53,635 nucleotides of DNA from a virus, in the IMG/VR virus record IMGVR_UViG_3300027917_000057, positions 1 through 53,635 of that record; one strand, 5' to 3'. A program made the translations under genes and the position numbers. How positions within the stretch are numbered: position 1 is the first letter of the stretch; each line of letters starts with the position of its first letter. The notes under the pieces are model-generated. The model made no database searches, had not been told where the DNA came from, and saw only the letters and a list, made by a program, of their open reading frames with translations. Below, in pieces: positions 1-53,635 of this stretch.

Positions 1-27
1 GGCGTTCAACGTATGATGGTGGTCTGA
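1..27 (+). CDS. 3' end of an upstream gene (partial)
   Basis: Frame 1 is open from the first base and closes with TGA at 25-27, giving the last eight residues GVQRMMVV. The stop overlaps the ATG of the next gene in a TGATG junction, the coupling used throughout this block. That makes it likely to be the end of a real gene cut by the window edge. Nothing can be said about its function. Confidence 0.5.
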   Translation, partial: GVQRMMVV

Positions 28-3000
28 TGTCTGGAGGATTCGGTGGTGGACCGTGGGGAGGTGGGCCTTGGGGCGGGGGAGGTGCTCCGCTAGTAGGCCC
101 GTCGCTGCCTATACCCACGGGCGACCCTTGGGACGTCTTTGAGGTCTGTACCCCTTCGATCATCGGTAACCTCGCGTCATATCTTGAGGTCAACCTCTTC
201 GGGGACGGCAACAGTTTCGCGTGGGGCGTTGGCTTCTTCAACATCTGCAGCGGCTTTGGTTTAGCCCCCGCAGCGCCCACCGCTCATGTTCAGTTCGACG
301 TCAACGTCAACGAAGAGTTCACGCTAGAAGCCACCGTTGTCTTCGACGCTCTGCCTGATGACTTCCTAGACCTTCCTAATGAGCACCTGTTTATTGGAGC
401 TTACAGCCTCAATAGCAGCGCAGCGGGGCTATTCATCTCAGACGACGGTCTGCAGTACACCGGCTCCGTCTCTTTCAGCGGAACCGATCTGGTAGTCGCG
501 TCTCCTGTGATCCCAATTCCTGGAACGGCAGGGTTGGTGCTACCGGGGGTTGAGTACGTCATTAGGATAATTGCTGACGCTCCTGCGGGTACTGCTCTCA
601 TCTATGTAACTGAGTCAACGCTACTACCGTCTACTGGGCAGCAGCTAATCGCCATTCTTCCTCTGCTCGACTATACGAGTGCCTCGCCACCACCCACTCA
701 AGACGAGGTGATCATCAGTGCGAGGAGCGCTAGTAGCGCCGGCTCCTGCGCCACCTTCAGCTGCATTCGCTTTGCCTCTAGCGCGCTCATCGAAAACATC
801 GCGCCCATTGCGGATGCTGGTGACGATCAGGCTGTTCGTATGTGCTCCATCGTCAAGCTCGATGGCGAGAGGAGCTACGACCCGGAGGGGCAACCGCTCT
901 CCTACGCGTGGCGGCTCATCGATGCGCCTCCTACGAGCTCTTTCATCTTCTCTGGGGGAGACGGATCGACCGCCCCAGAGGCCCCTCCTACGGGCTATAC
1001 CAACACACTCACGAGCGGGGAGGCTGCTGTAGAGCATGCGTTGAGCCCCTTCGATGTAGGGGACGTACTGGTGGTTCGTGGCGTCCCGTACACCATCGAC
1101 TCCATCCTCTCGGGTCCCTTCCGCATAGTCGTGGAAAGGTCGCAGATCCCAGATGACGTGTCTGGCGAGCCGTTCAAGATCCTTCGGCAGGCTGCCATCA
1201 GCGGCACCTCTACGGTCTCACCCACATTCTACCCAGACGTACCTGGGTTCTATCTGTTCGACCTCTTGGTCACCGATGGCTTCCTACCTTCAAGCCCCAC
1301 GGGCTTGGACAGGGACACGGTGCTCATCAATGTTCTGGAGTCTCCTCTTCCTAGAGGGTGCAACCCAGATGCGAGCTTCATCTTTGACTACCTGTTGAGC
1401 TTCTGGAAGTTGGTAGAAGACAGCGATGTCGTCGCTCAGTTCTGGACAGCGTTGGCTCAAGTAGCAGCTAGTGAGCTCTACACTCTCTGGCAGCTCGAGT
1501 ATTCGAAGAGTCTGCGGGACATTCAGCGGTCGTTTATCAGGCGTTGGATTCACTACGACCTACTTCTTCCAGAGCCTCTTCCAGAGCTCACCACCCTGCG
1601 AACAATCTGGGGTGGTGCGCTGTCCGACCCGCAGCCTGCTGCTGGAGTTGCCGGAATCAAGGGTACGAGCCTAGTCGTCACAACGCGTACGCTCCCTGCT
1701 GCAGTGACGGTGCCCTTCGATAGCCCTGGAACCGTTCCTATCCAGGAGCTTCGGGGCGTTATTGAGAACAGGCTCCGGTCGCTGGTAGACGACGGCTTCA
1801 GAGTCACGGCCGTAGAGAACCGCATCACGGGGGATTACACCTTCCGGATTCTGCTGGATAAGCCTTTTACCCTCACGAGTGACTCCACCCTCCCCATCTT
1901 CTCCAGCTACCCCAAGTTCAATGACAACCCTCGTGGAGTTGGTACGGTCACGGGCGGGAACACCTTCGACACCAACTTCTCTTTGAGCGGGTTGGGCCTC
2001 GAGGAAGATGACCTCATCGTTCTAGACCGCACGGGTTATCGCATTGCTCAGCTCGTTGATAACCCAGCCGATGCCTTTGCGTTCTCTCGCGTTCTTCTGA
2101 AGGAGGACATCAGCGGTACTCCTACGGATTGGGTGCTTCCTGGGTGGGTGCAGTCTGAGCTGCTGAACTTCTACGCTGGTCTTGTTGACTATGGGGACGT
2201 CCTGGAGTTTGAGGCGCTCGAGGATGACCCAGCTACGCCTGTTGTCGAGCAGGTAGCTAGTTTTCTTGAGACTACGGCCTTTGGTGTCACAGAGGGACTC
2301 TTCGGCCGCTTGGCGTTCGATACCAAAGACCTAGCTCAGCGGGTTCCTCTGAATGCTACTTCCGTTCTTCTGTCTAGGGTCATCCGCAGACACTACGTAC
2401 CTGTCGACCCTCTGATTCAAGCAGTACCCACGCTGACCCCCAACATAGTGATCGAGGACGATCAGGAGACGTTGAGGGAAAACGCCGACTACTTCCTAGA
2501 CACGTTCAGGGGGCAGGCCGCTCTGCGCTTCCAGTCTGGAACCCCCTCTGACGCCGGAGATGTGTGGGAGGGGGCTCGTCCCATTGATCGGCTCTGGGCG
2601 GAGTATACCTACGTAGACAATAGTCCACTGATAGAAGCGAATTTCGGCATCCCTATCGGTCTTCTTCGCGACGAGATTGCGGCTCTTCCCGACAACGTCG
2701 ACTACCTCTCGGCAGTGCGCGGTCTCTGGTACGCCTACTACAACGGCCCCACTGTCAGAAACATACGAATAGGTGCTCAGATTCTCCTCGGTCTTCCGTT
2801 CGCTGAGGAGGCGGGAGTCATCGAAGAGATCCGAAACGACTTCATTCTGAAGAGGGGACGGATCCTAATCAGGGATGCGGCCAATGCTGCCATTGTCCGG
2901 TCGTACGACTATCCAAATGTGTTGGATCTGGAGGTCAACCCAGTAACCAACGAGCCCTACGCAGTAGGCGACGCAGTCGATCAGTTCGCGCCACTAGTGA

Positions 3001-4457
3001 CCGGCGTTGAGGTGCTCGACTACGTGAACAGCCCCACCTGGTTCCGGGGTATCCTAAACCAGGGCATCTTCTTCGAGGTTCAGAAGTTCCACACGTTCTT
3101 GGTTCGGGTGAACAGCGCGGCTTTCAATCTGAGCTCGCTGTTGTTCACGCAGGAGTTTGTCAACAAGATCAAGCCTGTCTTCAAGAAGCCTCTTTTCTAC
3201 ATCCGCTTTGACGTGTCGGATGGTGGTGACGAGATAGACCTCACGGATCTGGTTCAGTACTTTCCTACGCTGAACCTATTCGAGAGCTGCTGCTCGGCAA
3301 CAGGCTGGGCGCCTATCGTGGACGACCCTGACCCGTCAGCTGACCCCCTTGGGAACCCGGAGGGGATGAAGACGGGAGCCTGGAAGAACGCGGTCGATAC
3401 AGATGGGGATGTCGCACCGACCTACCCGACACCGGACTCTCCGATCAAGTGGGGTGTGGACAAGCAGTACTTCTGCCCAGAGGACAGCGTGGCCACACTG
3501 CGATGCGAGGTGCATCCCGATGCCACCGCTGACATTGCCTTCGTCTCAGCAACAGAAGCAGACTTCACTAAGACTTCAGGTAGCTGGAACGATGTGCTCC
3601 TCGAGCTCGGGGACGTCATACAGGTCACCACAGGGTCGAACGCAGGTTTCACCTTCCTCGTCACGGATGTAACGGGATTCCCGACGGTCTTCCGTGGAAC
3701 GATCCTCAGTGGTGGGCCACCAGTAACCGAGCTCGCGCAGACGCTGATCCTCACCCCAAGGGTGGACTCTACCTTCCAGATAGACTCTGGGATTGAAGAG
3801 CACTACCACTACGAGGCGCTGTCTCCTGCTTCTATCCCGTTGGCGGGACTGACCCTAACACCGGTAGGCTCCAATATTTCCCAGCTCACTGGTACCTCTC
3901 TTATCACGACGGCCATCTTCCAGGGAGATCAGGGGGACGGACAGAGTGTTGGTATCTCGGTGCTCGACATCGTTACGGCAGCCTTCGCGAAGACAAGCGG
4001 TGGCTGGCCGGATGTAGACCTGCTCCTGGGCGACCTAGTACTCATTACTACTGGTTCAAACGCCGGTCAGGTATTTGAGGTCGTGGATGTATCGGGCTAC
4101 CCGTCCACTTTCATCGGGGAACAGAGAGCCGGAAGCGGCGCTCCTGTCAGCGAGCTGGGTCAGACACTCGTGAACCTAGGGCCTAGGTACGAAGTGGCCG
4201 TCCTGGTGAACAGCGTTGAGCAGGGAGCTTTCCAGTCCACTGTGAAGGAGAATCGGGAGACGGATGCTTCGTTGGCCATCGCCACAGTGCCTACTGACGT
4301 GATAGACGTCTTGGTCCGTCCTGCTGCGGGCACAGTTGCGCGGACGCCTAACTGGAGCAGGGTATCGGCCCTCATCCAGAACGTGGATGGGCAGTGGCAG
4401 GTAGACGTTCCAGTGCCCGCTAGCACCTACTGCATGAAGAGCGAGCTGGCTCCATGA
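27..4457 (+). CDS. Very large tail/baseplate-like structural protein with PKD domain
   Basis: This 1476-residue protein opens with a Gly/Trp-rich tract (GGGPWGGGPW). A PKD-type beta-sandwich begins near residue 256 (ADAGDDQAV, then YDPEGQPLSYAW) and resumes near residue 400 (FYPDVPGFYLFDLLVTDG), so roughly 85 residues seem to be inserted in it. From about residue 450 a helical and mixed region resembles large wedge or baseplate components. Two copies of a module of about 70 residues, with the core LGDxxxxTTGSNAG, start near residues 1172 and 1315. PKD domains usually mediate surface or glycan contacts in phage virions. It is coupled to the next gene by an ATGA overlap. The structural role is inferred from size, composition and context, and no specific tail protein family is recognised. 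Confidence 0.75.
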   Translation: MSGGFGGGPWGGGPWGGGGAPLVGPSLPIPTGDPWDVFEVCTPSIIGNLASYLEVNLFGDGNSFAWGVGFFNICSGFGLAPAAPTAHVQFDVNVNEEFTLEATVVFDALPDDFLDLPNEHLFIGAYSLNSSAAGLFISDDGLQYTGSVSFSGTDLVVASPVIPIPGTAGLVLPGVEYVIRIIADAPAGTALIYVTESTLLPSTGQQLIAILPLLDYTSASPPPTQDEVIISARSASSAGSCATFSCIRFASSALIENIAPIADAGDDQAVRMCSIVKLDGERSYDPEGQPLSYAWRLIDAPPTSSFIFSGGDGSTAPEAPPTGYTNTLTSGEAAVEHALSPFDVGDVLVVRGVPYTIDSILSGPFRIVVERSQIPDDVSGEPFKILRQAAISGTSTVSPTFYPDVPGFYLFDLLVTDGFLPSSPTGLDRDTVLINVLESPLPRGCNPDASFIFDYLLSFWKLVEDSDVVAQFWTALAQVAASELYTLWQLEYSKSLRDIQRSFIRRWIHYDLLLPEPLPELTTLRTIWGGALSDPQPAAGVAGIKGTSLVVTTRTLPAAVTVPFDSPGTVPIQELRGVIENRLRSLVDDGFRVTAVENRITGDYTFRILLDKPFTLTSDSTLPIFSSYPKFNDNPRGVGTVTGGNTFDTNFSLSGLGLEEDDLIVLDRTGYRIAQLVDNPADAFAFSRVLLKEDISGTPTDWVLPGWVQSELLNFYAGLVDYGDVLEFEALEDDPATPVVEQVASFLETTAFGVTEGLFGRLAFDTKDLAQRVPLNATSVLLSRVIRRHYVPVDPLIQAVPTLTPNIVIEDDQETLRENADYFLDTFRGQAALRFQSGTPSDAGDVWEGARPIDRLWAEYTYVDNSPLIEANFGIPIGLLRDEIAALPDNVDYLSAVRGLWYAYYNGPTVRNIRIGAQILLGLPFAEEAGVIEEIRNDFILKRGRILIRDAANAAIVRSYDYPNVLDLEVNPVTNEPYAVGDAVDQFAPLVTGVEVLDYVNSPTWFRGILNQGIFFEVQKFHTFLVRVNSAAFNLSSLLFTQEFVNKIKPVFKKPLFYIRFDVSDGGDEIDLTDLVQYFPTLNLFESCCSATGWAPIVDDPDPSADPLGNPEGMKTGAWKNAVDTDGDVAPTYPTPDSPIKWGVDKQYFCPEDSVATLRCEVHPDATADIAFVSATEADFTKTSGSWNDVLLELGDVIQVTTGSNAGFTFLVTDVTGFPTVFRGTILSGGPPVTELAQTLILTPRVDSTFQIDSGIEEHYHYEALSPASIPLAGLTLTPVGSNISQLTGTSLITTAIFQGDQGDGQSVGISVLDIVTAAFAKTSGGWPDVDLLLGDLVLITTGSNAGQVFEVVDVSGYPSTFIGEQRAGSGAPVSELGQTLVNLGPRYEVAVLVNSVEQGAFQSTVKENRETDASLAIATVPTDVIDVLVRPAAGTVARTPNWSRVSALIQNVDGQWQVDVPVPASTYCMKSELAP

Positions 4458-5101
4458 AGAACAACGTAGTCATCAAGCACTACAAGAAGCGCCAGCTAGT
4501 AGAGGTACGGGAGCTCCACAACATCTGGACCAGTGTGGGCCACACCTATCTGGCTGAGATGGTGAGTCTCACGTCTCTGGATCCGGACGTACCCATACGC
4601 AGCGACCGCCTCAAATACTTTGCGCTGGGTATGGGAGGCACGCGAGGGGGCGTTTCTGTCGACCCTACTGTGGCTGCTACTTACCCGGCGGGCAGCGACC
4701 CCAACGCCACGGCAGGGAACGAGTACAACGTAGCCTTCCCTGGCTACCCGCCCATCACTACCCTCGAGCTACCTGTAAAGAGGACCGGAGGTGCCACCGC
4801 GTACCCAGGTGCCCCCTCAGATGAATGGCTATTTGGCCCTACGGAAGGGGTCTTCACCACACGGTACGAAGACGACATCTCCCTGACCCTGCACGCCCCC
4901 ATCGACACATCAGGGGGAGATATCACTGGGATTTGGGGACCGGTGCATGTAGTGCCGATAACAGAAGCCGCTTTGCTCACTAGCGCGGCTGACGTAAACA
5001 CGGCCTACAACGAAGTGCTGGCCTACATCTCGTTTGATAGCATCTACTTGGACGACGACACTCAGCTCGAGTTTGTTTGGACAGTGAGGTTCTTGGAATG
5101 A
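4454..5101 (+). CDS. Tail-associated structural protein, paralogue A
   Basis: This 215-residue protein starts at the ATG inside the ATGA overlap with the large tail gene. It is similar to the next gene product over its whole length. Both have an N-terminal basic strand region, a block around residues 20-70 reading SPDVP or DPDVP then RxKYxxxGxGG, a middle SLERPV or TLELPVK followed by AYPG, and a C-terminal (L/I)xYxxFD with a final strand. This is an apparent tandem duplication. Soluble, with no membrane segment. The family is not recognised; a baseplate or fibre-attachment role is inferred from its position. Confidence 0.75.
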   Translation: MKNNVVIKHYKKRQLVEVRELHNIWTSVGHTYLAEMVSLTSLDPDVPIRSDRLKYFALGMGGTRGGVSVDPTVAATYPAGSDPNATAGNEYNVAFPGYPPITTLELPVKRTGGATAYPGAPSDEWLFGPTEGVFTTRYEDDISLTLHAPIDTSGGDITGIWGPVHVVPITEAALLTSAADVNTAYNEVLAYISFDSIYLDDDTQLEFVWTVRFLE

Positions 5102-5721
5102 GGATCTTTGAAGACATCGAAGTCCGGTACAACCTGGACATCACTGCTCGTGAGCGGGGAAAGATTGTTGACCGTCGTCTGACGCACAACATCTTCGTGG
5201 ACCTAGGAAGAGAGTGGATTTCGCAGCTCATCTCCTATGTGACCTTCAGCCCCGACGTTCCCGAGAACAACTATCGCGTCAAGTACATGGGGTTCGGTAT
5301 AGGAGGTAACCGGCAGACCTCTCCATCTGTTGCGGACACGTCTCCCATCAGCCCTCCTTACTCTGGCGCCAATGTGCAGACAGATACGGATCGTACGGTC
5401 ACCTCTCTGGAGCGCCCTGTTCGTGTTACTGGGTCCAGCAGTGCATACCCCGGGCTTGCTGGGGACAAGTGGCTCGGGTTGATACAAGCTCCGGCAGAGC
5501 ACCCCACAGCGCAGCGAACTGCGTTTCGTAGGGTCTTCACCTCAGTGGAGGTCAGCTACGCTCCCTTCCTGGGAGTCCCCCTGAGTGAGATTGGCCTGTA
5601 TACCTCAGCGGCCAACCCTGAGGGGTACAAGAACAACCTCATCGCCTACGACACGTTCGACACCATTACGAAGACCACGGCGGTAGAGCTCGAGGTCGTC
5701 TGGACCTTCATCTTCGGATAG
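5098..5721 (+). CDS. Tail-associated structural protein, paralogue B
   Basis: A 207-residue tandem paralogue of the preceding product. I take the start at ATG 5098, which overlaps the previous stop as ATGA. An in-frame TTG at 5077 would add seven residues but breaks the overlap pattern and has no advantage. Conserved landmarks are THNIFVDLGREWISQL near the N-terminus (compare LHNIWTSVGHTYLAEM in the neighbour), YMGFGIGGNR, SLERPVRVTG and AYPGLAGDKWLG. The C-terminus, VELEVVWTFIFG, matches LEFVWTVRFLE of paralogue A. Function unknown; virion assembly is likely from context. Confidence 0.75.
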   Translation: MRIFEDIEVRYNLDITARERGKIVDRRLTHNIFVDLGREWISQLISYVTFSPDVPENNYRVKYMGFGIGGNRQTSPSVADTSPISPPYSGANVQTDTDRTVTSLERPVRVTGSSSAYPGLAGDKWLGLIQAPAEHPTAQRTAFRRVFTSVEVSYAPFLGVPLSEIGLYTSAANPEGYKNNLIAYDTFDTITKTTAVELEVVWTFIFG

Positions 5722-5760
5722 TTCCAACTGTATACTCCCCAGAAGTTTTAGGAGAGCAGG

Positions 5761-7746
5761 ATGCCCCTTCATCGATACGTTGACCCGACCTACTTTCTAG
5801 GGGTCGGCGTAACCTTTCCAGGAACTATCTTCGGAACGGCCTACGACCGCATCAATGTCACGAGCGGCGGTGTGGGCGCTGGCGGTAGCGCATTTGCTGA
5901 CGGGGCCAAGAGTGCGGGCCCCAACGTGGGTACGTACTTCGTGGCATTCGGGGAGGACGCCACAAGCGTCCACTTCAACCGGGGGCACCGCGCTCTTGCT
6001 CAGAACACGGACTACTTGGACGATGTAGTCCACAGAGATCTGGCGGTCCGAAACCTCGCAGTGGTGGTGTCCGCAGGAGATACTTCTACTGATCTAGATG
6101 GCTCAGTCACACCAGTCTTCGTCGGAAATCCAGGGGCGGTAGCAGAGCTTCTGTTTGTCCTCACGGCGTACCCCAGCCTAGAGCCTCTGTACGACCCGGT
6201 AACAGGCGCCCAAATTGTCGTCTCCAGCATTTCGGGGGCAACGCTCGGTACGGGATTTTCCGCCGCTAACCCCATCACGCTGAACTTCAGCGCCACGATC
6301 CCCAACGGGGTCACCTACATCGTCTGGTACGCCGATCGCGGGAACCTAGCGACGCATCCCAGCGATTTGGTAGCGGATCTCCTGCCCGCGCACGCCACTA
6401 CAGCGCCTTCGGTGGGTGCGATCTTTCGTGGGGGGCTCGATGCACGATATCGAAATGCCTCCAGTGCCGGCGCTGCGGCGTTGGATACCCCAGGAGCAGG
6501 CGCGGTCATCAACAGAGATGGGCCCGCCCCTGCTGTAGACGTACAGGACACAACAGCCTTATTCGATGACCCAATAGGTGCTTGTTGGAAGGCCTTCAGC
6601 AGCGCATCTAGCGCTGGAGGGTTCATCTCTGGTGAACTCAGCGGCCTAGGCTTTGCTCACTACGTCAGTGATAGAGGGTCTACCGATTCGGCTGAACAGG
6701 GGCCTGCAAACAGCGCTGGTTCCTTCGCTTCCGTTTGGCCCCACGATTACACAGGAGTTCTGGCAGGTACCGTTCGTACGCAGATCCGTGCGGGGTACGC
6801 CACTGGAACTACTCTGAACCCAGGCGGTGTGGGCGGCGACGTAGTGCAGGCTGGGGTGGGAGACTTCTTCTACAACGGCTCGCTAGAATCAGCGGTCAAC
6901 ACAGGGTTCGACCTCCTTGAGGTCACCCGCGCTAGTGGCACCGTCGAGTGCTACGTCATCACTCAGTTCGACACGGGTGATCAGCGCCGTTGCTACGTAC
7001 GAGACCTTTCAGGCGCTACTCCTGCTTTCCCTCCCAACGAATCCGTCACGCTGCGTTGGATAACCACGAAGTTCTGGCAGGGACCCAGCACGGGGGTCAA
7101 GTATGATCTAGTGAACGGCCCTTCGGGTGACGTTGTGTACCTGGGGAACCTCCAGCACTTCGTGAGTCCCCCCAATGGGCACACCGCACCTCTGTCTGAA
7201 TCCTTCCCGATCTTCGGAGCTCGCGATAACACTAGCTACGCCCTAGCTTGGATGGGCTTCAACGCTGACGCCTCCACGGGGTACAGCGGCGCGCTCCTAG
7301 GACTTTCGTCCACGAAGACCCACGGCGTCCTACAGGGGGACGGTGGTATTCGTACGGGTGGGAACAGCAGCTTTGGCGCGTTCAAGTACAAGCGCCAGTC
7401 GATGTCTGTGTCGGGTACGGGGTCTCAGCAGTGGGACCTAGATGCCTACCCTCTCTTGGTCATTGATGTGACCTCCGATGGAGAGACACTGACTTTGACT
7501 CTCCCGGGTAGCTTGAGTGCCACTGATGGACAGCGCTGTGCTGTTGTAGTTCGCCTCGGCGCCGCTGTTTCGACGTTCACGCTGGCGTGGCCAACGTCCC
7601 CCTACAACTTCGTATTCAGCACCTCGGGGGATAAGACCCCAACGCAAGGGCCGGACTCGGTGACCCGCTACGATGGGGTTTTTGGATTGAATGGTTTCTT
7701 GGTGACCAAGACTGCCTATCCGGGTGGCGGTGTGACGGGTCCGTGA
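5761..7746 (+). CDS. Large Gly/Ser/Thr-rich fibre-like structural protein
   Basis: A 661-residue protein with an AGGAG ribosome site about 9 nt before ATG 5761. It is rich in Gly, Ala, Ser, Thr and beta-strand-like segments, with no hydrophobic helix and few charged residues. That profile suits receptor-binding or fibre proteins. Residues near 80-160 (LAQNTDYLDD, then VVVSAGDTSTDLDGSVTPVFVG) resemble segments common in tail-associated phage proteins, but I cannot assign a family. The C-terminal 100 residues (LPGSLSATDGQRCAVVVRLG) read like a small beta-sandwich. The upstream gap (5722-5760) contains TATACT at 5730-5735, a possible -10 element. Confidence 0.7.
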   Translation: MPLHRYVDPTYFLGVGVTFPGTIFGTAYDRINVTSGGVGAGGSAFADGAKSAGPNVGTYFVAFGEDATSVHFNRGHRALAQNTDYLDDVVHRDLAVRNLAVVVSAGDTSTDLDGSVTPVFVGNPGAVAELLFVLTAYPSLEPLYDPVTGAQIVVSSISGATLGTGFSAANPITLNFSATIPNGVTYIVWYADRGNLATHPSDLVADLLPAHATTAPSVGAIFRGGLDARYRNASSAGAAALDTPGAGAVINRDGPAPAVDVQDTTALFDDPIGACWKAFSSASSAGGFISGELSGLGFAHYVSDRGSTDSAEQGPANSAGSFASVWPHDYTGVLAGTVRTQIRAGYATGTTLNPGGVGGDVVQAGVGDFFYNGSLESAVNTGFDLLEVTRASGTVECYVITQFDTGDQRRCYVRDLSGATPAFPPNESVTLRWITTKFWQGPSTGVKYDLVNGPSGDVVYLGNLQHFVSPPNGHTAPLSESFPIFGARDNTSYALAWMGFNADASTGYSGALLGLSSTKTHGVLQGDGGIRTGGNSSFGAFKYKRQSMSVSGTGSQQWDLDAYPLLVIDVTSDGETLTLTLPGSLSATDGQRCAVVVRLGAAVSTFTLAWPTSPYNFVFSTSGDKTPTQGPDSVTRYDGVFGLNGFLVTKTAYPGGGVTGP

Positions 7747-7758
7747 TAGGAGAAGCGC

Positions 7759-8532
7759 ATGCCTCATTTCGATGATCTACAAGTCCTTCTGCGGGAAGGG
7801 CAGCCCGCTGGCGCAACGGCGAAGACACTGACCGGGGCGGTCGGCTATCAGTTGCTATACGAATCTCAGATCGTGGACGATACGCCGGTCACTACGCAGC
7901 GCGTGTACTTGCTGGTAGACGGCGGCGAGAACGGTGCCATTGTCCATACCCACAACGCTCGCTGGAACGGCTCCCAGTGGGTCCGGGACGCCACGGCCGA
8001 CTCGTTCAAGACCGTGCTGCCCAACCTTTCGAACCCCGCGCTCTCCATCCGCTCGGTCTATCCGTCGGCAAGCGCCAGCCCGTGGGGTGATGGTTCTTGG
8101 CAGGACATCATCGTGGAGGGTTCCGATGCGGGGTATCGCGGGCTCATCCAGCTGATCGGCAACCATCCGATCGGTACAGCGCCATCGGCCAACGCGCTCG
8201 CCGCCATGAACATCTGCAAGGCGTGGGGGTACTTGGAGTACAACGCTGGCGTCATCACCAAGTTGGATGGTTACAACCTGAATGCAGCGGGGCTGAATGG
8301 GGCCGGCCCGCCAGATCATCTCGACCTGTCATTCCACACCAACATGAGCACGGCTAACTACTCGGTTGTGGTGACTGACAACCACGTCTCGAACCTCAAC
8401 AGAGTGGCCAAGGCCACCAACTTGTTGACCAGCGGGTTCAAGGTCTACTTCTACGATACTGCCGGCCACACACAAGAAGATGCTGCTGGCATCCAGGGCC
8501 ATTTCTCATTTCAGGTATTCGGTCGCCAGTAG
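7759..8532 (+). CDS. Probable tail fibre or virion protein
   Basis: A 257-residue soluble protein preceded by a good ribosome site (ATAGGAGAAGCGC). Its N-terminal half reads as a regular beta structure (VGYQLLYESQIVDDT, RVYLLVDGG, NARWNGSQW). The C-terminal half ends in alternating hydrophobic strands (NYSVVVTDNHV, FKVYFYDTAG, HFSFQVFG), as in fibre tips and head-fibre domains. Its codons use more G/C at third positions than the large gene before it, which may mark a separately acquired fibre segment. No enzymatic motif is visible. The fibre call is inference from composition and position. Confidence 0.65.
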   Translation: MPHFDDLQVLLREGQPAGATAKTLTGAVGYQLLYESQIVDDTPVTTQRVYLLVDGGENGAIVHTHNARWNGSQWVRDATADSFKTVLPNLSNPALSIRSVYPSASASPWGDGSWQDIIVEGSDAGYRGLIQLIGNHPIGTAPSANALAAMNICKAWGYLEYNAGVITKLDGYNLNAAGLNGAGPPDHLDLSFHTNMSTANYSVVVTDNHVSNLNRVAKATNLLTSGFKVYFYDTAGHTQEDAAGIQGHFSFQVFGRQ

Positions 8533-8541
8533 GTCAAGAAA

Positions 8542-8955
8542 ATGGAACAGATCACTTCTCAGATACTTCGTCCTGGCACCTTCGCGTTGGCTGTTGCAGT
8601 CTTCATCGCCACGTTCTTCATCCGGCGGATCGTCGAGATCTTGCGGCCCGGACTCAAGAACCCGAAGGGCACAGGCGCCTACGCATCCAAGTCGCAGATG
8701 TGGTGGAACAGCGTCATCATCTACGCGGTCCCGGTGGTGCTTGGAGGGCTGTTCTCTCTCAGCAAGTCGACCTGGCTGTTCGGCGAGATCGACACCCTAG
8801 GAGGGAAGGTGATGTTCGGAGCTGGCGTGGGCTGGTTCTCGAGCTTCCTGTACAAGATCCTCAAGAAGGTGATCCTGAAGGAGACAGGCGTCGAGCTTCC
8901 AGGAGAGTCTGAGCCCCCTGAGGCTACAGAGCCCAAAGAAGACCCCAAGGAGTAG
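8542..8955 (+). CDS. Small membrane protein, holin-like
   Basis: A 137-residue protein with two clear membrane segments (about residues 13-29, LAVAVFIATFFI, and 56-72, SVIIYAVPVVLGGLF). A third amphipathic stretch lies near 88-105. The tail is acidic and Pro/Glu-rich (ESEPPEATEPKEDPKE). Size, topology and the neighbouring membrane-anchored coiled-coil gene suit a holin or a membrane partner in lysis. However, no recognised holin family motif is present and no endolysin sits beside it, so the lysis role is a hypothesis. Confidence 0.65.
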   Translation: MEQITSQILRPGTFALAVAVFIATFFIRRIVEILRPGLKNPKGTGAYASKSQMWWNSVIIYAVPVVLGGLFSLSKSTWLFGEIDTLGGKVMFGAGVGWFSSFLYKILKKVILKETGVELPGESEPPEATEPKEDPKE

Positions 8956-8957
8956 TT

Positions 8958-9326
8958 GTGGTGCTGGCGGCCATCTGGGCGTGGCTCAAGAAGTACTGGA
9001 CATGGTTGCTCTTTCCAGTGGGCATTCTTCTCTTTCTGATAGGGAGGCTGACTGCCAAGAAGCCGGCTGCGCTGGAGGTGGTTTCTCCTGAGCTCGAGGG
9101 GCACGAGAAAGTGCAAAGCCAGATCAGCGAAAAGCTGAAGAAGGATGTTGCAGCCGTAGAAAGAGAAAAGGCAGAGAAGCTCGCTCAGATCGAGGAGGAG
9201 CACAAAGAGACTGTTCAGAACCTGACCGATGAGCAGAAGAAGAAGGTAGAGAGCCTCAAGGAAGATCCAGACAAGCTAGCTGAATACCTGTTGGAGGTCG
9301 GAAAGAGTGTTCGCAGTGGGCCCTAA
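8958..9326 (+). CDS. Membrane-anchored coiled-coil protein, possible spanin-type
   Basis: A 122-residue protein starting at GTG 8958, with AAGGAG six bases upstream; GTG 8961 is an alternative. An N-terminal membrane helix (about residues 13-31, WTWLLFPVGILLFLIG) is followed by a long charged coiled coil (about 45-105) rich in Lys, Glu and Gln. This is the topology of an inner-membrane spanin subunit (one N-terminal TM, periplasmic coiled coil), but the same layout occurs in other phage membrane proteins. Its last 20 bases overlap the next gene. The TM and coiled coil are visible; the spanin label is inference. Confidence 0.65.
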   Translation: MVLAAIWAWLKKYWTWLLFPVGILLFLIGRLTAKKPAALEVVSPELEGHEKVQSQISEKLKKDVAAVEREKAEKLAQIEEEHKETVQNLTDEQKKKVESLKEDPDKLAEYLLEVGKSVRSGP

Positions 9327-9837
9327 ATACAGCGATGTCTTGTCGGAGACTGAGAAGGAGTTCCCTGGTTTCTCCGTTGTGCGTAAGGGTGATAGCCGCT
9401 TCATGCGCTTCTTGTCGAAGATCCTGTTCTTCAACAAGACGTTCATGACAGGGTTTCACACGACTGTGGGGAATACTCTGTATGTCGCACCTTCTTGGGA
9501 AGACATGAGTGATGAGGGGAGGGCTGCGCTTCTTCGGCACGAACGGGTGCACCTGAGACAACAGCGGCGCTACACCAAGGTCCTGTTCAGCCTGCTCTAC
9601 GTTTTGGTCCTGCCCGTTGTATTCACCTTCAGAGCCAAGTTCGAGCGGGAAGCCTACGAAGAGTCTCTTCGGGCACGCCTCGAGTACTGGGGGCCGGAGG
9701 CGTTCACGGAACAAGCCAGAGAGGCCATGATCCACAACTTCGTAAGTGGAGCGACTTACCTCTGGATGTGGCCATTCAGGGCCCGAGTGGCGCGTTGGTA
9801 CGACGCCGAAGTCAAAAAGCTGCTGGCGAGCGACTGA
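9307..9837 (+). CDS. HExxH metallopeptidase-like membrane protein
   Basis: A 176-residue protein initiating at GTG 9307; GGAGG lies about 9 nt upstream inside the previous gene. GTG 9316 is also possible. The zinc-peptidase motif HERVH occupies residues 78-82, and a Glu-containing segment FEREAY follows at 112-117 and could give the third zinc ligand, as in gluzincins. A hydrophobic segment (about 92-108, LFSLLYVLVLPVVF) separates them, so the active site would sit at a membrane. Position beside holin- and spanin-like genes suggests a role in envelope degradation or in processing a membrane protein. Substrate unknown. Confidence 0.7.
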   Translation: MFAVGPKYSDVLSETEKEFPGFSVVRKGDSRFMRFLSKILFFNKTFMTGFHTTVGNTLYVAPSWEDMSDEGRAALLRHERVHLRQQRRYTKVLFSLLYVLVLPVVFTFRAKFEREAYEESLRARLEYWGPEAFTEQAREAMIHNFVSGATYLWMWPFRARVARWYDAEVKKLLASD

Positions 9838-9860
9838 TCCCGTTTTTACCTCACTTTTGG

Positions 9861-9866
9861 TAGGCT
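9861..9866 (+). promoter_or_regulatory. Candidate -10 element for a leaderless start
   Basis: TAGGCT preceded by TTTTGG (extended -10 style TGG) ends exactly 6 nt before ATG 9873. With a normal -10 to start distance, transcription would begin at or beside the start codon. No Shine-Dalgarno sequence is seen. A -35 element is not obvious. A matching arrangement occurs before the gene at 13527. Confidence 0.35.
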
Positions 9867-9872
9867 GTACCC

Positions 9873-10904
9873 ATGACCTGGGCGGCGGACCTAATCAAGC
9901 AGGCGGAAGTAGAGGGCGGCTTCTACAAGGGCAAGCCTGCTAGCCCCGATAGTGTGAAGTTCGAAACGGACTTCCAGGGGCTCAAGGTCAAGGTAGACCG
10001 ACCCAAGGGATTCATCATGTTCGGCACTGACCACAGCGGTGCCAAGTGGCGGAGAACCTACAAGGTCGACTATGGGTTCATCCCTAAGACCCTGGGAGGG
10101 GATAGCGACGGACTCGACGTGTTCATCGGACCCAGCAAGAAGGCAGCAAACGCCTTCTGGGTGGTTCAGAGAAAGCCGGACGGGAGCTTCGATGAGTACA
10201 AGATCTTCTTGGGCTTCGATAACAGAGACGAGGCCATAGCCTGCTACCGTGCGCACATCCCCAAGAAGTTCTTTGGGCGGATGATGAGCATGACTGTAGA
10301 GATGATGAAGGCTATGTTGGGGGATGAGCCGCAGGAGTCTGTGAAGCCTCAGAACGGTGCGGTTAAGGACACGAGCCTGTCAACTAGAGTTAAGAAGGCC
10401 TCCTGGAGTGGCTTCCTCTCAGAGATGCTCAAACAGGTGGGGACCGCCGTTCTCGTACTTTTGCTGGTCTTCCCTTCGACTGCTCGGGCACAGAGCGTAG
10501 AGAGCATACCTCCGGGCCCGGACAAGATTCAGCCTCTGCAGCTCAAAGAGCCGGCTCCTTACTCTGGGATGCTCTATGACTATGACACCGCACTGCGTTG
10601 GGGTAACTGGCTGAAGCAATACCAGCTACGGCTGAAAATCGATGTGGAGGCCGAGAAGAAGAAGTGCGATGTGGAGCTCGCTGCTGGAAGGAAGATTCTG
10701 GCTCTTACTGAGGGTGCGCACAAAGAGTCGGAGAGGGACCTCAAGGCGCGTGTCCTCAAGCTCGAGCAGAGGAACGTGGAGCTAGAGAAAGAGCTGCGAA
10801 ACCCCTCTTGGTACAACACGCGTACCTTCGGAGTCATCGTAGGGGTAACCGGCTCAGCCCTTCTATTCGGGCTTAGCGTCTACGCTTTGGATCGGGCGCG
10901 ATGA
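9873..10904 (+). CDS. InPase-domain protein fused to signal-peptide/coiled-coil/TM module
   Basis: A 343-residue two-part protein. Residues 25-130 match the inorganic-pyrophosphatase-like InPase domain found in phage polyproteins: GTDHSG(A)KW, VDYGFIPKTLGGDSDGLDVF, then FDEYKIFLGFDNRDEA with conserved Asp/Glu. Residues 172-208 read as a complete Sec signal peptide (basic KK, hydrophobic VGTAVLVLLLVF, then STARA before QS). A coiled coil follows at about 238-312, and a C-terminal membrane helix at about 318-335 (FGVIVGVTGSALLFGLSVYA). ATG 10425 (MLKQVG) could serve as an internal start for the secreted half alone, giving about 159 residues, though its ribosome site is weak. The C-terminal half resembles a spanin-like envelope protein. 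Whether the protein is cleaved, or made from two starts, cannot be seen. Confidence 0.75.
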   Translation: MTWAADLIKQAEVEGGFYKGKPASPDSVKFETDFQGLKVKVDRPKGFIMFGTDHSGAKWRRTYKVDYGFIPKTLGGDSDGLDVFIGPSKKAANAFWVVQRKPDGSFDEYKIFLGFDNRDEAIACYRAHIPKKFFGRMMSMTVEMMKAMLGDEPQESVKPQNGAVKDTSLSTRVKKASWSGFLSEMLKQVGTAVLVLLLVFPSTARAQSVESIPPGPDKIQPLQLKEPAPYSGMLYDYDTALRWGNWLKQYQLRLKIDVEAEKKKCDVELAAGRKILALTEGAHKESERDLKARVLKLEQRNVELEKELRNPSWYNTRTFGVIVGVTGSALLFGLSVYALDRAR

Positions 10905-10905
10905 C

Positions 10906-11178
10906 ATGGCAGTCATTACGGTCGGCCGCTACCTCGACAAGTCTACTGACTCCGTCACAGTAGCTCAGGGCCCCGTAGGGGGGTCGGCATGGCTTGTTCG
11001 GGACATGAACAAGCTCGTGCCCGAGATGTTCGACTTCATAGACATCGTGAGCCGAAATGCCAATGGGGACCCCACCGTTATCGACTACAAAATAGGTGGT
11101 TCTGGAGGGATCACCGTAGCCACCCTGACGCTTACCTACGACATAGATGGGGAGCTCAAAACAGTTGGGAGGACCTGA
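10906..11178 (+). CDS. Small virion-associated protein
   Basis: A 90-residue protein beginning 2 nt after the previous stop. It is beta-rich, with a central DMNKLVPEMFDFIDIV segment and a C-terminal GGITVATLTLTYD strand pair. No catalytic motif or membrane helix. The stop overlaps the next ATG as TGATG. Its place among short tail-associated proteins suggests a structural or adaptor role. I do not recognise the family. Confidence 0.6.
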   Translation: MAVITVGRYLDKSTDSVTVAQGPVGGSAWLVRDMNKLVPEMFDFIDIVSRNANGDPTVIDYKIGGSGGITVATLTLTYDIDGELKTVGRT

Positions 11179-11519
11179 TGGCGGCCCGACTGAAGATCGT
11201 TTTCAACCCGTTTACTGGCAACTTCGATCTGGTTACCAGGCCAGGGAGCGGAAGAAGAATTGGAGAAGACCTGTCGGCACAAGTAGATGGTGCGACAGAT
11301 ACGTTCGTTACTCCAACCAAGTTCATCCACCAGGCTCCTGGGGACAGCATCTCCGTTTATCTGAACGGCGTGCGGCTACGGCTTGGTGCAGCTAATGACT
11401 ACACGTTGTCAGAGAGTGGGGGATCTGGCACTGGGTTTGATACAATCACTTTAGCCTTCATCCCTAGGGCTGGAGCGAGCAAGCCGGACATCCTGCTAGT
11501 TGACTACACGGAGAGATAA
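11178..11519 (+). CDS. Small tail-associated protein with a C-terminal attachment-like domain
   Basis: 113 residues from ATG 11178, inside the TGATG junction. Longer readings from 10989 would overlap the previous gene in another frame and are not credible. The N-terminus reads MAARLKIVFNPFTGNFDLV. The C-terminal half, VYLNGVRLRLGAANDYTL to DILLVDYTE, matches the C-terminus of the next gene (LYLNGVLLRPGANAGANHDY to LTLVKW). That beta-sandwich type is common near the ends of phage tail-fibre and neck proteins. This suggests a shared docking or trimerisation domain in the two neighbours. Confidence 0.65.
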   Translation: MAARLKIVFNPFTGNFDLVTRPGSGRRIGEDLSAQVDGATDTFVTPTKFIHQAPGDSISVYLNGVRLRLGAANDYTLSESGGSGTGFDTITLAFIPRAGASKPDILLVDYTER

Positions 11520-11522
11520 AAG

Positions 11523-13457
11523 ATGAGCCGTACTTTCATTCGACAAGACGACCAGATTGCTGCGTCAAATACATCGGATGGGGGCTACTCGGATGCAGTG
11601 GCGCCGTCACTGGCCAACTATCAGACCAACCCCAGCACCCTCCTCGACGACCTCAACAACATGAGGTCGATGCTGAGCTACCTGAAGGACATTCAGACGG
11701 GTAACTGGTACGACGCTCAGACGGCGCCCGTTGCACTCGAGGCCGGCACGCTTCGTGGTGTCGATGACCTGAACGATGCCCTGCACCTGGTCGAGAAGAA
11801 GCGGGTACTCCGCGATGTGTACCTGATCACGGATGTGACGGTGCCCGCCGAGGTGAAGGCCACGGGGACCCTGACGGGTACGGTGAACTTCTCCGACACC
11901 GACACGGTGACCATCGACACGAAGGTCTACACGTTCCAAGCCACGCTCACGAACGTGGATGGCAATGTGCAGCTCGGCGGTTCGCTGGCTACCTCGCTCC
12001 AGAACCTCTACGACGCCATCAACCTGACGGGTACGCCTGGAACGCAGTACGCAGCGGCGATGACCCTCCATCCGACCGTCACCGCTACTGCGGTCGGAGC
12101 TACGACGCTCGATGTCGAAGCCAAGTTGGGCGGCACCCAAGGCAATCTGATTGCCACCACGTCGTCGGTTGCTGACCCGGACTGGGGAGCGGCTACGCTT
12201 ACGGGCGGCGCTGGCGACTTGGTGATTCTCGGAACTGGTGAGCTTCCGACGCAAACAACCGCAGCGGTGGGGACCGTGGCTACGCTCGGCACTGTCGTTG
12301 CCTACGTCGCAGGCTTCGGGGCTGTTTCGCTCAACAACGTGACGGGCTCCAATGCCCTCAATCCGAAGAACCTGCTTCAGATCGACAGCGCCACTACGCA
12401 CGACCCAATCTTGAGCGGTGGCCGCATCATCTATGGCTTGCTCCAAAGCGAGACCGTAACGGATGGGCACACCATCTCGGACACGACGCCGACTCGCGTT
12501 CAGATCAGCTTCGTGCGGTTCAACAATGCTGGAACTGCGTTGGAGTATGCCCCGTCGGTGGACATCGCTGGGCGCACCATCCACTACGCCTATCGAGAGC
12601 GCGTTCGCCTCGAAGACCTGAGTGAGCAGGACTTCCTGCGTGGTGCCGTCATCGACATCCCGGCCGCCGCTGCCGTGGATCGACAGGATGTCTACGACAA
12701 CCAGGGAACGACGCCGGTCGAAACCACGACCAACTCCACGTTGGACCTGAACGCAGCGGGCATCTTCTGGGAGCTGCGTGACCTCCTGAACGCCACGTTG
12801 TTCCGCGTTACTGAGGGCAGCACGGGCGGCACCACTACGGTGCAGCTTGGGTCCGATGTGGATACGTTCGACGTGAACGCGGTCGTCAACGACTTCTCGG
12901 CGGGCGCTACTCTACGGAGCGGTGGCACTCGGCCGATTCGGGTAGGCGTCTCTGATGGCGTGATCGATACCTCCTCCGGTGACCTCGAAGTCCGTGGCGC
13001 CGCAGAGCTGTTCCTCGACGACGGAAATCAGACGGGCTCAACGTGGGCGCAGACCCAGGGCATCAAGCTCTCCGATACGACGGCTGAGTGGGACGCTTTC
13101 GAGACGGCCTTCGGTGAAGTCTCGCTGCTCAACGCCATCGTTCAGGCTGGCAACGCCAATCTGCACTCGAAGGTCTGGGCGGTACTAACCGCCAACGTGG
13201 CTGCGGACACCGACGTGTCGGGTCCGTCGAACGACAACAATCTCGACACCGACCTCGGTGATCTGAGTGGTGGCGACTTCTTGCAGGACTACGACTTGTA
13301 CCTGAATGGTGTGCTCCTGCGCCCCGGTGCCAACGCCGGCGCGAACCACGACTACTATCCGGGTACGGCTCTTGCGAACGGGCAGCTCAAGTTCGAGTTC
13401 TCCTTGAAGGGTACGGGCACGAAGCCGGATCAGCTCACGCTCGTGAAGTGGGTCTAG
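11523..13457 (+). CDS. Large tail-fibre-type structural protein
   Basis: A 644-residue protein. Residues about 115-230 form a domain seen repeatedly in phage tail proteins: TDTVTIDTKVYTFQATLT, then a helix with LYDAINLTG, then VTATAVGATTLDVEAKLGGTQGN and ATLTGGAG. The middle (about 395-510) is beta-helical in character, rich in Thr, Val and Asp. The last 75 residues repeat the YLNGVLLRPGA domain of the preceding gene. No membrane segment or enzyme motif. It closes the transcription unit, because a strong hairpin lies just downstream. Fibre assignment is by domain resemblance and context. Confidence 0.75.
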   Translation: MSRTFIRQDDQIAASNTSDGGYSDAVAPSLANYQTNPSTLLDDLNNMRSMLSYLKDIQTGNWYDAQTAPVALEAGTLRGVDDLNDALHLVEKKRVLRDVYLITDVTVPAEVKATGTLTGTVNFSDTDTVTIDTKVYTFQATLTNVDGNVQLGGSLATSLQNLYDAINLTGTPGTQYAAAMTLHPTVTATAVGATTLDVEAKLGGTQGNLIATTSSVADPDWGAATLTGGAGDLVILGTGELPTQTTAAVGTVATLGTVVAYVAGFGAVSLNNVTGSNALNPKNLLQIDSATTHDPILSGGRIIYGLLQSETVTDGHTISDTTPTRVQISFVRFNNAGTALEYAPSVDIAGRTIHYAYRERVRLEDLSEQDFLRGAVIDIPAAAAVDRQDVYDNQGTTPVETTTNSTLDLNAAGIFWELRDLLNATLFRVTEGSTGGTTTVQLGSDVDTFDVNAVVNDFSAGATLRSGGTRPIRVGVSDGVIDTSSGDLEVRGAAELFLDDGNQTGSTWAQTQGIKLSDTTAEWDAFETAFGEVSLLNAIVQAGNANLHSKVWAVLTANVAADTDVSGPSNDNNLDTDLGDLSGGDFLQDYDLYLNGVLLRPGANAGANHDYYPGTALANGQLKFEFSLKGTGTKPDQLTLVKWV

Positions 13458-13480
13458 GCCCCTGGCCTAACCTGATGGGA

Positions 13481-13513
13481 GCCAGGGTGCCTGACGGCGC
13501 CCTGGCTTCTTTG
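13481..13513 (+). terminator. Rho-independent-type terminator
   Basis: GCCAGGGTGCC (13481-13491) pairs with GGCGCCCTGGC (13496-13506), 11 bp with one G-U pair and a TGAC loop. It is followed by the T-containing run TTCTTTGG. It sits 24 nt after the stop of the fibre gene and just before the next start. Confidence 0.7.
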
Positions 13514-13520
13514 GTATAGA
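13512..13520 (+). promoter_or_regulatory. Extended -10-like element (TGGTATAGA)
   Basis: TGG followed by TATAGA, ending 6 nt before ATG 13527, directly after the terminator. CTGACG at 13491-13496, in the terminator loop, could be a -35 at 18 nt spacing. Start-site placement implies a leaderless or nearly leaderless message for the next gene. Confidence 0.45.
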
Positions 13521-13526
13521 GGGTTC

Positions 13527-14114
13527 ATGGGAATCGACAAAGCAGAGGTCAAAATCCTGACCGCCAACGAGATTGGCGCTTCCATCGAAGACATGATGGA
13601 GGAGGCGCAGAAGAACGAGCACATGTACGCGGGCGCCAAGAACGCGTTGGGGGATGCCTACAAGAACATCGGCAACCTGGTGGACGTGTTCAAGCGCGAG
13701 GTCGAGGAAGGGACCATCAAGTTCGATGAGCTCCGTGAGCCCGAGAAGATCGAGGGGTTGGTCCGTAAGTTCATCGCTAGGGCCATGAACATCGTGGAGT
13801 CCATGCAGCTTCAGGCCCAGAACTCTCAGATCGGAGCTGCCGGCATGGTTGCGGCATTCACGAAGGCGATGGGGATCCCCAAGAAGGTCATGGATGTGGA
13901 GCGCGGGAAGATGGAGGCCGTGAAGGCCGCCATCGAAGCACAGCTTCGTGGTGATGGGGACGAGGACCTGGAGCTCGGGCGCCCGGCTGCGAGGGTTACG
14001 GGTACGCACCCGGGTGACCCTCTGGCGGCTCGGCGCATCCCAGAGAGCAAGCCGAACGGCGCCAAGAAGACCACGAAGAAGAGCAAGACTACGAAGAAGA
14101 CGGTCCGTGCCTAG
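13527..14114 (+). CDS. Helical virion-block protein with Lys-rich tail
   Basis: 195 residues, first gene of a new transcription unit after a terminator and an extended -10 element. The N-terminal 125 residues are predicted mostly helical and charged (ASIEDMMEEAQKNEHMY, FIARAMNIVESMQLQAQNSQ). The C-terminal 40 residues are basic and low-complexity (AKKTTKKSKTTKKTVRA), which may contact DNA or the capsid. No family recognised. The last eight bases overlap the next gene. Confidence 0.65.
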   Translation: MGIDKAEVKILTANEIGASIEDMMEEAQKNEHMYAGAKNALGDAYKNIGNLVDVFKREVEEGTIKFDELREPEKIEGLVRKFIARAMNIVESMQLQAQNSQIGAAGMVAAFTKAMGIPKKVMDVERGKMEAVKAAIEAQLRGDGDEDLELGRPAARVTGTHPGDPLAARRIPESKPNGAKKTTKKSKTTKKTVRA

Positions 14115-14592
14115 AACAGCTGACAGATTCCCCGGTGACAGGGAGGAGGAGGGCATCCTCATGGAGCCCGGCGCGGTTGCGCCTACTGTCAACGGGGAGC
14201 TCAGGTATGTCACAGGCAGTGGGTTCCGGTTCTACGAAGAGGGCGTAGAGAAGGGACTGACGGGCTCTGGGATCTCCGAAGCTCAACATCGTGTGCTCAG
14301 GCAGCTCATCCACTTCATCGAAGATGGTCCGGCTGAAGGCTTTGCGTCTGGTGCCTACAAGGAGACGTTGCCTGCAGCCGACCCATTTCCGACTTCGTTC
14401 ATCTGGTGGGAGTCGGCAGCAAAGCTCAAGAAGATCGTAGAGGAGATCGTCACCTACAACGCCAACAAGACCATCGCGACGGACCAGTGGAAGGTCTACG
14501 ACACCGATGGTTCCACGGTGCTGGCTACGGTGACTGATACGATTAGCTACTCGAGCATCTTTGAGGTCAGCCGCACGAGGACGATTGTCTGA
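14107..14592 (+). CDS. Conserved-type phage structural protein
   Basis: I start this at GTG 14107 (MPRTADRFPGDREEEGI), giving 161 residues. ATG 14161 is the alternative and has the stronger ribosome site (GGAGGAGGAGG at 14142-14152). I favour the longer form because PRTADR-PG-REEE looks like a conserved N-terminus, though I cannot verify this. The body contains LRQLIHFIEDGPAEGF, YKETLPAADPFPT and IWWESAAKLKKIVE, then a C-terminal beta domain (QWKVYDTDGSTVL). This pattern recurs in structural gene blocks of tailed phages. Exact virion role unknown. The next gene starts in its stop codon. Confidence 0.65.
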   Translation: MPRTADRFPGDREEEGILMEPGAVAPTVNGELRYVTGSGFRFYEEGVEKGLTGSGISEAQHRVLRQLIHFIEDGPAEGFASGAYKETLPAADPFPTSFIWWESAAKLKKIVEEIVTYNANKTIATDQWKVYDTDGSTVLATVTDTISYSSIFEVSRTRTIV

Positions 14593-15929
14593 TGGCTAAG
14601 TCTCCGGCAGTGATCCCGTTCAACACCGATGGTGTTGGGCTCGCCGTCTCAGATGGGCTTGCCATTCCGCTTGGGCAGAGCGGTTTCGTGAGTGTCGGGT
14701 ACGACGGGACGAATCTGCGGTTCGTTCGAGTCAATAGCTCTGGCCAGCAGGTCTTCGTGGGCGCTGGGGTGGCTGGGACACCCGCAGGAGGCGTTCTAAG
14801 CGTTCAGGGCGTCTCTGGGGGTCAGGCTCTACCCATCAGCGTTGCGAGCCTTCCTCTACCGTCTGGGGCCGCTACAGAGGCCACCCTGGCCACTCTGCTG
14901 ACCGGGAGCACCTTCACGGCCCGAGTCCCTGTCCTGGTGGTTGGCGGGGGGACTGAGGCAGCGGCTCTTCGGGTCACCATTGCCAGCGACTCCACAGGGG
15001 TCCTCAGTGTGGACGACAATGGTGGGTCGCTCACCGTAGATACCCCACAGCTTCCCGCCGCTCTTGTTGGAGGTCGGCTCGACGAGAACATCGGGGCCTG
15101 GATGGGCTCGACTGCCCCGACTGTGGGGCAGAAGACGATGGTGGACTCGATCCCCGTCGTCATGGCGTCGAATCAGTCCGCCATCCCTGTGACGTTCACT
15201 CCAGCGAATGCCCGAACGGGGGTTTCTTCTGCTTTGGTTGTGCTTGGCGGCGCTACATCTGGGACGCTGCAAGTCTTTCGAGCGACGGCATACAACGAAC
15301 CGGCGGCGGCAGCCCAGAGGTCACTTGCTAGTAGCAGTGCTAACGATGCTGCGGCAGGGACTGGCGCCAGGACAGTCAAGATTCGATATTTTGATGGAGC
15401 CGGAGACGGTCCGTTTGAAGAGGTCGTGACGCTCAACGGGGTGACGCCCGTTAACACGGTAGCGACCGATATCCGGTTCATCGAGCTGATGGAGGTTCTG
15501 ACTGTTGGGGCAGTGGGCTCTAACGTAGGGACGATCACGCTGTACGGTGCGACTGGTGGAGGCGGTGGAGTAGTTGGAAGTATCGGTACTGGCAGCTACG
15601 TTGCTGGTGTCGGAGACAACCGCACGATCTGGGCGCACCACTACACGCCGACTGGATGGTCTGTAGACCTGGCTGTGCTCGTCGCCTCGATTCAGTCTGG
15701 CGGTGCAGGAACAACGGGGAAGGTCTTCTTGAGGTACACATCCCCATTGGTGCCGAACAGCGCTGAAGTTGTAGTCGGAGGCGTCTTGTTGCTTCAGGCT
15801 TTGTTCGAACGCACGTACGATTTCCACATCCGCATTCCGGGGCTTGTCAGGGTGACGGCGTATGGTGTCCCTGGTGTGAACAACGCTACGATGCAGGCTT
15901 CGTTTGACTGGTCGGAGTTGCCGACATGA
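14592..15929 (+). CDS. Beta-rich structural protein
   Basis: A 445-residue Gly/Val/Thr-rich protein coupled on both sides (TGATG upstream, ATGA downstream). The first 200 residues carry phrases typical of phage fibre-associated proteins (LPLPSGAATEATLATLL, VDNGGSLTVDTPQLPAAL, then VVMASNQSAIPVT). The C-terminal 150 residues form a jelly-roll-like strand series (HYTPTGWSVDLAVLV, KVFLRYTSPLVP, FHIRIPGLVRVTAYG). No membrane segment or catalytic residues recognised. Likely a tail-tip or decoration component. Confidence 0.7.
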   Translation: MAKSPAVIPFNTDGVGLAVSDGLAIPLGQSGFVSVGYDGTNLRFVRVNSSGQQVFVGAGVAGTPAGGVLSVQGVSGGQALPISVASLPLPSGAATEATLATLLTGSTFTARVPVLVVGGGTEAAALRVTIASDSTGVLSVDDNGGSLTVDTPQLPAALVGGRLDENIGAWMGSTAPTVGQKTMVDSIPVVMASNQSAIPVTFTPANARTGVSSALVVLGGATSGTLQVFRATAYNEPAAAAQRSLASSSANDAAAGTGARTVKIRYFDGAGDGPFEEVVTLNGVTPVNTVATDIRFIELMEVLTVGAVGSNVGTITLYGATGGGGGVVGSIGTGSYVAGVGDNRTIWAHHYTPTGWSVDLAVLVASIQSGGAGTTGKVFLRYTSPLVPNSAEVVVGGVLLLQALFERTYDFHIRIPGLVRVTAYGVPGVNNATMQASFDWSELPT

Positions 15930-16681
15930 TCAACTTCAAGGGAACTCCTGAACGGTCTGGGAACTGGACGTGGCTCAAGCCTCTGATCCCGTACAAGAGC
16001 ATCGTACTTCAGTACGAGGAAGACGCTGAGATTTACCTAGTTTATGGCTACGACGTGCCGGAGGTGTTGTCCTGCACGATCTGGAAAGGTGTGGTTCCTG
16101 TTGGGATTGTTGCTGGAGGCTACAGCCAGGCCCAGAACGATGCCGACAAAGCCGACTTCGAGACCAACTACAAGCCCTACGCCAACCGCTCGATTGATGC
16201 GATCCCGTCACGTCTGTTTGCGACTGCGATCAACGTGTCTGGGGGTGGCCCCGCGAGCTTGGCCGTAGACGGCAGCGCTACTCCGGTCGTGTTCGAGTAC
16301 AACCCGCCGAACAACTACGACATCCAGGTGACGGCCCTGACCTTGCTGTTCGAGGGTGGCGCCATGTCGTTTGGCAACCGGTTCGTGTTGAATGCCATCA
16401 GCACGCTGGCGAATGGCCTGTGGCTCGAAGCTAAGGTGGCTGACCTCTATGTGAACTGGCAGAACATGAAACGGACCCGTGACATCATCGAGATCTGTCA
16501 GGACTTCGACATCGTCACGGGTAACCCGAATCTGATGAGGGCCAAGATCCATCTGCCGACGCAGCTCAATCTGGCTCGGGCTGGGACGTACCAGGAGCCC
16601 GACTACATCCGTCTGACAGTGCGTGACAACCTGACTGGGTTTAACTTCGCCGAGGCGCACATCCAGGGAGTGAAGCTGTGA
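15926..16681 (+). CDS. Structural protein of the tail-gene block
   Basis: 251 residues, starting in an ATGA overlap and ending in a GTGA overlap with the next gene, so translation is probably coupled. The N-terminal half (SIVLQYEEDAEIYLVYGYDVPE) is mixed alpha/beta. The C-terminal half (NNYDIQVTALTLLFEGGAMSFGNRF to YIRLTVRDNLTGFNF) resembles a receptor-binding beta-sandwich of the kind that follows phage fibre adaptors. The four genes 14107-17580 form a tightly coupled set and may build one sub-assembly. Family not recognised. Confidence 0.7.
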   Translation: MINFKGTPERSGNWTWLKPLIPYKSIVLQYEEDAEIYLVYGYDVPEVLSCTIWKGVVPVGIVAGGYSQAQNDADKADFETNYKPYANRSIDAIPSRLFATAINVSGGGPASLAVDGSATPVVFEYNPPNNYDIQVTALTLLFEGGAMSFGNRFVLNAISTLANGLWLEAKVADLYVNWQNMKRTRDIIEICQDFDIVTGNPNLMRAKIHLPTQLNLARAGTYQEPDYIRLTVRDNLTGFNFAEAHIQGVKL

Positions 16682-17580
16682 GTGTTGGACATCTGAGTCA
16701 GACCGAGGAGAGTGTTCCTACCGTCGGGCTCAATAGTGAGCAGGCCGACAAGGCCGTGAAGGTGGCCCAGGTCGGACGCTTGGGCTCCGAGGTCATCTAC
16801 GCCACGCACAACTTCTGCGACCCGACGACCTGGTACTCGGAGTCAGAACGCATCACCGACGAAGTGCTTGCGGACTCAGGGGACGGACTGACCTGGAACA
16901 GTGTAGAGCCCAAGTGGGTAGACATGGCCCACGGCAAGGTCATGGACGAGGAGGCCGTGGCTGCCGAGGCGGCACCGACGCACGAGTACAAGATCGTGGT
17001 CACGGTGGATGCGGTCGAGATGACCCAACGAGCTCCGTTTGCTGCGTCGGGTGGTGACTACGACGTGGATTACCAGACCGGGCAGGTCACGTTCTTCAGC
17101 TCACAGGCCGGCAAGGTCGTGAAGGCGACGTATTCGGCGGCCAGGGGTTCGACATGGATCATGCGCCCGACACCCGGCAAGCTCCTGAAGATCGAGTCGG
17201 CCGAGGCGCAGTTCAGCGACGACGTGGAGTTGAACGACACGATCCGGTTCGGGGCCTGGGGGGTCGCCGACTACTTCGCCCCGCAGCTCGTTCCCGACGT
17301 ACTACCGCCCGGTACGCTCATCGAGCTTCAGGCTACCCGGTACATGAGGCTCGATCAGATCGTTGACGAGGCGCTGGGTAGCTACCCAGTGATCCCGGCG
17401 ATGGGCGGGAGCGTGCGGGGCAACACCCGACCTCGCTATGGGTTCCCGTTCCGCTATGGTGCGGTCCGGGTCCTGACCTCGGCGGCGCTCATGGAGATGA
17501 GGGTGCGGCTCGAGGGCGACGTGCCCTACTCGGGCGAGCGCGCGACCGCCACGTTCTACTGTTCGTCGGAGGACGTATGA
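16678..17580 (+). CDS. Structural protein, partner of the preceding gene
   Basis: 300 residues from GTG 16678, overlapping the previous stop. A central segment DVDYQTGQVTFFSSQAG is a common turn-strand motif in phage tail proteins. The C-terminal third (LIELQATRYMRLDQIVDEA, then FRYGAVRVLTSAALMEMRVRL) parallels the strand order at the end of the preceding protein, suggesting related folds that may assemble together. No enzyme motif. It overlaps the nuclease gene that follows by 4 nt. Confidence 0.65.
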   Translation: MSVGHLSQTEESVPTVGLNSEQADKAVKVAQVGRLGSEVIYATHNFCDPTTWYSESERITDEVLADSGDGLTWNSVEPKWVDMAHGKVMDEEAVAAEAAPTHEYKIVVTVDAVEMTQRAPFAASGGDYDVDYQTGQVTFFSSQAGKVVKATYSAARGSTWIMRPTPGKLLKIESAEAQFSDDVELNDTIRFGAWGVADYFAPQLVPDVLPPGTLIELQATRYMRLDQIVDEALGSYPVIPAMGGSVRGNTRPRYGFPFRYGAVRVLTSAALMEMRVRLEGDVPYSGERATATFYCSSEDV

Positions 17581-17930
17581 CCAGCTACGAATACGATGCC
17601 GAGCTCGTCCGAGTGATCGATGGTGACACCGTGGTCCTGAAGGTGGACTGTGGGTTCCGACTGACCTTCGAGGACAGCTTTCGTCTCTACGGGATCGACA
17701 CACCGGAACTTCATGGCGTCTCAGCCGAGGTAAGGGAGAAGGCCTTGGCTGCCAAAGCTGAGGTCGAACGACTCTGTGGGTTGGGAAAGCTCAGGATCGA
17801 AACCTACAAGCCAGACAAGTACGGACGCTGGCTGGCAACGATCTTCGTGCGGGCAGGCAGTGCAGAGATCAACATCAACGAGAAGCTCGTAGCCGACGGG
17901 TTTGCCGAAGAGTACATGGTGAAGAAGTGA
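17577..17930 (+). CDS. Staphylococcal nuclease homologue (thermonuclease family)
   Basis: 117 residues, close to the minimal SNase core. The family signature is complete: VIDGDTV (residues 13-19), RLYGIDTPE (36-44) and DKYGRWLA (80-87). The Ca-binding Asp, the catalytic Glu44 and both active-site arginines (Arg36, Arg84) are therefore present. SNases cut DNA and RNA. No signal peptide is seen, so it would act in the cytoplasm, be packaged, or need another export route. It overlaps both neighbours by 4 nt or less, inside the tail block. Possible jobs are host DNA breakdown or damage on entry or lysis; which one is unknown. Confidence 0.88.
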   Translation: MTSYEYDAELVRVIDGDTVVLKVDCGFRLTFEDSFRLYGIDTPELHGVSAEVREKALAAKAEVERLCGLGKLRIETYKPDKYGRWLATIFVRAGSAEININEKLVADGFAEEYMVKK

Positions 17931-18418
17931 TGACGCTGGTGTTCTCGACCTCAAGCAGCTGGATCTCTCGAATCATCATGTGGTTCACGCGCAGCAAGGC
18001 CAGCCACGTGATGATCGGGTTGGACGTCTACGGGATACCCATGCTCCTGCACTGCACTAGTGGGGGCGTGCAGGTGACCCCCAGGGCCAAGTGGTTCGCG
18101 GAGAATCGACAGGTCGCAGAATACAGGTTCAAACCCGACATCACCGAGGGCATCAAGCATGCGTTCTTGATGCTCGGGGAGAAATACGACTACGTCTCAC
18201 TCCTCGGATTCATTCCGGTTCTGTTCTTCCGGTGGCTCAGGATCAAGGTCAAGAATCCACTGGCCTCACCCTCTGCCATGGTGTGCTCGGAGTTCATACT
18301 TCATGTCGATCATCACGACCAGATTCCAGAGTGGGACGTTCTTGACTACGAGACAACGACCCCCGAGGACCTGCTGGTACTATGCGAGCAGCAGAAGAGT
18401 TTTCAAAGGATTCCGTGA
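17930..18418 (+). CDS. Permuted papain-like (YiiX/NlpC-P60 type) cysteine peptidase/amidase
   Basis: 162 residues from ATG 17930; GTG 17927 would add one residue. The catalytic His comes first, in SHVMIGL (His26), and the Cys comes later, in AMVCSEF (Cys119). This is the circularly permuted order of YiiX-type members of the NlpC/P60 superfamily. The conserved EKYDYVSLLGF segment (about 84-94) lies between. There is no signal peptide, but a hydrophobic stretch (LLGFIPVLFFRWL) is present. Such enzymes hydrolyse amide or thioester bonds in cell-wall peptides or lipids. In a tail or lysis context it may act on the envelope at entry or exit. Confidence 0.75.
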   Translation: MTLVFSTSSSWISRIIMWFTRSKASHVMIGLDVYGIPMLLHCTSGGVQVTPRAKWFAENRQVAEYRFKPDITEGIKHAFLMLGEKYDYVSLLGFIPVLFFRWLRIKVKNPLASPSAMVCSEFILHVDHHDQIPEWDVLDYETTTPEDLLVLCEQQKSFQRIP

Positions 18419-18427
18419 GGTAGGACA

Positions 18428-19594
18428 ATGGGCGGTACACTGAAGGGCAGCATCGATCACTTCTTCTCGGCTTCCCCGAACGGAGCGCTCTACCGCGACC
18501 AGTTCGCGGCGCTCGTGAGGTTCTTTGACTCCAACACTCAGATGACTCGAATTGCGAGTCAGGCAGGCAATGCTGGAGGCTCCAATCCTAGGGCTGGAGC
18601 TGTGGATGCGAACACGATCAGAGGTTGGAGCAGCGACGCCTCATACAGCGGGGAAAACGCTTTTGGGGTTTGGCGCTGGGACCGTGTAGATGGTCTCAAG
18701 GTCTACGTGCTCGTCCAATGGCACCACACCGACGGATGGGCGGCGCCCGGCACTCCAGCGGCTGGCGCTCTGTATTACCAGCTCGCCGTCCAGTTCGCGC
18801 TCGACTCCAGCGGCGGCAACCCCTGGAACGGCGGTGCGGGCAACCTCGGTGCCGACTCGAAGAACGGGACGAACGTTTGGGTGCCGAACGGTGGGAACTT
18901 GTGCGTGTGGCCTCGTGCCAATGGAGCGGGAGGAAGCGGCGCCACCGTTCGGCAGTATGTGTGCTCAATGGTTAACGGGACCAGCTTCGGTGACGGCCCA
19001 AACCGCATCCATTTCCTGATGGACGACGACTTTTTCGCGTGTGCGATGGACCATAACGCGAACGGCAGCTACGACGCGCTCACCTGGTTTGGTACCTACA
19101 CGCCGCACGCCGGCTTTACCCCCGATGTGCCCCTCGTGTTGATCAACTACCAGAGCAGTGGCGCGAGCACGCCGGCCGCGACCGACATCCCAATGAACAC
19201 CGACCTTGGGACGCTGACAGGCGTGAGCGGGGCTGAAGGTGGGATCGTAGTTGACTCGTCGCTCGGTGTTCGCATTCTCCGACATTCGACCATCCAATAT
19301 CTCGATACTGGCACTACATTGCTCAACCCGAACGGTCTCTCTGGAGCCTGGGACGAGCTTCCGCTCTTTCTGCGCGCCTATGACCCACAAGGGAACGGTA
19401 CCTACGGGCTTGCCGGCAAGATCGACGCGTCTATGCTCGCCATCGTCGGTAACTGCCCGTCCCAAGCGACTAACCTGACCAAGACCAAGATCGTGGTTGG
19501 CTCGGGCTCTCAGTCGAACAGCAAATGGCTCCTACCGTGGGACGGGGCTACGACACCTGGGTCGAACATGGCTCGCAACGGCATTCAATTCTGA
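18428..19594 (+). CDS. Fibre-like protein, family A
   Basis: 388 residues with a strong ribosome site (GAGGTAGGACA). Rich in Gly, Asn, Trp and Ser. The N-terminal region (FAALVRFFDSNTQM to AFGVWRWDRVDGLKVYVLVQW) is followed by a jelly-roll-like middle (NRIHFLMDDDFFACAMDHNANG). The 308-residue protein at 20621 has the same style of organisation (helix, W-rich strand, VLINYQ- or IIPMVN-type segment), so the two may be distant paralogues. No catalytic motif. Probable receptor-contacting protein, by composition and position. Confidence 0.65.
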   Translation: MGGTLKGSIDHFFSASPNGALYRDQFAALVRFFDSNTQMTRIASQAGNAGGSNPRAGAVDANTIRGWSSDASYSGENAFGVWRWDRVDGLKVYVLVQWHHTDGWAAPGTPAAGALYYQLAVQFALDSSGGNPWNGGAGNLGADSKNGTNVWVPNGGNLCVWPRANGAGGSGATVRQYVCSMVNGTSFGDGPNRIHFLMDDDFFACAMDHNANGSYDALTWFGTYTPHAGFTPDVPLVLINYQSSGASTPAATDIPMNTDLGTLTGVSGAEGGIVVDSSLGVRILRHSTIQYLDTGTTLLNPNGLSGAWDELPLFLRAYDPQGNGTYGLAGKIDASMLAIVGNCPSQATNLTKTKIVVGSGSQSNSKWLLPWDGATTPGSNMARNGIQF

Positions 19595-19602
19595 GGTGAG
19601 CC

Positions 19603-20559
19603 GTGGGAACGCTGTCGCAGAAGAGTGTCGTGCTGGATGGCTCGAACGAGTACATCGTTGTCGGCAACGTCGCGGCGCTTCAGTTCGAGAGGACAAACGC
19701 TTTCAGTCTTAGCGCTTGGGTCCAGCTCACCAGCACTGGTACGAGAATGGTTTGCGCCAAGGGAAGCGGCAGCAGCGGGTACTCGCTCTACGTCACCAAC
19801 GGCCAGGTCTTTTTTGACCTAGTGAACGCCTTTCCCGCCAACACAATCGAAGTGAGGACAGGCAATGTGCTGCTCCCTACAGGGGCTTGGACACATCTTG
19901 TTGCCACCTACGACGGTAGTTCTACGGCAGCCGGAGTCGCCATCTACTTCAACGGCACCTCTATACCGCTGACGACGAACTACGACACTTTGAGCGCATC
20001 GATCTTGAACGCCAATGCCTTCGACATCGGGCGTCGTTCCGATGGTTACTACTGGGGAGGCGGTATCGACGCGGTGGCCGTCTACAACAAGCAGTTGTCC
20101 GGGGCAGAGGTCACGGCTATCCACAACGGGTACGACCCACCGGACCTGACGGTGACAGGTCCGACAGCGAACCTCGTCGGCTACTGGAAGATCGGAGACG
20201 GGGACACCTACCCCACCGCTACGGATTCAAGTGCTTCGGGTAACAACGGGACGTATACGAACACCGAGAGCACGGACATCGTGAACTATGGGGCGGGCGT
20301 TCAGACCATCGACGACCCGAATCTCCCGTACAACTTCGATTCGCTCGGACTGGCTGGGAACAGCTACGACATCATCCCAACCGGCCTAGATAGTGGTGGC
20401 GGTGCCGCTCCTACCTACTACAAGATGAGGGCCCTTGCTGATCCGGGCCCTGGGTACGTGACGTGGGTCGTCGCTAATACACCTGATTTTGCCGGAACCT
20501 ACGCTCCCAGTGCAATTCAGGCTGGGACAGTAATTGTAGGAGCGTCATGGGTAGGTTGA
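19603..20559 (+). CDS. LamG/concanavalin-A-like lectin domain virion protein
   Basis: 318 residues from GTG 19603 (GAGGTGA upstream). Residues about 5-165 show the LamG/pentraxin-like fold pattern: SVVLDGSNEYIVVGN, FSLSAWVQLTSTGTRMVCAK, YSLYVTNGQVFFDL, WTHLVATYDGSST, IYFNGTSI, and AFDIGRRSDGYYWGGGIDAV. The order is that of surface-glycan-binding concanavalin-like domains. The C-terminal 50 residues (YYKMRALADPGPGYVTWVV onward) are a module also found at the end of the product at 21547. Probably binds host or matrix polysaccharide. Confidence 0.8.
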   Translation: MGTLSQKSVVLDGSNEYIVVGNVAALQFERTNAFSLSAWVQLTSTGTRMVCAKGSGSSGYSLYVTNGQVFFDLVNAFPANTIEVRTGNVLLPTGAWTHLVATYDGSSTAAGVAIYFNGTSIPLTTNYDTLSASILNANAFDIGRRSDGYYWGGGIDAVAVYNKQLSGAEVTAIHNGYDPPDLTVTGPTANLVGYWKIGDGDTYPTATDSSASGNNGTYTNTESTDIVNYGAGVQTIDDPNLPYNFDSLGLAGNSYDIIPTGLDSGGGAAPTYYKMRALADPGPGYVTWVVANTPDFAGTYAPSAIQAGTVIVGASWVG

Positions 20560-20620
20560 TCCTACTGCTCGTCGGAAGACGCATGCTCAGTGTTCGTAGG
20601 GATACTCAAAGGTAGGGACG

Positions 20621-21547
20621 ATGGCAACGGTTACCAACGGAACGGGCGATGTAGTTTCTGCCACTCAAGCCGCAGCCTATTGGATGTGGATCGTCAAGGA
20701 GTTCTTGAAGGCGAACACCAGTTGGACCGTGCCTGGCAGCGGCAAGACCGGGAGTGGCGGCATGGGCTCCGATGTCGTCGGCGCAGTTGGGGAGTTCGAT
20801 GTTAGCGGCGCGTGGATGGTGCTGCAAAGCCCCGATGCCTCGATGCAGATCCTGTTCGCGCGGGGTGCCGCTACCTACAACATCTCGGCTTATCTGAATC
20901 CGGCCGCCGACTACTCGGGCGGCGGCGCTGCTGGCGTGCTCCCAACCTCGGCCGCGTACCCGACGAACGGTCATAACATCTGGACCACGAGTCAGTTTCT
21001 CCAGTCAAACACCGTTCAACGCCTACACATCACGGCAGAGACGGGCACCGGAGTGCCGGGATGGGCGGTCTACACGCACTACTCTGGAGACTTCACAAGC
21101 GGGACGACCCTGGCAGCAATCATCCCAATGGTGAACCCCGACCCAAACGACGTCGATCCGTGGGTGATGTTCTGGGGCGGTGGGAACCTAGACACCGCCA
21201 CCTATTGGTCGAGCGAATCGGCCGTTCTGAACAACTCGCACTGTTGGGCGGTTCAACCCAACGCTTCGACCGTCACCGGATGCTCCGCACTTTACCAGTG
21301 CGCAGTCACGCTCGCAGTATGGCCGAGCGCCGCAGGCGTGAACACGGACTCCGACGAGATGCTGATCCCGATCACGTTCGCGCGTCGGGCAGCGCTCGCG
21401 AATGGGCACTACAAGGGAGTGTCCAACTACGTTCGCTGGCCGAGCGCCACACACGCCCCGTGCTCTACGCTGAACGGTCTGACCAGGATTCTGTTCAAGG
21501 ACACCACCTTCCCCTGGGATGGCGTTAGCGTGCCTTCGGTGTCCTGA
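20621..21547 (+). CDS. Fibre-like protein, family B
   Basis: 308 residues, after a 61-nt gap that holds only a ribosome site (AAAGGTAGGGACG). It opens with a helix (AAAYWMWIVKEFLKANTSW), then Gly-rich beta segments with Cys pairs near residues 210-225 (NNSHCWAVQPNAS and GCSALYQCAV). It ends in NGLTRILFKDTTFPWDG. Architecture resembles the product at 18428. It is coupled by TGATG to a short protein that carries the shared YFKMRA module. Receptor or decoration role inferred only. Confidence 0.6.
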   Translation: MATVTNGTGDVVSATQAAAYWMWIVKEFLKANTSWTVPGSGKTGSGGMGSDVVGAVGEFDVSGAWMVLQSPDASMQILFARGAATYNISAYLNPAADYSGGGAAGVLPTSAAYPTNGHNIWTTSQFLQSNTVQRLHITAETGTGVPGWAVYTHYSGDFTSGTTLAAIIPMVNPDPNDVDPWVMFWGGGNLDTATYWSSESAVLNNSHCWAVQPNASTVTGCSALYQCAVTLAVWPSAAGVNTDSDEMLIPITFARRAALANGHYKGVSNYVRWPSATHAPCSTLNGLTRILFKDTTFPWDGVSVPSVS

Positions 21548-21822
21548 TGGCCGACTTCCCCGCAACCGATCTGGCTGTCCCGGCTACGCCATCGCTCGGC
21601 GTTCTCGATAGTCTATTGGCGATAGAGTTGGAAGGAGGAGGAGGAGGGGGAGGCCCAACTACCTACTTCAAGATGCGCGCCGAGGACTCGGGCGCTGGAT
21701 ACGTGACTTGGTTGGCCACCACACCTGACTACGCTGGAGTTGGCTACCCGAGTGGGACCCCAACCCCTGTAGGGGCTATGGTGCCGGGTAGCGCGGTAGT
21801 AGCGGGAAGGATAGTAGGGTGA
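21547..21822 (+). CDS. Short protein carrying the shared YxKMRA C-terminal module
   Basis: 91 residues. An N-terminal hydrophilic part is followed by a Gly tract (EGGGGGGG) and then a module of about 50 residues: TYFKMRAEDSGAGYVTWLA, TPDYAG, and a final VAGRIVG. The same module, also after a Gly-rich linker, ends the LamG protein at 19603. Here it is nearly the whole protein, which suggests an interchangeable virion-attachment or oligomerisation tag. Confidence 0.65.
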   Translation: MADFPATDLAVPATPSLGVLDSLLAIELEGGGGGGGPTTYFKMRAEDSGAGYVTWLATTPDYAGVGYPSGTPTPVGAMVPGSAVVAGRIVG

Positions 21823-21825
21823 CTC

Positions 21826-22344
21826 ATGGGCTTCGCGGTGTATGGCCCGGATGAAACGAAAGTACCTTTGTTCCTGACCATCACCAGAGAGGGGCTAGGC
21901 GGAGTTGCCGGCAAGGCTCCAGTAGTAGCGCTGAGGAATAACCTCAACGATTACTTCTTGGACTTCGCGGACAACACTTTCAAGGCCGCTGGTTGGACCA
22001 CGAAGGAGCAGACACTTACCGATCTCGGTGGGGGTCACTACCGCTACGATCTAAATCTGGCCGTTATTGGCGCGGCCAATGAAGATATCTACGTTGCGGA
22101 GTTCCGAGTCGATGACGGGGGTGCTGTGATGGGGGCAGCGCAAGACTTCATCCTGATAGAAGACCTTCCCATTATGAGGCGGATCATCACCAATCGTCTG
22201 GAGGACTTCCCAGGAAATCCTGGTACCCTGATCCTATACGATGATGATGGTGTCACACCCTTGAAATCCTGGGAGCTCAGGGACGCCACCGGAGGCGCCG
22301 TGTCTGCCGCAGCTGGGGCTCCAGCTAAGAGGAAACCGGTATGA
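21826..22344 (+). CDS. Small phage structural protein
   Basis: 172 residues. N-terminal beta-rich half (VYGPDETKVPLFLTITREG, ALRNNLNDYFLDFADNTFK) and a C-terminal half with EDLPIMRRIITNRLED, followed by GTLILYDDDGVTPLKSWELR. That ending is frequent in short phage proteins that accompany fibre and neck genes. Coupled by ATGA to the last gene of the block. Precise role unknown. Confidence 0.65.
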   Translation: MGFAVYGPDETKVPLFLTITREGLGGVAGKAPVVALRNNLNDYFLDFADNTFKAAGWTTKEQTLTDLGGGHYRYDLNLAVIGAANEDIYVAEFRVDDGGAVMGAAQDFILIEDLPIMRRIITNRLEDFPGNPGTLILYDDDGVTPLKSWELRDATGGAVSAAAGAPAKRKPV

Positions 22345-22568
22345 GCGACCGCACTGGATTCGTTGCTCGTGGCTTCCACAAGCTGGGCCCGCTGACGGTT
22401 ACCCACGGCTTAGGTAACCCTGGCTCTCCACCCTTCTTCTTTCTTCCTGGGCCCACTGTGCCGGAGGAGCAGACGGTAGACGGAACGCAGGGGCCACGTA
22501 CAGTTGTGGAGAACAAGACAGCCCCCAAAGCCGACCTGTACCTTCCTAAGGCTAGAAAGAAATGCTGA
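22341..22568 (+). CDS. Small protein ending the tail block
   Basis: 75 residues starting in an ATGA overlap. The protein is basic at the end (LYLPKARKKC) and Pro/Gly-rich in the middle (GNPGSPPFFFLPGPTVPEE), so largely disordered. The last gene before the convergent hairpin. No family recognised. The coupling to the preceding gene is the main reason to accept it. Confidence 0.5.
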   Translation: MSDRTGFVARGFHKLGPLTVTHGLGNPGSPPFFFLPGPTVPEEQTVDGTQGPRTVVENKTAPKADLYLPKARKKC

Positions 22569-22576
22569 GAGGAGGC

Positions 22577-22596
22577 GAGGGCCCCTAAGGGCCCTC
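22577..22596. terminator. Bidirectional hairpin between convergent genes
   Basis: GAGGGCCC (22577-22584), CTAA loop, GGGCCCTC (22589-22596): a perfect 8-bp stem. It lies 9 nt after the last + strand gene and overlaps the end of the -1 frame extension on the - strand. There is no clear T-run on either side, so it may terminate weakly or protect 3' ends. Confidence 0.5.
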
Positions 22597-22763
22597 CCAT
22601 GCTGCGCGTACTAGGTCGTCCTCAGATCGGAAGCCTAGCTGACGTGCTACGTCGATCTTCTGTAAGGGCAATAGAGCGTTGAGCTGCGCGAGGTCTATCT
22701 CGAGGACGTCTTCGGCCCGGGGCAGAACGCACCCGGGCCAGACGTCGGCCTCGCTTAGCCTTT
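22585..22763 (-). CDS. -1 frame extension of the low-complexity protein (frameshift product)
   Basis: A 58-codon open frame (22761 down to TAG at 22587-22585) lies in the -1 phase relative to the gene ending at 22755. It reads RLSEADVWPGC, then LPRAEDVLEIDLAQLNALL and LQKIDVARQLGFRSEDDL, an amphipathic, protein-like sequence. As an independent gene it would need GTG 22827, which has no ribosome site and overlaps the other gene by 73 nt. A -1 slip at GGGAAAA (22767-22761) joins the frames exactly after Lys287, giving a product of about 345 residues. Function of the extension unknown. Confidence 0.65.
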
Positions 22764-22767
22764 TCCC
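22705..22767 (-). promoter_or_regulatory. Candidate programmed -1 ribosomal frameshift signal
   Basis: On the - strand the heptamer G-GGA-AAA (22767-22761) is in the correct zero-frame phase of a canonical XXXYYYZ slippery site. One codon later comes the TAA stop. Fourteen bases beyond the heptamer a strong stem starts: GACGTC, T, GGCCCGGG (22746-22732), 10-nt loop, CCCGGGCC (22721-22714), GAA, GACGTC (22710-22705). All 14 pairs are Watson-Crick, with a small internal bulge. The lambda G/GT tail-chaperone site uses GGGAAAG. The spacer is longer than the usual 5-9 nt. Confidence 0.65.
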
Positions 22768-23621
22768 TGCTGCTCGAGCCCTTGTAGTAGGAGGCTGACG
22801 CCGCCTCCATTGAGCGATGCTCCCCACCGAGGCAGGAAGTTCTCTCTGGGCTGCTGGGCCATGGCTTCGTAGAGGTCCACCACGATGGTCAGCAGTACCG
22901 CCAGCATCTGACTGTTCCCCACGGTGGCCGCATGGATAGCCCTCATCATCTCGATGGAGGCAAGGTCACCCTCTGCTACCTTGGAGAGCGTGTTGATGAT
23001 CTCTTCATTGTTCTCTGCCAGCCTCTTGAGGATGGCGGCGCTGGGGCCTGGGTCGACCGATGGCTTCCTCCCTGTCGTCTTTGTGGGAGGCTCCGGGTCT
23101 CTCTCGTCAGGGGGCTGAGGAGCCTGCTGTGGGGCAGGCCGGGCCATCCCCGGCATGTTCATGGGGCCGGGCATTCTGCCTACAGGAGCGACGGTTCCCG
23201 GCAGGGCCATCTGTTGGCCCGGAGGGGCCATCGGTGGGCGAGCAGGGCCCGGTAGCGTCATGGGGCCGCCTGGAGGTGCCTGCGTCATCGTGGGAACCAT
23301 CTGCGGAGGATACTGGGGGGCTTGGGATGGCTGCATCTGAGGGGGTGTAGGGTACTGCACCTGAGTGGCCATCTGGGGAGGCATCTGCCCTTGCATAGGG
23401 GCAGGGCGCGGCGCGCTCCCATTGCTGGGTGAGTAGGCAGCCTTGCTGGCTTCGAAAAGTGCCTGAGCCTGGGCCTCGGGGCTGGCTACGCCGTAGGCCT
23501 GCTTGTCCTCGATGCTCGGGAGGGCCTTTAGGCGGTTCATGGCTCCGAAGCGCTGCGAGGGCGTCATAGCCATGCAAGTTTCGAGAGTAAGGGGGCCTTC
23601 TTGCTGGATGTTGAGTTTCAT
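22755..23621 (-). CDS. Pro/Met/Gln-rich protein with ordered ends (frameshift donor)
   Basis: 288 residues. Residues 1-60 are ordered (LTLETCMAMTPSQRFGAMNRL). Residues about 65-180 are a low-complexity Pro/Met/Gln/Gly linker. Residues 190-285 are helical (ILKRLAENNEEIINTLSKV to LAVLLTIVVDLYEAMAQQ). The stop codon is embedded in a -1 frameshift cassette that would add 58 residues. ATG follows the previous stop directly. In many phages such pairs are tail assembly chaperones, but here the gene ends a replication and recombination operon, opposite to the tail genes, so that role is only a possibility. Confidence 0.7.
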   Translation of the reverse strand: MKLNIQQEGPLTLETCMAMTPSQRFGAMNRLKALPSIEDKQAYGVASPEAQAQALFEASKAAYSPSNGSAPRPAPMQGQMPPQMATQVQYPTPPQMQPSQAPQYPPQMVPTMTQAPPGGPMTLPGPARPPMAPPGQQMALPGTVAPVGRMPGPMNMPGMARPAPQQAPQPPDERDPEPPTKTTGRKPSVDPGPSAAILKRLAENNEEIINTLSKVAEGDLASIEMMRAIHAATVGNSQMLAVLLTIVVDLYEAMAQQPRENFLPRWGASLNGGGVSLLLQGLEQQGKG

Positions 23622-23996
23622 TCACTTCCTCAGGTTGTTGATGAGGTGCTCGTACTGATGGCCCTGTACCAGACAGGTCACCACCTGCATGTCGGAGCAC
23701 CCGAAGCATGGTCGCGGATCCGGATTGGGAACGTCTTTCAGGTTCTTGGCCGGACAGGTCAGCTGTGGTCGCAGGCTCATCCAGTAAGCGTCGATGAAAC
23801 TGATGAGTCCGTTCCTCCAGGAGTCGATCGAGCCGGCGGTTTCTGGTAGCTCGAGCTCACCAGAAATCCAACCGATATACTCTTCCGCACTTCTACCTGG
23901 AGGAACCTGCAAGCCGTTTCGTCGGCAAGTTTGGTAGAGCTCGGTGAGGTTAACCCCGGCTAGGAGCTGGTGAAAATCGACACTCGAATTGTACAT
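23622..23996 (-). CDS. Cys-containing small protein
   Basis: 124 residues. The N-terminal 80 residues are helical (VNLTELYQTCRRNGL, WRNGLISFIDAYWMSLR). The C-terminal part carries a Cys cluster (LTCPAK, then PCFGCSDMQVVTC) that could bind zinc or an iron-sulfur centre. It overlaps the RusA-like gene by 47 nt and abuts the next start. Not recognised. Its position links it to the recombination set. Confidence 0.55.
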   Translation of the reverse strand: MYNSSVDFHQLLAGVNLTELYQTCRRNGLQVPPGRSAEEYIGWISGELELPETAGSIDSWRNGLISFIDAYWMSLRPQLTCPAKNLKDVPNPDPRPCFGCSDMQVVTCLVQGHQYEHLINNLRK

Positions 23997-24465
23997 GTCG
24001 CTCTACCTCGTCAAAGGGGCAGTCGTCCTGCTCCCAGCTCCACGCCCAGATCTCAGTTCGCTCCTCTTCTTCCGTCCTAGCAGATTCTTTCCACAGAAGG
24101 ATGCGGAAGTGCTGAGAATCATCGTGCCCGCACGCAGCGGTGAGCGCGTCTTCTAGGAGCTTCAGTCTGTTGCTCACATCAACTTTCTTATACCGGTTTG
24201 CGGCTCCTCCTGGCGTTCCCCACGTTTTGGACAGCAGGTCGGCCATGTAGAACCGGACCACAAGACAGTATGGGAGGTCTGGCTTGAAGAACCTAAGAAC
24301 GTCCTGCCTGCTCTGGGCCAGGTAAGTCTTCACGCCGGTCTTGTATCTCTTACCCTCCGCAGTGAGAACCCGTAAGGGGATGCTCTTGTTGCCCTTCCTC
24401 TGGACCTTGGTGAAATATGCGTGGTTGGAAGAGGGTGGGAGCCCATCTAGGACGAAGTAGATCAT
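23950..24465 (-). CDS. rusA: RusA-family Holliday junction resolvase
   Basis: 171 residues. The RusA signature is present: PPSSNHAYF near the N-terminus (residues 10-18), then KVDVSNRLKLLEDALTAAC with Asp96, Asn99, Lys102 and Asp106, followed by GHDDSQHF (Asp115, Asp116). These acidic residues and the lysine form the Mg-dependent active site that cuts four-way junctions. The C-terminal 45 residues are acidic and beyond the usual core of about 120 residues. Start is in an ATGA overlap with the preceding gene. Likely resolves recombination and replication intermediates before packaging. Confidence 0.88.
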   Translation of the reverse strand: MIYFVLDGLPPSSNHAYFTKVQRKGNKSIPLRVLTAEGKRYKTGVKTYLAQSRQDVLRFFKPDLPYCLVVRFYMADLLSKTWGTPGGAANRYKKVDVSNRLKLLEDALTAACGHDDSQHFRILLWKESARTEEEERTEIWAWSWEQDDCPFDEVERHVQFECRFSPAPSRG

Positions 24466-25046
24466 CGCATCTGCCCCATTGGGCGACGCCCAGCCATCTT
24501 TCCACCGAGGTCGATGTTCTGACCGCGTATAGTTACCTGACGGCTCAGACCAGAAGCAAGGCGCTCCAGGCTGTCGATTCGGGCTTTTAGCACTGCTTCG
24601 GTATTCTTGAGCTCAGCTAGGTCTCTGCGGATCTGACGGCACCGAGGGTACGACTGCGCCTCTTCCTTGATCTCTGTTTCTGACGGCTGGTTCTTCTTCG
24701 GGACGTTTTCGTGCTGCTTGCGATACTGGCGTTTGATCTCTCGTTCTAGGTCTCTCAGCTCTTCTTCTAGCCCTATGATGTGCCCTTCGCACCACGCGTG
24801 CCGGTCCTTGGCATACACGAACCAGAGGTCTACGAGAGCCATGAGTCTGGTGTACTGGTCGCCCTCGATGTTCTCGTAGTCTCGGATGGAGATGTGAGGG
24901 AAGTCACCCTCGGGTTTGGGGAGTTCGTCGAATCCCATCATGACTAGCTTTTGGTAACTGCTGTCGTAGACATCCCAGAAGTCCTCTATGGTTTGCTGCT
25001 GTCGGTCTGGGATGCCCAAGCCTTGAACAGTCAAGCCTTGCGTCAT
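24462..25046 (-). CDS. Coiled-coil protein of the recombination operon
   Basis: 194 residues, ATGA-coupled on both sides between the RusA-like and Cas4-like genes. The N-terminus contains FWDVYDSSYQKLVMMGF. Residues about 88-160 are a charged coiled coil (GLEEELRDLEREIKRQYRKQ, then RRDLAELKNTEAVLKARIDS). The tail is Gly/Arg-rich. No catalytic motif. Tight coupling suggests a partner of the nucleases, perhaps a loader or adaptor. Family unknown. Confidence 0.65.
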   Translation of the reverse strand: MTQGLTVQGLGIPDRQQQTIEDFWDVYDSSYQKLVMMGFDELPKPEGDFPHISIRDYENIEGDQYTRLMALVDLWFVYAKDRHAWCEGHIIGLEEELRDLEREIKRQYRKQHENVPKKNQPSETEIKEEAQSYPRCRQIRRDLAELKNTEAVLKARIDSLERLASGLSRQVTIRGQNIDLGGKMAGRRPMGQMR

Positions 25047-25900
25047 CTAAACTCTCCAGGAGGAGGTGGTCCTCTCCTCTTTCGGGTTAGGCCTGCCAGC
25101 GTTGTTGGCATGCAGGTCCATGAGTAGGGGCACCAACCGCAGGGCATGCCCTCTGAGCGATCTGGCAGTGTTCCGGTAGCTGCTAGAGAGTGCGCCTGTT
25201 GCATCTTGTTCTCTAGGCGGTTCCAGAGCTTGTGGTCAAAGGCTACTAGGTAGGGCGCCTTGGGGCTGGTCCAGTTCGAGTTCGACTTGTTGTAGTAGAA
25301 GAACCACATCAAAGGGAGGTCCAAGACCTTCATGTAGACGTGGGCTTGTTCTAGGTGGTAGTCGAGTGGTTTGCGGAGTTTGGCGAACTCCTTGTCGCTC
25401 ATCGACTTGATCTCGAGGCCTACTCGGAGGTACGGGGTGTGGTTCGAGAAGAACAGAAACTCCCCGTCGCTGTGCGAGTAGATCTCGTACTTCTTGGTTA
25501 GCTCATTCAGCTCGGGAGTGATCTCGACCTCAGACTGAAATTCGACGGTTCCATCGGACATCCAGCACATTCGGTCGAAGTCGTCCTGAGCCAGAGAGTG
25601 CAGCAGCGTCCCCTGCTGGAAACGCCGCCGCATGTTGGTGTTGACCCGCTCTGGGTCGTTCTTCTTCTCAGTGGCCGCGATGGAGTAGACAACTCTCCGC
25701 AGGCAGCCAGAGATCTCCGAGGCGTGAACACCGTTTGCCCTGTCTTCGTCACCTCCCATGGGGACGTGTATGACGCGCCGGGCAGTATCTCTCTTCTTGT
25801 ACTCCTCGTAGAGGTCTCCGAGCCACGCGACGTTCGGCAGAAGGCTCTGCCATCCGTCCCTTCCCAGGTCATCGATCGTCAGCAGTTGCGGTGGGTTCAA
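25043..25900 (-). CDS. Cas4/RecB-like PD-(D/E)XK nuclease with Fe-S cysteines
   Basis: 285 residues from TTG 25900. All Cas4/AddB-type landmarks are visible: Cys66 (SEISGCLRR), His101 (LLHSLA), Asp145 (HSDGEF), Glu163-x-Lys165 (GLEIKSM), the QxxxY box at 185-189 (QAHVY), and a C-terminal cluster Cys254, Cys257, Cys263 (CGWCPYSWTC). Cys66 with the C-terminal cluster would hold a 4Fe-4S centre. Members are Mg-dependent single-strand exonucleases or endonucleases. No CRISPR array or cas genes are nearby, and it sits with RecA-, RusA- and Hjc-like genes, so end processing for phage recombination is the likely role. Confidence 0.87.
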   Translation of the reverse strand: MNPPQLLTIDDLGRDGWQSLLPNVAWLGDLYEEYKKRDTARRVIHVPMGGDEDRANGVHASEISGCLRRVVYSIAATEKKNDPERVNTNMRRRFQQGTLLHSLAQDDFDRMCWMSDGTVEFQSEVEITPELNELTKKYEIYSHSDGEFLFFSNHTPYLRVGLEIKSMSDKEFAKLRKPLDYHLEQAHVYMKVLDLPLMWFFYYNKSNSNWTSPKAPYLVAFDHKLWNRLENKMQQAHSLAATGTLPDRSEGMPCGWCPYSWTCMPTTLAGLTRKRRGPPPPGEFR

Positions 25901-26387
25901 GTCGGCTCTCCCATTCTTGTAAGGGGACTAGGACCCACTGTTCCTGGGTCACTAAGGTGGTGGGGGCTTTGAAGTCGATCTGAAAGACTGGGATCTGCCC
26001 CCGTTCGCACTCTGACCGAAGCTTGTGCAGCTCCGCCCTCGTGACCCTTATGCCCTTCCCGGCAGTGAACTTGTTCTCGATCCTGTACTTCTCGCGAATC
26101 GAGGCATCACTCTTCCGTCCGGGGACGCTGCCAGATCCGATGTTACGGTGGCCTCCGTGGATTTGCGCAACGCGCTCCTCCTGCCGCATGGACGCACGCC
26201 GCCGTCTCTTGAGAGTAGCTCTATCTTCCGCTTCGGGCTTTGATAGAAGGAGCGTCTTTTCTTCCCCATCGCTCATGGGGATGTAGATTTCCCCAGTATA
26301 GCCATCCATTCGCCCCGCGAGATGTAAGAACCAGTTTCCATGCTCGTCGGTGACCAGCCTGGGCAGTACGCTCACCGATACAAACAT
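25869..26387 (-). CDS. Hjc-like PD-(D/E)XK endonuclease
   Basis: 172 residues. The second half shows a compact resolvase-type nuclease core: GSGSVPGRKSDAS with Asp94, then YRIENKFT with the Glu104-x-Lys106 pair, then RAELHKLRSECERGQIPV and a final beta strand. This is the order of Hjc and related phage endonucleases. The N-terminal 60 residues are a separate beta region. It overlaps the RecA-like gene end by 16 nt and the Cas4-like gene by 32 nt. It may be a second junction nuclease alongside RusA; substrate not proven. Confidence 0.7.
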   Translation of the reverse strand: MFVSVSVLPRLVTDEHGNWFLHLAGRMDGYTGEIYIPMSDGEEKTLLLSKPEAEDRATLKRRRRASMRQEERVAQIHGGHRNIGSGSVPGRKSDASIREKYRIENKFTAGKGIRVTRAELHKLRSECERGQIPVFQIDFKAPTTLVTQEQWVLVPLQEWESRLEPTATADDR

Positions 26388-27676
26388 TGCTTCCCTGCTG
26401 ACGACAGGATCTCCCTACGGAAGACGAGCTCGAGGTCGAAGCTTTTGGCCAGGGCTTCCCTTAGCCCTGCTTCGTCTTGTGCGGAGGCTCCCTCGATGGG
26501 CTGTCGGGTGGTAGCGCTGAAGAGTTGGATCCCTTGAGGTACATGGACCAGGACTCCTCTCCGCAGCGCGCTAGCGATGAGCTCTCCGTGAAGGTCCACA
26601 CCTCCAAGATGATAGTAGTAGGGAAATTCGCCTGTAATGTTGTCGTGGGTGCCCGCTTTTCCCTTGAGGGTTTTGTACTTGATCCACTTACCCGCTATGT
26701 CGGACCCACCCTTTATCTTCTCCCCACTCCACATCACGAGGTCGATGAGCTTGTAGTGCTTGGAGCTCTCCCCGCCTTTTACCGTCCACTCCTGGATGTA
26801 CTTTTGTATGGCAGGGTTCATGTTCGCCCGTTCCTGGTTGGCAACTACCTGCTGAATGAAGAGGACCGTGGTCGCATTCTTCCCTCTGTTGACGAGCGGG
26901 GAATAGCGCATCCAGAACCTCTTCATCATGGTGGCGTGTGAACCTCGTCGCTCATCGTCGCTCAGGTCTTTGTCCAGGTCTGCCTCAGGTCGAAGAGAAG
27001 CGATAGAGTCCACTCCGATCACGGAGAAGATGTCCTGCTGCACGCAATCGAGCACGCCTCCCAGAGTTTCTTCTCCAGAGACCCCCGATATGGTCTCCAG
27101 TCGCCCGATACTTGTCTTGAAGTAGGCGAGTTCTTCCTGTGTGAACTGCGGGAGGCCCGAGATGTAGCGTGCCTCTGCCGCCTGATTCAGCAGGGCGTCT
27201 GGGACCTCTATACGAACGCCAGCTGAGATCGCCTGGTCGTAGGGGAAGGCCTGCTCGCCCACATGCAGGGCACCGTAGAAGTCCTTTCCGTAGATCTGTT
27301 GCTGCATGGCGATGGTTCGGAAGAGCAGCCAGCTCTTGCCGCTGTTGAAGGGGCCGCTAATCATAGAAGCACCACCAGCAGGGAACCCTCCACCCAACGC
27401 GATGTCTAGCTCGATGACGCCCGTTGGACGTCGCAGCATGTACTGATTCTCCCCCTCGCTAGCGGGGTACAGGCGCTCCTTCAAATGTGTGCGGAGCGCA
27501 CGGAGTCTAGAGGCCTTCTCCGTAGGGCTGAGCTCTCGCTGTTTCGTGAACGGATTTACCGGTTCCTCTGCGACGATAGTCTCGGCAGGAGCCGACGCTA
27601 CGGGTTGTGCCGACTCCTTCTTCGAGACCTTCTTCGCCGCCTTCTTCCCTACTTTTTTCTTTCTCCCTGTTGCCAT
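26372..27676 (-). CDS. RecA/UvsX-like recombinase
   Basis: 434 residues. I start at ATG 27676 because AGGAG lies 4 nt upstream; in-frame codons to 27769 would add 31 residues that overlap the zinc-ribbon gene. The N-terminus is Lys-rich and disordered (about 1-40). The RecA core has TGVIELDIALGGGFPAGG, Walker A GPFNSGKS (108-115), a FSVIGVDSIASLRP Walker B (217-230) and a FIQQVVANQ L2-like region. It would form ATP-dependent filaments on single-stranded DNA for strand exchange. It shares an operon with polymerase, HU and three nucleases. Confidence 0.9.
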   Translation of the reverse strand: MATGRKKKVGKKAAKKVSKKESAQPVASAPAETIVAEEPVNPFTKQRELSPTEKASRLRALRTHLKERLYPASEGENQYMLRRPTGVIELDIALGGGFPAGGASMISGPFNSGKSWLLFRTIAMQQQIYGKDFYGALHVGEQAFPYDQAISAGVRIEVPDALLNQAAEARYISGLPQFTQEELAYFKTSIGRLETISGVSGEETLGGVLDCVQQDIFSVIGVDSIASLRPEADLDKDLSDDERRGSHATMMKRFWMRYSPLVNRGKNATTVLFIQQVVANQERANMNPAIQKYIQEWTVKGGESSKHYKLIDLVMWSGEKIKGGSDIAGKWIKYKTLKGKAGTHDNITGEFPYYYHLGGVDLHGELIASALRRGVLVHVPQGIQLFSATTRQPIEGASAQDEAGLREALAKSFDLELVFRREILSSAGKQCLYR

Positions 27677-27834
27677 GGATCTCCTGTTTCCTCGAACGGT
27701 TCTGTTCCATGCGTGGGGCACTTGAGCAGCTGCCCCAGCTTCACCAGAGGCCGCCCACATTCGGGGCATCCTTTGGCCGCCTTCTTCTCCAACTGTTCTT
27801 GATCTGCTCCCTCAACGACGCCGAGCTTTTCCAT
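27649..27834 (-). CDS. Small zinc-ribbon protein
   Basis: 61 residues. One zinc knuckle set, Cys23-x2-Cys26 and Cys39-x2-His42 (GCPECGRP, then KCPTHG). The rest is charged and disordered. It overlaps the HU-like gene by 23 nt and the RecA-like start by 28 nt, which supports coupled translation. Small zinc ribbons of this kind often contact DNA or polymerases. No specific family recognised. Confidence 0.7.
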   Translation of the reverse strand: MEKLGVVEGADQEQLEKKAAKGCPECGRPLVKLGQLLKCPTHGTEPFEETGDPWQQGERKK

Positions 27835-28141
27835 GAGTAGCCTCCAACCGTCTCTTGAGAATCCGAGACTTGGTGAAGTATACCCGATAGTTCTGCTCGA
27901 CTTTCACCCCCTTTGGGCCCCCCTTCGGGCCACGTCCAAAGAGAGGGACTTCTCGGTCGACCTGCATACGGACCACACGAAGGCGTCCGATGCTCTCCAG
28001 GAAGATCTCCCTCCGCTTAGAGAGCTGCTCAGATGCGATGTCTAGAAAGGCAGCTGTGATCTCCCGAACGGTTCTTTCAGACCAGCCAGTCTTCAGAGAG
28101 ACCAGCCGGTCCAGCTCCATCTTTACTTGGCTTGTCCCCAT
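27812..28141 (-). CDS. HU/IHF-like DNA-bending protein
   Basis: 109 residues, slightly longer than the usual 90. The HU-type pattern runs MELDRLVSLKTGWSER, VREITAAFLDIASEQLSKRR, then IFLESIGRLRVVRM, a basic beta-arm with GRGPKGGPKG, and RVYFTKSRILKRRL. The arm replaces the classical Pro-containing tip with a Gly/Lys/Pro segment. Start at ATG 28141 overlaps the polymerase end by 19 nt; ATG 28120 is the alternative. Likely bends or compacts phage DNA during replication or transcription. Confidence 0.82.
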   Translation of the reverse strand: MGTSQVKMELDRLVSLKTGWSERTVREITAAFLDIASEQLSKRREIFLESIGRLRVVRMQVDREVPLFGRGPKGGPKGVKVEQNYRVYFTKSRILKRRLEATHGKARRR

Positions 28142-30168
28142 GAGTTCCCCACTCCTGCTTCGGCCGTCAGAGGGCAGGCCAGTTCTGATGTGAATGGGTG
28201 GGCCATCATGTCTTCGATGAGGGCCTTCACCTCTTCCGTCGTTTCCTCCGGGGCCTCGAACACCAACTCATCATGGATCTGCAGCAGCATGTAGGCGCCG
28301 TAGTGGTAGTCCAGCGCCATGGCATCCAGATTGAGCTGCGCCATCTTGGTCACGTCTGCTGCCGACCCCTGGATCTGGGTGTTCACTGCGAGGCGTTCAC
28401 CCAACGCTTGTTCATCCTTTCGATACGAAGAGATCATTGGGATGTTGCGTCGGCGCCCTAGGACAGTGAAGGCGTAGCCGTACTTCTTCCCCTCCTCGAC
28501 GGCCTCTGTGAAGAAGCGGTCGACTGCGGGGTAGGTCTCTTTGTAGGTCCTGATCTTGTCCTGCGCTTCTCTAAGGCTAGAGTTGATCTGCTTGCTAAGC
28601 TTGCCCGCACCCATACCGTAGTTGAGCCCGAAGCCGATGCTCTTCGCGTCATTTCTGGCTTTCAGGCACTCACGCACGTAGGCCATGACACCGTCTACGC
28701 TGAAGCCGTAGCGGTTTTGAATCGCCTCGATCCCACCGGACAGGCTTTGCTGCACCAGTACCAGAACCTCTTCTGGAGTTAGCTCGCCCTTCTTGATCTT
28801 CTTGTCGATGACGTTCTTGCAGTAGTCAATATGCTCGTACTCGATGTCGAACATCAGACTGGCGTTGCCCTGATGAATGTCCCAGCCTCTGCGGAAGATA
28901 TCGATCATCGATTCCTCCATAGCGGCTGCGGACAGAAGACGCATCTCCAGCTGAGAGTAGTCAGCTGCCAGGATCTTGTTGCCCGGAGTGGTGATAAACG
29001 CTTCCCGGATCCCCCACTTGTCGTTCTCTGGCCGGGGAATGTTCTGCAGGTTGGGGTTGGAGCTAGAAAGACGGCCGGTGCGTGCCACGTCTTGATTGAA
29101 CGTGGAGTGGATGCGCCCATTGGGGTCTCGAACGTCTAGGAGCCCTACCAAGTAGGTACCGTGCAGCTTGGAGTACTCACGATGGGTCAGCACTAGCTCT
29201 GCGGCCAAGACCTCATTCTTGTAGTGCTCCAAGAACTCGCTATCTACGCTGGCTTGCTGGACGCCGGTCTTCCCACCCTTGGTTTTCCTCAGCGGTTCGA
29301 GGCCCAGTTCATCGATGAAGTACTCTCGCATCTGCGGCGTGCTGTTGATGTTGAGCATCCTGCCCACGGTTTTGACGATCTCTCGTCCTATCCGGTTGAT
29401 TTCAGCCTCTGCCTCAGGACGGGCTTTTTCTAGACGGTTCACGTCGATGAGGATCCCCCGACGTTCCATCTTCCAGAGGACCTTGGTGAAAGGGACCTCG
29501 ATCTTGTGAAAGTAGTCCCACAGGGTGTTGATATAGGGTGGTTCGTCGCTGAAGAGAGAGTGGGTGAATGAGCTCTCTAGCTGCTTTCGGAGCTCATGGA
29601 ATATGAGCAGAGTGCCCCAGGCATCATTGGCCGCGTATTCGACAAGTAGGTTGAAGTTCTCGCTCTCGGCTCTTTTGATGAGCTGTTCTGCGGACTGCTT
29701 CTTCCCGATCTTCCCGAAGGTGTCTTGGAAGTCAGCCCAGGTCCAGCCAAGGATGTGCTGCGCTATGAACTTCAGTCGGTGCGGCTTGTCTTCGTACAGA
29801 AGAGAGTGCATCACCTGTACGCAGTTGAGCCTACCTGCCAAGTTGATCCCCACGTTAGCGAGAATGTGCGCGTCGTACTTGGCGTTCGCGAGAATCCAAT
29901 CCTTCTTGGAGTCTGCGAAGGCCTCCATGAAGTACGGAAGGAGCTCAGCGTTTAGGGTGGCTCTCCTATTCGTGCCCCAGGCTAGCGACCAGTAGAGGGG
30001 TATGTCCCGCCAGTTCACCAAGCCCGTAGTCTCGGTGTCGATGGCCACGTAGCGCTCAGCAGCGACTTCTCGGATTATGTTCTCGAGTCTCTCGCCAGTA
30101 TAGGGGCAGGTCGTGTACCCAGGGCCGAAGTACATGGTCGTGGGTAGATCGATGTTCCATCCTGTCAT
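28123..30168 (-). CDS. Family A DNA polymerase with 3'-5' exonuclease
   Basis: 681 residues. The exonuclease has motif I DTETTG (44-49), motif II NAKYDAH (95-101) and motif III YAAND (178-182). The polymerase has TGRLSSSNPNLQNIP (364-378), motif A DYSQLEMR (403-410), motif B RNDAKSIGFGLNYG (505-518) and motif C QIHDELVFE (630-638). There is no 5' nuclease domain. About 60 extra residues (441-500) lie between motifs A and B in the fingers. It would be the replicative polymerase, given the primase and helicase upstream in the same direction. A strong hairpin precedes the gene. Confidence 0.95.
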   Translation of the reverse strand: MTGWNIDLPTTMYFGPGYTTCPYTGERLENIIREVAAERYVAIDTETTGLVNWRDIPLYWSLAWGTNRRATLNAELLPYFMEAFADSKKDWILANAKYDAHILANVGINLAGRLNCVQVMHSLLYEDKPHRLKFIAQHILGWTWADFQDTFGKIGKKQSAEQLIKRAESENFNLLVEYAANDAWGTLLIFHELRKQLESSFTHSLFSDEPPYINTLWDYFHKIEVPFTKVLWKMERRGILIDVNRLEKARPEAEAEINRIGREIVKTVGRMLNINSTPQMREYFIDELGLEPLRKTKGGKTGVQQASVDSEFLEHYKNEVLAAELVLTHREYSKLHGTYLVGLLDVRDPNGRIHSTFNQDVARTGRLSSSNPNLQNIPRPENDKWGIREAFITTPGNKILAADYSQLEMRLLSAAAMEESMIDIFRRGWDIHQGNASLMFDIEYEHIDYCKNVIDKKIKKGELTPEEVLVLVQQSLSGGIEAIQNRYGFSVDGVMAYVRECLKARNDAKSIGFGLNYGMGAGKLSKQINSSLREAQDKIRTYKETYPAVDRFFTEAVEEGKKYGYAFTVLGRRRNIPMISSYRKDEQALGERLAVNTQIQGSAADVTKMAQLNLDAMALDYHYGAYMLLQIHDELVFEAPEETTEEVKALIEDMMAHPFTSELACPLTAEAGVGNSWGQAK

Positions 30169-30177
30169 TGGACACCT

Positions 30178-30203
30178 ACCCGCCCCCCGAAGGGGGGGCG
30201 GGT
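30178..30203 (-). terminator. Very stable GC hairpin with cTTCGg loop
   Basis: ACCCGCCCCCC pairs with GGGGGGCGGGT (11 bp) around a CTTC loop on the - strand, so the tip reads C-TTCG-G, an ultra-stable tetraloop. It lies between the multi-zinc protein and the polymerase gene. No T-run follows, so it could terminate partially, or be an RNA processing or stability element that sets polymerase level. Confidence 0.5.
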
Positions 30204-30218
30204 CCTGTTGATGCCCCG

Positions 30219-31643
30219 TTACTTCGGGGGCTGACGGACGCTAGGCATCCCTGCGAGCCCCGGCATGCTGGGGAACGAAGGAATGGGCGCGGGTTGTGGC
30301 GAGGTCCCCACCGGAGCTGCAGGAGCTGCGGGAGGCGCAAAGCCGGGAGCGGGCTGCATACCAGGCAGACGTAGGGACTGTCCTCCCCCGAAGCCAGTAG
30401 GAGCCGCTGCTGTGGGTTGCGGCGGCGCCAAGGGGTTCGGAGCTGCAGGGGGCGGAGCTTGGTATACGGGCTGTTGTGGCGGTTGGTACATGGGTTGCTG
30501 ATGAACCTGGGCCTGCACGGGAGGGGCCGGGTTCCTGTCTTCTGCTGTAGCCGTGCCCCACCACTCTGCCTGCTTATCCAGCGGTGCGGGCTTGAACTTT
30601 GCCAGGAGGTCCAACGGCTGGATCGATGCCAGAATCTGCGGGTCCTCGACCTGGATGGGCCGCGGCTCGCTACGGTTGAGGATCTGAAGGAACGTCTGCT
30701 GCCCCTTGGTCCCAACCGATGTGATCTGGAGGTCCACATCGAAGATGGAGGCGCGCTTTCCTGCACCGCAGGCGGAGCAGTTGACGACCTCTATGGGGTA
30801 GCCGTTGAACCCGCACTGACACTGGTGCGGATTGTTGTCGATCTGAGCACGTTGCTCGGGGGTGAGCGTGGTGTTGGTATCGTAGACCACTCCACCGCAG
30901 TTGGCGCAGTTGCGGCTGATGAACTGGATAGCGCCTCGGGTCCCGCAGTTAGCGCAGTCCTGCATGATGTAGTCGTTGTTGCTCAGCAGCGTGTCCTTGT
31001 ACGTTTCCCCCATCGGCCACGCAATGAGATGTCCGTACTTGGACTCGCACCCAGCGTAGCGAGGGTCGTTCTCCTGCCCCATGACCCAATCCATCCGAGG
31101 CTGGCCTTGCTGATCGACCACGGTGCGCCCCTGTCCGTCCTTCCTAGGGGCGTTGTACCAGAGGCCGTAGTCCCACCAGGTGAAGGCGTACATGTCACGC
31201 ATAGAGATGCGATTGGGGCCCTTGGTGCGATCCCCTGCCGCCCTCTTCTGAGATCGGATGCTGTAGTCCTCCCAGAAGATGTCGCAGCCGTGGCATGGGT
31301 TGCGTAAGGAGCGGTTGCGGAACAGAGGACCTGCGGAGCAGATGCCCCCACGTCCTACCTGGCCACCCATGTAGTGCTCCTTGAACATGACGTACTCGTA
31401 CATGACCTGCTCGACCGTCTGATCGTCGAAACTCACTTCCTGCACGTATTGCCCAGGGATGAGTCGGCCGAAGCGGGCGTGGTTCGTTGGAACCTTGAAG
31501 GTGTCCTTCCAGTAGGGAGCACCCCCGCCCCCTCCTCGCGGACGGTTCTGTCGAGCATTCGACAGATGACGGGCACGCTGACTGAGGTTGCCACCGTAGG
31601 GGACTACGCGACCGAGTTGCTCGGGGTTCTTTCCGAATGCCAT
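30219..31643 (-). CDS. Multi-zinc-knuckle protein with Pro/Gln-rich tail, replisome-associated
   Basis: 474 residues. The N-terminal 340 residues contain several Cys pairs: PCHGCDIFW (117-120), CANCGTRG (230-233), CANCGG (246-249), CQCG (275-277) and CSACGAG (289-292). Aromatic residues are plentiful (FTWWDYGLWY). Residues about 370-474 are Pro/Gln/Ala low complexity. It sits between primase and polymerase in one operon, so a single-stranded DNA-binding or replisome-scaffold role is plausible. I do not recognise the family, and the role is inference. Confidence 0.7.
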   Translation of the reverse strand: MAFGKNPEQLGRVVPYGGNLSQRARHLSNARQNRPRGGGGGAPYWKDTFKVPTNHARFGRLIPGQYVQEVSFDDQTVEQVMYEYVMFKEHYMGGQVGRGGICSAGPLFRNRSLRNPCHGCDIFWEDYSIRSQKRAAGDRTKGPNRISMRDMYAFTWWDYGLWYNAPRKDGQGRTVVDQQGQPRMDWVMGQENDPRYAGCESKYGHLIAWPMGETYKDTLLSNNDYIMQDCANCGTRGAIQFISRNCANCGGVVYDTNTTLTPEQRAQIDNNPHQCQCGFNGYPIEVVNCSACGAGKRASIFDVDLQITSVGTKGQQTFLQILNRSEPRPIQVEDPQILASIQPLDLLAKFKPAPLDKQAEWWGTATAEDRNPAPPVQAQVHQQPMYQPPQQPVYQAPPPAAPNPLAPPQPTAAAPTGFGGGQSLRLPGMQPAPGFAPPAAPAAPVGTSPQPAPIPSFPSMPGLAGMPSVRQPPK

Positions 31644-31647
31644 GTGT

Positions 31648-32661
31648 TTACTCCTGTTGGGCGATCGTGCCCATCTTCTTTTCCAGCCATGTTGTGTAGG
31701 GGACAGCCTTCGTGAACTGCTCTAGAACTTCGTCTTGTTCCAGGCTGTCTGGTTGCGCTTCGTCTACTTCTTCTAACCGCTTTGGGTATTCGACGACGAG
31801 GGTATCGACGCTTCGGGTGAGTGCCGCGCTGGCTTTTGAAACGCCATCAATCCCCGCGTTGTTGTTGTCCAGGAAGAGGTACACCGGCACCCCGAGCCTT
31901 TCAAGGATCCACTGCTGCTCCCAGGACAGATAACTTCCTAGGAGACCGACCACGTTCGTTATGCCGGCTTGATGCACCCACATGCAGGCCTTGAAGCCTT
32001 CCACGACAGCCACGAATGCAGTGCTGGGGTTCAGCTGAAGAGTGGCGGGGTAGACCGCGTGGGCGTTGTAGAGCAGCCCCCTCTTGTTCCAGTTGAGTCG
32101 TTCTGGGAGCCCCCACGTCTTGTACTCACGGTCGTAGATCTTGTATCGGGGCCAGGCTTCCGAGCTAATTGCCCGGCCGCTGATTCCGACTAAGTAGCCA
32201 CGTATGTCTCGCAGGGGGAAGGTGATCCTGTTGTGCCACTTGTCGAATCCGACCTCGAAGTGACGCAGCGTCTTATCCTCAAACCCTGCCTCGAGCAATG
32301 AGGTGGGGCACATGTCTAGGAGGCCTAGGAACGTCTCGTCGATGGGGAGCATCTCGAAGACGCCAGGCCGTGTAGGATCTGGAGGCTTGGGAGAGTTTTG
32401 CTTGGCGGCCTCTATGAGCGCGTCGTATCGGAGCTTGAGGGCCTGAGCACCCACTCCCATGTCCCGAAGGAACGTCCTCAAGGTCCCCCGTGCGTGGCAC
32501 GAGTGACAGAAGAACACTCCGTTGATCAGGCTCATTGCGAATGACGGTTTGCTCTCCTCGTGAAACGGGCACACCGCCATGATGTTTTCGGGGCCGGACC
32601 TCCTGACCTTGTCCAGGTATTGCTCAGCAAGGGAGTAAATCTCCCCGGAAATGTCCATCAT
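31648..32661 (-). CDS. DnaG-type DNA primase
   Basis: 337 residues. The zinc domain has CPFH at 31-34 and CHSC at 52-55 (C-x2-H-x17-C-x2-C), the CHC2 pattern of bacterial and phage primases. The TOPRIM domain begins FVAVVEGFKA with Glu221 and continues to YLFLDNNNAG (261-270), where the second acidic motif is reduced to one Asp. It lays RNA primers for the replisome. The start overlaps the helicase stop as TAATG. Length is short for DnaG because the helicase-interaction domain is missing or replaced by the acidic tail. Confidence 0.9.
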   Translation of the reverse strand: MMDISGEIYSLAEQYLDKVRRSGPENIMAVCPFHEESKPSFAMSLINGVFFCHSCHARGTLRTFLRDMGVGAQALKLRYDALIEAAKQNSPKPPDPTRPGVFEMLPIDETFLGLLDMCPTSLLEAGFEDKTLRHFEVGFDKWHNRITFPLRDIRGYLVGISGRAISSEAWPRYKIYDREYKTWGLPERLNWNKRGLLYNAHAVYPATLQLNPSTAFVAVVEGFKACMWVHQAGITNVVGLLGSYLSWEQQWILERLGVPVYLFLDNNNAGIDGVSKASAALTRSVDTLVVEYPKRLEEVDEAQPDSLEQDEVLEQFTKAVPYTTWLEKKMGTIAQQE

Positions 32662-34031
32662 TAGGGCTCGTAGTCTGTCATCAAGTCTTTCACGGCTTCT
32701 GATTGTGACGGAGGCTTCTTCTTCTTTTTGCCCGCTGCCTCCTTGGTGTCGGCGTCGTCCTTGCGCATGGCCCTATCGGCCTCCTTCTGGGTGATCTCTT
32801 CGTCCTTCACTCCGAAGTTGATAGCCGGCACACCATAGATGCGAAAGCCGTTGAGCTTGAACCGCCTGGCCACGTTGCCCATGACCAGCGCGATGGTGTC
32901 GTCATCCTTTTCGTTGATGACGCGTATGAGATGAGTGCAGTCCTGCCCCAGCGAATCGCTGAATGCGATGTCTTCGGTGTTCGCGCCTTCATTCTGTGCG
33001 GCCTGCCGATTTGCCTGGACGGTCCCAATGACAGGGGTGTCGTAGTGCAGGATCATCTGCCGTAGGTCATTGGAGATATTCCGGACCCTGTCGTGCCGTT
33101 GCTTGGCGTGCTGCTGGTCCTTCATTAGGTAGAGGCCGTCGATGAACACTGCATCGGGCACGTACTTCTCCACCTTGCTCGAGAGCCACGCGACGGTGTC
33201 GTTTCCTCCTGGAGCATCTTTGGCTGAGAGGCATACGACCATGTGCGAGCTTCTGGCAGCCTGCAGAAAGTCCCTGATGTTGTAGACGGCCTCCCTCTCA
33301 TCCGGTACGAGACGGCCTGTAATGAACCTTTCGTAGTCCACCTGTGCAATGCAGCAGCCCACCCTCTCGAAGATTTCAATGGGTGGCATCTCTTTGGTAT
33401 AGATGAGGATGCGCTTGCCGTTCTCGAAGAACCAGGCGATGAGGAAGCACAGAATCCAACTCTTCATGCTCTTGGGCCGACCAAAAAACACGATGTAGTC
33501 GTGCTTCCGGATGCCCATAGTTTTGCGTTGGATGGGTGCCCAGGGCCACGGACAGACGGATACGTCTACCCCTGCGCCCACCATGTCCATCTCTTCAACG
33601 GCTGCACTGAAGCCGTCTGCAAAATGGACGTCGGTCTTCTTCGGGTTGCAGTCGTTCTGTAGGTCTGCTGCCTTTTGGTGCATCAAGGCTACAGCCCCCA
33701 TTGGGTCGGTCATCAGCATGTCGCCGAGCTCGACCAAGAGTTGCCTAGCCTGTGCTTTGATCCTGTTCGCCCTGACCTCCTGACACAGGGCTGCGAGAGT
33801 CATCCCCGGGTCATCGATGAGAGGGAAGTTGGGGTAGGCCTGAGCTAGTGCGCTGGGCCCCCACACCGCTCCCGCAGTAGAGGGTTGCTGGAAGTAGGCG
33901 AGCAGAGTGCCGTACATCGTTCGACCCTCTGCGGTAGTGAAGTCGGTATCTGTTATGCCCCACTCGATGACATCGCTGAGCTGGCCTGTACGGATGATAC
34001 GCGAGAGAAGCTGGTGCTCCCAGGAAGAGAT
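32661..34031 (-). CDS. DnaB-like replicative helicase (probable ATC start)
   Basis: RecA-fold helicase core with FFGRPKSMKSW (Walker A region), DAVFIDGLYLMKD (Walker B) and VIGTVQANRQ (sensor). The first ATG is 33917, giving 418 residues, with AGAGGG just upstream. However, the frame continues upstream as SSWEHQLLSRIIRTGQL and VIEWGITDTDFTTAEG, which looks like the natural N-terminus. It begins at ATC 34031, 8 nt after a strong AAGGAGG. No NTG codon lies between the in-frame TAG (34097-34095) and 33917. I annotate from 34031 (456 residues). The Walker A glycine before Lys is Met. It unwinds the fork with the coupled primase. Confidence 0.85.
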   Translation of the reverse strand: MSSWEHQLLSRIIRTGQLSDVIEWGITDTDFTTAEGRTMYGTLLAYFQQPSTAGAVWGPSALAQAYPNFPLIDDPGMTLAALCQEVRANRIKAQARQLLVELGDMLMTDPMGAVALMHQKAADLQNDCNPKKTDVHFADGFSAAVEEMDMVGAGVDVSVCPWPWAPIQRKTMGIRKHDYIVFFGRPKSMKSWILCFLIAWFFENGKRILIYTKEMPPIEIFERVGCCIAQVDYERFITGRLVPDEREAVYNIRDFLQAARSSHMVVCLSAKDAPGGNDTVAWLSSKVEKYVPDAVFIDGLYLMKDQQHAKQRHDRVRNISNDLRQMILHYDTPVIGTVQANRQAAQNEGANTEDIAFSDSLGQDCTHLIRVINEKDDDTIALVMGNVARRFKLNGFRIYGVPAINFGVKDEEITQKEADRAMRKDDADTKEAAGKKKKKPPSQSEAVKDLMTDYEP

Positions 34032-34054
34032 GTGGCTACCCTCCTTTCTGAGGC

Positions 34055-34087
34055 TCTTATGCCGGCACGACGAGGCAGTTTCGGGGC
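34055..34087 (-). promoter_or_regulatory. Candidate phage promoter (GGCATAAGA) before helicase
   Basis: GGCATAAGA (34063-34055) lies 9 nt before the AAGGAGG ribosome site of the helicase. Thirteen bases upstream is GCCCCGAAACT (34087-34077), a weak relative of the GCCGCAAGAA found at the same spacing at 39152-39121 and 50498-50467. It follows a hairpin that would end the previous unit. Confidence 0.5.
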
Positions 34088-34132
34088 TAGCAAACTAGAC
34101 CCCGAATGCGCCCACATCAAAGGGTTTGGTGG

Positions 34133-34154
34133 GCTGCCCAACGGCTTGGGCAGC
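34133..34154 (-). terminator. Intergenic hairpin ending the upstream unit
   Basis: GCTGCCCAA (34133-34141), CGGC loop, TTGGGCAGC (34146-34154): perfect 9-bp stem in the 140-nt gap between the gene ending at 34171 and the helicase. No T-run is present. Together with the promoter-like motif downstream it marks a transcription-unit border. Confidence 0.5.
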
Positions 34155-34170
34155 AGTTATCGGGCCACCC

Positions 34171-34494
34171 CTACATCTGGGGGGCGTCTGGTGTGCCGCC
34201 GGCTACGAACTCTCCGAGTCCGCCGGAGGGAGCACTGCTCTCTTCACGGTGGGTAACCCCGGTGGTCATCGCCACATTCGCTATATCCTTCTCCATGCAG
34301 CGCACGAGTGCGGATAGGGCCACTGCGGTCTCGGCTGACCACACTACGCCGCCAGCCGGGACCCAGGCTCGCGTGTCTCCGATGGTCGGGTCCACCAGGG
34401 CGGCCAGTACGTTGACGTGCATGGGTTGCCGCATGAAGTCGAACTGCATCTGAGCAATTCGGAGCTCTCCCTCTTTCAGCGTTCCTTTGATCAT
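34171..34494 (-). CDS. Hypothetical protein of the replication block
   Basis: 107 residues, with its start overlapping the previous stop by one base. Mixed alpha/beta N-terminus (LRIAQMQFDFMRQPMHVNVL), then TRAWVPAGGVVWSAETAVAL and a disordered Gly/Pro tail. No motif or membrane segment recognised. Last gene before the hairpin at 34133-34154. Confidence 0.55.
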   Translation of the reverse strand: MIKGTLKEGELRIAQMQFDFMRQPMHVNVLAALVDPTIGDTRAWVPAGGVVWSAETAVALSALVRCMEKDIANVAMTTGVTHREESSAPSGGLGEFVAGGTPDAPQM

Positions 34495-34823
34495 CAGTAG
34501 GGTCTTTCAAGTGCTGGAATCCCGATTGTATCGCTAGCCTCGTTGACCATCTCTAGGGCTTTCAGAAATCCGGCTTCGGTAGCCATTTGGATGTGCTGCT
34601 CGGTCTGTGGGCACGCGATGCTGACGAGCACTGAAACCTTTCCCTGTCCGTAGTCCAGGGAGTTGCTGGCCGTTACGTTGACGCGCGCTGGTTCGTATCC
34701 TGCTTCCTTCCAGGCGTGCGCTTGCTGGGCAAGGGCCGCGAAGGGGTCTCCGTTCAGGAGGCCCTCCTCTCTGGTCATGCCGTTGTGCTGCACAACCTTC
34801 TCCCACGTGCTGGGCGAGATCAT
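34494..34823 (-). CDS. Hypothetical protein of the replication block
   Basis: 109 residues from ATG 34823, chosen because it forms an ATGA overlap with the previous gene; an earlier start at 34856 would add a Gly-rich stretch. It has a helix (NGDPFAALAQQAHAWKEAG) and a strand series (ARVNVTASNSLDYGQGKVSV), then a C-terminal helix (GFLKALEMVNEASD). The strand-helix layout resembles small DNA- or protein-binding modules, but no family is recognised. Confidence 0.6.
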   Translation of the reverse strand: MISPSTWEKVVQHNGMTREEGLLNGDPFAALAQQAHAWKEAGYEPARVNVTASNSLDYGQGKVSVLVSIACPQTEQHIQMATEAGFLKALEMVNEASDTIGIPALERPY

Positions 34824-35257
34824 ACGGCCACCACCACCGCTGGCGGAACGTGCCACCTAGTCTCGACCGTAGCGCAATCGTCCACCAGCTCCTGAGAAAC
34901 GAGACCTTTGGTGATGGCTATCTCCAGCGCCTTGCTATCTCCACCCGCCTCCTTCTTGTTTTTGACCCAGCCTCCAATTTCTAGGAAGCGGTCTCGGCCT
35001 ACAGAGGTCAGTAGCTTCTTCCAGTCGTACTTCTTGAAGGACTGGTAGGCATCGAAGTCACCGCACTTAACGCCTTCGGCGCGGACTGCCTTTTCGGCTG
35101 CTTCCCTCTTCTGGTTGTAGTCGTCAACCAGTGCGTCGTAGTGCTGGAAGAACTCAGGGTTTGCGTCTCTGAACGCCTGTAGCATCTCTTTGGACTGCTG
35201 AAACTCAGCGACCTCGGGGATCTCTTCTGGCTGCTTAGTCTGAATCGGAACCTGCAT
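34820..35257 (-). CDS. Helical hypothetical protein
   Basis: 145 residues, mostly helical and charged (SKEMLQAFRDANPEFFQHYD, NQKREAAEKAVRAEG). A second part reads FLEIGGWVKNKKEAGGD, followed by DCATVETRWHVPP. It overlaps the uracil-DNA glycosylase gene by 23 nt and the next gene by 4 nt. No domain recognised. A role in DNA metabolism is suggested only by neighbours. Confidence 0.6.
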   Translation of the reverse strand: MQVPIQTKQPEEIPEVAEFQQSKEMLQAFRDANPEFFQHYDALVDDYNQKREAAEKAVRAEGVKCGDFDAYQSFKKYDWKKLLTSVGRDRFLEIGGWVKNKKEAGGDSKALEIAITKGLVSQELVDDCATVETRWHVPPAVVVAV

Positions 35258-36107
35258 CCTGTGCCTCGTAGATGTCGTCTTCTGTGATCAAGTTCTCTAC
35301 GATGTTTTCTCCACTGACCTCTTGCAGGTAGCGGGAGTACATGTCGTAGACCTTCTTCATGCCTGTAGCAAAAAGATGACGAGGAGAACCTGGCCTCCTG
35401 TCCTTTGCGTGGTCCATCACATGGGTGGGATGGTAGAGCGCGATGAGCGGGTAGGTTACGGCGTTCGGCTCATAGGGTTGGATGAGCTGCCGGTTGTCCT
35501 TCGGCCCAACCCAGCGGGCCCACTTGTGCCCTACTGTAGTAAGGGACGGTCGGAAGGTAGCTCCGGGGACCTCCACTGTTTTGAGTAAGCCGCTGTCCTT
35601 CTGCAAAGTCACCGGGGTACGCAGTAGTGCCTCGGCGGCGCGTGCGCCAAGCGCGACAATCAGGATGGGGTCTACGAGGTAGATCTGCTCCATCAACCGC
35701 GCACGGCACGCATCGATCTGCAGTTGGTTCGGCGGTGCGTCTTTTCTCTGCTGTAGCTTGCTGCGGTACTCGAGTCGTGGGGAACCGTCAGGGTTGAACA
35801 CGTACTGCCAACTCCGACAGCACACCACGTTTGTCAGGTAGTAGCGCTTAAACCCTAGAACTGAAATCGTGCTGCGCAGGAAGTCTCCGCTGCGCCCGAC
35901 GAAAGGGCTGCCCTCTGTCTCTTCATCCCTGCCCGGCCCCTCACCAATGAACATGACCCCATGTGGGGTCCCTTCGCCGAACACGAAGGAACCCTCAATG
36001 GCGTCCCTCATCTGCCCTAGGTCACAGGCCTGGCAAGAGCTCCACTCCTGCTGAAGAACTGCCAGGGATTTCCTGGCGTCAGGACGTAGGGGGTTTGAAC
36101 CCTCCAT
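35235..36107 (-). CDS. Family 4-type uracil-DNA glycosylase
   Basis: 290 residues. Fe-S cysteines start with SCQACDL (Cys25, Cys28), with further Cys at 96-97 and near 132. Motif A is GEGPGRDEE (55-63), followed by SPFVGRSGDFL (67-77) and LTNVVCCRSW. The C-terminal catalytic-side motif is LYHPTHV near residue 226. Family-4 enzymes excise uracil from DNA using a 4Fe-4S-stabilised fold. An insertion of about 60 residues (VFNPDGSPRLEYRSKLQQRK, and a later loop) makes it longer than the usual 200. It likely repairs deaminated phage DNA. It overlaps both neighbours. Confidence 0.88.
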   Translation of the reverse strand: MEGSNPLRPDARKSLAVLQQEWSSCQACDLGQMRDAIEGSFVFGEGTPHGVMFIGEGPGRDEETEGSPFVGRSGDFLRSTISVLGFKRYYLTNVVCCRSWQYVFNPDGSPRLEYRSKLQQRKDAPPNQLQIDACRARLMEQIYLVDPILIVALGARAAEALLRTPVTLQKDSGLLKTVEVPGATFRPSLTTVGHKWARWVGPKDNRQLIQPYEPNAVTYPLIALYHPTHVMDHAKDRRPGSPRHLFATGMKKVYDMYSRYLQEVSGENIVENLITEDDIYEAQDAGSDSD

Positions 36108-36510
36108 TGTAGTTACCTCCTCTAGGTATCTCGGTCGCTAGCGTTATGCCAGCACGGGCCGCTTTTGCGCGTTGGATCTCCTCGGTCTTGGCAGCGCGTG
36201 CCCCGTTGTACTTCAGCCTCTCGTCTGGGGTCATATCGCTGAAGAGCCGGAGAACGTGGATCTGCAGGAGAACCTCGACGAAGTCTTCGGCCCCATCAAT
36301 CAGGCACGGTAGGGAGATGGGGCTGGTAGCGACCCCCTGCGGGGTAGGTACGGCAACGATGGAAGGCCTGAGCTCAAAGCATTCGGTCATTCGACAGACG
36401 TCCCCGGGCTTGGCGTTGGCAGGAACCTTCCCGATGAAACGGGTACCTCCTGAGTGAACTATTGCGAGAACAGGTGCGTCAGGCTGGTTGGTGCTTGTCG
36501 GTTTGTCCAT
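36079..36510 (-). CDS. Hypothetical protein between helicase and glycosylase
   Basis: 143 residues from ATG 36510 (MDKPTSTNQ); earlier in-frame codons would overlap the helicase further. The core contains LAIVHSGGTRFIGKVP, then VCRMTECFELRPSIVAVP and a helix FVEVLLQIHVLRLFSDM. The C-terminus is a charged helix and a disordered Gly/Asn tail. The SH3-like N-terminal strands suggest a small adaptor, but no family is recognised. It overlaps both neighbours, as is usual in this operon. Confidence 0.6.
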   Translation of the reverse strand: MDKPTSTNQPDAPVLAIVHSGGTRFIGKVPANAKPGDVCRMTECFELRPSIVAVPTPQGVATSPISLPCLIDGAEDFVEVLLQIHVLRLFSDMTPDERLKYNGARAAKTEEIQRAKAARAGITLATEIPRGGNYNGGFKPPTS

Positions 36511-38231
36511 GTCTGTGGGTGGTTGATGAGGATTGGCTCGTACGGTCCTCCCTCCTCCTTGGGCCAAGACCGCAGGTGGTACTGAAGCTTCTTGCTCATT
36601 CCGATGCACTGCCCGACGTTGTCTACCAGAGCAACGATTAGCGGGCTCTTCTTTCCTGGCATGGGTCGAGTCGGACGGCCCATGAGCTGCTGAAGACTGT
36701 TGCCACTTGAGAAAAGGGAGGACAGCACGATGGTGTCCAACTCCTGGCAGTCCAGGCCCTCTTTACCGTACTTTGTGATGGCGAAGTTCAGCATTTTGTT
36801 GTCGAGGAAGGAGTGGCGGACTTTGGGGGGCACTCCGTGGATTAGGAATCCTACGTCCGCGTTCTGCTGTAGGGCGGTCTCGATGTACTTCCTTTGCCTC
36901 CGCTCCATCTCATTCAGCAGCTTCTTGTGCACCTCGAACTGGCGGAAGGTCTGGCGAACCAGGTCGAGCTCTGCTTGGAGAAGTGCCAGGTCTGGGCTGC
37001 CTGGGTTCTTCAGCTTCTGACGCTCTATTTGCTTCTCGAGCTTTCCTTGTAGCACCCCCAGCTGGTGGACCTCTTTATCAGTCAGCTTCTTGGGGTTCAG
37101 GGTCTCCCCGATGTCTGCGATCGTGGGCTGGGGGATGTCAGTGTAGAGCGTGGGCATGCCCGCCCAGATGGCGTAGAGATTCACCACTTCCGCTACACTA
37201 TCGGAGAGGACAAGAACCCTCCTGCCGTACGCTCTGGCTTCTGCGCAGATGTCTACTATGGCCTGAAGTCGCGGTGCCCACTGGCCGAAGTAGGAGTACA
37301 CCTTCTTGAGGTGTACTTCCTGGTTTGAGTCCAGAACCTGCGCTGCTACGACGGGGTCAGCTGCGTTCACCGCCAACCCTGTCCAGAAGAAGGCGAAGGT
37401 AGGCCTGAGCATGGGTGTCAGGTCCTTGTAGAGGACCTTGCCGATGTGCGCGTCTGCAATCACGTGCATACCGTCATCACGGGTGGGGGTTGCAGTTAGC
37501 GAGTAGCGGTTTCCGTAGAACAGGTCTGCAGTCTTGGCGAACGTCGGTGCACTGACATGGTGGCCCTCATCCCAGAACACCTGACCGAACCATCTTCTTA
37601 CCTCCTCGGGCATTGTCTCCGACCAGTTCGCTACGGAGTGGTAGGTGGCGAGTACTAGTGGCTTCTGCCACTCCTTCTTTCCAGCCTCTAGGAACCCGAT
37701 GCCACCAGGGATGTCTAGAAGATCCTCGGCTTCCTTTGCCCATTGGTAGAGTAGGTTGGTGTTATCCAGCATCACCAGAGCTGGGGTTTGACCCCGTGCG
37801 ATTTTCTCTAGAGCAATGACCGTCTTTCCCCGTCCGCAGGCCAGCTGCAGGATGCCCGTTGGCTGCTGCATGAGAGCTGCTAGCGACCGGCTCTGTACGT
37901 CACGACCTGTGGGCAGAAGCTGGATCTGCCCTCCGAGCTCCTGTGGCAGATGATCTAGTCGTATCCTGCTTTTGAAGTCGACGTGGGTGTACCTCCTGGG
38001 ACGGCAATCCACCACGGGGAAGGGGAGTTCCGAAGGTGTCCAGAAAGCTCTAGGAAGAAGCATGTGGTGCTCCGCTTCTTTCCACAGGTAGATAAAGCGG
38101 GTGTGCCCTCCATACGACTGTATCTCGTACGTGAGCGCTCGTTTGGTTCCCTCCACATCGATGAAGGGTCGGGGTACCCAGAGATAGGTGTCCAGGTACC
38201 CCTTGTCCGGCTGCCGTACAATGACCCTCAT
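36459..38231 (-). CDS. SF2 helicase (UvsW/XPB-like)
   Basis: 590 residues. Motif I GILQLACGRGKT (126-137), motif II DEGH (221-224), motif III SLTATPTR (244-251) and motif VI-like QQLMGRPTRPMPGKK near 535 are present. The C-terminal RecA-like lobe contains a long coiled coil (about 385-465, KLEKQIERQKLK and VHKKLLNEMERRQRK) inserted before motif V (GKEGLDCQELDTIVLSS). This pattern fits DNA-remodelling helicases such as UvsW. It likely handles stalled forks or branch migration with the RecA- and RusA-like proteins. It begins 6 nt after the zinc-ribbon gene. Confidence 0.88.
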   Translation of the reverse strand: MRVIVRQPDKGYLDTYLWVPRPFIDVEGTKRALTYEIQSYGGHTRFIYLWKEAEHHMLLPRAFWTPSELPFPVVDCRPRRYTHVDFKSRIRLDHLPQELGGQIQLLPTGRDVQSRSLAALMQQPTGILQLACGRGKTVIALEKIARGQTPALVMLDNTNLLYQWAKEAEDLLDIPGGIGFLEAGKKEWQKPLVLATYHSVANWSETMPEEVRRWFGQVFWDEGHHVSAPTFAKTADLFYGNRYSLTATPTRDDGMHVIADAHIGKVLYKDLTPMLRPTFAFFWTGLAVNAADPVVAAQVLDSNQEVHLKKVYSYFGQWAPRLQAIVDICAEARAYGRRVLVLSDSVAEVVNLYAIWAGMPTLYTDIPQPTIADIGETLNPKKLTDKEVHQLGVLQGKLEKQIERQKLKNPGSPDLALLQAELDLVRQTFRQFEVHKKLLNEMERRQRKYIETALQQNADVGFLIHGVPPKVRHSFLDNKMLNFAITKYGKEGLDCQELDTIVLSSLFSSGNSLQQLMGRPTRPMPGKKSPLIVALVDNVGQCIGMSKKLQYHLRSWPKEEGGPYEPILINHPQTWTNRQAPTSLTHLFSQ

Positions 38232-38237
38232 TCGTTC

Positions 38238-39080
38238 CTACTCCGACCACCAGGGAACGTGGTCCATCATGTTTGCTGCGCTCAGGAAGCCATACTTGAG
38301 CATGGACCTGCCGACACTACCTATGAACCGCTTGAAGTAGGGCAGGGTTGCAGGCTCGGGTACGGTCATCACTGCGAGTACTTGTGTCCCAGGCTGTACT
38401 ACGTTCTGAGGGACCAAGGCAGGGATCTGTGCTTGCTCTGGCGGTACCATCATCACCATCATGGGCTGCCCGTTGTAGTGTGTTTGGTACATCATGGGCT
38501 GGACCTGCCCTGGAGTTGCTGTTGCTACCTGAATAGGCTGAGTGTGCATCTGGGGGATGACCGGACCTGGCAAGGAGGGCGGCCTTACCTGAACGCTCCT
38601 TTGGGCTACCGGAACGTGCGGCTGAATGCTTGAGGGTTGTGCCAGCGTCAGCGTCTTCCTGGAACCGTCTGGCATTGGGACGGTTACGCTGGGGGTGTAG
38701 GGCACGGCAACGGGTTGCGGTTGTACCTGCGGGGGCACCTGCGGTGCCTGCGGTGCCTGCGGCAGCTGAAGAGGAACAGGCTGCCCCTGCTGGATCACGG
38801 GTAGGAATGACTGAGGGAGCCCTTGTATTTTCTGCCGGTTCATCTCGGCGGCACAGGGTTGGTACACACCACACTGGGGACGTTTGTGGCTACTGCCGTC
38901 CCAAAATGTCTTGTCGTTTCCTCCCACGCACTTGACGTTGTGCGCCTCCCATTTCTCTCCGAAGCAAGACGGCCCTTCCCAGCCGCAGGTAGAGCAGACC
39001 GTTCTGTTTCTGCCCTCTCGATCTGCACGATCCATTATCTGGGCCGCAATCTGCCCGCACTTCGGACACTGTTTAACCAT
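38238..39080 (-). CDS. Zinc-ribbon protein with long Pro/Gln/Met-rich region
   Basis: 280 residues, first gene of the operon. N-terminal zinc ribbon: CPKCG at 5-9 and CSTCGWEG at 29-36, plus further Cys at 39, 51, 70 and 76. Residues about 85-240 are low complexity (LPQAPQAPQVPPQVQPQP). The last 40 residues are an ordered amphipathic segment (YFKRFIGSVGRSMLKYGFL). The leader holds a small hairpin (GGAGC GTA GCTCC) just before AGGAGG. Possibly a DNA- or RNA polymerase-binding regulator; function unknown. Confidence 0.65.
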   Translation of the reverse strand: MVKQCPKCGQIAAQIMDRADREGRNRTVCSTCGWEGPSCFGEKWEAHNVKCVGGNDKTFWDGSSHKRPQCGVYQPCAAEMNRQKIQGLPQSFLPVIQQGQPVPLQLPQAPQAPQVPPQVQPQPVAVPYTPSVTVPMPDGSRKTLTLAQPSSIQPHVPVAQRSVQVRPPSLPGPVIPQMHTQPIQVATATPGQVQPMMYQTHYNGQPMMVMMVPPEQAQIPALVPQNVVQPGTQVLAVMTVPEPATLPYFKRFIGSVGRSMLKYGFLSAANMMDHVPWWSE

Positions 39081-39120
39081 GTGACCTCCTGGAGCTACGC
39101 TCCGGTTTCTCTCTCAGATC

Positions 39121-39152
39121 TCTTATGCCTGTGCAATTCCCTTTCTTGCGGC
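39121..39152 (-). promoter_or_regulatory. Candidate phage promoter of the replication operon
   Basis: On the - strand GCCGCAAGAA (39152-39143), 13 nt, then GGCATAAGA (39129-39121). The identical 10-mer, spacing and 9-mer occur at 50498-50467. It lies 40 nt before ATG 39080, and no other gene start is near on this strand. Confidence 0.6.
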
Positions 39153-39165
39153 GCACAGGCTACTC

Positions 39166-39194
39166 TTGCAGGAAGAATCCCGAGCGGTTACGCT
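39166..39194 (+). promoter_or_regulatory. Candidate + strand divergent promoter
   Basis: TTGCAG (39166-39171), 17 nt, TACGCT (39189-39194), then exactly 15 nt to ATG 39210. The RNA polymerase gene at 50537 has TTGCGG, 18 nt, TACGCT and the same 15 nt to ATG. Both pairs diverge from a GGCATAAGA-type promoter. Confidence 0.5.
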
Positions 39195-39209
39195 GCCCAC
39201 GAGGAGAAA

Positions 39210-39581
39210 ATGGAGAAGCTCAGCGGTCTAGTTTTGGACTACTTCGACGATCCTCGTGGCGAGGTGATCAAGCAGGTCTTCCCGACTTTCGAGGATGTAC
39301 CCGAAGTCATCAAAGAGGCCATGCCGATGTCGTCAGTAGACTTGTCGAAGCTGCCTGACGATGTCTTCGCTCTGGTTCTTCACGACGAGGACACCGTTCT
39401 TCGGAAGTACGCCTGCATCGACGAAGGCAATACCTGTCTTCACATAGAGTACTTCGTGAAGACCGCCCACAAGCTTCCGGTGGAGGCGCAGAAGACCGCC
39501 GCCCAGAACCTCCTCACGGCCTGTTCTTGGTACAACATCGACCCTCCCAGAGAGCTGACTCAGATTCTGGAGCAGGAGTGA
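39210..39581 (+). CDS. Virion-block protein, module family X
   Basis: 123 residues from ATG 39210 (GAGGAG 3 nt before, close). It has two recognisable blocks: SKLPDDVFALVLHDED (about 52-67), then IEYFVKTAHKLPVEAQKTAA and LTACSWYNIDPP (about 85-118). Both blocks recur in the next protein but in the reverse order. All helical, no membrane segment. TGATG coupling to the next gene. Unrecognised family, likely a head-associated protein because the portal gene follows in this block. Confidence 0.6.
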   Translation: MEKLSGLVLDYFDDPRGEVIKQVFPTFEDVPEVIKEAMPMSSVDLSKLPDDVFALVLHDEDTVLRKYACIDEGNTCLHIEYFVKTAHKLPVEAQKTAAQNLLTACSWYNIDPPRELTQILEQE

Positions 39582-40699
39582 TGCCCGAAGTCACCCGGAA
39601 GCAACAGCTCTGGAAGACCTCCGGCGGTTGTATTACTGAGAAGGAGTCGGAGGTGGTCGGTACGTGGGACCAACCCCTGCAAGCGGCTCCTAGTAAGGTT
39701 CGACCGAACGAGAAGCCGAAACCCCTGTCCGCGATCCCCAAGGTAGGGTCTCTGCGGGAGACCTTTGGGTGGGAGGAGAAGATGGCGTCAGTGCAGCAAC
39801 CCAGTGCAGACGACGAGCTCGAGGCGATGTTCAAGGAAGCAGCCGGTAGTGACCGAGAGACCCAGGGCGTAGAGCCCGATACGAACATCAAGACCGAGCA
39901 CAAGGAGCAGCCCGCTTCTTTGCCGCAGAACAAGAAGGTGTTGGAGCCCCACGTCGACGTGAGCCGCAACAACCCTCCGAAGCTCGTCAAGGAGAAGACG
40001 GCGCAGCACTACGCCATGCCCAGCTTGTGCCGGTATCCTCTAGATGGGTTCCATCAGGTCAAGCAGGCCAGCGCCTACTTCGACGAGTTCTGGAAGGAGA
40101 TGGAGCCGGAGGACCGTCGAGAGTTTGCTCTTCATCTGGTCAAGCGCGCCAGCGTGTTGGGCATGCCTGTCAGCGACACCGCCGAGCACTACGGCGCACC
40201 TGGGTACGCTCCGCGTATCCACACCTTGACGGAGCTTGCGGCTAGAGAGGACTTGGTCAAAGAGGCGGCTCATCAGGACCTCTACTTGGCCCTCAGAGAG
40301 CAGCTGGGGGTTCTTCCACCAGACGTCTTCGCCCACACTCTGCACGAGATCGACAAGGCGGCGGGGATCGACGAGGCTTACGGCAAGGACTGCATGGACC
40401 CTTGGTACACGACGTTCGGTACCGAGAAGGTAGCTGCCGGGGCTGGAGCCGAGGGAAAGACCGTAGACCCCAAGGATGCTGTCATCATAGGTGCCGAGTA
40501 CATGAACATCTCCGATCTGGTGGAGTTTGCGCACGCGCGTGCTCCGATGGTTGAGATGCGGTTCGGCGAGGACTTCGCCAAGGAGCTGCGGGAAGATCCA
40601 GCCGGCATCTTCGACACGCTGCCGAGGGACCAGAAGATCGTACTGATGCGGATGGTCAACAACTCTCACAGCTCGACTCAGGGAGCCTCGACGTCGTGA
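39581..40699 (+). CDS. Virion-block protein, module family X (large form)
   Basis: 372 residues from ATG 39581. Residues 1-140 are disordered and charged. An ordered part follows: SLCRYPLDGFHQVKQASAYF, then EDRREFALHLVKRASVLGM, then PPDVFAHTLHEIDKAAGID and YGKDCMDPWYTTFG. It ends with a helical domain (MNISDLVEFAHARAPMVEMR). It shares the YF-helix and DVFAxxLH blocks with the preceding gene. It may be a head or internal virion component. Family not recognised. Confidence 0.65.
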   Translation: MPEVTRKQQLWKTSGGCITEKESEVVGTWDQPLQAAPSKVRPNEKPKPLSAIPKVGSLRETFGWEEKMASVQQPSADDELEAMFKEAAGSDRETQGVEPDTNIKTEHKEQPASLPQNKKVLEPHVDVSRNNPPKLVKEKTAQHYAMPSLCRYPLDGFHQVKQASAYFDEFWKEMEPEDRREFALHLVKRASVLGMPVSDTAEHYGAPGYAPRIHTLTELAAREDLVKEAAHQDLYLALREQLGVLPPDVFAHTLHEIDKAAGIDEAYGKDCMDPWYTTFGTEKVAAGAGAEGKTVDPKDAVIIGAEYMNISDLVEFAHARAPMVEMRFGEDFAKELREDPAGIFDTLPRDQKIVLMRMVNNSHSSTQGASTS

Positions 40700-40700
40700 C

Positions 40701-41543
40701 ATGTCGGATGACGTCTTTCCCCATGACCCCGACACTCTGAAGGGGCAGAAGGAGCTCAACCAGCTCCTGAAGGGGACGGGGGTAATCCGTCCTCTGCACG
40801 AGGTGCTTTCAGAGTACCCCGAAGACAATGCCACCCAGCTCGAGGAGACAGCGGAGGTAGACGACGATCGTACCCGGGTGGACGTGGAGGCTGCTCCTCG
40901 GCTGCCCACTACCATCAACCTCTTTCAGCACCCGGACGCTCATCCCTTCGTTCTGGACCTGGCACTACTGAAGAAGTACGGGCCCGAATGGATGCAGTGG
41001 GAACCGGAGGTGCTGGAGCTCCGGATTCTGTCCGACTTCCGAACGAACAGCCTCAGTGACCTGAATGCAGATAAGCTGATGGCCATCGCTTCTGTGCACC
41101 TGAGGGACGAGTTCTGGAAGGAGTGGCAGGTCTTCACCCCCATTGCTCTCGCCCTAGCCGGCTACGCTCCTGACTTTCAGGTCATGCAGGGCATCACGGT
41201 CCCTCAAGCGTTGATCGCCGTGGACATTGTGAATCGCTTGAGGGCAGACGTCCCTTGGAGTTTGGAGATGAAGACGTACCTGAGCGTTGTTCATCTTCAC
41301 GACGGCATGTTCTGCCCCATCCCTCCATTGGACTTCGTGGAGGTCGACCACGAAGACTACGGTGTGGACTGTGCGGACATCATGTCTCGTTGGGACACGG
41401 TTCGCGCTAGCAAGGAGCCCCCACCTGCTACATCGGTGGAAAACGAACAGCTCCGGCGTATGCTAGCAGCCTGGACCTTGCTAGAAGAAAACCGCAAACA
41501 GCTGCAAGATCAGCTACCTCTTCTCTATCATGGCCGCGATTGA
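40701..41543 (+). CDS. Hypothetical protein, head block
   Basis: 280 residues, starting 1 nt after the previous stop. The N-terminal 75 residues are acidic and disordered. The core is helical (DLALLKKYGPEWMQWEPEVL, DEFWKEWQVFTPIALALAG, VPQALIAVDIVNRLR). The segment WMQWEPEVLELRI followed by KLMAIASVHLRDEFWKEW suggests a capsid-side scaffold or connector, but no family is recognised. It overlaps the next gene by 14 nt. Confidence 0.6.
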   Translation: MSDDVFPHDPDTLKGQKELNQLLKGTGVIRPLHEVLSEYPEDNATQLEETAEVDDDRTRVDVEAAPRLPTTINLFQHPDAHPFVLDLALLKKYGPEWMQWEPEVLELRILSDFRTNSLSDLNADKLMAIASVHLRDEFWKEWQVFTPIALALAGYAPDFQVMQGITVPQALIAVDIVNRLRADVPWSLEMKTYLSVVHLHDGMFCPIPPLDFVEVDHEDYGVDCADIMSRWDTVRASKEPPPATSVENEQLRRMLAAWTLLEENRKQLQDQLPLLYHGRD

Positions 41544-42687
41544 CAAACAGGTCCTCCTCGCCTTCGAGAGGGAGCTCGAGAAGAACGCGTTTCTAGGGGC
41601 GGTTCTCTCCAAGGCGGCGCCGTTGACGTCCAAGCTATCCCCCGCCCTTCAATTCATTCGCAGGGGTGCAGGTAGCGCCGGTGCTGGAATGGGGCTGGGA
41701 ACTGCCACTGGTGCAGCTGGAGGAGCTGCCATTGGGGGCTACAAGGGTTACCGTGAGGCCAAGGAACAAGGGCAGAGCGGGGTAGCTGGGGCCCTGGGAG
41801 GGGCAGCGAAGGGTGCTGGCACCGGTGCGATGGTGGGGGCCGCCACAGGTTTAGCCGGGGGCATGGCCTTGGGGGGTACGGGGACGCGGCTTGGGCAGTC
41901 CCTTCAGAACCTAGGGCAGGCTAGCAACCCCCTTGGGTCCATAGCGCGCTTTGGGCAACGCCAGCTACACGGTGTCACGGGTCTGACTCCCGGTGGCGCT
42001 CAGCGGGGGACCGCCGAGTACGCCAAGGCCATGGCTGGGATGCGGATGGGGGCTCACCCAGCGGCGGCTGGCGTGCTGGAAGCCGAGATGGCTGTCGCCC
42101 GAGCCGGAACGAATCCCAAGCTCCTAGAAAAAGCCACGAAGGCTTTGGAGTCTGCAAAGTCCCAGCACGCCATCGCTCAGGAAGCCGAAGCCAAGGGGCT
42201 GACCAGCCTACCAGGAATGGTGCGATCCATGACCTCCAAGGAGGGGATCAAGGACGTCTGGCGCCTGGGTATGAAGCCGCAGCTAACGCAGCAGGGTATG
42301 ACGGGTAAGATGATGGCAGGGCTCCCAGTGGCCTTCGCTGCGCCAGAGCTCTTTAGGTCCCAGGAGCAGGACCCTGAAGGTCGGGGGCGCCTCGAGAGGT
42401 TTGGTAGTGGCGTAGGCAGCGGTGTGGGCTACGCCCTGTCCCCGTTCCTGCCTCTTGTTGGGCAGGAAGCAATGGGACGAGCTGTCGGAGGGGTAGGAAA
42501 AGGTCTGGGCAAGGGTGTGGACATGGCCATCGGCGCCCTCCGAGGGAAGAAGCCGCAACCTCCCATGACCGAGCTCGGCAACAATCCTTCGGCTCCTGGC
42601 GTCGATCCTTCAGGGATGAATGAAGCTGTGCCTAGAATCTACTCCAATGCAGCGCAGGGCAAGCCGCCGGAAGGCATGATGATATGA
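41530..42687 (+). CDS. Gly/Ala-rich, glycine-zipper-like virion protein
   Basis: 385 residues. N-terminus MAAIDKQVLLAFERELEKNAF, sharing an E-L-x-K-x-A tag with other proteins in this window. Residues 45-145 are strongly Gly/Ala-rich with GxxxG spacing (GAGMGLGTATGAAGGAAIGG, GAMVGAATGLAGGMALGG), typical of membrane-inserting glycine zippers. A second such patch is at about 295-335. It could be an internal virion or ejection protein that enters the cell membrane. It precedes the portal gene in an ATGA overlap, but no family assignment is made. Confidence 0.6.
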   Translation: MAAIDKQVLLAFERELEKNAFLGAVLSKAAPLTSKLSPALQFIRRGAGSAGAGMGLGTATGAAGGAAIGGYKGYREAKEQGQSGVAGALGGAAKGAGTGAMVGAATGLAGGMALGGTGTRLGQSLQNLGQASNPLGSIARFGQRQLHGVTGLTPGGAQRGTAEYAKAMAGMRMGAHPAAAGVLEAEMAVARAGTNPKLLEKATKALESAKSQHAIAQEAEAKGLTSLPGMVRSMTSKEGIKDVWRLGMKPQLTQQGMTGKMMAGLPVAFAAPELFRSQEQDPEGRGRLERFGSGVGSGVGYALSPFLPLVGQEAMGRAVGGVGKGLGKGVDMAIGALRGKKPQPPMTELGNNPSAPGVDPSGMNEAVPRIYSNAAQGKPPEGMMI

Positions 42688-44741
42688 GCTTCACGGGTGG
42701 GAACTTCGCCTTCGGAGCAGGTGGTGCCTCCAGGTTTCATACTGGGTTTACCAGAGGGCGCATCGGGGGTGCCGCCCACGTTCAGGGTGTCAACTACCCG
42801 AGCCCCTTCTTCGACATCGCGCACACCTACCTGCCGACGACTGTCAAGCAGCTGTTCCAGTTCTGCCGTTACTACTATCTGACGAATCCGCTGATCAACG
42901 CCATCGTCCAGAAGCTGTCCGAGTACCCAGTCACGGACATCATCATCGACCACGAGGACCCAAAGGTCGTGGAGAAGTGGAAGGAGTACTTCTACGACAC
43001 GGCCAGAATCAGGCCGTTCCTGGTGGAGTGTGGCCTCGACTACAACTGCTATGGCAACGCGGCAGTAACCCTGAGCTTCCCCTTTCAGAAGTACCTCAAG
43101 TGCGACTACTGCGGATTCAACGAGCAGGCCAGAAAGATACGAAACAACTGGACATACACGAGCAACGAGTTCCGGTTGTCCTGCCCCCGTTGTGGGCACA
43201 CTGGCGCGGCTACTCCAAAGGACTGGTACTACAAGGACGCGTCTGGCATTCGACCCGTTCGCTACAACGTCGAAGACATCGAGGTTGAGTACAACCAGAT
43301 CACCGGCGGCTACACCTACTTCTTCACCATCCCGGCACCCATGCGGGCGGATATCACCCTCGGGAAGAAGGATGTCGTCGAGCAGATGCCGCAGATCTTC
43401 CTGCAGGCAATCCGGCAGCAGAAAGGCGTCATCTTCAGCAAGTCCAACTTCTTCCATCTGAAGAGGGCGACCATTGCTTGGCAGGACAGAGGGTGGGGAA
43501 TCCCATTGATCCTCCCGGTTCTCAAGGACGCGTTCTATCTGCAGGTCATGAAGAAGGCCCAAGAGGCAATTCTCGTAGAGCACATCGTTCCTCTACGCGT
43601 CTTGTTTCCGCAAGCAGCGTCTGGAACCAGTGACCCCTTCACGACCATCAACCTAACGGAGTGGAGAGACCAGGTCGCTGCCGAGATCGCTCGATGGCGT
43701 TTCGACAACAACTACATCCCCATCATGCCGTTGCCTCTGGGGAATCAGAGCATCGGTGGGGATGGCAAGGCCCTTCTACTTCAAGGAGAGATGCAGCAGC
43801 TCGGTGAGCACATCATCATGGGCATGGGCGTCCCTAGAGAGTTCCTGCAGGGTGGCCTGAGCTACGCCGGCACTAACGTGTCCATGCGAATGCTGGAGAA
43901 CGCGTTCATCAGCTACATCAGCCGTCAGCGACAGATGGCTGTATGGATCATGAAGATGGTCGCGCACTTCATGGGGTGGCCTGAGGTGGGTATCCGCTTC
44001 AAGCCCTTCAAGATGGCGGACGACCTTCAGCGAAAGAGCTACCTCTTCCAGCTCAACCAAGCGCAGAAGATCAGCGACACGACCCTTCTGGCGGATGCGG
44101 ACTTGGACATCAAGGAAGAGAACGAGATCATGGTGCGGGAGAGCGCGGAGCGCATCCACGCGACCAAGAAGCAGCAGATCGCGATGGCCGAGATTCAGGG
44201 AGAGTCTCAGGTCATCATGATGAAGTACCAACAGAAGGCGCAGCAGGCCATGATGGCCGCGCAGGCTGGACCGCAGGCGCCAGGAGAGCCGGGGGGTCCA
44301 GAGGGTCAGATGGGCGTAGGACAGGCCCAAGCACAGGCCCAAGAGGGGGAGCAGGCAGCAGCCCAGGCAGGAGGGCAAGGAGGGCAGCCTCCGGCGCCAC
44401 CTGCTGGCCCGCCTCCAGCGTCTCTGCCTCCCGAGCCCGGGGCTTCTCAGACCGTACCTCAAGAGGCGCAGTCACTACTAGGAAACGACCAGCAGTCTGG
44501 CGTGGACATCGTTCAGATGGCTGAGATGTATGCGACCCAGATCTCCCAGATGCAACCGCCGGAGCAGCAGGCGGCTCTGGCAGCGCTCGAGGCGCAGAGT
44601 CCAGAGCTGGCGCAACTGGTTCAGCAGTTCATGGGGCTTATGCAGGGAGGGCAGGCAGGGCAGGGGTTGGTCGATACCGGAGTAGATCAGCGCCCCCTCC
44701 CTGAGCAGCTGCCCGCCCGTAGGCAGTCGCAGTTGGTGTAG
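42684..44741 (+). CDS. Portal protein with inserted zinc ribbon
   Basis: 685 residues. The portal-like core has LFQFCRYYYLTNPLINAIVQ (57-76), KLSEYPVTDI, EAILVEHIVPLRVLFPQ (about 300) and MGVPREFLQGGLSYAGTN (about 390), then a helical stem and crown region. A zinc ribbon is inserted early: CDYCG at 140-144 and CPRCG at 167-171. The C-terminal 180 residues are Gln/Ala/Gly/Pro-rich. Portals form the dodecameric DNA channel at the capsid vertex and bind terminase. The neighbouring helicase gene starts 2 nt after the stop. The portal call rests on sequence style, since no terminase is visible here. Confidence 0.8.
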   Translation: MSFTGGNFAFGAGGASRFHTGFTRGRIGGAAHVQGVNYPSPFFDIAHTYLPTTVKQLFQFCRYYYLTNPLINAIVQKLSEYPVTDIIIDHEDPKVVEKWKEYFYDTARIRPFLVECGLDYNCYGNAAVTLSFPFQKYLKCDYCGFNEQARKIRNNWTYTSNEFRLSCPRCGHTGAATPKDWYYKDASGIRPVRYNVEDIEVEYNQITGGYTYFFTIPAPMRADITLGKKDVVEQMPQIFLQAIRQQKGVIFSKSNFFHLKRATIAWQDRGWGIPLILPVLKDAFYLQVMKKAQEAILVEHIVPLRVLFPQAASGTSDPFTTINLTEWRDQVAAEIARWRFDNNYIPIMPLPLGNQSIGGDGKALLLQGEMQQLGEHIIMGMGVPREFLQGGLSYAGTNVSMRMLENAFISYISRQRQMAVWIMKMVAHFMGWPEVGIRFKPFKMADDLQRKSYLFQLNQAQKISDTTLLADADLDIKEENEIMVRESAERIHATKKQQIAMAEIQGESQVIMMKYQQKAQQAMMAAQAGPQAPGEPGGPEGQMGVGQAQAQAQEGEQAAAQAGGQGGQPPAPPAGPPPASLPPEPGASQTVPQEAQSLLGNDQQSGVDIVQMAEMYATQISQMQPPEQQAALAALEAQSPELAQLVQQFMGLMQGGQAGQGLVDTGVDQRPLPEQLPARRQSQLV

Positions 44742-44743
44742 TC

Positions 44744-46210
44744 ATGCTCTGGGAGGCGTTTGCTGACGAGCTCATCAAGATCTCGGCAGTCAAGACCGAG
44801 TTGAAGCCCCATCAGCAACGGGTTGTTGATAGGGTCCAAAGAGAGGATCAACCAGGGCTAGTAGTTGCGCACGGGCTAGGCTCTGGAAAGACCCTCACGG
44901 CTATCGCTGCGCAGGATGTTCTTGGGATGCCGGCAACGGTAGTAGTTCCTGCGGCTCTACAGGCGAATTACCTAAAGGAGCTCGATAAGCATCTAGAAGG
45001 AACCTCTCCTGAGGCAGCGTTGACCACCCTACAGCGCGTTTCCAAGGCGGGCCGTTTGGGGGCGTCTAACCCTCTTCTGGTTGTAGACGAGGCTCACCGA
45101 GCTCGAGAGGTCAACACCAAGACATACCAGGCGCTCAAGAACAGCATTCCTGGTACAGAAAAGCGTCTTCTGCTGACAGCCAGCCCCTTTTACAATCGAC
45201 CGAGTGACATTGCACCCCTCGTTAACCTAGCCGCCGGAGAGAAGGTACTTCCAGCCGACCCCACAGAGTTTAAGAGCAGGTACATCAGAGAACGTAAGGT
45301 CCAGCCTGGGTTCATCGCGCGTGTTCGCGGAGTAAAACCTGGGGTTGTGGAAGAGGTCGACCCCTTTCGCGCTCCCGAGCTTCGTACGGTCTTCCGCAAG
45401 TGGGTGGACTACCATCCAAGCTCTACAGAAGGATTTCCGTCGGTACAGCGCAAGACTGTAGAAGTCCCGATGACGCAATCTCAGCTGAGGGCCTATGACG
45501 CCATGATGGGCACCGCTCCGTACTGGGTGGCGGCCAAGGTCAAAGCGGGGCTTCCTCCGGACAAGAAGGAGGCGCAGCAGCTCAATGCTTTCGTAAATGC
45601 GGTGAGGCAGATATCGAATACGACTCGAGCCTTTGCTCCCAATAAGGCGCCAGAGGAGCCAAAGATCGATGCGGCGTACAAGCGTTTGCAGAGTACCCTA
45701 ACTTCGACGCCGACAGCGCGTGCAGTCGTGTACTCCAACTATCTGAAGAGCGGCATCGAGCCCTACAAGGAGCGGTTGGATAGGGCAGGCATCCCCTACG
45801 GCGAGTTTACCGGAGAGATGAAGAGGCGAGAGCGGGAGCAGCTTGTACGCGACTACAATGATGGAAAAAAGAAGGTTCTTCTGCTGAGCTCCGCGGGCGG
45901 GGAGGGGCTTGATCTAAAGGGAACCAGGCTGATTCAGATTCTAGAGCCGCACTGGAATGCAGAGAAGCTTAAACAGGTGGAGGGCCGCGGCATCCGCTTT
46001 GGGAGCCATGCTCACCTCCCAGAAGAGCAGAGGAATGTAGTGGTTGAGAACTACCTTGCGACGCGTCCTGAGAGGAAGGGCATGGCAAGGGTATTGATGG
46101 GGCGCAGTACGGGCGGTAGTGTGGACCAGTACCTCACTGGGATGAGCGACCGCAAAGAGGGCTTGGTCCAACAGATGAAGTTGCTGCTGCCTACTGAAAC
46201 GGCAGGCTAA
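44744..46210 (+). CDS. SNF2-type DNA translocase/helicase
   Basis: 488 residues. SF2/SNF2 motifs: Q/motif I AHGLGSGKT (42-50), DEAH (115-118), LLLTASPFYNRPSD (about 148-161), motif V SSAGGEGLDLKGT and motif VI HWNAEKLKQVEGRGIRFGSH. No bromo or other accessory domain. The N-terminus is AFADELIKIS, matching the tag of the Gly-zipper and InPase proteins. The gene sits directly after the portal gene, unlike the replication helicases on the other strand, so it may be packaged and injected. SNF2 proteins in phages are known from antirestriction and DNA-remodelling roles; which applies is unknown. Confidence 0.9.
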   Translation: MLWEAFADELIKISAVKTELKPHQQRVVDRVQREDQPGLVVAHGLGSGKTLTAIAAQDVLGMPATVVVPAALQANYLKELDKHLEGTSPEAALTTLQRVSKAGRLGASNPLLVVDEAHRAREVNTKTYQALKNSIPGTEKRLLLTASPFYNRPSDIAPLVNLAAGEKVLPADPTEFKSRYIRERKVQPGFIARVRGVKPGVVEEVDPFRAPELRTVFRKWVDYHPSSTEGFPSVQRKTVEVPMTQSQLRAYDAMMGTAPYWVAAKVKAGLPPDKKEAQQLNAFVNAVRQISNTTRAFAPNKAPEEPKIDAAYKRLQSTLTSTPTARAVVYSNYLKSGIEPYKERLDRAGIPYGEFTGEMKRREREQLVRDYNDGKKKVLLLSSAGGEGLDLKGTRLIQILEPHWNAEKLKQVEGRGIRFGSHAHLPEEQRNVVVENYLATRPERKGMARVLMGRSTGGSVDQYLTGMSDRKEGLVQQMKLLLPTETAG

Positions 46211-46212
46211 GA

Positions 46213-46234
46213 AACAGGGCCCGTAGGCCCTGTT
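46213..46234. terminator. Bidirectional terminator-like hairpin
   Basis: AACAGGGCC (46213-46221), CGTA loop, GGCCCTGTT (46226-46234): perfect 9-bp stem between the convergent SNF2 and VWA genes. It ends in TTCC on the + strand and TTTC on the - strand, giving short T-runs on both sides. Confidence 0.65.
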
Positions 46235-46248
46235 CCTGACCTTGCTTC

Positions 46249-47559
46249 CTACTCTGGAAGTATTGGCGGCTTGAGAGCCTGGTTCTTTTCGCAGACGACA
46301 ATGTGCCCCCAGTTGGCGGGCTTTCTAGCCCAAGGGGTTCGGACTACACACCAGATTACGTCCATGCCTCTCGGAGGAGCTGCTGGTGCAACTCCGTCGC
46401 CGTCAGTGATGTAGATCACGAGATTGGGCCGCGGTCGTAGCTTTACTAGCTTCTCGAAGGCGATTCTGAAGTCGGTACCGCCTCTACCATGGAACCCCAG
46501 ATTGGGTATCTGCGCTGCGCGCACCTGCTGGCAGTAGTGGACGTCTACGTCGACGTGTAGCAACCAAATCTTGTCGGAAGTGATCTTCTTGGCGATGTGG
46601 AAGCTTTCGTTGTGGGCATCTTGTAGCTGATCGGGCCCCATGGACCCCGAGGTGTCCACCACCACTGCTGCCACGATTGGGCGGTCCACAAGTCCGCTCA
46701 GCAGCGCGCCAGTAAACATGCCTGTCATGGAGGGGCGCTGCATCGAATAGTCACGAGCACCTGCTCGGATGGCTCCGGAGGAACGTCTGGCAACTTGCCT
46801 AAATTTTTGGCGCCAGTTGACGTCTGGGGGTTTGATCTTGGTTTTGATGAGCTCGTGGTACCGGCCCGGAACGGACCCCCTACCGTGTGCTTCTATGTAC
46901 TGCTCGATGTCCTCCAGCGTCTTTCTCCTGATGGCTTCTACCTCGGCCGGGCTCTTGCCGTACTGAGCGTCTAGCTCGGCTTCGAGCTCCGCGTTCGAGG
47001 CGTGGCCCCCGCCGCCACCACAGGTTCCTTGCGCGACGCCGATCTGTGGCTGACCTTCACCTTTACCCTTCTTCTCCGCCGCCTTGGCCCTCAATTGGGA
47101 AATGGTGATCTTCTGCTCCGCACACATCTTCTGGAGCTTGTCGTAGTACCACTCCAGGTTCTTCCCGCCTGGGAGCCCCACGTCTTCGGGGTAGATGCCG
47201 CAATCAGGGAGCTCCTCGCCTTCCTCGCGCAGGTCGTAGTTAATGGCCCTATCGCCGGCGTCGTTGGCCAGCTCTAGATCTGGTAGGGCCTCCAGCCGGT
47301 CTATCCCTCGGAGCGGGTGCTCGAGCTCATGGCGTACCAGCCCTGCCATCTTTGCGTCGGTATCGACATAGGGGCTGCGTAGAACGAAGTCTGCCCCTAC
47401 GTACAAGACCAGATGCTTGGTGATCCCCATAGTGACGCCAGGTGTATTGACGACCACAGGAGTCAGGTTGAGCAGAGTTTCCGCTACGTACTCGGTCTTC
47501 TCCAGAATAGCCGCTCTAGCGAGCGCCAGACGGTGAAGGATTGCGGCCTCGTCGTCCAT
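46249..47559 (-). CDS. VWA protein with N-terminal zincin (HExxH), MoxR partner
   Basis: 436 residues. The N-terminal domain carries HELEH (77-81), a zinc-peptidase-like motif, in the style of the DUF2201 N-terminal domain. The C-terminal VWA domain has the MIDAS DTSGSM (302-307), a central GRGGTDF (about 352-358) and an ITDGDG strand. A Gly/Cys-rich linker (GTCGGGGGH) separates them. It pairs with the MoxR ATPase by a TAATG overlap. MoxR-VWA pairs act as chaperones that insert metals or remodel partner complexes. Whether the zincin is active is unknown. The hairpin at 46213 follows. Confidence 0.85.
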   Translation of the reverse strand: MDDEAAILHRLALARAAILEKTEYVAETLLNLTPVVVNTPGVTMGITKHLVLYVGADFVLRSPYVDTDAKMAGLVRHELEHPLRGIDRLEALPDLELANDAGDRAINYDLREEGEELPDCGIYPEDVGLPGGKNLEWYYDKLQKMCAEQKITISQLRAKAAEKKGKGEGQPQIGVAQGTCGGGGGHASNAELEAELDAQYGKSPAEVEAIRRKTLEDIEQYIEAHGRGSVPGRYHELIKTKIKPPDVNWRQKFRQVARRSSGAIRAGARDYSMQRPSMTGMFTGALLSGLVDRPIVAAVVVDTSGSMGPDQLQDAHNESFHIAKKITSDKIWLLHVDVDVHYCQQVRAAQIPNLGFHGRGGTDFRIAFEKLVKLRPRPNLVIYITDGDGVAPAAPPRGMDVIWCVVRTPWARKPANWGHIVVCEKNQALKPPILPE

Positions 47560-48821
47560 TACGACCTCTTTGCGCGTAGGATGTACTCGAGCATACCGTT
47601 GTCATTGAGCTCCGCGCAGACCTCTTCAGCAGCATCCGCTACTTGCTCCGAGGGGCAGTCCGAGTCCAGTCTCGCGTGAATCAGAACACGAGCGGGCTGG
47701 ACCACTATGTCGGAGTAGCCTTTGTCCATGCACTTTCTAAGCAGGTCCCAGCATTGTTTCGCTCGTTTGAACTTGTCTTGTGCGTCCTCTTGAGAGACCA
47801 CGAAGTTGACGCATCCTCCCAGAACAGCTCGGACGATGTCCATGCGCTTCGGGATGGACCAACGCCCATCCAGGGCATCCTCTGAAGATGGGAGATTCGC
47901 CTTCTTTCGGTAGGCAAACCATTCTACCGCCAAGCCCTCGCCTACTAGGGAGGAGGCCACATCGATGTGGACCGTCTCGTCCATCTCTAGGCAGGTGGCG
48001 GCGGTGGTGCCGAATACCAGAAGGGACCAAGTTCGAGGAGTCGGCCATGGCTTTGACGCTCTGGGGTCGTCGGGGCCCGGCGGGTTGTAGAACTTGCTGA
48101 CCTCGTGGGTCTCTTCCTTACCGCCCTCGGAGAGCTCCTTGACGATGTGCAGCCCACCGTTGTCCTTCAAGAAGCCGGCAGAGATGTGGAGCTCCTTCTC
48201 GAAGTTCTCCGCCCAGGTGCTCTTGACTTGCTTCTCTGCGTCCTTGAATGAAGGAAGCCCTAACTCCAGCTTCCCACCGGGGGCAAGGCTGCTCATGTAG
48301 TTCTCCCACTGAGGGATAGTGGGGTTGATGTAGTTCTGGTGCCCTGCTCGATTCATCATAGGGATGGTTAGCTCCTGGCCATTCGCTGCGATGTCGGGAG
48401 GGTTCATCGCCATGATGATGCGTACAGACGGAGGCAGCACGTACTCTCCTACCTGACGTTCGTTTATGAACGAGAGAAGAGCTGCCTGTACAGCACCCGG
48501 GGCCGTGGAGATCTCATCTAGGAACAGGCAGGCTTTGCGCACATCAATGGCACTTACCACCTGAGGAAGGATGCACTCGATGCTGAACCCGTTGGGTCCT
48601 ATGACGGGCACACCGGAGAAGTGTTCAGGTTGTTTGGTGCTGCTGTAGATGGGGAAGCAGTACAGCTCTAGTGCTTTGCAGATCTGTCCAAGGCGCGCAC
48701 TTTTAGCTACGCCTGAACCTCCAATGATGTTGAACGGCACCCCCCAATTGGTGAGCACCTCGTTGGGGTTACCAAGAGGCGCCATCAAACAGGTAAGTGC
48801 GAACTTCGTGAATTTATCCAT
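47559..48821 (-). CDS. MoxR-family AAA+ ATPase
   Basis: 420 residues. Walker A GGSGVAKS (34-41), a MoxR-type GxxGxxKS, Walker B CLFLDE (98-103), sensor-1 IIMAMNPP and an arginine-finger-like R in MMNRAGH. The C-terminal half after about residue 205 is a helical lid. Partner of the VWA/zincin protein downstream. MoxR ATPases use ATP to remodel or activate a client with the VWA protein as adaptor. The client is unknown; the small Cys-rich proteins upstream in this operon are candidates. It overlaps its upstream neighbour by 8 nt. Confidence 0.87.
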   Translation of the reverse strand: MDKFTKFALTCLMAPLGNPNEVLTNWGVPFNIIGGSGVAKSARLGQICKALELYCFPIYSSTKQPEHFSGVPVIGPNGFSIECILPQVVSAIDVRKACLFLDEISTAPGAVQAALLSFINERQVGEYVLPPSVRIIMAMNPPDIAANGQELTIPMMNRAGHQNYINPTIPQWENYMSSLAPGGKLELGLPSFKDAEKQVKSTWAENFEKELHISAGFLKDNGGLHIVKELSEGGKEETHEVSKFYNPPGPDDPRASKPWPTPRTWSLLVFGTTAATCLEMDETVHIDVASSLVGEGLAVEWFAYRKKANLPSSEDALDGRWSIPKRMDIVRAVLGGCVNFVVSQEDAQDKFKRAKQCWDLLRKCMDKGYSDIVVQPARVLIHARLDSDCPSEQVADAAEEVCAELNDNGMLEYILRAKRS

Positions 48822-49104
48822 GCCGCTCCTTCAAGTACTCACTAACTTCTTCCGCCCACTCTCGGGGTAGAACTGTGACAACGCAGTCGTCTTTGATGAC
48901 TAAGAAGCCCTCCTCCGAGTCGAGCTCGAAGGGTACATAGAGCCCGCCCGGTGCGCGCACGTATGTGTTCGCTGCGCGGGCGGACTCGATGCTAGAAGCG
49001 AGCCACTCCAGTAGGGCTCGCTTTGAAAGAGCAGCAGCTGTAGGCCACCGTTCCTTCATTCTTTTGAAGGCGTGAGCGGAGACGTAATGTTTTCCGATGC
49101 CCAT
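48814..49104 (-). CDS. Small protein of the MoxR operon
   Basis: 96 residues from ATG 49104 (AAAGGG 7 nt upstream); starting at 49140 would add an Arg-rich stretch that overlaps the previous gene further. Pattern: HYVSAHAFKRMKERWP, KRALLEWLASSIESA, then TYVRAPGGLYVPFEL and CVVTVLPREWAEEV. The alpha-alpha-beta-beta layout is reminiscent of small RelE- or BrnT-like toxin folds, but no catalytic residues can be assigned and no antitoxin is seen. It overlaps the MoxR and Cys-rich genes. Function unknown. Confidence 0.55.
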   Translation of the reverse strand: MGIGKHYVSAHAFKRMKERWPTAAALSKRALLEWLASSIESARAANTYVRAPGGLYVPFELDSEEGFLVIKDDCVVTVLPREWAEEVSEYLKERHG

Positions 49105-49670
49105 TGCCACGCCCTTTCGTGCTTGCAGACGTGCTCGCACTCACCCGTGCGCCAGCAACGTTCCTCCACGCCGAGCTCGCACTCTCCGTTGTTCCGTACT
49201 GGCTCGTCCCAGTACTCCCTGCATTCGACGTTCAGGGTGTTCAGGCAGCAGGTACAGAGGTAGTAGGGCTCGCCTCGTGGCAGGAACAGTACAGAGCGCT
49301 CCCCACTGTCTGGCTGCCTCTCATCTAGGTGTAGCGCTCCAAACTCGATGAGGCCAACTAGCTCGCCGCTTATAACGCTGCTCATGCAGACGTCACACTG
49401 CCGCAAGTGCGGATGCGCCTTGTCTGGTACCGCTCCGTAGATGGTGTTTGCTAGGTCTTCCTGATCCTCCTCCCAACAGTCGGTACACAAGAAGTAGGGG
49501 AGGTAGACGTATTCTCCCTTACAGTCCAACTGGTCGTACAGGAATACGCCTTCCTCGTTCTCATAGATTCGGTGAACGCGGAGGCAGAAGATTTCTTGTC
49601 CTAGTTTGATCTCCTCCTCGCATGCACCGCAGGTATGCCCACTAGAGCTGGGCTTCAAAGTTGTTCCCAT
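49056..49670 (-). CDS. Cys-rich protein with several zinc-knuckle pairs
   Basis: 204 residues from ATG 49670 (AGAGGA 9 nt before). At least four Cys pairs: TCGACEE, LCTDCWEE, QCDVCMSS and LCTCCLN, then further Cys in GECELGVEERCW and ECEHVCKHE. This suggests two or three treble-clef or ribbon zinc domains. Not secreted. Genes of this kind next to MoxR-VWA could be the metal-binding client of the chaperone. The family is not recognised. Confidence 0.65.
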   Translation of the reverse strand: MGTTLKPSSSGHTCGACEEEIKLGQEIFCLRVHRIYENEEGVFLYDQLDCKGEYVYLPYFLCTDCWEEDQEDLANTIYGAVPDKAHPHLRQCDVCMSSVISGELVGLIEFGALHLDERQPDSGERSVLFLPRGEPYYLCTCCLNTLNVECREYWDEPVRNNGECELGVEERCWRTGECEHVCKHERAWQWASENITSPLTPSKE

Positions 49671-50248
49671 CTGATCCGTTCCTCTTCGACGCGCTTCCAT
49701 CGATACTCAAGATTATCGAGACTGGGGTCTGGTCCGAGCCCGGTAACAGGGTCTGCATCCCAAAGAAGGATGTCGTGGCGCTCAACGTCGTTTTTGTCTG
49801 CGCGGTGAATGCGGCGAGAGATCGTTGTCTCTGGTAGTACACCCCACTGATGTTGTGCCCGCAGATTCAACTCTCTTGCAAAGAGGTCATCTGCTAGGTC
49901 AATGTCGTCTACGAACAGACCGATCCAACCGTCGGCCTCATCGTTGACGTAAGAGTACTTCTCTCCCGTCCAGGGGCAGTACTGACCCCCCTTTGCCAGG
50001 CCCAGTAAGACCTCTAGGTCACGCTGGTTGCAAAAGGAGATGAAGCCCTTCTGATCGGTGAGGTGAACACGCAGCCCCCCGATGGCGCGGCCAGGAATGG
50101 GAGCGTAGACACCATCGATGACCCAGACCCGCTCGGACGTCACGGGGTCCTCGAAAGAACAGCCCATGAGTCCGAACGCGTCTGAAAGGAACCGCGTGCC
50201 GGGGATAGGGGCTAGGAGGTCGTTCTCCCTAAACGGGTGAACGATCAC
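49655..50248 (-). CDS. Hypothetical protein of the MoxR operon
   Basis: 197 residues from GTG 50248, with GGAGGG just upstream; GTG 50290 would add 14 residues and overlap the small membrane ORF. Body: PIPGTRFLSDAFGLMGCSF, VWVIDGVYAPIPGRAIGG, then GWIGLFVDDIDLADDLFAR. It ends in a charged Trp/Arg-rich helix (YRWKRVEEERIRWEQL). No catalytic motif recognised. Coupled to the Cys-rich gene by a 16-nt overlap. Confidence 0.6.
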   Translation of the reverse strand: MIVHPFRENDLLAPIPGTRFLSDAFGLMGCSFEDPVTSERVWVIDGVYAPIPGRAIGGLRVHLTDQKGFISFCNQRDLEVLLGLAKGGQYCPWTGEKYSYVNDEADGWIGLFVDDIDLADDLFARELNLRAQHQWGVLPETTISRRIHRADKNDVERHDILLWDADPVTGLGPDPSLDNLEYRWKRVEEERIRWEQL

Positions 50249-50336
50249 GTTCCCTCCTACGCCCCTCTTCGATGCACCATGCCAGCGCACCTTCGAGGAG
50301 GCCTAGGATTAGACCCCACAGGATTATCCCTAGCAC
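50229..50336 (-). CDS. Tiny single-pass membrane protein
   Basis: 35 codons from GTG 50336, overlapping the end of the acidic leader gene (GAG-TGC-TAG read as GTG). GGAGG sits 4 nt upstream. Sequence MLGIILWGLILGLL then EGALAWCIEEGRRRERD: one hydrophobic helix (about 2-20) with a basic tail, a good orientation signal. It is too short for most gene callers. A membrane anchor or regulatory peptide for the operon is plausible; no homologue known to me. Confidence 0.45.
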   Translation of the reverse strand: MLGIILWGLILGLLEGALAWCIEEGRRRERDRSPV

Positions 50337-50446
50337 TCTTCCTCCTTTTCTTCTTGCTCCTCCTCCTTCTGTTCTTCTTCGTTGTCATCGTCGTCTCGAG
50401 GAGTCATGAACAACTCCTCGACATCTTCCTTGATGCCAGGACCCAT
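50330..50446 (-). CDS. Tiny acidic protein, first gene of the MoxR operon
   Basis: 38 codons from ATG 50446, preceded by AAGGAGG with ideal 6-nt spacing. MGPGIKEDVEELFMTPR is followed by an Asp/Glu/Gln/Lys tail (DDDDNEEEQKEEEQEEKEEE) and a final Cys. The start and ribosome site lie 20 nt after a GGCATAAGA promoter motif, so it leads the operon. Its acidic tail resembles DNA-mimic or charge-sponge peptides, but no function can be assigned. Confidence 0.5.
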   Translation of the reverse strand: MGPGIKEDVEELFMTPRDDDDNEEEQKEEEQEEKEEEC

Positions 50447-50466
50447 GGGGGGCCTCCTTCCATAGT

Positions 50467-50498
50467 TCTTATGCCGTCTCCACCGGTGTTCTTGCGGC
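50467..50498 (-). promoter_or_regulatory. Candidate phage promoter of the MoxR operon
   Basis: GCCGCAAGAA (50498-50489), 13 nt, GGCATAAGA (50475-50467), identical in both elements and spacing to 39152-39121. ATG 50446 follows 20 nt after the downstream element. The region 50447-50536 is shared with the divergent RNA polymerase promoter. Confidence 0.6.
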
Positions 50499-50521
50499 AG
50501 TGAAGTCGCGTAGAGTACGCT
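50492..50521 (+). promoter_or_regulatory. Candidate promoter of the RNA polymerase gene
   Basis: TTGCGG (50492-50497), 18 nt, TACGCT (50516-50521), 15 nt to ATG 50537. The -10-like hexamer and start distance match those at 39189-39194. The TTGCGG overlaps the GCCGCAAGAA element of the opposite promoter, so the two promoters would compete or be co-regulated. Confidence 0.5.
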
Positions 50522-50536
50522 AACCGCAGGGACTAC

Positions 50537-53500
50537 ATGGCGTATCTAGACCCCAAAGAAGCAACCGCTGACCTCAAGGCTGGCGTCCTCGAAGGAATCA
50601 AGAGCCACTTCCCGTTGAAGGGGAGGAACACGACTATTCACCTAGAGGGGATCCACGCCGACGAGCACAAGGCTGACCCAGAGGACGTATCAGGGCAGCA
50701 CGAGGCAAAGGTAAATGGTCGTACGTGGGCAGTGCCCATCATGGCGACGCTCGTCATGAAGGACAATGAGACGGGTAGGGTTCTAGAGAAGAAGACGATG
50801 AAGGTCGGTGACCTTCCAACGATGACGAAGCGGTTCACCTACATGGTGGATGGTAACGAGCTACAGGTAGATAACCAGTGGCAGCTCAAGCCAGGTGTCT
50901 ACACGAGGCGCCGGCAATCTGGGGAGCTCGAAGCGCAGTTCAACGTACCCAATAGAAGGTCATTCGACCTGACCTTCAACCCCGAGAAGAAACTCTTTCG
51001 CATGTCACGGGGAGACTCTGATGCCATCCCTGTGTATCCGCTTATGAAGGAGCTGGGGATAGATGACGACACACTTGAGAAGCATTGGGGGAAGGAGATT
51101 CTGGCAGCGAACAAAGCAGATCGCGGCGTCGCCACAGGGCTGGAGAAGTTCTTCAAGGTAGACAAGAAGAGAGCTCCGAAGGACCTACAGGAGGCCCGTA
51201 GCTACTTCCACGAAGTGATGGCGGACTCGAAGCTCCGTCCAGAGTCTACGGAGGTCACGCTGGGTAAGGGCTTCAGCAACATCAACGGTGAGGTGTTTAC
51301 CCGCGCCACCAATAAAATGCTGGCGGTACAGAACGAGGGTGCCCCCGAAGATGAGCGCGACAGCCTGGTCTTCAAGAACTTGCGAACCACAGGCGACTAC
51401 GCCAAGGACAAGCTAACCTCATGGAACGTTCAGAAGTCTGTGGGGTACAAGGTACGGCGGCAGATCAACAAGCCTGGCGCCAGTATCCGCGAAGTCATCC
51501 CTACTGGTCTGTTCAACGACCAGGTGCGATCTACCTTTACCGACAACGCGTTGGCGCGTACTGCGGATCAGGTCAACCCCTTGGAGATGATGTCGTCTAG
51601 TTTTCAGACGACCATCATGGGCCCAGGCGGCATCCAAAGTGAGCAGGCCATCAAGGACGAGGCCAAGCTCATCAGCCCCAGCCATCTAGGGTATCTGGAC
51701 CCGATCAACACACCCGAGGGAGGTAAGACGGGTGTGACGCTGCGCCTTCCGCTGGGTGTGCGGAAAGAAGGGGAAAGCCCCACAGTTCCTGCGTTCAATA
51801 TCCGTACGGGGAAGATAGAAAGACTCCCTCCCAAGACTTTCCATGACTCCACGATCGTGCTCCCAGACCAGGTACGTTGGCACAAGGGCCGTCCGGTTCC
51901 TGTGAGCAGCGAGGTCAATGTCTCGGGCACGGGTAATCAGATCGAGAAGCAGCCGTTCAAGAAGGCGGACTACGTGATGGTTAACTCCTCTCAGATGTTT
52001 GGGGTTACCAGTAACATGATTCCCTTCCTTGGGAACAACTCGGGCAACCGGGCTAGCTACGCTACTAGTCAGATCGAGCAGGCCATCAGCCTCAAGCACA
52101 GGGATGCCCCACTGGTACAGGTCGGCACGGGTCGTCACGACGAGACCTTCGAGGACTTCATCGGAAAGAACTCTGCCCAGCGCGCACCTGTGACCGGGAC
52201 GGTCGTCGGGGTAACGAAGAGTGCCGTCCACATCAAGGACAGGACTGGTAAGACCCACAAGGTTGGGCTCTACAACGACTTCCCACTGAACGACCAGAAG
52301 GCCGTTCTTGATTCTATGCCGGTGGTGAAGGTAGGAGACAAGGTCAGTGCCGGAGCCGTAGTCGCAGACAACAACTTCACCAAGGAGGGGAAGCTGGCGC
52401 TTGGCGCCAACCTGCGCGTCGCCTACCTTCCCTTCAAGGGGTACAACTTCGAGGACGGCGTGGTCATCAGCGAAAGCGCTGCCAAAAAGATGACCAGCAT
52501 CCACCTACATAAGCCCGAGATCTCAGTAGGAGATGCGGTATCAGATGTGAAGCGCTACCGGATTCATCATCCTGAAGCCTTCACTACGAAGCAGCTAGAG
52601 AAGTTGACCGACAACGGCGTGGTCAAAATTGGGCAGAGAGTGCTGCCAGGAGATCCGCTGGTACTCGCTACCAAGCCCTACGAGCTCAGGGACCGTAACA
52701 GCATCGCTCAAGTTCGCAAGAGCCTGACTAGTCAGCACACGGACGCTAGCCTGGTCTGGAAAAGCGATTACCCCGGTACTGTTGTGGGCGTCCACATGGA
52801 CAAGTCGGGTAAGACTCGAGTCCATGTGAAGACAGAAGAGCCTATGCAGCTGGGCGACAAGATTGCCGGTCGTCACGGAAACAAGGGCATCATCACTGCG
52901 GTACTTCCGGATCATGAGATGCCGCACACAGCGGACGGCAAGCACATTGAGATGGCGCTTAACCCTGCAGGCATCCCTGGGCGCATGAATATGGGTCAGG
53001 TGCTCGAGACCGCAGCCAGCAAGATTGCAGAGAAGACCGGTAAGCCTTTCGTAGTTCAGAACTTCGAGTACGGTGTCGATCAGCTAGACCGAATCAAGAA
53101 GGAGCTGAAGAAGCATGGGCTGAGTGACCAGGAGGAACTCATCGATCCTGTGAGCGGGCAGAAGCTGGGTAAGGCTCTGGTGGGCCCACAGCACATCCTC
53201 AAGCTGAACTTCCAGATCGACAAGAAGGTCAGCGCTCGAGCAGGAACTCCGCTCTTAGGCAGCGAGCCCGAGAGCTACGACATGAATCTGATTCCTTCGG
53301 GTGGAGGAAAGACCGGCGCGCAGTCCATGGGAAACATGGGGATGTACGCCATGCTGGCACATGGTGCCAAGGCAAACATCCGGGAGATGCAGACCTGGAA
53401 GAGTGAGGGAGAAGACCCCCGTGGTCGGTGGAACTCACAGCACAATCAGGTGTGGCGAGCTATCCAGACGGGTGACTACCTTCCCGCCCCCAAGAAGACG

Positions 53501-53635
53501 TTCGCCTTCCAGAAGTTCGAGGACATGCTTCGGGCTGCTGCGATCAACGTCGAGAAGAAGGGGCACAACATCCAGCTCACCCCCATGACGGATGGGCAGA
53601 TCCTGAGCATGAGCGCAGGAGAGATAAAAGATCCG
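50537..53635 (+). CDS. rpoB: RNA polymerase beta subunit, apparently fused to beta-prime (partial)
   Basis: 1033 codons open to the window edge. Beta-subunit landmarks appear in order: SPSHLGYLDPINTPEGG (380-396, the active-site HxxxGxxxPxxTPEG), GYNFEDGVVIS (635-645), MQLGDKIAGRHGNKG (770-784), then LNPAGIPGRMNMGQVLE and the C-terminal MGNMGMYAMLAHGA (931-944). The sequence after that, VWRAIQTGDYLPAP to AAAINVEKKG (about 972-1010), matches the end of bacterial beta. It then continues without a stop into MTDGQILSMSAGEIKDP, which resembles the beta-prime N-terminal segment SPExIrsWSxGEVKKP. It is shorter than bacterial beta, with reduced lobe and flap insertions. Starts at ATG 50537. Confidence 0.93.
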   Translation, partial: MAYLDPKEATADLKAGVLEGIKSHFPLKGRNTTIHLEGIHADEHKADPEDVSGQHEAKVNGRTWAVPIMATLVMKDNETGRVLEKKTMKVGDLPTMTKRFTYMVDGNELQVDNQWQLKPGVYTRRRQSGELEAQFNVPNRRSFDLTFNPEKKLFRMSRGDSDAIPVYPLMKELGIDDDTLEKHWGKEILAANKADRGVATGLEKFFKVDKKRAPKDLQEARSYFHEVMADSKLRPESTEVTLGKGFSNINGEVFTRATNKMLAVQNEGAPEDERDSLVFKNLRTTGDYAKDKLTSWNVQKSVGYKVRRQINKPGASIREVIPTGLFNDQVRSTFTDNALARTADQVNPLEMMSSSFQTTIMGPGGIQSEQAIKDEAKLISPSHLGYLDPINTPEGGKTGVTLRLPLGVRKEGESPTVPAFNIRTGKIERLPPKTFHDSTIVLPDQVRWHKGRPVPVSSEVNVSGTGNQIEKQPFKKADYVMVNSSQMFGVTSNMIPFLGNNSGNRASYATSQIEQAISLKHRDAPLVQVGTGRHDETFEDFIGKNSAQRAPVTGTVVGVTKSAVHIKDRTGKTHKVGLYNDFPLNDQKAVLDSMPVVKVGDKVSAGAVVADNNFTKEGKLALGANLRVAYLPFKGYNFEDGVVISESAAKKMTSIHLHKPEISVGDAVSDVKRYRIHHPEAFTTKQLEKLTDNGVVKIGQRVLPGDPLVLATKPYELRDRNSIAQVRKSLTSQHTDASLVWKSDYPGTVVGVHMDKSGKTRVHVKTEEPMQLGDKIAGRHGNKGIITAVLPDHEMPHTADGKHIEMALNPAGIPGRMNMGQVLETAASKIAEKTGKPFVVQNFEYGVDQLDRIKKELKKHGLSDQEELIDPVSGQKLGKALVGPQHILKLNFQIDKKVSARAGTPLLGSEPESYDMNLIPSGGGKTGAQSMGNMGMYAMLAHGAKANIREMQTWKSEGEDPRGRWNSQHNQVWRAIQTGDYLPAPKKTFAFQKFEDMLRAAAINVEKKGHNIQLTPMTDGQILSMSAGEIKDP

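Follow-up and report, generated by a model that had tools for sequence, protein, structure and literature searches.

Programmed -1 frameshifting most probably adds a short conserved tail to the product of the gene that ends the replication/recombination operon, on the strand opposite the virion genes, in the window (the whole 53,635-nt stretch of viral DNA analyzed here). In all 17 phages compared, the syntenic gene has a homologous tail encoded at its 3′ end in the -1 frame, and 15 of them carry GGGAAA[A/C] in phase, 0-5 sense codons ahead of the stop codon. The initial annotation had proposed that homologues be aligned for joint conservation of the heptamer and the -1 frame, and the alignment bears this conservation out. 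We assign a probability of about 0.92 to programmed -1 frameshifting at this slip site with a co-conserved tail, leaving the functional role of the tail apart. By sequence comparison, the gene appears to represent a new frameshifting family that is distinct from the one used in tail assembly.

The probable frameshift gene in the window

The 0-frame gene (22755-23621, minus strand) encodes 288 aa and has homologues in the 16 other phages. Its product consists of a helical N-domain, a Pro/Met/Gln-rich linker and a C-terminal coiled-coil-like region, and the 3′ end of the gene reads ...CAG GGA AAA GGC TAA on the minus strand, with the TAA stop at 22755-22757. The slippery heptamer G_GGA_AAA (22761-22767, minus strand) is in X_XXY_YYZ phase and sits one sense codon 5′ of this stop, as the initial annotation had described. 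The -1 frame extension (22585-22760, minus strand) runs for 58 codons past the slip and ends in TAG at 22587-22585. Translation across the slip gives GK|RLSEADVWPGCVLPRAEDVLEIDLAQLNALLPLQKIDVARQLGFRSEDDLVRAAWEGP*, with LSEADVWPGCVLPR as an example peptide from the tail, and near its start the extension has a WPGCVLP motif (22720-22740, minus strand) whose Trp is invariant in the family alignment. From the heptamer to this motif the -1 frame has no ATG, GTG or TTG, and its sole in-frame upstream start is a GTG located 60 nt 5′ of the heptamer, in agreement with the earlier account of a frame open for 58 codons that lacks a good start of its own. Among ORFs of at least 100 aa in the window, the 288-aa gene alone closes on a slippery heptamer in phase and continues into an open -1 frame. 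Heptamer, frame and operon context together uphold the original reading of a canonical -1 cassette closing a replication-operon gene.

Relatives and conservation of the tail

Used directly as queries, the 288-aa protein and its tail gave no usable match among phages or viral contigs because the protein is low in complexity and the tail is short. Two neighboring genes, one for a Cas4-like exonuclease and the other for a 124-aa protein with four cysteines (4-Cys), were used as search handles instead. After removal of duplicate loci, the sample held 16 IMG/VR relatives, or 17 phages including that of the window; since they were retrieved by neighboring genes, the relatives were not selected for frameshifting. 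All 16 are IMG/VR contigs, with no isolate among them. The RecA-like neighbor as a query found no relatives, and two scans of bacterial and archaeal genome contigs also found none, and hence no host. Searching for the WPG motif retrieved only members of the same family, and the tail was never seen as a free-standing gene. When four relatives were scanned over their whole contigs for frameshift sites, the WPG-tail gene was recovered in each, and the remaining matches were mostly sporadic.

The gene that follows the 4-Cys gene encodes a helical N-domain, a variable linker (Pro/Met/Gln-rich in many) and C-terminal helices in every relative. Tails from 16 phages were placed in one alignment, with that of G001 added from another, and they have the consensus W-P-G-x-x-L-P-x-x-(E/D)-D-(V/L). 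The motif typically starts as (L/V/I)WPGCxLPxxxD(V/L)xxV, with the most divergent versions in L010 (PWHTARRP) and L024 (WAGCSAP), and tail length across the family ranges from 25 to 69 residues. The tail is also kept in L076, where the slip site is G_GGG_GGA, and in L011, where the site (7142-7148) reads GAAGAAA and the WPG tail remains in the -1 frame with no recognized slippery site and no start codon. The three members found last acted as a test of the pattern: L077 and L085 have the predicted heptamer and tail, and L076 has the tail with the different site.

Constraint at the slip site and coding of the tail

With shuffled codons, GGGAAA[A/C] turns up among the final 8 codons at a chance rate of ~0.2% per gene. 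The residue before the heptamer can be Q, P, S, E, M, K, A or L, and the third base of its codon is G in 15 of 15 genes. The Gly codon of the heptamer is likewise GGA in all 15, although GGA accounts for 6-18% of the Gly codons there. Given the amino acids, this codon choice has a log10 P of about -27 when genes are treated as independent, which is not strictly true given their shared ancestry; in most pairs, synonymous sites are saturated or nearly so. Judged from codon choice, the constraint at the slip site is on the mRNA and not on the protein.

In pairwise comparisons, codon-position bias identifies the -1 frame as the one in which the tail is read. The trio of L017, L018 and L077 has a -1 frame dN/dS of 0.12-0.26 with a clear third-position excess, and such an excess is present in nearly all pairs, with dS saturated in the distant ones. 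The window's phage compared with G001, whose tail is interrupted by an N gap, gives a dN/dS of 0.54 over 90 nt, which is uninformative.

An alternative is stop-coupled restart on or close to the 0-frame stop, which would yield the tail as a small protein in its own right. An ATG in the tail frame does lie over that stop in L003 (TAATG) and L024 (ATGA), two members in which coupled restart is possible, and L010 has a GTG. However, 14 of the 17 phages, the window's included, have no ATG, GTG or TTG between the heptamer and the conserved Trp (13 of 17 when the count is taken back to the previous -1 stop), so independent restart cannot explain most tails. Restart would also have no need of a GGGAAA[A/C] in phase, nor of a G in the wobble position before it, and we consider it an improbable source of the tail.

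Hairpin and other candidate stimulators

An RNA hairpin 3′ of the heptamer (22705-22746, minus strand) is a possible stimulator of frameshifting, although only in the lineage of the window's phage. It is formed by GACGTC/T/GGCCCGGG paired with CCCGGGCC/GAA/GACGTC. The 71-nt segment with the hairpin folds at -37.8 kcal/mol (z = -3.25), and the segment downstream of the heptamer has z = -4.54 when folded alone. The spacer between heptamer and hairpin, at 14 nt, is rather long. Strong hairpins were found in the window's phage, L020, L076 and L024, but in L011, L017, L018, L021, L022 and others the hairpin is missing or no better than in shuffled sequence. The stem included in the initial description of the cassette is thus present, but it is not conserved across the family as the heptamer is, and we rejected the hairpin as a family-wide stimulator. 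An Rfam search at the frameshift locus found no family.

All four GGGAAAC members (L010, L018, L021 and L077) have a Shine-Dalgarno (SD)-like sequence 8-11 nt upstream of the heptamer, a pattern that was spotted post hoc against a background of 20-29% in the same genes and that includes two close relatives, L018 and L077. Most GGGAAAA relatives are without an upstream SD-like sequence, and many GGGAAAA members have no evident stimulator of either kind, hairpin or SD-like. We take a possible swap to the SD-like sequence in GGGAAAC members as a lead only. The stimulator seems to differ by lineage, with a hairpin in some phages and the SD-like sequence accompanying GGGAAAC.

Operon context and a second candidate frameshift gene

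The 124-aa 4-Cys gene (23622-23996, minus strand) directly precedes the frameshift gene in every relative examined. Its product has the pattern N-x-TELYQ plus CP...CxxC...C in an alignment of 14 phages, and the family has no match in Pfam, PHROGs or the PDB. The same minus-strand operon also holds genes for a RusA-like Holliday junction resolvase (23950-24465; Pfam RusA 4e-9, phrog_140), a Cas4/PD-(D/E)XK-type exonuclease (25043-25900; phrog_1706 5.7e-20, phrog_1990 1.4e-14), a DNA polymerase of type I (28123-30168; tblastn to annotated phage DNA polymerases), a primase (31648-32661; phrog_47 2.4e-39) and a DnaB-like helicase (32661-33917; DnaB_C 9e-16, phrog_19). The replication operon further encodes a 474-aa protein (30219-31643) that has several CxxC motifs and whose C-terminal linker is long and Pro/Gln-rich; no confident family was found for it.

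The initial annotation offered two identities for the frameshift gene, a displaced tail assembly chaperone pair of the lambda G/GT type or a new frameshifted protein. The chaperone reading has in its favor a shared mechanism, a similar heptamer and two products from one gene. Yet the WPG-tail gene has no match to tail chaperone families, and the comparison of structures with tail chaperones, put forward earlier as a check, gave Foldseek matches with E > 0.2 only. Tail chaperone genes are expected in the tail operon beside the tape measure gene, but the WPG-tail gene is found in the replication/recombination operon, behind the 4-Cys gene in every relative. In addition, five relatives own a further candidate gene for -1 frameshifting (about 440 + 148 aa). 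A displaced chaperone pair is therefore very improbable, and of the two identities it is the new frameshifted protein that the data support.

The second frameshift gene was found in three of the four scanned relatives, and its tail in five relatives overall (L057:4465-6242 in G005; L060 3976-5726, reverse strand, in G003; L033:1-1219 in G006; L069; and L070). It encodes ~440 aa where complete and a -1 tail of 144-148 aa (WLNTPxGWxxANLLL...); one codon ahead of the stop, its heptamers are GGGAAAA, GGGAAAT and AAAAAAT. The gene has no PHROGs match. In G005 and G006, where this was examined, its module holds a tape-measure-like protein of ~1200 aa. It is probably a tail assembly chaperone gene, and a better candidate for that role than the WPG-tail gene.

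The probability that the WPG-tail arrangement is a chance heptamer before a fortuitous open frame, or a sequencing or assembly frameshift in a continuous gene, is negligible: metagenome contigs do contain errors, and G001 has its N gap inside the tail, but the arrangement is shared by independent contigs that come from different metagenomes, with the stop always just past the slip site, and both the codon pattern there and the selection on the tail argue against an error.

Predicted structure and possible role

The AlphaFold model of the extension has a pLDDT of 79 and a pTM of 0.45, with helices at 26-31, 34-43 and 49-58. From this model and sub-threshold matches, the three-helix end of the extension (22594-22692, minus strand) is tentatively described as HeH/SAP-like. 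The best Pfam matches of the relatives' tails are Rho_N at 0.051 and HeH at 0.047, both below the curated cut-off, and the L021 member matches phrog_3281 with E = 2.4e-4. The main protein was modeled for the L021 member alone, with tail and main protein as separate parts; this homologue has an N-domain block with pLDDT of 93-98, a disordered linker and two long C-terminal helices. Foldseek gave no fold match to the PDB for the tail model and no significant match for either model, and a PDB sequence search with the tail and neighbor profiles returned chance-level matches only. A Pfam DUF7167 match for one member was rejected as below cut-off. The idea of a repeated module was also dropped, with the tail profile reaching 17% probability against the 4-Cys neighbor and 5% against the N-domain.

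Under programmed frameshifting, ribosomes that do not slip would stop 0-5 codons on and release a short form, and those that slip would produce a minority isoform with the WPGxxLP...(E/D)D tail, behind which most phages have a small helical segment resembling HeH/SAP/Rho_N modules. The protein may oligomerize through the C-terminal helices that directly precede the slip site, in which case the frameshift rate would set the number of tail-bearing subunits per oligomer, in the manner of lambda gpG/gpGT or E. coli DnaX tau/gamma. Operon context, the predicted helices and the weak HeH/Rho_N resemblance suggest that the tail could bind either DNA or some partner in the replication/recombination complex, a role we hold at somewhat less than even odds. 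The fuller model is equally tentative: in a lineage of large uncultured phages, -1 frameshifting may set the stoichiometry of a coiled-coil replication/recombination scaffold that has a long disordered linker and in which some copies carry a new WPG tail that binds nucleic acid or a partner, with frameshifting used in at least two modules of these phages.

The reviews consulted place most phage frameshifts in genes for tails or capsids, with others in mobile elements (PMC5009743, PMC10885494), and tail and capsid genes are also given as the main phage sites elsewhere (PMC3711429, PMC4066793). The WPG-tail gene resembles lambda G/GT in that ribosomes would slip to -1 close to the gene end, at a heptamer of the G_GGA_AA(G/A/C) type, giving a short form and a minority extended form (PMC5009743), but it lies in a replication operon, has no homology to G/GT and has a short tail with a new WPG motif. 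As in T7/T3 gene 10, Lactobacillus phage A2 and the Listeria phage capsid, frameshifting would extend a fraction of copies C-terminally (PMC5009743). In contrast to those extensions, which are on virion proteins and often Ig-like, the WPG tail is small, helical and set in a replication-gene context. For dnaX tau/gamma, frameshifting sets the isoform ratio of a replication protein, and a corresponding role here is by analogy only; the shifted dnaX product is the shorter one, and there is no homology with the WPG-tail protein. The end of the WPG tail is predicted as three helices, as in HeH/LEM, SAP and Rho_N modules, and single members have sub-threshold matches to these, but all Pfam matches fall below curated cut-offs and no PDB fold matches. 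We found no description of the WPG-tail family in the literature searched, which was of partial coverage.

A conserved frameshift in a replication/recombination-operon gene would widen the known use of recoding by phages. The WPG tail escapes gene finders because it has no start codon. The proposed stoichiometry switch is testable, and the constant slip site with changing stimulators offers a natural series for the gain and loss of stimulators.

Other gene pairs in the window

Two ORFs that follow each other with a slight overlap in the virion gene cluster (4454-5101 and 5077-5721) both match phrog_5417 (E = 0.0034 and 6.6e-11, respectively) and may be a tandem duplication. At 46249-48821, a MoxR-like AAA ATPase is encoded beside a DUF2201 VWA-like/metallopeptidase protein, forming an AAA-VWA pair on a phage.
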